Assembly: GCA_015663065.1 (NCBI GenBank)
Contig: DQSX01000192.1
Coordinates: forward strand, 1 to 34,328
Direction of reading: 5' to 3'
Length of the DNA stretch: 34,328 nucleotides
From: Sulfurovum sp.
GTDB lineage: Bacteria > Campylobacterota > Campylobacteria > Campylobacterales > Sulfurovaceae
Shown: positions 1-34,328 of the stretch, piece after piece
How positions within the stretch are numbered: the stretch's first letter is position 1
How the letters are laid out: every line of letters begins with the position of its first letter
Program-made: the position numbers and the translations under genes
The notes under the pieces: generated by a model
Database searches by the model: none
Told to the model about the DNA's origin: nothing
The model's input: the letters and a program-made list of their open reading frames with translations, nothing else

Positions 1-49
1 CGTGTATTTTAAAAATTTGTGACTAATAGATAAATTTTTGATTGAGTAG

Positions 50-64
50 TGGCCGGGAGAGGGG
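50..64. repeat. attL core: duplicated tRNA-Ser 3' end
   Basis: TGGCCGGGAGAGGGG identical to 34238-34252; similarity continues imperfectly (AGTTCAAAC vs GATTCGAAC). Confidence 0.85.
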
Positions 65-125
65 AGTTCAAACTATTCGATATGTAGCCTACACATAGGG
101 ATTCTTTGCTGTTCGACTCTTATCA

Positions 126-147
126 TTACCGCAACCTTTACCGCAAC
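126..147 (+). repeat. Candidate integrase arm-type sites, left end (2 x TTACCGCAAC, 12-bp period)
   Basis: TTACCGCAAC at 126-135 and 138-147; same 9-mer core recurs at the right end around the int start. Confidence 0.65.
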
Positions 148-236
148 AAGATATTGTACTACTGTTTTATGCATCATTTGAATAGTATGTATTATATACT
201 TTTTTTAGAAAATTATTCTTTTGCAGAAATGTATCA

Positions 237-893
237 TTATGAATCAACAATTTTCTTTCTTTTGCTTATGATCTTACTTAAGTTTTTTAAGTTCGATGAT
301 TTGTATGCTGTTGCTATGGCTAAGATAAGCGTTGTATCTAAAGTATAAAGCAAGTCCATATCTATACGCAGATCAAACTCAAGGTAGTCTCTTAGCTTTT
401 GCTGTGACAATCTTCCGATACCTCTATCAGAGCGTATCTTATCACATAGGGATTTTTCTGAAGTAGCTATGAGCTTTCCACCATGTATATCATCATAGAG
501 CCAATCGACACCTAAAGCATATGCCTGTAGAGGTACAGGCTTGTAAGTAAACCTACCCAATGGGGTATCAAACTCTTTTTTCATACGCATCGTAGCAGAA
601 GTTATTTCATGCACACGTTCAGGGATAAGTCCATAATAGGACAATGCATAGTCAAATGATACGTAAGAAGGTGCATAAAGTGTATTAGCAATATTTATTG
701 TATCGGGAGAAGTTGTTTGATAGTCTTCTCCAAAAATATATACGCCTTTCTTTAAGCGAATCAGTTCACCTTTCTTTACCATATATGCAATTTTGGCATT
801 GATATTACTCACTTGATCAATTAATATACTTTCTAATATCTTATGAGTAAAGACCACCATAGGTATATGTTTTCTTATTTCTATTATATTCAT
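237..893 (-). CDS. AbiEi-like antitoxin / N-terminal wHTH transcriptional regulator protein
   Basis: 218 aa; N-terminal winged-helix-like segment (AYMVKKGELIRLKKGVYIFG) and SYVSFDYALSYYGLIPE motif typical of AbiEi-family antitoxins. Confidence 0.6.
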   Translation of the reverse strand: MNIIEIRKHIPMVVFTHKILESILIDQVSNINAKIAYMVKKGELIRLKKGVYIFGEDYQTTSPDTINIANTLYAPSYVSFDYALSYYGLIPERVHEITSATMRMKKEFDTPLGRFTYKPVPLQAYALGVDWLYDDIHGGKLIATSEKSLCDKIRSDRGIGRLSQQKLRDYLEFDLRIDMDLLYTLDTTLILAIATAYKSSNLKNLSKIISKRKKIVDS

Positions 894-924
894 GAGAAAA
901 GTATAGTATATTTATCCATATATC

Positions 925-955
925 ACAGATAATACTAATTTTTTGTATTATCTGT
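925..955. promoter_or_regulatory. Perfect 11-bp inverted repeat upstream of the abiEi-like gene (candidate autoregulatory operator)
   Basis: ACAGATAATAC (925-935), 9-nt loop, GTATTATCTGT (945-955); TATACT-like -10 sequences at 900-910 lie between it and the ATG. Confidence 0.55.
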
Positions 956-986
956 ACACAAATAGTAATCTATTTACCTTTAGCAT

Positions 987-1394
987 CTATGCATAGTATG
1001 AAGCAGATCGTAAATGACCCAAGTAAGCACTTACCGCACTCCGTAGCTGCATAGCACCCCACACCAGGTCAACCATATCTTTAGCATCGTTTATATTTTT
1101 GCCAATAAGTTTAAGATTGTGTAAATCTCGTTCATCTTCGATAATAGTATCCATCAGTTTTGGATACCACAGATCGTACAGTTCAACTACTAGTGGCTTT
1201 ACCTTACTAAAGTATTCACGGTGTTCTGGGCTATTCGGCGATACCAGATAATCAGCATTGTAATAGTCATACGGTGCCTGATCACACCCATGGTAGAAGC
1301 TATAAAGATCTTCGATCACTACTGTATCCATCAGCGTCATTTTCTGGCGAAACTTGTTGTACTCAATTAAATTGAGATTTTTATTTAATAACAT
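987..1394 (-). CDS. Hypothetical protein downstream of the terminase genes
   Basis: ORF 987-1451; internal ATG at 1394 has a good SD (AAAGGAT), so the start is re-assigned. Confidence 0.55.
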   Translation of the reverse strand: MLLNKNLNLIEYNKFRQKMTLMDTVVIEDLYSFYHGCDQAPYDYYNADYLVSPNSPEHREYFSKVKPLVVELYDLWYPKLMDTIIEDERDLHNLKLIGKNINDAKDMVDLVWGAMQLRSAVSAYLGHLRSASYYA

Positions 1395-1431
1395 AATACT
1401 ATCCTTTAAATTTTTTTGACCCACCAAGAAC

Positions 1432-2676
1432 CTACCACCCAGTATTATCACTGTGATCGTTCAAGGCCATCCATGAGTCCATGAAGGCCTTAAACCTGTA
1501 ACCATTCTCATAACTGAAAACAGCGTATCTCAGTGCATCTAGCAGGTGGTCATTCTCTTTGACGGGTCTGTCGAGCAATCGCTCGGATTTATCAATATCC
1601 CACTGGTAGGTCGATAGTTCGTCCTTGAGTTGTGGGAGATTGGCAAACACCAACAATTTTTTTGCACGGAACATACCGTCCAGCATAGAGATCCCTGCAA
1701 TTACATTCTTCTTTGCTTCCGTCATAGGAACTCCTCGTGATCTCAATGTCTCTAACGCATCTTTACCGGCAGGATCTGCGTAAACCATTCCATGACCATT
1801 CTTGAGTATTATTTCTAGATCATCAATATTTGTTTTACTTTTTTTCCACTCCGCTATAACATAAACTACATCTTTATTTGGATCTAATGCAAGCTGTACC
1901 ACTGCATTAGGATTATTAAAACCAAAGTCAAGCCCTCTAAAGTAGATTAGACCATATGGTAACTGGAACGGCTCAATAAATTCTACACTTTCAAATACCA
2001 AGCCAGCAGGTCGTGTAAACCTTGCCTCAAAGAACATCGTAAACTTCCATCCTGGTAGCACCTTTCTTGCCCTAACTATTTCAGAGAGTGGATAAAAAGG
2101 ATTATCACTTGACTTAGGGTTGAATACTTCTATATTGGGATTTCCCTTGAGGTGTTCATCGTAAATCTCGGTCTTTAGCCAATGGTTTGAGTTATAAGGT
2201 GTAGAGAGTATTAAAAGTTGACCATTCTTAAACGCTACTCTTTGCAGTGCTGTATCAAGAACAGGCTTGCTCATTAACCCTGCTTCGTCGAGTATTATCA
2301 AGTCTGAATGTATGCCTTGCATCGACTCATAACTTTCTCCACTTATTAGATAAATGAACCCGTAAGCGAACTCAATGGTCATCTCCGACTTGTTGAGCTT
2401 GTACTCCAAGCCTAACTCATTGAATTGCGCAATGATATATTTTAGTGGGTTTCTCAATAACATTTTATGCGTGGGTGCCATGACTATTATTTCAACTCTT
2501 TTATTGCCAGCAGCGTAAAGTATTCTTGCTTTATAAATAAGAACAATAGGAAGTAAGAACGTCTTACCACAACCTGTACCACCGATAAGAGCAACGATCT
2601 TTCTGAGTGATTGAATAAATTTTCGTTGATAATCAATTAATGTAAGGAAGTGTTCTTTCTTTTCTGTCTTACTCAT
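1432..2676 (-). CDS. terL: Phage terminase large subunit
   Basis: Walker A-like GGTGCGKT, Walker B LIILDEAG, motif LLILSTPYNSNHW, nuclease-domain residues (GLDFGFNNPNA, VYADPAGKDALE, HLLDALRYAVF). Confidence 0.9.
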   Translation of the reverse strand: MSKTEKKEHFLTLIDYQRKFIQSLRKIVALIGGTGCGKTFLLPIVLIYKARILYAAGNKRVEIIVMAPTHKMLLRNPLKYIIAQFNELGLEYKLNKSEMTIEFAYGFIYLISGESYESMQGIHSDLIILDEAGLMSKPVLDTALQRVAFKNGQLLILSTPYNSNHWLKTEIYDEHLKGNPNIEVFNPKSSDNPFYPLSEIVRARKVLPGWKFTMFFEARFTRPAGLVFESVEFIEPFQLPYGLIYFRGLDFGFNNPNAVVQLALDPNKDVVYVIAEWKKSKTNIDDLEIILKNGHGMVYADPAGKDALETLRSRGVPMTEAKKNVIAGISMLDGMFRAKKLLVFANLPQLKDELSTYQWDIDKSERLLDRPVKENDHLLDALRYAVFSYENGYRFKAFMDSWMALNDHSDNTGW

Positions 2677-3085
2677 CTGGCACCTCTTCTTTTCTACTAG
2701 CTATCTCATTGAATACAATGTTCACACCGTTATAGTTACTTGCTGCTTCTTTCTTTGTGTCTACACCCAACTTTTTCTCCAACTCGTAGAACTTAAAGAC
2801 TTCTTTGATGGCTGCAAGTCTTGTACGATCCTCGTAATTCTCCAATATTATCTCTTCAAGTACATCCATTGAAGCAGTAGCAAGTTTGGCAAATCTATCA
2901 CTAAAGAAGTTCTTCTCCAGCTCTGTGATCTTTTCCAACACTCTTTCATCTTTAAGAAGAAGGTAGGCTTTTCCATTAGCATAGGTTTCAGAGTACCCAG
3001 CTTCAAGGGCAGCATTTTTGGCATCACGGCTTGTAACATACTTTTCGCAAAACTGTATCTGCTTCTGTGTAAGCGATGCCATCAT
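2669..3085 (-). CDS. terS: Phage terminase small subunit (Terminase_2-like)
   Basis: LTQKQIQFCEKYVTSRDAKNAALEAGYSETYANGKAYLLLKDERV is the typical TerS N-terminal HTH; overlaps terL by 8 bp. Start may be the next Met codon (3082). Confidence 0.87.
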   Translation of the reverse strand: MMASLTQKQIQFCEKYVTSRDAKNAALEAGYSETYANGKAYLLLKDERVLEKITELEKNFFSDRFAKLATASMDVLEEIILENYEDRTRLAAIKEVFKFYELEKKLGVDTKKEAASNYNGVNIVFNEIASRKEEVPDE

Positions 3086-3098
3086 CTTCCCTTTAAAC

Positions 3099-3129
3099 TA
3101 TAGCTAACATTATGTTATCTTGCTATAAT
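3099..3129 (+). promoter_or_regulatory. Extended -10 promoter (TGCTATAAT) with nested palindromes between terS and the HsdS-like gene
   Basis: TATAAT at 3124-3129 preceded by TG; TAACAT-T-ATGTTA palindrome 3105-3117 flanked by TATAGC (3099-3104) and GCTATA (3122-3127). Confidence 0.5.
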
Positions 3130-3165
3130 TGTATCAGAAGAATAGATGAATGTGAAGGGTAGATT

Positions 3166-3951
3166 ATGGAGCAAATGGCGTATGAGAGGGCAATGGAACA
3201 GTTCTTCCCCTATGTATCGGCGATCGGAGATCAGGCAGAAATTTTTAAATCATACCCGGTAAGAGTCAGAACACAGGAAAAAATAGCCTATTACGAGGTT
3301 GGCGCATCTAATATCGCTGAAGATGGAGAGCTTATCATCGATCAGAATGAAAATCTAAAGGAGAGTGCAAACGCTGTAGCCTTTGAGAAACTCTATCTTC
3401 GACCCGGCGATATAATCCTTCCCTACCGTTCTAAAAAGATTCACCTTGGTCTTTATATTGAATCAGCACATCCTTTGATGCCTAATCCAAGTCTCATCAT
3501 TATTCGTAGTGGAAGTGTAGAGCTGGGAAGATATTTCTTTTCCTGTCTCAATCAGCCTTTCATTAAGAGCTATATTGAATCAAGTATGATAGGCAAAAAT
3601 GGAAAGAATACTATGCTTGACATTAACAAGTTTAAATCACTTATCATCCCAACAGCTACGGGTGAGACAATCTATTCACTTCATAGTATAGAGAAATACA
3701 ATCACTATGCAAAAAGAGTATCCGCAATACACAAACAGCTAGATCACACTACAACACTTTTATCAGCAGAAGCAATTGCAGGGGAGTATCATAGTCTTGA
3801 AAAAACATTCTTTGAGCATATGGATAAACATATAGGAAAACTGGAAGGTATAGTCTCATCCATGGAAGCCTCAGCCATTCACTCTACTGCTATCAATATG
3901 CTTCGCAGTGACTTTGTAGAGCATAAGGCCAAAAACTCTCCAAAACTGTAA
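3166..3951 (+). CDS. Orphan HsdS-like (type I R-M specificity) protein with a single target-recognition domain
   Basis: LRPGDIILPYR...PSLIIIRSGSVELGRYFFSCLNQPFIKSYIESSMIGKNGKNTMLDINKFKSLIIPTAT matches the TRD layout of Methylase_S proteins, followed by a helical segment; only one TRD in 261 aa. Confidence 0.62.
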   Translation: MEQMAYERAMEQFFPYVSAIGDQAEIFKSYPVRVRTQEKIAYYEVGASNIAEDGELIIDQNENLKESANAVAFEKLYLRPGDIILPYRSKKIHLGLYIESAHPLMPNPSLIIIRSGSVELGRYFFSCLNQPFIKSYIESSMIGKNGKNTMLDINKFKSLIIPTATGETIYSLHSIEKYNHYAKRVSAIHKQLDHTTTLLSAEAIAGEYHSLEKTFFEHMDKHIGKLEGIVSSMEASAIHSTAINMLRSDFVEHKAKNSPKL

Positions 3952-3983
3952 AAAGCTCCTATCCACTCTTCCACACAATACTG

Positions 3984-4286
3984 CTACTCCCTTGGCAACC
4001 TTCCATCTTGTTCTCTTCTCTCATATGTTTCATTTTCATCACAACGATTAATAATATTCTCCATATGCCAATACGTTCTACCGTCAAAATTAAAGTAGAT
4101 CATTTGTGTTGAATAAAAATTCTCTTTGTGCCCATAGGTATCAATTTGTTCTGCTAACTTTACATATAACTCATTATCAACTTTTTCTTGCACAATATAT
4201 TCATGTGGCCAGGTACTTGCATATGTCTTAGCAAATGTCCATTCACATTCTTCTATAAATTTTTTTACATCAGCAGAAAATTCCAT
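3984..4286 (-). CDS. Hypothetical 100-aa protein, operonic with the upstream nuclease-like gene
   Basis: Starts 4 bp after the 4291-5253 ORF; motif FAKTYASTWPHEYIV...FDGRTYWHME..INRC. Confidence 0.55.
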   Translation of the reverse strand: MEFSADVKKFIEECEWTFAKTYASTWPHEYIVQEKVDNELYVKLAEQIDTYGHKENFYSTQMIYFNFDGRTYWHMENIINRCDENETYERREQDGRLPRE

Positions 4287-4290
4287 AACA

Positions 4291-5253
4291 CTACTTTAGA
4301 TTATCTTTTATATGTAATAGAACCATATTCACTTCATTTACAATATGGTCTACTATATCATTTTTATCCATACCTGGTCTCAACTGAATCGCATACAAGG
4401 TATGATCTTTTTCGTTGTATGCATCATCACTATTTATAGCATAATAGAACCTATCATCTTTCTTCCAATTGCTATCTTGAATTGACAGCCATGTGGGAGT
4501 ATGTGCTTCTTTTGTAAACCAATTATAACTTGAAAAATACAGGTAGCAAGCTAAATCATAAGCTTTAAAGTAAAAACCATGTCCATATTTAGAGCTTTGT
4601 GTCTTCAGTCCCGTGAAATCCGAATGATCCCAAAGTCGAATTCTACCATTGCATTCATCTACTATATCTGCAAACTGATAAGCAAGTCTTCCGTTCATAG
4701 GATCAAGATCAGACATACTTAAAGGTGGCATTCCCTCTGCATCCATTTTTTTACAAAGCTCACTTAGTTGCATTAAGTCCGAAGCTAGTTGGCTATCATG
4801 GTTTTTATTGTTTTCAATCTCTACCAACTCAAGAAACGCAGACCATGACCTTATTGCTATTCTCTCATTTCTACCATTGAGTCGCTTTTCAATTTCTACC
4901 ACTAAAGACTTTAAACGCTTATCTGGCACAAGAAAGAGCAAGACACCACCTACAGACAACTCATCAAGATAATTCTCAGGCTGATTATCTGTCAAGTTTG
5001 CCCAGAACTTTCCTTCTATGATCACAATCTTGTTACCAGTATCATCTAATCCAGTTATATCTGGTCTACCATTTGTTTTAGTAGACAATTCTGTAATATA
5101 GTGTGTTGGTACACTGCTCATATTCAAGAGTTCTTTTAAGACTTTTCGAGCTGCTGGATACTTATTGAGAAGATACGACACACTACTGTTAGCCACATTT
5201 TCATACTGTGATATAAAATTACTTGCAATATGAGAGAGTAAAGATTCTTGCAT
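4291..5253 (-). CDS. PD-(D/E)XK nuclease-like protein
   Basis: GRPDITGLDDTGNKIVIIEGKFWANLT fits a PD-x(n)-ExK core; SD AAAGGAA upstream of ATG at 5253. Confidence 0.6.
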   Translation of the reverse strand: MQESLLSHIASNFISQYENVANSSVSYLLNKYPAARKVLKELLNMSSVPTHYITELSTKTNGRPDITGLDDTGNKIVIIEGKFWANLTDNQPENYLDELSVGGVLLFLVPDKRLKSLVVEIEKRLNGRNERIAIRSWSAFLELVEIENNKNHDSQLASDLMQLSELCKKMDAEGMPPLSMSDLDPMNGRLAYQFADIVDECNGRIRLWDHSDFTGLKTQSSKYGHGFYFKAYDLACYLYFSSYNWFTKEAHTPTWLSIQDSNWKKDDRFYYAINSDDAYNEKDHTLYAIQLRPGMDKNDIVDHIVNEVNMVLLHIKDNLK

Positions 5254-5677
5254 AATGATGTTCCTTTATGTTCTGTAGTATATGGTATTTAGCATTACAA
5301 GTTTTAGAGATGATCTTATATTTACAGAAGTATTCATTCTTTAATAACAAATCTAAAGTGATCAGACAATTTTTTTATTGCATAAACAATAAATTACAAC
5401 GATGGAATTTCCACTAAAAACCTGGTATATACTATGTAGGGACACTTATCCCTCAAATCTCACACTTCTGCCCATAAAAACCACAAATCACATTCCACTT
5501 GTCGTTACCTATAGGCAGATCAACAGGAATACCTTATGTATTACTTATATCTTTTGCATCCACTACTGATGCAACTACACCAACAATCTGTGAATAACCC
5601 AGATTATAACCCTACACCAACAGCCGCTTAGTTCCTAGAACTCTTAACATCATAGCTAACATTACAAGGAGATACCT

Positions 5678-6490
5678 ATGTCAGCAATTAACCCCTTAAC
5701 CCATACAGAACTAATGAATCAAGCCCCAGCTCTCTTCACAGAAGAACCCCATTTTGAAGTATCAGACAAATACCACTTCATTCCTACAATCGATGTAATT
5801 ACAAAGATTACAGAATACGGATGGCATCCAGTATCAGTACAGGAAGCCAATGTTAGAGACCTTGACAAAGAAGGTTACCAAAAACACCTGGTTAGATTTA
5901 GACATTTTGATGACCTGTTGAATCCCAAAGACAATTCAGTAGAACTTTTACTGTTCAACTCTCACGACAGAAGTACAGCATTTAGTATCAGTGCAGGTAT
6001 CTACAGGTTTGTTTGTGCCAATGGTCTTGTGATTGCCGAGAGTATTTTTGAATCGTATAAAATAAAACATATCGGAGAAAGAGAGAATGATGTAGCCAAT
6101 GCAGTAGAACGTATTACAGATATCAAACCTCTACTTGAACAGAAGATACACTCTTTTGAATCCGTAAAGCTACAAGATGCAGAGAAGCGTTCCTTTGCTA
6201 AAGCAGCCATACCACTTAGATTTGAAAAACATTTAGAGGTAGATTATAATGATCTACTACTGCCTCACAGAAAAGAAGATGAACATGATGATTTGTACAC
6301 GGTCTTGAATGTAATACAAGAGAACTTGCTTAGAGGCAATGTATCCGGTCAGAACAAAGAAACGGGAAGACGCTTCACCAGTAGAGAAATTACCTCCATA
6401 GCTAAAGATGTAGATGTGAACCAAGGGCTATGGAATATTGCAGAGCGTATAGCATCCATCAAAAATCCTGCACTAACAATGGCAGCCTGA
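5678..6490 (+). CDS. DUF932 family phage/plasmid-like protein
   Basis: FIPTIDVITKITEYGWHPVSVQEA...GIYRFVCANGLVI typical of DUF932; SD AAGGAG. Confidence 0.78.
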   Translation: MSAINPLTHTELMNQAPALFTEEPHFEVSDKYHFIPTIDVITKITEYGWHPVSVQEANVRDLDKEGYQKHLVRFRHFDDLLNPKDNSVELLLFNSHDRSTAFSISAGIYRFVCANGLVIAESIFESYKIKHIGERENDVANAVERITDIKPLLEQKIHSFESVKLQDAEKRSFAKAAIPLRFEKHLEVDYNDLLLPHRKEDEHDDLYTVLNVIQENLLRGNVSGQNKETGRRFTSREITSIAKDVDVNQGLWNIAERIASIKNPALTMAA

Positions 6491-6491
6491 T

Positions 6492-6956
6492 ATGAAACTC
6501 AAATCCACATACCGTTACCGTCATAGACATAGCGGAAGTAAAATTAGAGAGGAGAGGTTACAGTATCATCGTATCAAAGCTAATCCTGTGATCACAACTG
6601 CAAGTAGAGCCTATAAACATCTGTATGAGTATCATCATCTCGATAGAGAACACTTTATTGCCATCACCTTGGATGGTGCGAGCAGAGTGATTAATACCCA
6701 CATCATCAGCATCGGCACACTTAATCAAAGTTTAGTACATCCAAGAGAAATATTCTACAAAGCAATTCAGGACAAAGCCGCAGCGATCATCATTGCACAC
6801 AATCATCCATCGGGACAACTCTCACCTTCAAGAGCAGATACACAAGTCACAACAAGGCTCAAAGAGGCAGGGAAACTGATCGGTATCAATATTGTCGATC
6901 ATATCATTCTTACTCCTGACGGCTACTACAGCTTTCAAGATGAGGGATTGATCTAA
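6492..6956 (+). CDS. radC: RadC-like JAB domain protein
   Basis: HREIFYKAIQDKAAAIIIAHNHPSGQLSPSRAD: JAMM metal motif HNHPSG...D; HhH part absent. Confidence 0.88.
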   Translation: MKLKSTYRYRHRHSGSKIREERLQYHRIKANPVITTASRAYKHLYEYHHLDREHFIAITLDGASRVINTHIISIGTLNQSLVHPREIFYKAIQDKAAAIIIAHNHPSGQLSPSRADTQVTTRLKEAGKLIGINIVDHIILTPDGYYSFQDEGLI

Positions 6957-6979
6957 AACAAATCACACAAAGGTAAATA

Positions 6980-7231
6980 ATGAACACAAAACTACAAAAA
7001 CAGCTCAAAGAAATCAACAACAGCACTTTGCATAATATGAGGTTTCTTCTGGAATCTTACAGCAATGAAGTATTAGAAGCACTTGACCAACAAGCCGCAG
7101 AACAGACAGAAATCAATGATGATGTGTTAACTACAATTCGTAGAGAAGTATCATCCGTAATAAGAACCCTGCAAGGCATTGAGACAGTCATCAATCATCA
7201 TACCTATACCAAGACAAAGGAAGCATCATGA
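6980..7231 (+). CDS. Hypothetical protein
   Basis: 83-aa ORF in a co-directional operon; its stop overlaps the next start (ATGA). Confidence 0.55.
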   Translation: MNTKLQKQLKEINNSTLHNMRFLLESYSNEVLEALDQQAAEQTEINDDVLTTIRREVSSVIRTLQGIETVINHHTYTKTKEAS

Positions 7232-7803
7232 AGACCACTAATTATCGCTTACAGACAGAGATAGAACATCTTAAGCCTACAGCTAAAAAAGACTACTTCA
7301 AGAACTATGTCCGTGAGATACTAGAAAGCGATAAGCCATACCATGTCAAAGCAGACTACATTGGTTTGTCCTTCCAAGAACTACAGAACAAGATAGATTA
7401 CCTCTCTTCAGACATCAAAGAACTGCAACAGCTAAAGAAAACATTGGCTGAAGCTAAGACTATCGCACAAGAAGCTACAGCATCCGTACTAACCGAGTAC
7501 GGTATAGATCGTATAGATGGAACAGCTATTTCATCACTAACCATTACCCCATCCAAGATCAAAACCACAGACAAACTTGTCATCACTGATGCAGATGCAC
7601 TAAAAGCTCTTGGCTATGTAAAAGTTATTCTTGATGAAAAGGCAGTAGCCGATGCTATGTCCACCATAGAAGGTATGGATGAGATCGATAAGTTCGTAGA
7701 AGTCAGTATCGTTACAGAAGAGGTGCCTGCCCGTATCAAAATAAATGCGAAACGGAACAGTGTCAACAATGAAGCAACTGAGTTGCTAGAACATGTAGCA
7801 TAA
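7228..7803 (+). CDS. Siphovirus Gp157-family protein
   Basis: Coiled-coil middle (LQNKIDYLSSDIKELQQLKKTLAEAKTIAQEATASVLTEYGIDRIDGTAISSLTI...) characteristic of Gp157. Confidence 0.75.
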   Translation: MKTTNYRLQTEIEHLKPTAKKDYFKNYVREILESDKPYHVKADYIGLSFQELQNKIDYLSSDIKELQQLKKTLAEAKTIAQEATASVLTEYGIDRIDGTAISSLTITPSKIKTTDKLVITDADALKALGYVKVILDEKAVADAMSTIEGMDEIDKFVEVSIVTEEVPARIKINAKRNSVNNEATELLEHVA

Positions 7804-7818
7804 GAAAGGAGATTTATT

Positions 7819-8511
7819 ATGTTCGTAGATAAACAAATTCAAGTTTTGAAGCACGATATAGAACCAAGCCGTATCAAGAGTCGCACCAAAGGAAATATCA
7901 ACCTCTCATACCTTGAGGGGTTTGATCTCATAGAAACAGCCAACAAGGTGTTCGGTCACGGCAATTGGTCTTACAATATTACAAGTTTAGACCAGGTATC
8001 GCAAGAGACAAACAGCAATCAGAATGTTGTTATCTGCTACAAAGCTATTGTCAAGCTCACAGTTTACAGCTTAGACCATAGTAAGCATATCTCAAAAGAA
8101 GATGTCGGATTTGGTACGGGTATAGCTAAGATGTTGGCTGATGCACATGAGGGTGGAGCAAAAGAAGCCGTTACTGACTCAATCAAGCGAGCCATGAGAA
8201 GCTTCGGGAATCAATTCGGTAACAGTCTTTACGACAAGAGCCGTAATCATCAAAATCAGCCACAAACTTCACCACAGATACCAAGCAGTAAACCTACTCC
8301 ACCTCAAGTACAGCGACAGTCACCACAGGTACAGTATGAGTTTACATCACTTTACAACTTAGGTTTACAGGTACTTGAACAGGGTAACAACTTTGTAATC
8401 GTCGGTGAGGATATTTTCAATAAGAAAGACAGTATAAAAGCTTGTGGATTCTTTTGGGATTCATCTCGTAAGATCTGGTATATGCCAAAGCATAGTCAGG
8501 AGGCAGCATGA
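7819..8511 (+). CDS. Rad52/Rad22-family single-strand annealing protein with a C-terminal extra domain
   Basis: YLEGFDLIETANKVFGHGNWSYNI...GFGTGIAKMLADAHEGGAKEAVTDSIKRAMRSFGNQFGNSLYDK; C-terminal ACGFFWDSSRKIWYMPK segment. Confidence 0.87.
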   Translation: MFVDKQIQVLKHDIEPSRIKSRTKGNINLSYLEGFDLIETANKVFGHGNWSYNITSLDQVSQETNSNQNVVICYKAIVKLTVYSLDHSKHISKEDVGFGTGIAKMLADAHEGGAKEAVTDSIKRAMRSFGNQFGNSLYDKSRNHQNQPQTSPQIPSSKPTPPQVQRQSPQVQYEFTSLYNLGLQVLEQGNNFVIVGEDIFNKKDSIKACGFFWDSSRKIWYMPKHSQEAA

Positions 8512-8771
8512 GAACACTATATATCGTTATGATCCTCTACGACAACCGGATACTCAGCACAGAAGCATTCAAGTCACGGGAGGAAGCAGAGGCTAGAGCT
8601 GTACAACTTTCAAGCGAGTGGTACAAAAAGGAGGGAATCGCTTCTTTTGGAAAACACCAACTAGAAACCTTTGATGAGATGCAAGGGTATTATCGATCCG
8701 ATGCTTATTTGGATAGTGGTGATGAAGCCCATATCTGTATCGAAGAAGTTGTGATGAAGGATTCCCTATGA
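8508..8771 (+). CDS. Hypothetical protein
   Basis: 87 aa, start overlaps the Rad52 stop (ATGA), SD AGGAGG. Confidence 0.5.
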   Translation: MRTLYIVMILYDNRILSTEAFKSREEAEARAVQLSSEWYKKEGIASFGKHQLETFDEMQGYYRSDAYLDSGDEAHICIEEVVMKDSL

Positions 8772-8872
8772 TTGCTATTGAGGGTATCATCATCCTTCTT
8801 GTTAAGTTAGCCTCTCTGATTTTGCAGATACTTACCACTTTTACAACAAAAGTTTTGCCAGTGATTATATAA
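8768..8872 (+). CDS. Candidate 34-aa hydrophobic microprotein
   Basis: ATG overlaps the stop of the previous gene (ATGA); translation MIAIEGIIILLVKLASLILQILTTFTTKVLPVII; below the ORF-track length cutoff. Confidence 0.4.
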   Translation: MIAIEGIIILLVKLASLILQILTTFTTKVLPVII

Positions 8873-8875
8873 AGA

Positions 8876-8912
8876 TACACCCTTCGGGGTGTAAAATAGT
8901 CTGATTTTTTTT
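8876..8912. terminator. Candidate bidirectional intrinsic terminator between convergent operons
   Basis: TACACCC-TTCG-GGGTGTA hairpin (8876-8893) between convergent genes; T8 tract at 8905-8912 for the + strand, though about 10 nt past the stem. Confidence 0.55.
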
Positions 8913-8921
8913 AGCTTACGT

Positions 8922-9587
8922 TTAAAAAATAGAGTTTGCACTATCAATACATTTAACTTCATACAGATCATTGTCGGTAGATTCTGTCTCTTCGGTATCT
9001 CTTATCTTGTAAATCATTGGCTTGTCGCCATTTTCTACCCAATAGGGCTTATTTACAATATATTCAGAGATACGGGTAAAGATATTGGACTGGTCATACA
9101 CTTCATTCATCTGTACAACAGTTGGAAGTGTATCTCTATGGCTTTTGCATATCTGTTTTGCTTCACTATATGTATGTATCCCATAGTCTGTATCATACCA
9201 GTCAGCCTGATAAGATTTGGTAAGTTGGATTGTAAGGAAAGCCAATACAGCCATTCCGGCAACAAAGAGCATAATACGATTTCCTTCACGATCATCGTGT
9301 TTTAGTTTTTTGCTTGCCCCCTGAAGAGAGTATTCTGCCTGTGCTTTTGCAAGCATTGTAGCTGTATCACTTTTATCTTCATTGAGGAAGAGAGGATCTC
9401 TTTCTTTAGCTACCTCTTTAAGTAGTTTATCGGATTGATCAATAAGTTGTATTTTTGGGTTAGAGCTTTTTGCTGTACGAATGGCAGCATATATTATCTT
9501 TTCCTCATCTTCACTAAACTCAAAACGCTTAAGTACAGAATATGCTGCATCTCCTCTGTAAAATTCTATATCTGAATCATTTTTCAT
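8922..9587 (-). CDS. Membrane-anchored protein with DUF1566/lectin-like C-terminus (putative)
   Basis: Start re-assigned to ATG 9587 (MKNDSDIEFYRG...); TM helix RIMLFVAGMAVLAFLTIQL; YSEAKQICKSHRDTLPTVVQMNEVYD. Confidence 0.5.
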   Translation of the reverse strand: MKNDSDIEFYRGDAAYSVLKRFEFSEDEEKIIYAAIRTAKSSNPKIQLIDQSDKLLKEVAKERDPLFLNEDKSDTATMLAKAQAEYSLQGASKKLKHDDREGNRIMLFVAGMAVLAFLTIQLTKSYQADWYDTDYGIHTYSEAKQICKSHRDTLPTVVQMNEVYDQSNIFTRISEYIVNKPYWVENGDKPMIYKIRDTEETESTDNDLYEVKCIDSANSIF

Positions 9588-9774
9588 CGGAGCCATACAC
9601 TGATTTTGGAATAAAATTGTTATGATTATGCTTAGCACACAACTCTGAGTTAACATAGTTCTCTCTTCTTGTATCAGCTTTATTGTCCATGAGCTCTTTA
9701 TGCTTATGCCAGCGAAGGCACTCTTCTTTTTCAATACACTTATAGCCCGTACAATAAGTAAATATTGTTCCCAT
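9577..9774 (-). CDS. Small Cys-rich hypothetical protein
   Basis: 65 aa, overlaps the next gene by 11 bp; YCTGYKCIEKEECLRWHKHKE. Confidence 0.45.
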   Translation of the reverse strand: MGTIFTYCTGYKCIEKEECLRWHKHKELMDNKADTRRENYVNSELCAKHNHNNFIPKSVYGSDEK

Positions 9775-9817
9775 AATCTATCTTCCTTTTTTCAAAATAT
9801 ATACTCATTACCAATAA

Positions 9818-10570
9818 TCAATTTTCAATAAAAATATATTCATCCCCAGCACTATATGATGACAAATTTAATCTTAGGTTGTGATTTACAAGTATTGCAG
9901 GAGTTACAATAGATAAACGAAATGGTAGCAATGCAGGTGAATTTACAAAGTCTCCTACTGTACTTTTTCCTTCCCTTGTTGCCAATAGTGTAGCCTCGCA
10001 TAACAAAGCTATTGCATCATCATCCATTACCTCTTTGGTATTACCCTGTGCATAGCATCCCTTATCATCAGTCTCTTTTAGAACTCCCCAATAGACAAAC
10101 GCTCTAATAACATACTTCGCATATCGTCCAATGGTGTCACGGTCACCATAGTGCTCTTTGAGCCTAGAGATGATCTGTTTTTGTGTCACCTGGTCTTGTA
10201 AATTGAGCAGTCTTCCTGTTTGAACAGCCGTGTTATACCAAAACGGGTAAGCTGCGCATAGCATTGCCCAATGCATTACGTTAGCCAGATCAGGTTTGTC
10301 TTTTATAAGACTAAGCGCATCATCTCTAAGCGGTAAGATCTCTTTTGCCGGTGTCACCCATATATTCATGATGTTATTGACGGCAAAGGAACGGGTATTC
10401 TTGCTTCTCTCTCCTACTGATCCATCACCTTTACGCTCAGATAGATACTCATGGAGCTCCGCTCTAATTGATTTCGCATCCAAGCCTGACAGTAGAAGAT
10501 TGACAGCCTTGTCCAGCCATTCAGTTCTAATCGCCTGTTTGATGCCTATTGTTTCATGTCGTTTACTCAA
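9818..10570 (-). CDS. BrxA-like protein at the end of the BREX operon
   Basis: Starts within the PglZ stop (4-bp overlap); position matches brxA in type 3 BREX as remembered; sequence similarity by eye only. Confidence 0.5.
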   Translation of the reverse strand: MSKRHETIGIKQAIRTEWLDKAVNLLLSGLDAKSIRAELHEYLSERKGDGSVGERSKNTRSFAVNNIMNIWVTPAKEILPLRDDALSLIKDKPDLANVMHWAMLCAAYPFWYNTAVQTGRLLNLQDQVTQKQIISRLKEHYGDRDTIGRYAKYVIRAFVYWGVLKETDDKGCYAQGNTKEVMDDDAIALLCEATLLATREGKSTVGDFVNSPALLPFRLSIVTPAILVNHNLRLNLSSYSAGDEYIFIEN

Positions 10571-12543
10571 TGTGTTCTCCGCTCAAATTTTATAAATGGT
10601 ACGATAACTTCTTCGATCGATGTGCCACCATGCCCAACAACACTGTCGCCTTCTCGAATAAATGCATAATCTTGTTCTGCTATCAGAGGAAAATACTCAG
10701 ACGGTAACGCAGCTGAATTCCATGGTTTTGAAAAAGAGAACTGATCTCCTACCCGATCACGTAACTCTTTGGTCGGATAAATGCGAACACGCTCTCCACG
10801 TGTCTCAGCAATTGCACCTTCTGAAGGTCTTCCTTTTCCCTGACATTCGATATTCCCGTGGTCTGAAGTCAGCCACACTTCAAAACCTCGATCTAAAAGT
10901 CCATCTACCATACTCTCCAAATAACCTTGCTCTACCCACTGTTTTACTTGGTTATGCATACCTGCAGCACCCAACTCCATACCATGCATAATATCATCTA
11001 CTGTATTAATAACAAGTCCAAGGGCTTTTGTTTTTCCTGGTCTAATCAACTCATCCAAGTCAGAGCTAACATCACCTTTACCAAGACTTTTCTTGTACTC
11101 TATCTGCATTTTTGTCAAGTTGTGATCTTCCCAAAATTGCTGCCAAAGTTTTGGTTCTTTACTTGTAGTGTTGATACTATCAGGAAAATACTTAGGTATT
11201 TTTCCTGAAAAGATCGCCTGTCTCGATACCGAAGTCAATGTTGGTACCCAGGCAAAGGATGCTCCCTCCCGGATAACTAAGTCAGAACGTCTTTCCTCCA
11301 ATACATTACGTATTGTCACCCATTGATCCATCGCTAAACCGTCTGCAACTATGAGTGCTATTTTAGCATTATTGTCATTTTCAAGCTCACGTGATAATCG
11401 TCTTGGAATATGATGTACCATTGCGGTATGCATAGGTGGTATATTTGTCAAACTCATATAGTGTTTATCAAGCCAGTCAGAAAATACTCTGTTTAATTTG
11501 TTTGAGAACTCCCTGTAACGTCTCTTGTCACTATTGACCTCTGTATGGATCATGGCACTTAGATTTGCCCATTTTGATGCATAGGAGAGCCATTCATCAT
11601 AGCTTGACTCTATTCCAGGCAACTCTTTTTCCAGCAGCGTATACAGACGATCAGTACGTTCAGCATTATCTTCATCCCTTATGCCACAGCGAGCCCAGTC
11701 TGATCTGCTTAAATTCATCCCCGGCATTGTGATTGGTCGAAGCTTACCCTCTACAAAAAGATTGTCAATATACACTAAAATATCATCATGTCCAAAAGGT
11801 ACTTCTTTTGAATCTTTTCCGCCATAAGATACAGGTGTTTTCTCTTTGACTTTCCCATTGCTGATCTCATCGAGGTAATGTGGCCATTCATCTTGCAGGA
11901 AACTATAAAATCTTTCTGTATCACCGATGATCATCTCCAAAGGCCATTCTTTGAGCTCGGGGTTTTTTTGAAGTTCTCTAATGAGGTACTTTTGTAACTC
12001 ATCTGGAATATCAAGATGACTGTAATGACAACACAGCAGACATTTCAATAAGCTCACTTTATCTTGTATCAGCCCCGTAGTAATCTCAAATATATGACGT
12101 AAGATAAAATCCATTGTTTTTTTATCCCCCATGACACCACTGCTTTGTTTTTCTTGTACATTGTAAAGTTTGTCAAAATATCTCTTATCCAACTGGTTTA
12201 CAATAGGGTAGCTTAGCCGAGGAAAGAGTGCTCCAAGATTAAAAGACAGATGTCGTGATTGCTGTAATATATCAAATGGTAAATCATCTAACTCTTCTTG
12301 ATGTACCAAAACGATCAACTCATTGCTGTCAGGATCTCGATATTGGGATTCATAGGTATATCTAAACTCAGTAGCTCCTTCATACTCAAGCAGGTCAAAT
12401 CCTCTCTCTTGAAGTGCAATTTGCAACTTCTCTTCAGAAAGAAGATAGTCAGGGTCGGAAACAAATGTGAGTTTATTAACCTCCGGTACCAACTCCGCCA
12501 ATATTTCTTCTCGCCAATTACGCATTTGCAACTCCAGCTTCAA
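10567..12543 (-). CDS. pglZ: BREX PglZ-domain phosphatase-like protein
   Basis: Alkaline-phosphatase superfamily motifs: IALIVADGLAMDQW, TSVSRQAIFSGKIP, VWLTSDHGNIECQGKG, VGHGGTSIEEVIVPF. Confidence 0.9.
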   Translation of the reverse strand: MKLELQMRNWREEILAELVPEVNKLTFVSDPDYLLSEEKLQIALQERGFDLLEYEGATEFRYTYESQYRDPDSNELIVLVHQEELDDLPFDILQQSRHLSFNLGALFPRLSYPIVNQLDKRYFDKLYNVQEKQSSGVMGDKKTMDFILRHIFEITTGLIQDKVSLLKCLLCCHYSHLDIPDELQKYLIRELQKNPELKEWPLEMIIGDTERFYSFLQDEWPHYLDEISNGKVKEKTPVSYGGKDSKEVPFGHDDILVYIDNLFVEGKLRPITMPGMNLSRSDWARCGIRDEDNAERTDRLYTLLEKELPGIESSYDEWLSYASKWANLSAMIHTEVNSDKRRYREFSNKLNRVFSDWLDKHYMSLTNIPPMHTAMVHHIPRRLSRELENDNNAKIALIVADGLAMDQWVTIRNVLEERRSDLVIREGASFAWVPTLTSVSRQAIFSGKIPKYFPDSINTTSKEPKLWQQFWEDHNLTKMQIEYKKSLGKGDVSSDLDELIRPGKTKALGLVINTVDDIMHGMELGAAGMHNQVKQWVEQGYLESMVDGLLDRGFEVWLTSDHGNIECQGKGRPSEGAIAETRGERVRIYPTKELRDRVGDQFSFSKPWNSAALPSEYFPLIAEQDYAFIREGDSVVGHGGTSIEEVIVPFIKFERRTH

Positions 12544-15382
12544 TTTTCATAATGATCAAAGGCTTAATGTCAGGGACAATCTGTCTTAACGCATTGAGTT
12601 CATCTTCCCATATCTTTTTTTCGTTATCAAGCTTTTTAAGCCGGTAATTCTTTACCTCTTCCAGTCCCAGTTTCATAATGGCTTTCTGTCGTGTTTGAAA
12701 AGCATGATCTCCTCGATCTTTCTCTTTCTCTAACGCATTCAAATGATGGCTCTGGAGTGTTTTATAGGTATCATATCCCACTTCTTTGGCCTCACTAAGA
12801 ACATTGGCATGAATCAATTCTGTTTCGTCATCTGTAATGGAACCTATCATCTTTACGCTTGCAGTCTGAAGCACATCCCAAATGTGTCGTGCCGTTGGTA
12901 AGAATAGTTTGCCTTCATCGGAAATAAACAGTGTTATAAAGTCCCTTTTTGTTGAAGAAACTCTGACATATTTAGAAGAAAAGAGGTTGGTTTTTAAATC
13001 GATTTCATACAGTCCCCAATAGCCGGAAATGTTATGAGGTAAATCCTCTATTTGTACTATAGGGATAAGTTGACTATCGGTGACTTGAGGTAAGTTTTTT
13101 GTCAGCCCACGCAATTTATCATTTTCAAGGTTGAGGAAATTGGTATTATTATAGTGAAAGGCATCTTGAATATTGAAGACAACTTTTTTATGTAAAGTAT
13201 CATCTGGCCACTTCAGCTCCCACCAATGCTGTTTTCGTGTGACTTGTCCACCATAGGCTTCAATATAGGAAGTTGTCATGCGTTCTACCCAGTGAGGAAG
13301 TGGATGGGTTCTTAATTTTTTAACTGCACTTGGATCATGTTCATCTGAAATAGTATAGATCTCAGACTCGTTACGGATCGCTTCAATATCATGTTTCATC
13401 TGGATTAGGTTTGACTCTACAGTTTGCTCAATAGCATCCGGATCAAGGATGGCAGAAGTAAATATCTCTTCAAATATCTCACCAGCCTGTGCAGAGTCCA
13501 GTACATCCCCTGTTTTGTCAATACCAAATTCATCATAAATGATCTTCAACTTCTCTTCGAGTACCTCAAGGACACGAAACTCTACACTCTCTTCAAATAC
13601 AAAGTTAATGGCTCTAACGATATGCGCTTGACCAATACGGTCGACTCGTCCGATGCGCTGTTCAAGACGCATAGGGTTCCAGGGAATATCATAATTTATA
13701 ACAACATGACAAAACTGTAAGTTAAGTCCTTCACCTCCGGCATCGGTTGAGACAAGCACTCTTGTCTTATCGGCAAATGCATTTTGTGAAGCTTGACGCT
13801 CTTCCATACTCATAGAGCCATTGAGATAAGCCACAGAGATACCTCGTGATTCAAGCAGCTCTATAAGCATCTTTTGTGTTGGTACAAATTCTGTAAAGAT
13901 CAGGATCTTCAGTTCTGGATCATTCTCCTCTTTTTGAAGATCAAAGATCGTTTCTATGAGTGCTTCTGCTTTGGCATCTATTCCTGATGCTTCACATTGT
14001 TTGGCTAGTTCAAGCAGGCTTTCTACTTCACTTACTTCATGCTTGACTGCTTGCATATGTGACTGCAAGAGTTCATCAAGCTGTTCTTGTCCATCCATAT
14101 CATAAAACTCTTCATCAGATACATTTATACGTTCAATCCCCTCAACACTATCAGAAGTTAATGCTTCAAGTCTACGCTGCAAAGTAGTTCTGATCGCTCG
14201 CGTACTGGAAACAACTAATCTTTGCATCAAAACCATGAGAAACCCGATATGTCGTTTCTTGTCTATGATGGCTTGATTGTAGCCTAGTCGAATATACTCA
14301 GTCACAGCTTCATACAACTCTTTTTGCAAAGCTTGTTTTGCCTGCCATTTCACAGGAAGCATTTGTGTAACCCTTGGCTTAAAGAGTGGATTTCCGTCAC
14401 CATCAATGGCTTTTCGCTTCTCTGTTCTTATGGTGTATTCAGCTACTCTCTCTTTTGTGATGCTCTCTTCATCCAAAAATGTTTCACTATCGAGCAGGCT
14501 CATCAATCGGTAAAAGGCATCTCTCTTCCCTTGATGTGGTGTCGCTGAAAGCAGTAACATATAGGGCGCTGCTTCTGCAAGACCTCGACCTAGTTTGTGA
14601 CGAGCTACCTGTTCGCTACTGCCTCCTAGACGATGTGCTTCATCTACGATCACGAGATCCCAACCAGCAGTTATCAGATCTTCATAACGATCAGCATTGT
14701 AAGCAGCGATTCTTTCGTCACTCCATCCTCGTCGTTTATCTAGTGGTTTAACAGAGTCCAGTGTGACAATGACTTGATCAAATACAGACCAGGGATTTGG
14801 ACTATGCGATCCATGGGCAGACGCAATGCGCTTAAGTGAGCGGATGTCCTCACCTAAGACCAGCTGAAACTCTTCATTAAAATGTGTCTTCATCTCACTG
14901 ACCCACTGTGTTGCTATGCTTTTTGGTGCGATGACAAGTATACGGCGAACAAGACCTCTTAGCTTTAGCTCACGAAGGATAAGACCGGCTTCTATGGTTT
15001 TTCCAAGTCCAACTTCATCTGCAACAAGATAACGAACCTGCTCTTTGGAGATCGCTTTTTTGAGTGCTGAAACTTGATGAGGAAGGAGAATAACATTAGA
15101 CTCAATAGGCGCAAGAAGTACCTGGTCATCATTGAGATCACCGCTATTTTCTACAGCCTGTGCGATCTTGGCTGCCGAAGAGATGTAGAGGATCTTGCTA
15201 ACTTCTTTTTCTGCATCTATATCTATCTCAAGGTCTCTAAGGCTATCACACGGTACTTTAACAACAGTATCACTATCTGGTAGCCAAATATGGCAAATGG
15301 TTTGACCCCATAGAGTTTGTGTATCCAGTATTTTGCAAGGGCTATTGTAGGTTGTGCTGTATTGCCAATTACTATTCACCAA
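12518..15382 (-). CDS. brxHII: BREX type 3 SNF2-like DEAD/H helicase BrxHII
   Basis: LVADEVGLGKTIEAGLILRE, DLVIVDEAHRLGG, LLLSATPHQG, STDAGGEGLNLQFCHVVINYDIPWNPMRLEQRIGRVDRIGQ. Confidence 0.85.
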   Translation of the reverse strand: MVNSNWQYSTTYNSPCKILDTQTLWGQTICHIWLPDSDTVVKVPCDSLRDLEIDIDAEKEVSKILYISSAAKIAQAVENSGDLNDDQVLLAPIESNVILLPHQVSALKKAISKEQVRYLVADEVGLGKTIEAGLILRELKLRGLVRRILVIAPKSIATQWVSEMKTHFNEEFQLVLGEDIRSLKRIASAHGSHSPNPWSVFDQVIVTLDSVKPLDKRRGWSDERIAAYNADRYEDLITAGWDLVIVDEAHRLGGSSEQVARHKLGRGLAEAAPYMLLLSATPHQGKRDAFYRLMSLLDSETFLDEESITKERVAEYTIRTEKRKAIDGDGNPLFKPRVTQMLPVKWQAKQALQKELYEAVTEYIRLGYNQAIIDKKRHIGFLMVLMQRLVVSSTRAIRTTLQRRLEALTSDSVEGIERINVSDEEFYDMDGQEQLDELLQSHMQAVKHEVSEVESLLELAKQCEASGIDAKAEALIETIFDLQKEENDPELKILIFTEFVPTQKMLIELLESRGISVAYLNGSMSMEERQASQNAFADKTRVLVSTDAGGEGLNLQFCHVVINYDIPWNPMRLEQRIGRVDRIGQAHIVRAINFVFEESVEFRVLEVLEEKLKIIYDEFGIDKTGDVLDSAQAGEIFEEIFTSAILDPDAIEQTVESNLIQMKHDIEAIRNESEIYTISDEHDPSAVKKLRTHPLPHWVERMTTSYIEAYGGQVTRKQHWWELKWPDDTLHKKVVFNIQDAFHYNNTNFLNLENDKLRGLTKNLPQVTDSQLIPIVQIEDLPHNISGYWGLYEIDLKTNLFSSKYVRVSSTKRDFITLFISDEGKLFLPTARHIWDVLQTASVKMIGSITDDETELIHANVLSEAKEVGYDTYKTLQSHHLNALEKEKDRGDHAFQTRQKAIMKLGLEEVKNYRLKKLDNEKKIWEDELNALRQIVPDIKPLIIMKIEAGVANA

Positions 15383-17252
15383 TTAGTCCCATCTCTCTTA
15401 GGAATCTGGATGGTTTCTTATTCCACCCAAAATATTTTTTAGCATAACTTAAATACAAATTCTTTGAAGACCTGGTAATTGCAACAAAGCAGTTTCTTCG
15501 CTCTTCTTGAATTGACTTTTTACCGTTTTTGATTGCGAAATAGGTTGGGAACTGCTCCTCTACCAATCCTACAATATAGACATTTTCAAATTCCATTCCT
15601 TTGGCTGTATGTACCGTTTGTAATCTCACACAATCTCTTGAAAGAGCTTTTGATTTTGGTGACAAATCCATCTCTTGAAGAAATATATGAAGTGCAACTG
15701 AATCTCCATACTCTCGTATAATTTGATTTGAAATACGATACCAATTTTCTTTGTCCTCACCATAGTCTGGATAGAGGTCGTCATCGTCTTCCTGCATATT
15801 TAATGAGTCAAAATACTCGAAAGACTGATCTATAAATGATCTAAAATTCAATGTATCACACAATTCCTTTTCACCTATTTCACAAAATGGTTGTAGCATA
15901 TCACTTTCTGTAGCCAACATGAAAAATGCTCTAAGTGCAGTTATCTCTTCTACACTTGACTTTGTATAAACATCTTCTGCAGATATAGTTATGCCATTGA
16001 GTTTTGTCACAACAGAGCAGAGCTTATTTAGGATACTTCTTGAACTAGGTGTATTCGCAAGTTTTAAAGAAAAGTAAATAGTCTGTGTCAATGGGCTTGT
16101 AAAGTCTTGTTGCTTACTGACAATCTCTGCCATTACTCCATTGTCTTTCATCGTTTCTTTTACTTGAGTGAGAAGCTTATTGCTACGAGCAATGACCAGG
16201 CACGAGTCACGTTGTTTGTTGGGAATAGTCATAACTTTTTCCATTAATCCTTGAATTTCATCTTCAAAAGTATCAAAGGCTTCAACTTGTACTGCTCCTG
16301 TCATTTCATTATGGGATATTCCCGGAATTCTCGATTGTAGTCGGTCACTATTATGCTGAATAAGCTTATTGGCAATTTCTACAACTTCCTTTGGACAACG
16401 GTAGTTTTCTGGAAGTTGAACTACATATGGTTCGTAATCCTTTTTAAGCTCTTCAAGCCTCTTAGGGTCTGCACCATTCCACTGGAAAATAATTTGGTCA
16501 TCATCTGCAACAACAAAAAGATTTGCAGATTTTGGTTCAGCAATAAGTTTAAGGATTTTATATTGTGCAAGATTTGTATCTTGAAACTCATCTACACAAA
16601 TATATTTATAGACCGTCTTTACTTGTCTGGCAACACGTGGCATAGTCTCAAGAAGTTTTCTTGAAAAGTACAACATGGATCCAAAATCCAATTGATTGCC
16701 TTCAATAAGTTCATTTATATAACCATCAAATATGGCTTTTAAGCTTTCATATTGTTCTTTACGATCAGACTTAAAATGTTTCGATAACTCCTTGCTATTA
16801 ATACCACGAGTGAACATTATATCAATCTTTTTTAGGGCATCTTCTGGGTTACTTATTTCTATTTCACTTTTATCTTGTAGTTCTTTGAGGATTGCAACAC
16901 GATCTTTATCATCTGTAATAACAGAAAAGTCTGGCTGTAAACCTAGATGGCTTCCATGTTGTCGCAAGAGATCAGTACAGAATGAATGAAAAGTACGTAA
17001 CTGAACCCTGTGATTATCATCACCTATGATATTCTGAATACGATTTTGCATCTCATTCGCTGCCTTAACAGTAAAGGTCAGACCAAGAATTCGGAAATTC
17101 TCATCAAGACTATTTTTAATCAAATTAGCTATTCGAATTGTCAATACAGCTGTTTTACCAGATCCAGGTCCAGCCAAAACTAATATAGGACCATTTTCCC
17201 ATTGTACTGCTTGACGCTGGTTTTCATTGAGATCTTTTATTACAATATTCAT
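15372..17252 (-). CDS. UvrD/PcrA-like superfamily 1 helicase (GajB-like)
   Basis: NENQRQAVQWENGPILVLAGPGSGKT, CVDEFQDTNLAQ, LQTVHTAKGMEFENVYIVGL, RNCFVAITRS; directly follows the OLD-family gene. Confidence 0.85.
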   Translation of the reverse strand: MNIVIKDLNENQRQAVQWENGPILVLAGPGSGKTAVLTIRIANLIKNSLDENFRILGLTFTVKAANEMQNRIQNIIGDDNHRVQLRTFHSFCTDLLRQHGSHLGLQPDFSVITDDKDRVAILKELQDKSEIEISNPEDALKKIDIMFTRGINSKELSKHFKSDRKEQYESLKAIFDGYINELIEGNQLDFGSMLYFSRKLLETMPRVARQVKTVYKYICVDEFQDTNLAQYKILKLIAEPKSANLFVVADDDQIIFQWNGADPKRLEELKKDYEPYVVQLPENYRCPKEVVEIANKLIQHNSDRLQSRIPGISHNEMTGAVQVEAFDTFEDEIQGLMEKVMTIPNKQRDSCLVIARSNKLLTQVKETMKDNGVMAEIVSKQQDFTSPLTQTIYFSLKLANTPSSRSILNKLCSVVTKLNGITISAEDVYTKSSVEEITALRAFFMLATESDMLQPFCEIGEKELCDTLNFRSFIDQSFEYFDSLNMQEDDDDLYPDYGEDKENWYRISNQIIREYGDSVALHIFLQEMDLSPKSKALSRDCVRLQTVHTAKGMEFENVYIVGLVEEQFPTYFAIKNGKKSIQEERRNCFVAITRSSKNLYLSYAKKYFGWNKKPSRFLREMGLIGE

Positions 17253-18961
17253 TAATTGTCCCCTACTGTTTCTGTCAACTTAGATAATATGTCTTTTATT
17301 TCGGGAGGTACTCCTTCTGCACCTATTTCTTTCATAAGAAATATGGATTCAAGTGCAGCAGCAGGCTTAGAAAAGCCACGAGTCTTATTGATGATTTTAT
17401 ATACCTGATGCCAGTATTCTGAAGTACCTTCTTCTTCCGTAAGTTCTGCTACTTTCTGTGCTCCAACACCATCTCTATATGGCTGACCATATCCACTACA
17501 ACAGAGAAGAATATCGATATTTGGATGTGTCAATTTTGATATATACCTGGCTTCATCTCTATCAGCTAAAAGTTCTTTAGCTGCATCAATATATTTCTGA
17601 CCACCATCATCAGCATCAGCAATAAGGTGCCAATTAATACCAAGGGCATCTGCCACTTTAATAAAAATTCCTGGACCACCTGCTTGACTACATTCAACTA
17701 GTCTTATCCCATGCCTATGAAGATTTATACCTAATATATCTGCACACTCTGTAAAAATAGAGACATCTGTTTCTCCTTCTACCAAGAGCCAATATTTCGC
17801 AAATAACAGTTCCCCTCGATTTCTACGAACGTGATGATTGAATTTTCTTAGCTCTTCACTTGTAAGTAGTCCTTCAGGAATAGAATGACAACTAATTGAT
17901 GTATCTTCTCGATTTAGTCGTCTTAATTTTTCAACAGGTACTTCTGACAATATGTCTCCTGAATGTGTAGCTATAATTTTTTGACCAGGAAGATCTTTTA
18001 GTAGATGCCATACTGCACGTGTTGCATTTGGATGCAAGTGTGCTTCAGGTTCTTCAATTGCAATAATAGCCTCAGCATGTTGGTCAGTATCAGCTTGAAG
18101 ACGTTTTTTTAGATATGCACTAAACAGTAAAAGTACAGAAAGGCTTTGTGTACCTTCCCCATGACTGCGAATAGGAATTTTTGCATTAGAATTAGTAAGC
18201 AGATTTACTTCGGTATAACGAAGTGATTTATATATATCCGAAGGTATTGGATCAACAGAGACTGGTTCGGTATGTCCTACTGAAACTAAGTCAGAAATAC
18301 GTTTTACTTCATCTGTAATATCATTAAAGCTTGAATGGGCATCTATAATCTTTTGATTTACTGTAAATAGTTCTGCTTCCAATGCTTGTTTTGTTAAATC
18401 ATCAATATCTTTATTTTTAATGAACGATGACCAGTATGTGGCCTGCCCATGAAATTCATCCTTAGCAGCCCTTAAAGCACTTTGAAAAAAGAATGGACGT
18501 AGTTTACGCAATTCTTTAATCATATTTTGTTTATTTGGTATTTCATTATCAGCAGCATCAAGAAATGACCAATCTTGAGTGAGTTCTGCATTCCCCAGAT
18601 CATATTTTCCTGTCAATCGTAGTTTAATTTCTCCGTACTCTGCTCCAACAATTACATCATTTAGTGCTTGAGTAATATATTCTGGCCATAAATGTTCTTC
18701 GGATTCTAAAAAACTAAAAGTAAAAATAATTGGATCACTTGATGCAACATCCGGATGTTCATTATCACGATAAAAATCGTATTGAGAAAAATTGCATGTT
18801 TTGTTTGACTTGATAGTATCTAAGCCAAATCGAAGTGCCTCAAGAATAGAGGTTTTACCACAGTTGTTTTCTCCAATAATAACTGTTATCTCTCTATCTA
18901 ATTCTATTTCAAGTTCAGTTATTCCTCGGAATTTTTCTATTTTTACCTTATTCAGTCGCAC
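17252..18961 (-). CDS. OLD-family ATP-dependent nuclease with TOPRIM domain (GajA-like)
   Basis: VIIGENNCGKTSILEALRFGLD (Walker A), SHGEGTQSLSVLLLFSAYL (signature), AIIAIEEPEAHLHP (Walker B), YWLLVEGETDVSIF...HLIADADDGG (TOPRIM). Confidence 0.88.
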   Translation of the reverse strand: MRLNKVKIEKFRGITELEIELDREITVIIGENNCGKTSILEALRFGLDTIKSNKTCNFSQYDFYRDNEHPDVASSDPIIFTFSFLESEEHLWPEYITQALNDVIVGAEYGEIKLRLTGKYDLGNAELTQDWSFLDAADNEIPNKQNMIKELRKLRPFFFQSALRAAKDEFHGQATYWSSFIKNKDIDDLTKQALEAELFTVNQKIIDAHSSFNDITDEVKRISDLVSVGHTEPVSVDPIPSDIYKSLRYTEVNLLTNSNAKIPIRSHGEGTQSLSVLLLFSAYLKKRLQADTDQHAEAIIAIEEPEAHLHPNATRAVWHLLKDLPGQKIIATHSGDILSEVPVEKLRRLNREDTSISCHSIPEGLLTSEELRKFNHHVRRNRGELLFAKYWLLVEGETDVSIFTECADILGINLHRHGIRLVECSQAGGPGIFIKVADALGINWHLIADADDGGQKYIDAAKELLADRDEARYISKLTHPNIDILLCCSGYGQPYRDGVGAQKVAELTEEEGTSEYWHQVYKIINKTRGFSKPAAALESIFLMKEIGAEGVPPEIKDILSKLTETVGDN

Positions 18962-18963
18962 TG

Positions 18964-21732
18964 TTAGTCTCCTCTTCTCGTAATCGACTGATCATACCAC
19001 ATCAACAATTTCGGATCTTCTTCCAGCACATTATTTGGTATCTTTTCGGATATGGCTATGATGGTTCCGTAGTCTCTCTCTTGCCATGCTTTTTTAAAGC
19101 CTGCTCTTACTGCTTCTATTCTAAAGAGTTTGAGTTTCTTCTTCTCTGTTTTGTAAGCCTCGAACTCTTTTAATAGTGACTTTTCACGAACTTTTTCAAG
19201 GTCACCTGCTTTATTAGGGTCTGGAACGTACCAGCGGTTGTTGGCTTTCTCCATAAGTCCCGGATCTTCCTTATCAAGCTTTCGCATATCTTTCCAATTA
19301 GAAGATAGGTAGGTATGAATTTGTTCTGGTACCTTTGTAGTGCCATCATACATTAGAAAGTTCTCTTCGAGCAGTGTACTAAGTTCAAGCATCTTCTCAT
19401 TCTTACTCCAGCCACTGGTCTCTTGCATAAACTGTGGATTAAGGTCTTGAAAGGTTTGTGGTTTTTGCTTGAGTTGTTGTCGAAGCCATGCAATGGCTGA
19501 TGACTCATCAGAGACAAAGAGAGATACTTGTACCAAATCTTTAACTCGCATCTTTTTTTTGTCATATTCAGCTACTTGTTCAGGCAAAAAGAACATTCCA
19601 TCTCTTTCTGCAAAGCGTTGAGCTAAACCTAGTTGAAAATTTTGTGAAGAGATGGGTATCATATAACCTTTTTGAACATAATAAGAAATAACCTGATCAT
19701 AAAGAATCCGTGAATCACGTTCAGGAATAATATCCAGTTTCCCGACAGATCCTTTTGTAATGGGCAAATAGCTCAAATGTGTACGAATAAAATCCCAAAC
19801 ACCATCTTCGGTTTGTGCTTCTTGCTGAAAACGATCTTCAAAGCCACCATTGGGTTTATATACAGAGATGACAAGGTCTTGTTTTACTGCTGTCTTTGTT
19901 GTTACAGCTTTAAAGCTTCCTTGTTGTTTATCTAGCGCTGAAACATTCGCTACAATAAATCCTGCATCATTAAGTGCTGTTTGTATGCTGTTCCATACAG
20001 AGGCCTTTGTATTGGAAAACTCAACAGTCATCCATCGTCCTGGCTTTAGAATTTTATAATCTTCTTTAAAGCTTGCTGCCATTAAGTCTCTATACTCGTT
20101 TAACCCTTTGTTCTGAGAACTGTTTACTATAGCTTCTGTATTATTATTTGTTTTTACCCTCAACCACTCTTCCCAAAGCGAACTGAGTTCTGAATAGTTT
20201 AAATTTGCTCCAAATGGAGGATCAGTAAATATATAATCTGCAGAAAAATTTGTTTCTTCTGTCATGGATTGTGTTGAAACTAGCGAAGGAACCTCGATAT
20301 ATTTAAAAGCTGTTATGAGCTTTTTTAACTTATTTACATATGCAATAAATATATTTGATTCAGAGATTTGAGAGCCAACATAATATGTACCACTCAATGG
20401 GTTGTAAGGGAAAGAAACTCCTGGTCTGTAACGATTTAACCTACTCAGGTTTATTAGCTGAGAGTTAAACATTAATAGAGATTGTTTAGATTTGCATCTC
20501 TGACGTATGGCTGCCAATAACCATAGGTTCCGTTTACTATAAAAATGATGGACATGAGTTAGTCCTATTTTGTCATTTCTACGAGTTTCTTTGCCTTCTA
20601 TCATTCTGTTTGTAGGAAACCAATATGGTATTGTGCTTTTATCAATTTTTTCTATTACCTCAAGATCAAACTTATCAGGTATTTTGTCGTAACGCTTTTT
20701 CCCAACAAGATAATTGATTTTTACTGGAATTTGTTTAGCTTGCTTAATTGTTTCATCAATTGATGAATCATAAATAGTTGTCCAAGCCCTGTCAAGCTTG
20801 CGCTTAATAAGCTCTGCATTACAATGAGGGCAAGGAAAGGGATCAAGGACCTTACCTGCATCTTCATCTACTGCTGATTCCCAAAAGATCACTTCTTGTG
20901 TACAGTCAGGGCAAATAAATACATCTGACCAAACTGTATAATTTATTTTTCCTATACTACCATCAGTATGCATCGTATCATACATCCAGCCATACTCATT
21001 TTCAACTTCTTCAAGAATTCGTTTAGCTTCTTTCTCAAATTTATTTATATCTATAGGTGTATTATAATTGTAAGATATAAAAGTAGCAACGGGAGAAAGA
21101 TCATTAATAATAGCACGTCGAATACCTAGTTTGGAGAATGGTACCCAAGTTGTTTTACCTTCTTCATCATACTGTTCTTGTAAAATAGTATTATCTTCCT
21201 GAACCTTGTAACCCAAAGACGATACTGTATCCCTATCTCCACACATTTGTGCAGCTACCCCAGTCATCCCTGTTCCGGCAAAGCCATCAAAAACAATATC
21301 ACCAGGTTCGGTATAATGTAATATGTAGCGCATAATTGCTTTATGTGGTACTTTTGTATGATAAGTATGAGCATTATAAATAGGATCACCTTTCCCTTCG
21401 CTAACATCAGCAGCGAAAGGTTCTCGATGGTAGTGATAATCAACTGGTTTTGTAGGTTTGTCAGCTTCCCATTCAGTAATAAACTCAGCTATCCAAGGGT
21501 TTGGACAGGCAGTATAGTATGGAGGGTCAGAAAGCTCAAGAATGTCTCCATCGGTACCTATAGGGAAACCTTCTACATTGCGAAAGTCAGGATCTTTGAG
21601 TTTTTCCCTTAGTTGTTCTTTAAAGTAACCTCGTCTTGCTTCATCATTTTCAAACTCCATACCAAGGCATATTACCGATCCTGATGATTTTTCTTCATAA
21701 TGCAGATCTAATTTTGGATTATCTTTTGCCAT
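18964..21732 (-). CDS. pglXI: BREX type 3 DNA methyltransferase PglXI-like
   Basis: LSDPPYYTACPNPW (motif IV-like) before IVFDGFAGTGMTGVAAQ (motif I), CxxC zinc-ribbon pairs (CPDC, CPHC), second TDPPFGANLNYSELSSLW. Confidence 0.85.
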   Translation of the reverse strand: MAKDNPKLDLHYEEKSSGSVICLGMEFENDEARRGYFKEQLREKLKDPDFRNVEGFPIGTDGDILELSDPPYYTACPNPWIAEFITEWEADKPTKPVDYHYHREPFAADVSEGKGDPIYNAHTYHTKVPHKAIMRYILHYTEPGDIVFDGFAGTGMTGVAAQMCGDRDTVSSLGYKVQEDNTILQEQYDEEGKTTWVPFSKLGIRRAIINDLSPVATFISYNYNTPIDINKFEKEAKRILEEVENEYGWMYDTMHTDGSIGKINYTVWSDVFICPDCTQEVIFWESAVDEDAGKVLDPFPCPHCNAELIKRKLDRAWTTIYDSSIDETIKQAKQIPVKINYLVGKKRYDKIPDKFDLEVIEKIDKSTIPYWFPTNRMIEGKETRRNDKIGLTHVHHFYSKRNLWLLAAIRQRCKSKQSLLMFNSQLINLSRLNRYRPGVSFPYNPLSGTYYVGSQISESNIFIAYVNKLKKLITAFKYIEVPSLVSTQSMTEETNFSADYIFTDPPFGANLNYSELSSLWEEWLRVKTNNNTEAIVNSSQNKGLNEYRDLMAASFKEDYKILKPGRWMTVEFSNTKASVWNSIQTALNDAGFIVANVSALDKQQGSFKAVTTKTAVKQDLVISVYKPNGGFEDRFQQEAQTEDGVWDFIRTHLSYLPITKGSVGKLDIIPERDSRILYDQVISYYVQKGYMIPISSQNFQLGLAQRFAERDGMFFLPEQVAEYDKKKMRVKDLVQVSLFVSDESSAIAWLRQQLKQKPQTFQDLNPQFMQETSGWSKNEKMLELSTLLEENFLMYDGTTKVPEQIHTYLSSNWKDMRKLDKEDPGLMEKANNRWYVPDPNKAGDLEKVREKSLLKEFEAYKTEKKKLKLFRIEAVRAGFKKAWQERDYGTIIAISEKIPNNVLEEDPKLLMWYDQSITRRGD

Positions 21733-21746
21733 TTTTCTTTCCTTAC

Positions 21747-22175
21747 TTACAGTAGATTCGCATACGTTGGATTGTCCTTGATGCGTTCTTTCAGTTTGTC
21801 TTTGACTTCTTCCGAGACAATCGGATTGAGAAGCAATGCTTTGTGTGCGAGATAAACAGTCCCAATAAGCCGCTCAGCGACTACATCAGTAATGTTTTCA
21901 TTTCGTGCTAATTGGATATGTATATCTTTGTCGCCTATCCCGACAAGCTTGAAATAGTCAGATTCAGATAAAGGTTCGGCAGCGATCTGATAGAGAGCAT
22001 TGAAATCTTTCTGTTCGATGAGGGTATCAATATCTTCATTGGCTGCTATTGCTTCTGCTTGCTCTGCCTGTGTATCTTTTTGTTCATATTCAGCCTCTGC
22101 ATTCTCTTCTAACCGCTGGTTGTAATCTGTAGAAGCAAAATATTCCGTATCACCTGTTTTATCATCTAAACTCAT
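21747..22175 (-). CDS. Small BREX-operon protein with LRV-like helical repeats
   Basis: KDIHIQLARNENITDVVAERL / YLAHKALLLNPIVSEEVKDKL repeated pattern; 4-bp overlap with the upstream gene. Confidence 0.55.
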   Translation of the reverse strand: MSLDDKTGDTEYFASTDYNQRLEENAEAEYEQKDTQAEQAEAIAANEDIDTLIEQKDFNALYQIAAEPLSESDYFKLVGIGDKDIHIQLARNENITDVVAERLIGTVYLAHKALLLNPIVSEEVKDKLKERIKDNPTYANLL

Positions 22176-23971
22176 CTTCTATCTCCCTTTAATTTATCTG
22201 CTAACCTGTCACCTTTGTCTGTCAATCGATATTTTTGCTTACTGCTTGTGGGCTTGTCCGGAATTGTCATCTCTATAATGCCTTCTTCCATTGACGGAAT
22301 CAAATATGTATCTCTAAAATGTACTTCATGTTTAAGCCCTAATGCATCCTGGATCTCTTTGCGTTTCATGTCCTTATGCATCACAGCCATAAGTTTTTGG
22401 ACTTCATCGGTAACTACCTCGGTAACTTCATCGGTACTACCACGGTACTTGTCCGGTACTTGTCCGGCACTTAGTTCCGACTTGGCACGATCTTCCACAA
22501 AATGACCATATCTTTTTTGCATTGCTTCAGTCAATTCATACAGATTATCATCCAGTGGTTGCAATAGCACCTGCACAACTAATCTATCGATGATCTCTCT
22601 TGCTTGAGCTTTGGTAGAAGCAGTCAATTTACGTACATCAAGCAGAGAGATCCTTTCATTTTCACAGGCATAAGCAAAAACATCTGCATCTTGAGCTGAA
22701 AGATGCACACCGATCTCTGACTGGAAACGCTTTTGCATATCATTGATCAAAAGTTCTTTAAGCAGTACCAACTCAAAATCTTTACTCGCTTTGTTGTTAA
22801 CCATAATAGGAGGTACATTGCCAAGCTCATGCCAGTTACGGAAGATCGCACGAATACCACTACCCGCCTGGTCACTCATACCAATACGACGGAAAGCACC
22901 AACGATCATAGGGTTTCTTACCTCTTTTTCTGTCGGATCCAACAACTCTGACTCTGTGGCGAAGGCATCACCCGGATTCCAAAAACGAGTCTTATCAGTG
23001 AAGAACTGGATGACCGCTTTACGAGTATGGTCACCGTAGTCTCTATGGATAAGAAGGTTGATCGCAGCTTCTCTAAAGGCTACATAGTCAGCAGGATCAT
23101 CATCACGACGCAATGTCTTTGGATCAATCTTGAAAGGACGATCAGAGAGTCGCATATACTTTTCAACAAGCCCTAGCCAAGTCTGAATAATGTTCTCTTC
23201 AAAAACAACTCTATCTCCCCAACGCTCTTCAGGAGTCCAATCATCTGCTTTAGAGTCGATACGCTGATAGTCAAGTAAAGGCTGTGGTAATATTTGCCGG
23301 ACATAGCGGCTTTTACCAAAAAGTAAAATAGCTGCACGAGTGGCATAGAGTTTTTCTCCTTGCTCTACAACATAGTTCCATTCTATTAAAAAGTCCAAAT
23401 CACTTAGTGCTTCATGTTGTCCAGGTCTTTTTTGCTTAAAGCGGTCTCGATACCAACGAAGAGTACCTTCATCAAAAAATGATTCAGACGGGATATTTTC
23501 AACAATCTCACTGTCATATCGAGTGGTAGCTGAGTCACGAACAAAACGTTCAATCTCTGTTTGTGTACACTGCTCATCTCCTGAACCTTTTCGAATGTAA
23601 CTTTGTCGAAGATCCCCTTTGAGATAAACAGGCTTTTCATTTCGAGGAGACTCTGGAATATAAAAAACAAGCATTGTCTTGCCCTCATGCTCAATGATCT
23701 CTTCTTTAACCGTAATAATACGATTCATCTTTCCGCCCGATCGCAGCGTACTTAAAAAATCATTCTGAACCTTATCTACCTCTTCAACACCAACAATAGA
23801 AAGCTGCCCATTACTATCTTTAATACCAAAGACCAACCAACCACCTTGTGTATTGGCAAAGGCGGAGACGCTTTTGTAGGCATCATCAGGCACACCACGG
23901 CTGGCTTTCTTGCACTCAAAGTCATTCCATTCATACTTCTCTATAAGTTCTAGTAACTTCTCTTTTGTCAT
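22172..23971 (-). CDS. AlbA_2 domain / HATPase_c_4-type putative regulator or nucleic-acid-binding protein
   Basis: NDFECKKASRGVPDDAYKSVSAFANTQGGWLVFGIKDSNG (AlbA_2) and FREAAINLLIHRDYGD...NPGDAF...NPMIVGAFRRIGMSDQAGSGIRAIF (HATPase_c_4). Confidence 0.8.
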   Translation of the reverse strand: MTKEKLLELIEKYEWNDFECKKASRGVPDDAYKSVSAFANTQGGWLVFGIKDSNGQLSIVGVEEVDKVQNDFLSTLRSGGKMNRIITVKEEIIEHEGKTMLVFYIPESPRNEKPVYLKGDLRQSYIRKGSGDEQCTQTEIERFVRDSATTRYDSEIVENIPSESFFDEGTLRWYRDRFKQKRPGQHEALSDLDFLIEWNYVVEQGEKLYATRAAILLFGKSRYVRQILPQPLLDYQRIDSKADDWTPEERWGDRVVFEENIIQTWLGLVEKYMRLSDRPFKIDPKTLRRDDDPADYVAFREAAINLLIHRDYGDHTRKAVIQFFTDKTRFWNPGDAFATESELLDPTEKEVRNPMIVGAFRRIGMSDQAGSGIRAIFRNWHELGNVPPIMVNNKASKDFELVLLKELLINDMQKRFQSEIGVHLSAQDADVFAYACENERISLLDVRKLTASTKAQAREIIDRLVVQVLLQPLDDNLYELTEAMQKRYGHFVEDRAKSELSAGQVPDKYRGSTDEVTEVVTDEVQKLMAVMHKDMKRKEIQDALGLKHEVHFRDTYLIPSMEEGIIEMTIPDKPTSSKQKYRLTDKGDRLADKLKGDRR

Positions 23972-23972
23972 A

Positions 23973-26900
23973 CTATTCTATTACCAAACGTACTTTGGCA
24001 GGATCTTGCCCTTTGGTTAGATTATCAATATAATCATCAAAGCGTTTTTTGATCTCATCCGGTGTTGCTGCACCGCCACCAGACTGCATAGCTTTTTGAA
24101 TATCACCCTGCTTGATGCTTACTTTAACTAAGCCCGAAAGTACCTCTTTGATAGATTGTACAAAGAGTGTATCTACTGTACCTGGAAGTTCTTTAGAAGC
24201 GACAAAATCATTAATCATTGCCTTTTCGTCATCCCCAAGAAGTTCAATATTTGCCTGTGTCATCGGGTCTTCAAGGTTGTTGATAATAGTCTGCGTCCAG
24301 CTCTCCAACAATCCATCTAACTCAATGTCAACTTGAGTAAGTTGCTGACTACTGGATGTTGTGATAGGCTCTACAGATGGTCTAAAGTTACAATGTGGAC
24401 AAATAGGTGATGTCTCAAGCTCCTGTTCACTTATATGGAAACAGCTTTTAATATCTGCAAGTTTATCTTGAAGGTCACTCAGTTGCTGTCGTGGCATAAG
24501 GTCGATGTTTTCCAGGAACTGAAGCGTATGCAATCGGCTATCAGAGAGTAAATGTGCTTTTTGCCTATCATCATTTGCATTGAGCCTTGCTTTGGTATGC
24601 AGTGACATATAGATCTGTATATAGTCTTTCTTTAAGCCCTTAAGTTTAGATGTGATCTCATTTGACTTTGCTTTTAATGTATCGACATCAATATTTTGAA
24701 GCGCATTAAGGACATCTTCTTTGGTTGCCTTGAGACTTTCAGTCCATTTGTCATCAGCAGGAAGAACTGCTTCAGCAGTAGAGAGCCAACTAGCAAGCTC
24801 TGAATGTATGGCAACAAAATTCTTTAGTGTAGAAAGGGATACTAAATGCGAAAGAGCAACATCATGCTGCTTTATTTCCTCTGGTGACAAACGAAAGTTT
24901 TTAAGTTTCCCTGGTGTTGAATAGACCTGAAGTCCCTCAAAAAAGTTTTTACCACTTTCAATTTGCTCCTGTGAATTATCCATACCGCTTGCTGCAATAA
25001 GGTCTATGCCCCAAAAACTTAATCCTTCACGGATATTTTGCTGTGCCATTACCAGATCTTTTACGACCTTACCGATAGCATGCTGAAGTGTTTGAACAGG
25101 CTCGTCTTTACCTTGCATGATAAGCTGTGCATTTCCCGGTGGTAAGCCAAGTGTTTCAAAGAGAGCTTTTAATGCAGGAAGGTTCCACTCTTTTGGCTGT
25201 TCAAGATGTTTGAAGTTAATAAGCTCGTCCATACTCGTAGCAGCAAGAGACTGCAATGCTGTAGCATCAAACTTTTTTCCAGTAACCGCTAAAACAATGT
25301 CACCGGAATAGACAAGTGAAGCCAAGATCACCACTGTCCACTCAGGTTCGAGTCTCATCGATGCAGGGTTCATGTATTCTAAACCATGATCATCTTGTAA
25401 GATCTCGTTATGGTTGACTACCTGTCCATGTCCCTTCTTTTTGACAAGATCGAGTACATATTTGGCATATTTGGAAGCATAAGGATCCAACTTTGCACCG
25501 TCGAGAAGTTCTAAAGCATCAAGAACAGCTGTGGCCTGTTTGGTTCTGTTCTGCCCGGCTATGGTTCTAAGTACATCCTGAGCTGCTTGTGCACGGTTAT
25601 TGCCTGTAATTTTAATGGAAAATGTTGGATACTCCAGTGCACTCTCTTCAAAGTGAGTTTCCAAACAAATACCGGAGATCGTATTGATCAAATCACGGAA
25701 GTTAATGGTATCATGACTGGAGAGACCAGCCAATTCACGAATATTTTTATCTTTCCCCCACGCTATCAATGATTTGGTACGCCCCTGGTAAGTTACCTCA
25801 AAAGCATCTCCCATATGTGCTTGCAGCCATTTGACCAATTCTCTTATAAAGCCTTGTGCCTTAGATTCGTAAGTTGATTTTGCATGTCCTGAAGAGGTCT
25901 GAGCCAGATCCAATGCAGCCGCATAACTTTTCAAAATGGTATCAAAAGCTTCATCGTTTCCAGAAAGTCGGAAGAAGACTTCATCACTCTTCTTTTCATC
26001 TTTAAAACGAGTGGTATCAAAAGGCTGTACAAAATAGAGGTAGAAATCACGAGGTGGTATGACTGTGGAACGCTCATTTGGTGCACCGAAGAAAAGGTAT
26101 CCAGTACGTGCAGCTTTACGCTGAAGCCATTCAAGTTCATGTTCCCATATCTTATAGCCTGTCACATAGGTTGCTGTATCTTGGTACTCCATAACACGTT
26201 TGAGACCTTCATAATAATAGCGATCAAGCTGGGCATTGTCTAAGGTTTCAGCACGGCGGTCGATTAGAGCATCGAAATCATCTGTCTTCTGAAGATCCAG
26301 ATAGTATTGACCATTATCCGGATTGGAACTGATAAATTGACCGCTGACTGTCTTGTGTATCTCTCTCAGTACAGTTTCTACATGTACAAGCAGATCGTTA
26401 TCTACCTCATCACCACCAAGCTCAGCGATCATTGGATCATACAGACTTAGCGTGTCTCGTAATTCTTGTGCAGTCGGTCCAAGTTTAGCATGAATATCAC
26501 CAGTGGTGAGACGATGTACTGAGAGTGCATCGATGATACGAAGTGCCATTGGTTTGTATTGTGGTCGGGTAAAGGCACTGTTAATTCTGGACTCCAAAAC
26601 ATTGCTGCATTCGATGACATCACGAATCTCAGGAATCGTTCTAAAAGAGGGGTTGCCAGTGAGTGTTTTCCAATAACTGTCATAGGCAATCAAACCAGGA
26701 GCATCTGTCGGCACCTCTTCATTAAGCACTTTTTTCATAGAGTTGGAAATCGATTTTAGAATTTCACGCTTTTCTACGGCCGTCACACGCTCAAAGGTGT
26801 CAATATAATCAGGGTGTATCGGAAAGAGACGAACAAACTCATCCATTCGCTCATTCATGTTGGAATAGAACCTGGCATAAGGTGTTAAGTGTTCTCGTAT

Positions 26901-27707
26901 TTTCACCAACTGATCAGGACTCTTTTTTAGAAGTCTTTGCGCAACAACATACTTGACATCATTTCTCGCTATCAGCACTTGTTCAAATCGGTCTTTTACT
27001 CGGCGAAGGCTATCGGCAACAAAAGCAAATCTTGGGCTGTCAAAGATAGCTTCCTGGACACCGGCAATAAGTCTAAAACGGAGATCTTTACATACTTCAC
27101 CCACTTCTCTTAAAAAATTGAGATCCAAAATAAGCTCTTGATCTTTTCTTGTTCGCAGATAATCGAGGAGTTCGTCAACAACAAGGAGTAATCCCTGATC
27201 AGGATAAACTTGACTGAAAGCATCCATCATATCTTCAAAAGCACCTTTATGGCTCGAGATAGTATCAGCATCAGGGAATGTATAATCAACACCCATTTGT
27301 TCAAGACCCTCTTCAAGTTGTGCCACCAAAATATCTCTAAGCGACATGGTAGTAGCCCCGATCTCCATTCGGATGACCTTGAATTTTCCTGCGATCTGAG
27401 TGGCAGCATCAGCAACAGCATCATTACTAACTTCTCCGAGTAAATTCTTCTCTTCTGCCAAACTTGAAATAACAGACATCAAGTGTGACTTACCGGTTCC
27501 ATAATTACCAACTATCAATAAGCCTTTATTGTCCATCGGCACATCAAACTGTAGTTGCGGGATAATAAGATTGACAAGACGATCACCCATTTCATCAGAG
27601 ATAACATAGTTTTTAACCAGTTTCTTTGCAGCCAACGATTCATCTGCATCTCGTAATTGTACAACCGTCTCAATCGGATCAAACTCAATTAACTCACTGT
27701 ATTTCAT
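23973..27707 (-). CDS. brxC: BREX type 3 ATPase BrxC-like (DUF6079-type)
   Basis: [38 protein letters not shown] Walker [16 protein letters not shown] Walker B, 1244 aa, C-terminal CPHCNFRP. Confidence 0.87.
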
Positions 27708-28168
27708 ATCTCAACCTTGTCTTTGTTTATTTCTATCATCAATAAATCCTTGCTATCATAACTTCGATACTCCGGGTGCCCTTGTTCTGCATATATAAGC
27801 TTGCCGTCTCTTACTTGGCCATTCCAAAATGCAATAATAGTTTGATTCCTGGAAAGAGACTCAAGTAGGCGCAAGGGATCCTGTCCCAATTCTACATCGA
27901 AGAGAATCTCCACCTGATCCAAAAGAATAGTTTTATTAGGTTGGACAACCTCATTCATAGATTTTGAAAGATACAGTTTTCGCTGTCTTGAAGTTTGACT
28001 CAGTAATCGCTTTGAAAGTTCAAGGTTAACATTTACAGCTTCTACATCCAGCCGGGCTGAGATCTCTTTTGCAAGCTGTTCATGATCTGCCTTTTCATCC
28101 ACAAGCAGTATCAAACGATAATACATATCAGCTGAAGTGTTTATTGCATCAAGTATCTTTTTGATCAT
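27704..28168 (-). CDS. brxF: BREX type 3 BrxF-like protein
   Basis: 154 aa immediately upstream of brx[17 protein letters not shown]...[43 protein letters not shown]. Confidence 0.75.
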
Positions 28169-28384
28169 CTATTCAACTTTACTTTGACTGCTCTTATCAA
28201 CCGTAAAGCTTAACTCCAAAGCATCCATGACAGCCCTAATAGAACTAAAGCGAACATCTTCACCTGCCAATATCCTGTTAATAGTTCTGACCCCTACACC
28301 AGACTCTTGAGAGATCTTCTCAATCGTCCAATCAAGATCATCTTTCCGTTCCCGAATACTCTCAATTAAGTACTTCTGCCGCAT
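28169..28384 (-). CDS. XRE-type HTH regulator at the head of the BREX operon
   Basis: WTIEKISQESGVGVRTINRILAGEDVRFSSIRAVMDALEL; start ATG 28384 preferred (AAAGG upstream) over 28414. Confidence 0.7.
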   Translation of the reverse strand: MRQKYLIESIRERKDDLDWTIEKISQESGVGVRTINRILAGEDVRFSSIRAVMDALELSFTVDKSSQSKVE

Positions 28385-28402
28385 GACACACCTTTTAAAA
28401 CT

Positions 28403-28431
28403 TGTATAAGACATTATGCCAAATATGTCAT
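28403..28431 (-). promoter_or_regulatory. Candidate BREX operon promoter with palindromic operator
   Basis: Minus strand ATGACA-17 bp-TATACA; palindrome GACAT-N10-ATGTC at 28410-28429 spans the spacer and overlaps the -35 box. Confidence 0.5.
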
Positions 28432-28461
28432 TAAAGCTCTTTGGGAACCATTAGTTTTCTA

Positions 28462-28848
28462 TCAATATTTTTGCAGTAGATCATTCTCATGTTTACTTCC
28501 TGGTAGATGAAGTAATGCAGATGCCCTGAAGTCAACTGCCCCATAAAGCCCACCAGTAAAGCAATCTATCGCAATATCTCCAGGACGAATAGCTGAAGTC
28601 TTTTCTCTAGATATTGATCTAAGGTAGTACGACCCATAGTCTAGTCGTTCACCATTCAGCAGTGTTTTCTTATCAGTCTCACTGAGAACATTCATCTTGT
28701 TATGAAAAAAGTGACCTCTTAGGTTGTTGTGGTCTGTCCATACCAGCCAGATTATTCCATTTAAGTCTGTCATATTAGCAGCTCGTGTAATCGCTTCTGC
28801 AAGCATTAAGTCTTTATCTTCATTGTATTCAATGGCGATCTTTGTCAT
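28462..28848 (-). CDS. Hypothetical protein
   Basis: ORF with SD GGAG upstream of ATG at 28848 (MTKIAIEYNEDKD...). Confidence 0.5.
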   Translation of the reverse strand: MTKIAIEYNEDKDLMLAEAITRAANMTDLNGIIWLVWTDHNNLRGHFFHNKMNVLSETDKKTLLNGERLDYGSYYLRSISREKTSAIRPGDIAIDCFTGGLYGAVDFRASALLHLPGSKHENDLLQKY

Positions 28849-28968
28849 TCTAATTTCTCCTGTTCTGTTGAAGTTTGATAGCATCTAGCAGTCACTAGTA
28901 GGTACTATCTGAAGACTATCTACTTCTAAGCATAATAGTCAAAGCGTGTCGAACCCCTGTTTGTACAA

Positions 28969-29481
28969 TCAAAAATCTGCACCAACATAAATATATTCGG
29001 GGAAAGGATCTTTTATACTTGGCATGGGTTTAAAAGTCTTTCTAATCCTTGTAATCTCCAAGAGGATACAATTTAACTCACTAAGATAAAACTTCATCTT
29101 TTCATCATAATCATCACAACAGATTCTTTTTGACATTTGATCATTGTCAACAAATCCATTATCCGTTTTCCCTATCTTCTGAATACTTTTCATCATCTCT
29201 GACTCAAACCATCGTCCAAGCTCCCTGGCTTTAGATTTAGCGCTTCGTTCAAGAATGGACAAAAGTCCAGAGGGATACAAGATACTCATTTTTCGGTTAC
29301 CATTAGGTGTACTTACCATTGCAGTGCCTTTGTCTTTCTCGGCTACCATTCTTAGCATATTGCTAGAGTCCTCGTATTCCAAGATGGTTGCAATATCTTT
29401 TGCGACCACACATGGTCTTTCATATCGATCTAAACCAGTTCTGATACCATTGTTTTCAGATAAATTAATTTTTGTTTGCAT
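28969..29481 (-). CDS. Bro-N domain phage antirepressor-like protein
   Basis: PCVVAKDIATILEYEDSSNMLRMVAEKDKGTAMVSTPNGNRKMSILYPSGLLSILERSAKSKARELGRWF; SD AAAGGA before ATG 29481. Confidence 0.8.
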   Translation of the reverse strand: MQTKINLSENNGIRTGLDRYERPCVVAKDIATILEYEDSSNMLRMVAEKDKGTAMVSTPNGNRKMSILYPSGLLSILERSAKSKARELGRWFESEMMKSIQKIGKTDNGFVDNDQMSKRICCDDYDEKMKFYLSELNCILLEITRIRKTFKPMPSIKDPFPEYIYVGADF

Positions 29482-29513
29482 TTTTAATCCTTTAATGTTT
29501 TTATGCATAATTT

Positions 29514-29531
29514 GAGGATCAAGCGATCCTC
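29514..29531. repeat. Perfect 7-bp hairpin GAGGATC-AAGC-GATCCTC
   Basis: Read directly; in the leader of the Bro-N gene, no adjacent U tract. Confidence 0.6.
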
Positions 29532-29583
29532 CTGGCCTGACGGCAACTGTTTACTAAGATAGAAATCTAAAGAAAATAAAAGA

Positions 29584-29723
29584 GACCCCTTAAAAGTGTG
29601 GCTTTGTGTCAAATATAAAAAGTATAGAAAATGTAGAAAGTGTCCTGTAGCTCTACACTTGTCACACTTTTCACCTTTATCATACTTTCTATATATTGCA
29701 TATATATACACTTTTTAGGGGAC
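29584..29723. other. Candidate replication origin / iteron-like region
   Basis: Inverted 16-mers GACCCCTTAAAAGTGT (29584-29599) and ACACTTTTTAGGGGAC (29708-29723), 14/16 match; additional AAGTGT copies on both strands; AT-rich middle; next to helicase and primase-like genes. Confidence 0.4.
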
Positions 29724-30830
29724 AGAAATCTGTGACTGGATCGAATCAATATTCTTTGAAACAGTATCAATGACTGAATACATATGAATATGATTTCGTT
29801 CACCGGTTTTTTTGATCTGCCAGTGCGTATCTACATATCGTTTAAGGACGCTTTTAAGCTCCTTGTTGCTTCCGTCAAAGTCGTCATCCTCTTTCACAAG
29901 TCCTTCAAGTTCTGATTTAGGTATTGACCCCTTCGAGCTTAAAATACCCTTGATGATCGTAATGAGATAGAAATCCTGTCTTTGTTGCGACAGCTTGTCC
30001 GTATCTACTTGACCGTCAATCATTTCAACACTTGAGGGATCACCTTTTCTAAAAGTGAAACTCTGCTCTTCAAAAAAGTAACGAACCCGACCTCCCTCTT
30101 TAAGGGTAGAGATCTTTGTGTGCTCCTCATCTCCATCCATAGTCACAAGTTTTAACAGAGCATCGGAATCTTGCTCGATCTCTGCTGTTCCTGCAAAGTT
30201 TTCACCATCCTTATTGGTATGATGCAGAGAAATAAAAGTTGCACCTTTAGCTGTAAGGGCCTTGATCCTGTGAAGCACTTTTGCATTGGTGCTTTTGCTG
30301 ATAATATCAGGGTTGAGATATTTCAGCGTATCAAGCACGATGACTAAATTTTCCGGATTCTTACTCTCTGCTACAAGCTCTTCTACTACCAACATTAATT
30401 CATTGGCTGTGCCATCAGTGATAATACTATAGCGATCATCTAATCCTTCCTCTTCTAAATGCTGCTCATAGTTTGCTGCCATACCTAGTTGCCCATCAAG
30501 ATAAAGGTAGTAAACCTCTGCTTCACTGTGCTCTTCAAGGAGCTCTTTCATAAGATGCAAAACAATCGTTGTTTTACCACTTCCTGCTGCACCATAGATG
30601 ATGATATGGAATCCTCTGGGTAGTATGTTTTCCAGGAAAAAATACATATGCAGTGCCCGTTCTCTATCTTCTCTATTCATTCGCTTGCCTTTCAATTTAT
30701 CTTTTGCAGATAATGGTATAGTCACATTATCATTGTTACCAGAAGCCACTAGAGAACTGTCAGTTACCAGCTTTTTGTTCTCTTGTACTTCAACGCTAAA
30801 GTTAGTGAGATTCTTTATTTTTGAGTCCAT
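29715..30830 (-). CDS. RepA/DnaB-like AAA_25 replicative ATPase
   Basis: IIIYGAAGSGKTTIVLHLMKELL, NLVIVLDTLKYLNPDIISKS, ATFISLHHTNKDGENFAGTAEIEQDSDALLKL; SD GGAGG before ATG. Confidence 0.8.
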   Translation of the reverse strand: MDSKIKNLTNFSVEVQENKKLVTDSSLVASGNNDNVTIPLSAKDKLKGKRMNREDRERALHMYFFLENILPRGFHIIIYGAAGSGKTTIVLHLMKELLEEHSEAEVYYLYLDGQLGMAANYEQHLEEEGLDDRYSIITDGTANELMLVVEELVAESKNPENLVIVLDTLKYLNPDIISKSTNAKVLHRIKALTAKGATFISLHHTNKDGENFAGTAEIEQDSDALLKLVTMDGDEEHTKISTLKEGGRVRYFFEEQSFTFRKGDPSSVEMIDGQVDTDKLSQQRQDFYLITIIKGILSSKGSIPKSELEGLVKEDDDFDGSNKELKSVLKRYVDTHWQIKKTGERNHIHMYSVIDTVSKNIDSIQSQISVP

Positions 30831-31545
30831 AGATTACCTCCTCAACACTATTTTTTTTCAGTGCAAAATCAGTCAAATCGCATTTCTCTTCAGTCATAAG
30901 CTGGATCAGTACAATCTCATCCGCTATATCCTCAATTGCAAGACTCAATGAATGCATACAGTTAAAGGCAGCCTGATCTTCGCTTATGAAAACGACTTTT
31001 CTGTCAGATACTTCTTGCCTTAAGAGTGCAGCATTCTTCAGCTTGAAGCCCGCATAAGGGATCATGATAAAATCAAGCCCCAGCAATACAGCGGTCAGAC
31101 TGTCCCTGTGCCCCTCAACGACATAGACAGTTCTGTCATCACTGAAAATACGAATAAACAGACTTCCGTTAGGGCTAGTACCTGCTCTCGTTTTCCATTT
31201 GATGCCGTCTTTGTACCGCCATTTGTAGGAAATAAGCTTGAGTTCCCAATCCTGATTCTCAAAGCATCCTGATAAGAAGGTATGGCTACTGCTGTCGTAT
31301 CGACCCATTGCTAGAAAGAGTTGCCAGTCATCAGCATCACAGGTTTCTATCAGATAGTCTGGGAATAGTTCGTACAGTGCACTCTGTTGCTCTGCATCTG
31401 ACATATCGATGGCTTTAAAAGCATTAAACTCTTTTTCTACCTGTGTCAAAGTAATGGGCGTGATGTTTCCTGCTCTATTCCTTGAAGACATATACTCAGA
31501 CTCAAGCTTGTATAGACTTGGATTGATATTGGGTTTACTCATCAT
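30802..31545 (-). CDS. TOPRIM-domain primase-like protein
   Basis: VYVVEGHRDSLTAVLLGLDFIMIPYAGFKL...KVVFISEDQAAFNCM; SD AGGAGG places the start at ATG 31545 or 31542. Confidence 0.7.
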   Translation of the reverse strand: MMSKPNINPSLYKLESEYMSSRNRAGNITPITLTQVEKEFNAFKAIDMSDAEQQSALYELFPDYLIETCDADDWQLFLAMGRYDSSSHTFLSGCFENQDWELKLISYKWRYKDGIKWKTRAGTSPNGSLFIRIFSDDRTVYVVEGHRDSLTAVLLGLDFIMIPYAGFKLKNAALLRQEVSDRKVVFISEDQAAFNCMHSLSLAIEDIADEIVLIQLMTEEKCDLTDFALKKNSVEEVIYGLKNKESH

Positions 31546-31840
31546 AATCCTCCTTGCTAATACCAAGTTCTTCACATAGCCAATTCATCGTCTCTGGAAG
31601 TGACTCAAATGCCCTGTAGCCGTCAAAGAGCAGGGCAACTATATCACCATAGTGCTCTCCACTTCCGTAGTCATGGCAGCTTCCATCTTTGTTGATCTTA
31701 CAGGAGGGTGTTCGTTCCTCCCGTACCTTGAAGAAGCCTTCACGGCTTACCTCTATACCTAGAACATTCAAGACCCGGACAATATCCGTATCTGTACTTG
31801 TTCTCTCTTTTATCGCCTGTCTGAGTAGCTTGTAATTCAT
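31535..31840 (-). CDS. Degenerate CHC2-like primase N-terminal protein
   Basis: EERTPSCKINKDGSCHDYGSGEHYGDIVALL aligns by eye to CHC2 primase fingers lacking most zinc ligands; start re-assigned to 31840 (SD AGGTGG). Confidence 0.55.
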   Translation of the reverse strand: MNYKLLRQAIKERTSTDTDIVRVLNVLGIEVSREGFFKVREERTPSCKINKDGSCHDYGSGEHYGDIVALLFDGYRAFESLPETMNWLCEELGISKEDYDE

Positions 31841-31841
31841 A

Positions 31842-32051
31842 TCAAGCACCACCTGGCAGGAATGCTTTCTCTCTGCTTTCGATCCAGTCAAATACTTCAC
31901 TTTCTCTCCAAGCTACTGCTCTTTCAGAGATTTTAACTGGTGCGGGGAAAGTGCCCTTGTTTACAAGGTAATATAATGTCGAATTCGACTCTATCCCTGA
32001 TATATTAAGAACTTCCGGTTTTCTCATTAGTCTTTTTGATTTCTTGTTCAT
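31842..32051 (-). CDS. alpA: AlpA-family regulator
   Basis: VLNISGIESNSTLYYLVNKGTFPAPVKISERAVAWRESEVFDWIESR is a classic AlpA/prophage excisionase-activator layout. Confidence 0.85.
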   Translation of the reverse strand: MNKKSKRLMRKPEVLNISGIESNSTLYYLVNKGTFPAPVKISERAVAWRESEVFDWIESREKAFLPGGA

Positions 32052-32081
32052 CTTTAACTCCCATTGGATTAATTTAATCTA

Positions 32082-32181
32082 ATTGTAGCGTATTAAAATA
32101 CTTGAGTCAAGTGTTTATACTAATATAATACTTATATCAGGTATTTTAACACTTGACATGATTTAATATATTAAGTATACT
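32082..32181. promoter_or_regulatory. Divergent promoter switch between alpA and the HTH regulator
   Basis: Plus: TTGACA (32153-32158)-17-TATACT (32176-32181). Minus: TTGACT (32105-32110)-17-TACAAT (32082-32087). Both -35 boxes are inside inverted copies of AACACTTGAC (32106-32115 minus; 32148-32157 plus). Confidence 0.75.
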
Positions 32182-32209
32182 TCCTCTAAATATTCAAAAG
32201 GTATGACTA

Positions 32210-32800
32210 ATGGCTACTGCAAGAGAAATCGAAGAGATACTAGGTATATCATCAAGAACGATCGAATCCTGGTCAAGCACAAGAGATGATAAATATTTAT
32301 TATCAAAATTCCTAAAATCATATTCAAAACTTGATTTAAAAAGTAGAATCGAGAGAATACTTGAAGAAGAAGAAATCATGATATTAGATAAACAAAAGTT
32401 TTTTGAGAAGATACGTGATAATTTTCAACGTTTTTTTCCAGATGTGCTCGCTTCTGAAATATCTGATTCTAAAATTGGTGTTGATACACGAACAGGCATG
32501 AGTGATTTAGTTATTAAAACAAGAAGTACAATATATTTCTTAGATGAAACTTCTCAATTACCATCCAAAAATATTATTTCAAAACGCTGCAAAAAACTGC
32601 TTTCAACTATTCATAATTCTAATAATCAATATTTTGACGGGATTAGCAAAATAAACTGCATTTACATAACAGCAAAAAAAGGAGCAGGAAAAGGTATGAC
32701 TATTAAAGTTGATGACTCATTAGATTATGTTGTTACAGCTATTGATATTGATACAGTTGCGAAGGAATTATATAGCCAAGAAAGAATAATTTTAAGATAA
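32210..32800 (+). CDS. HTH regulator (repressor candidate) with a C-terminal nuclease-fold-like region
   Basis: MATAREIEEILGISSRTIESWSS HTH; divergent to alpA; C-terminal SDLVIKTRSTIYFLDETS. Confidence 0.55.
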   Translation: MATAREIEEILGISSRTIESWSSTRDDKYLLSKFLKSYSKLDLKSRIERILEEEEIMILDKQKFFEKIRDNFQRFFPDVLASEISDSKIGVDTRTGMSDLVIKTRSTIYFLDETSQLPSKNIISKRCKKLLSTIHNSNNQYFDGISKINCIYITAKKGAGKGMTIKVDDSLDYVVTAIDIDTVAKELYSQERIILR

Positions 32801-32846
32801 GGCTCGTTCCAAAAAATTCATCTCAAATGAAATTCTATATCTGTGA

Positions 32847-34058
32847 CTATTGCGCATACTTAACCTTTATCTCATCCAAATAGTCACACCACCACACCAT
32901 CAGTCTAGTTCTCTCAGGTAGATACTGTGCATGATTATATACACCTCTTATTGACCCGTCTTTATGTAGCATTTGCAACTCAATTGCATCACTGGAAACA
33001 TTATGCACATGCATATTATCATGAAGTAAGGTTGAAGCCGTATGTCTAAAACCATGAGAAGTCATTTTCCCCTTGTAGCCCATTCTCTTTAGAGCCGTAT
33101 TTAGAGTATTTTCACTTAGCATTCTTTTATTTGATATTGGCGAGGGGAAGACATAGTCACTTCTGTCTTTAGTGAGTACTGCTGTTTCATTTAAATTATC
33201 CATTAGCTGCTGAGTGATTGGGATCACATGCTTTAGATCATTTTTCACCTCTTCTTTTGGGTAGGTTATAAGCTTTTTCTCAAAATCTATATATTCCCAC
33301 AAAAGACCTCTAACATTCCCTGGTCTAAGAAACGTCATGGATGCATACTTCAATGCAAGCTTTGTAATAGGATCCCCAAAGTATTCATCCATACTGATGA
33401 GCAATTGTGCAAACTCTTTTTCATTGTCAATATGATCATAATTTTTGGATATTTTCTTGCCAAGTAAAGCTCTTGCATCTATATCTGCTGCTGTATTGTG
33501 TGTGGCATCTCCTGTACTTAGTCCATACATATATACTGATTTTAATAATGTCAAAATCCTCCTAGCTGTTTCAGCCTTACCTTCATTATGAAACTTGAGT
33601 AGTAGTCCACTAATGTCTGGGATGGATATACGATCTATCTCTTTGTCTCCAAAAGATTCAATCATATATCGAATATATCTCTTATTACTTTCAATTGTCG
33701 AATCACCCCAGTCTGCACTTTTCTGATCCAGCAACTGTGTAGCTATATTTTTAAAGATTTTATTTTCATCTATTTCATTCTTCTGTTTCTCTTCAGAAGG
33801 ATCAATACCATCAAAAACCATCTTACGATACTCTTGTCGTACTTCTCTTGCTTCTTTCAAAGTTGTGCCAGGATAAGTACCCACAGAAATAGAATTCCGC
33901 TTACCATTCGGTCTTGTATAATCAAACCTGAAATACTTCCGACCCTTTGCGGTAACAACAAGTCGCAACCCGTCACCATCACTTAATGTATATTGCTTCT
34001 GCTTGGGCTTGGCACTCGCTATTTTGGTGTCTGATAGAGGAACAACTTTTTTAGGCAT
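32847..34058 (-). CDS. int: Tyrosine recombinase/integrase (P4-like, DUF4102 N-terminus)
   Basis: LSDTKIASAKPKQKQYTLSDGDGLRLVVTAKGRKYFRFDYTRPNGKRNSISVGTYPGTTLKEAR; catalytic FLRPGNVRGLLW, HGFRHTASTLLH, GVYNHAQYL. Confidence 0.95.
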   Translation of the reverse strand: MPKKVVPLSDTKIASAKPKQKQYTLSDGDGLRLVVTAKGRKYFRFDYTRPNGKRNSISVGTYPGTTLKEAREVRQEYRKMVFDGIDPSEEKQKNEIDENKIFKNIATQLLDQKSADWGDSTIESNKRYIRYMIESFGDKEIDRISIPDISGLLLKFHNEGKAETARRILTLLKSVYMYGLSTGDATHNTAADIDARALLGKKISKNYDHIDNEKEFAQLLISMDEYFGDPITKLALKYASMTFLRPGNVRGLLWEYIDFEKKLITYPKEEVKNDLKHVIPITQQLMDNLNETAVLTKDRSDYVFPSPISNKRMLSENTLNTALKRMGYKGKMTSHGFRHTASTLLHDNMHVHNVSSDAIELQMLHKDGSIRGVYNHAQYLPERTRLMVWWCDYLDEIKVKYAQ

Positions 34059-34146
34059 TGCGGTAATTCTCCTTTTTGCGGTAAAAGTAACGACTATAAA
34101 AAGTCTTACCGCAAAGATTACCGTAAAAAAACTTGGATTACCGTAA
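34058..34146. repeat. Candidate integrase arm-type sites, right end (5 copies)
   Basis: TTGCGGTAA at 34058-34066 and 34076-34084 (inverted); TTACCGCAA 34106-34114; TTACCGTAA 34118-34126 and 34138-34146. Confidence 0.65.
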
Positions 34147-34237
34147 ATGTGGTTGGATCTCTTTGTAGTGAAAAGTTGATTAAGTCTCTTACTTAAGGGG
34201 CTTATCGGATTGTTTTGGAAGTTATTGAATTAGTGTA

Positions 34238-34325
34238 TGGCCGGGAGAGGGGGATTCGAACCCCCGGAGGTATTACCCTCACCGGTTTTCAAGACCGGCA
34301 CGTTCAACCGCTCCGACATCTCCCG
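34238..34325 (-). tRNA. tRNA-Ser (anticodon TGA)
   Basis: CGGGAGATGTCGGAGCGGTTGAACGTGCCGGTCTTGAAAACCGG...GGTTCGAATCCCCCTCTCCCGGCCA: acceptor, anticodon stem, long variable arm, T-arm and encoded CCA. Confidence 0.95.
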
Positions 34326-34328
34326 ACA

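Follow-up and report, generated by a model that had tools for sequence, protein, structure and literature searches.

The DNA analysed here, called the window, is the whole stretch of 34,328 nucleotides of a Sulfurovum contig. Towards its right end an alpA operon and the gene of a 196-aa protein diverge from a gap of 158 bp, next to an integrase gene and a tRNA gene, and a large defence cargo lies to the left.

240-893: AbiEi gene
1435-3085: genes of the large and small terminase subunits, close to the contig's left end
9818-28168: BREX cluster (BrxF, BrxC, PglXI, BrxHI, PglZ, BrxA), type III-like
28169-28414: HTH_3 protein, its gene immediately upstream of brxF
28969-29508, minus strand: Bro-N protein (PF02498, E 9.3e-11; phrog_463 anti-repressor, E 7.5e-14)
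29715-30830, minus strand: RecA-like/AAA ATPase, overlapping the toprim gene and last of the coupled operon (PF13481 AAA_25, E 1.5e-10; phrog_6357)
30802-31545, minus strand: toprim/primase-like protein, overlapping the 101-aa gene (phrog_6088 DNA primase, weak, E 0.014; relatives L022-L025)
31535-31840, minus strand: primase-like N-terminal protein of 101 aa, starting 1 bp after alpA, with the same order alpA-pri-toprim in another island (L028)
31842-32051, minus strand: AlpA-family excisionase/regulator of 69 aa, heading the divergent operon (PF05930, E 4.7e-15)
32210-32800, plus strand: 196-aa protein with a helical, HTH-like N-terminal domain and a C-terminal domain of unknown family, a candidate repressor
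32847-34058, minus strand: tyrosine integrase (PF00589 and PF13356), convergent with the 196-aa gene and adjoining tRNA-Ser
34238-34325: tRNA-Ser

The 69-aa protein belongs to the AlpA family, as it scores 55.6 bits with the Phage_AlpA HTH domain (PF05930) against a cut-off of 21; in PHROGs it matches phrog_2790, excisionase and transcriptional regulator. The four genes alpA-primase-toprim-ATPase abut or overlap each other. The 101-aa primase-like protein has no family match in Pfam, and the viral contigs hold nothing related to the products of the primase, toprim and ATPase genes. Within the BREX cluster a complete GajA-GajB Gabija pair is inserted between PglX and BrxH, and the HTH_3 protein is likely the local regulator of this cluster. 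With the terminase genes and AbiEi near the left end, the element is possibly a satellite or a prophage remnant. The Rfam search returned tRNA only, and therefore no P4-type immunity RNA.

Five ATTACCGYAA-type repeats, direct and inverted, are located between the integrase gene and tRNA-Ser (34057-34147). This type of repeat has 7 matches in the window while 0.9 are expected, and the repeats are probably the arm sites of the integrase. Also, two contigs of this assembly share a terminal 91 bp of tRNA-Ser(TGA) (34238-34328; L058 / L106, G000:C114 end) and diverge exactly at the 3' end of the tRNA, into the island in one case and into chromosomal msrAB/DoxX-like genes in the other, which suggests occupied and empty sites in one sample, or two copies of the tRNA.

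The 158-bp gap contains two related palindromes and one half-copy of them, and these resemble repressor sites. They are given here with the predicted promoters on both sides.

32082-32110, minus strand: predicted alpA promoter, TTGACT-17-TACAAT (10/12 against the consensus), with a leader of about 24 nt and the ribosome site GGGAG
32096-32116, no strand: O1, 21-bp near-palindrome AAATACTTGA-G-TCAAGTGTTT, its arms 9/10 complementary
32126-32146, no strand: O2, diverged copy of O1 (TAATACTTATATCAGGTATTT), centre-to-centre distance from O1 30 bp
32147-32157, plus strand: O3, half-site without a partner (TAACACTTGAC) that overlaps the -35-like hexamer of the regulator promoter and contains the right 10-mer
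32153-32181, plus strand: predicted regulator promoter, TTGACA-17-TATACT (11/12 against the consensus), with a leader of about 22 nt

An earlier note on this DNA described a symmetric switch, in which inverted copies of the 10-mer AACACTTGAC supply the -35 boxes of two strong divergent promoters. There are indeed exactly two copies in the window, at 32148-32157 (+) and 32106-32115 (-). The left copy is the right arm of O1, which extends across the -35 region and the spacer of the predicted alpA promoter. The same note listed ACTTGAGTCAAGT as a further palindrome; it is present at 32100-32112, but instead of being separate it is the core of O1, shared with the left 10-mer. When the window was ranked with a half-site matrix, O1 came out as the highest dyad and O2, a direct repeat of O1, as the second in the 34 kb. 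The partner arm of O3 does not score (-1.7 bits with the same matrix), so that O3 is no full dyad. The layout is asymmetric, with a full dyad at the alpA promoter and only a half-site at the regulator promoter, and hence the reading of symmetric -35 boxes as a paired switch has to be dropped. As judged from the letters, O1, O2 and O3 form a putative cluster of repressor operators rather than a pair of promoters in mirror image.

In the 1.7-Mb assembly the O1 consensus has a single exact match (0 mismatches), namely O1 itself, and only 7 places in 1.7 Mb have 3 mismatches or fewer, O2 among them. The viral contigs hold 8 exact matches, all 8 of them within coding sequence; these were rejected as real sites and taken as chance. 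Because it is unique in the genome and its viral-contig matches are all inside coding sequence, we regard O1 as a local operator. A half-site at 7078 was also rejected as a further operator, as it lies in an apparent short coding frame and is not followed by a -10. No close homologue of the region turned up in the collections searched.

The repeats could have arisen by chance from the AT-richness of the sequence, or could serve only as a cruciform or a bend. When the gap is shuffled by dinucleotides, 6.8% of the shuffles contain an inverted exact pair of at least 10 bp, which is unremarkable alone; a 12/13 inverted pair appears in 33 of 600 shuffles, and the entire stretch can be folded into a single long hairpin by prediction. 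The two divergent TTGAC boxes share 5 letters by definition, with a chance match of the other five at about 0.2-0.3%, and a divergent promoter pair scoring 11/12 and 10/12 occurs in 0.33% of the dinucleotide shuffles of the gap. The combination of sites speaks against chance. A dyad of O1 quality was obtained in 150 of 4000 shuffles, such a dyad with a related second copy in 1 of 4000, and both with a third exact half-site in 0 of 4000, values which are indicative since the thresholds were picked post hoc with the site already seen. Considering this rarity and the uniqueness of O1 in the genome, we hold the chance or cruciform explanation to be very unlikely, and the operator cluster at the divergent alpA switch is real and probably functional.

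Both hexamer pairs with 17-bp spacers were recovered in the consensus scan as claimed, but the two promoters are not equal, with 7.2 against 3.7 bits under a model learned from the host. For this model we surveyed 660 kb of the same assembly, with 433 -10-like sites in 214 upstream regions. TTGACA shows no excess 16-18 bp upstream of the -10-like sites (15.5%, compared with 11.8-17.6% at other spacings; n=433); the E. coli comparison had just 19 sites and was not useful as a control. The host -10-like sites are T-rich at -17 to -14 and have G at -2 (n=433), and the motif learned from the upstream regions is a T-rich tract with TGnTATAAT, the same pattern as published for sigma-70 in Campylobacter and Helicobacter (PMC3656092). 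Together with the character of the related genomes, this pattern points to a host within Campylobacterota. The alpA -10, TACAAT, reaches 7.17 bits and is the top one on its strand (host median best 8.5), while the regulator -10, TATACT, reaches 3.73 bits and ties with TATAAT at 32124-32129. By this model the alpA promoter would be ordinary and the regulator promoter weak. The hexamers are present as the note had said, but it is doubtful whether they should be labelled "-35" in a Sulfurovum host where TTGACA is not enriched at that distance. From this missing enrichment and the promoter scores of the host model, the TTGAC letters may be present as parts of the operators.

We next consider which protein binds the sites. 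The divergent 196-aa protein has nothing above cut-off in Pfam and NCBIfam and nothing below E 0.05 in PHROGs, and these three collections give it no family match to the CI/Cro HTH_3, WYL or P2 C repressor profiles; Pfam HTH_28 comes up at a weak E of 0.21. Its residues 6-111 are related to the L019 and L037 proteins of two other genomes (hhalign E 5.5e-7), and for the C-terminal half homology to the same proteins was unsupported against shuffles. Single-sequence folding gives a helical N-terminus at low confidence (pLDDT 45 for the full-length fold, which was left unused, and 63 for the other model), and the N-terminal fold has no significant match in the PDB. No close relatives were found in the genome, viral, phage or plasmid contig collections. 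Weak order-wide matches, to frames of about 770 aa and to HEPN/nucleotidyltransferase-type pairs, were dropped as unrelated or HTH-only. Related genomes have toxin-antitoxin-like operons with small proteins whose N-termini are similar to its first 50 residues or so. Four genes for proteins with a similar HTH (L004, L042, L045 and L047) have dyads at -44 to -46 relative to the start codon, and from these the sequences suggest that an HTH domain of this type is often autoregulatory. No O1-type dyad was found near the start codons of L019 and L037, the closest N-terminal relatives. As a separate observation, small HTH-like genes at six loci (L004, L006, L008, L042, L045 and L047) have short palindromes (e.g. 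TAGGCGATATTCGCCTA) overlapping their own -10, and they are mostly upstream of nucleotidyltransferase-like genes.

AlpA and the small HTH_3 protein (28169-28414) could also be binders. In the case of AlpA, it would occupy the repeats and regulate its own promoter as an activator or co-repressor, with the divergent gene as a passenger. In EcCICFT073 (PMC6092414) and EcCIMP1 (PMC11773190) the promoter of alpA is activated by AlpA, and Apl of phage 186, which sits between the early promoters and represses both, is a precedent as well (PMC7498355); half-sites in the same orientation are indeed present at 32097, 32127 and 32148. Their spacings, however, are 30 and 21 bp and not the 10-11 bp that separate the direct repeats used by Apl and other recombination directionality factors (PMC7498355). 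Dyadic order dominates in the gap, and L028, whose alpA operon is related to this one, lacks dyads of this kind upstream of alpA, so that we regard control by AlpA itself as unlikely. Since the geometry of O1 and O2 is dyadic and factors of the Apl kind use direct repeats, a homodimeric binder is favoured.

Another possibility is a mutual-repression switch in which the 196-aa protein and AlpA both bind, with opposite preferences. In phage Pf4 the repressor gene pf4r diverges from an AlpA-like excisionase gene, XisF4, whose product also starts replication, the two share a control region, and XisF4 and Pf4r repress each other (PMC7379572). The layout here is alike, and its sites would fit too, as O1 favours silencing of alpA and O3 lies on the regulator promoter. 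Pf4r, on the other hand, is P2 C-like, while the 196-aa protein cannot be placed in a known family and the island is not a filamentous element. Such a switch requires two binding activities, and no separate AlpA-type direct repeats were recognised, which leaves it quite unlikely in our view.

The best overall explanation, to which we give somewhat better than an even chance, is that the 196-aa protein acts as a repressor on O1, O2 and O3 and controls both the alpA operon and its own gene. The 158-bp gap would be the control region of a mobile island integrated at tRNA-Ser. A dimeric HTH repressor, most likely the 196-aa product, would bind the full palindromes O1 and O2, and the half-site O3 would be bound weakly or cooperatively by the same protein. 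Occupation of O1 would cover the alpA promoter and strongly silence the translationally coupled alpA-primase-toprim-ATPase operon, and excision and replication would be off; O3 over the weak promoter of the regulator would allow partial, weaker auto-repression. The layout supports this, with O1 on the better-scoring promoter, the one with the best -10 on its strand in the host-learned model. Once removal or titration of the repressor takes place, for which Bro-N or an infecting phage may be responsible, AlpA would be made and the island would excise and replicate. Derepression by Bro-N is conceivable, as this protein matches anti-repressor families in PHROGs and is a possible anti-repressor by sequence. 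We infer this mechanism with moderate confidence. As to the divergent switch proposed before, its gene layout and operator cluster stand, the latter stronger than claimed since O2 had been missed, but a symmetric shut-off through identical -35 boxes does not.

Other alpA loci put the switch into context. In the L028 island int, alpA, pri and toprim follow each other as they do here and are all co-directional, and both a divergent regulator gene and an O1-like site are missing; therefore the gene and the sites are absent together. L033 and L034 also have no divergent HTH gene at alpA. From these three loci, it seems that the divergent switch was added to a common backbone in a lineage-specific way.

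When compared to known systems, the locus has the back-to-back genes and the operator-like sites of a divergent lysogeny-type switch, with a candidate as its repressor. By analogy, it resembles Pf4r/XisF4 or Stl/xis in the way it may work. The Stl (Rpr) region of SaPI and other Gram-positive PICIs likewise has a pair of divergent regulators, and the genes for excision and primase lie to one side of it (PMC6092414). In Gram-positive PICIs, however, int is co-directional with the repressor gene, whereas here int (minus strand) is convergent with the 196-aa gene (plus strand) and co-directional with alpA. The alpA module of Gram-negative PICIs is closer in this respect (PMC6092414, PMC10111431), as int, alpA and primase are co-directional at the attachment site (primase being assigned from L028 synteny and weak matches) and there is a Bro-N gene. 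Unlike those islands, the locus has a divergent HTH-like gene with operator-like sites, on a contig of at least 34 kb with BREX and Gabija. In type I BREX, BrxR also binds as a homodimer to a pseudo-palindrome with 9/10 matching arms that overlaps a -35 element (PMC9122589), but it is a WYL protein controlling BREX, while the 196-aa protein is without a match to WYL and is located at alpA.

The global repressor of Gram-negative PICIs has been described as unclear (PMC6092414, PMC10111431). An HTH-like gene that diverges from alpA, together with operators across the alpA promoter, would offer a concrete and testable answer for islands in this little-studied host group. We propose only tentatively that an AlpA-type Gram-negative island is silenced by a divergent master repressor of an undescribed family on tandem palindromes. 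If true, this would be the element of the Stl kind for which it is unclear whether Gram-negative alpA islands have one, here in an island with BREX and Gabija, and such control would tie excision to a large defence cargo.
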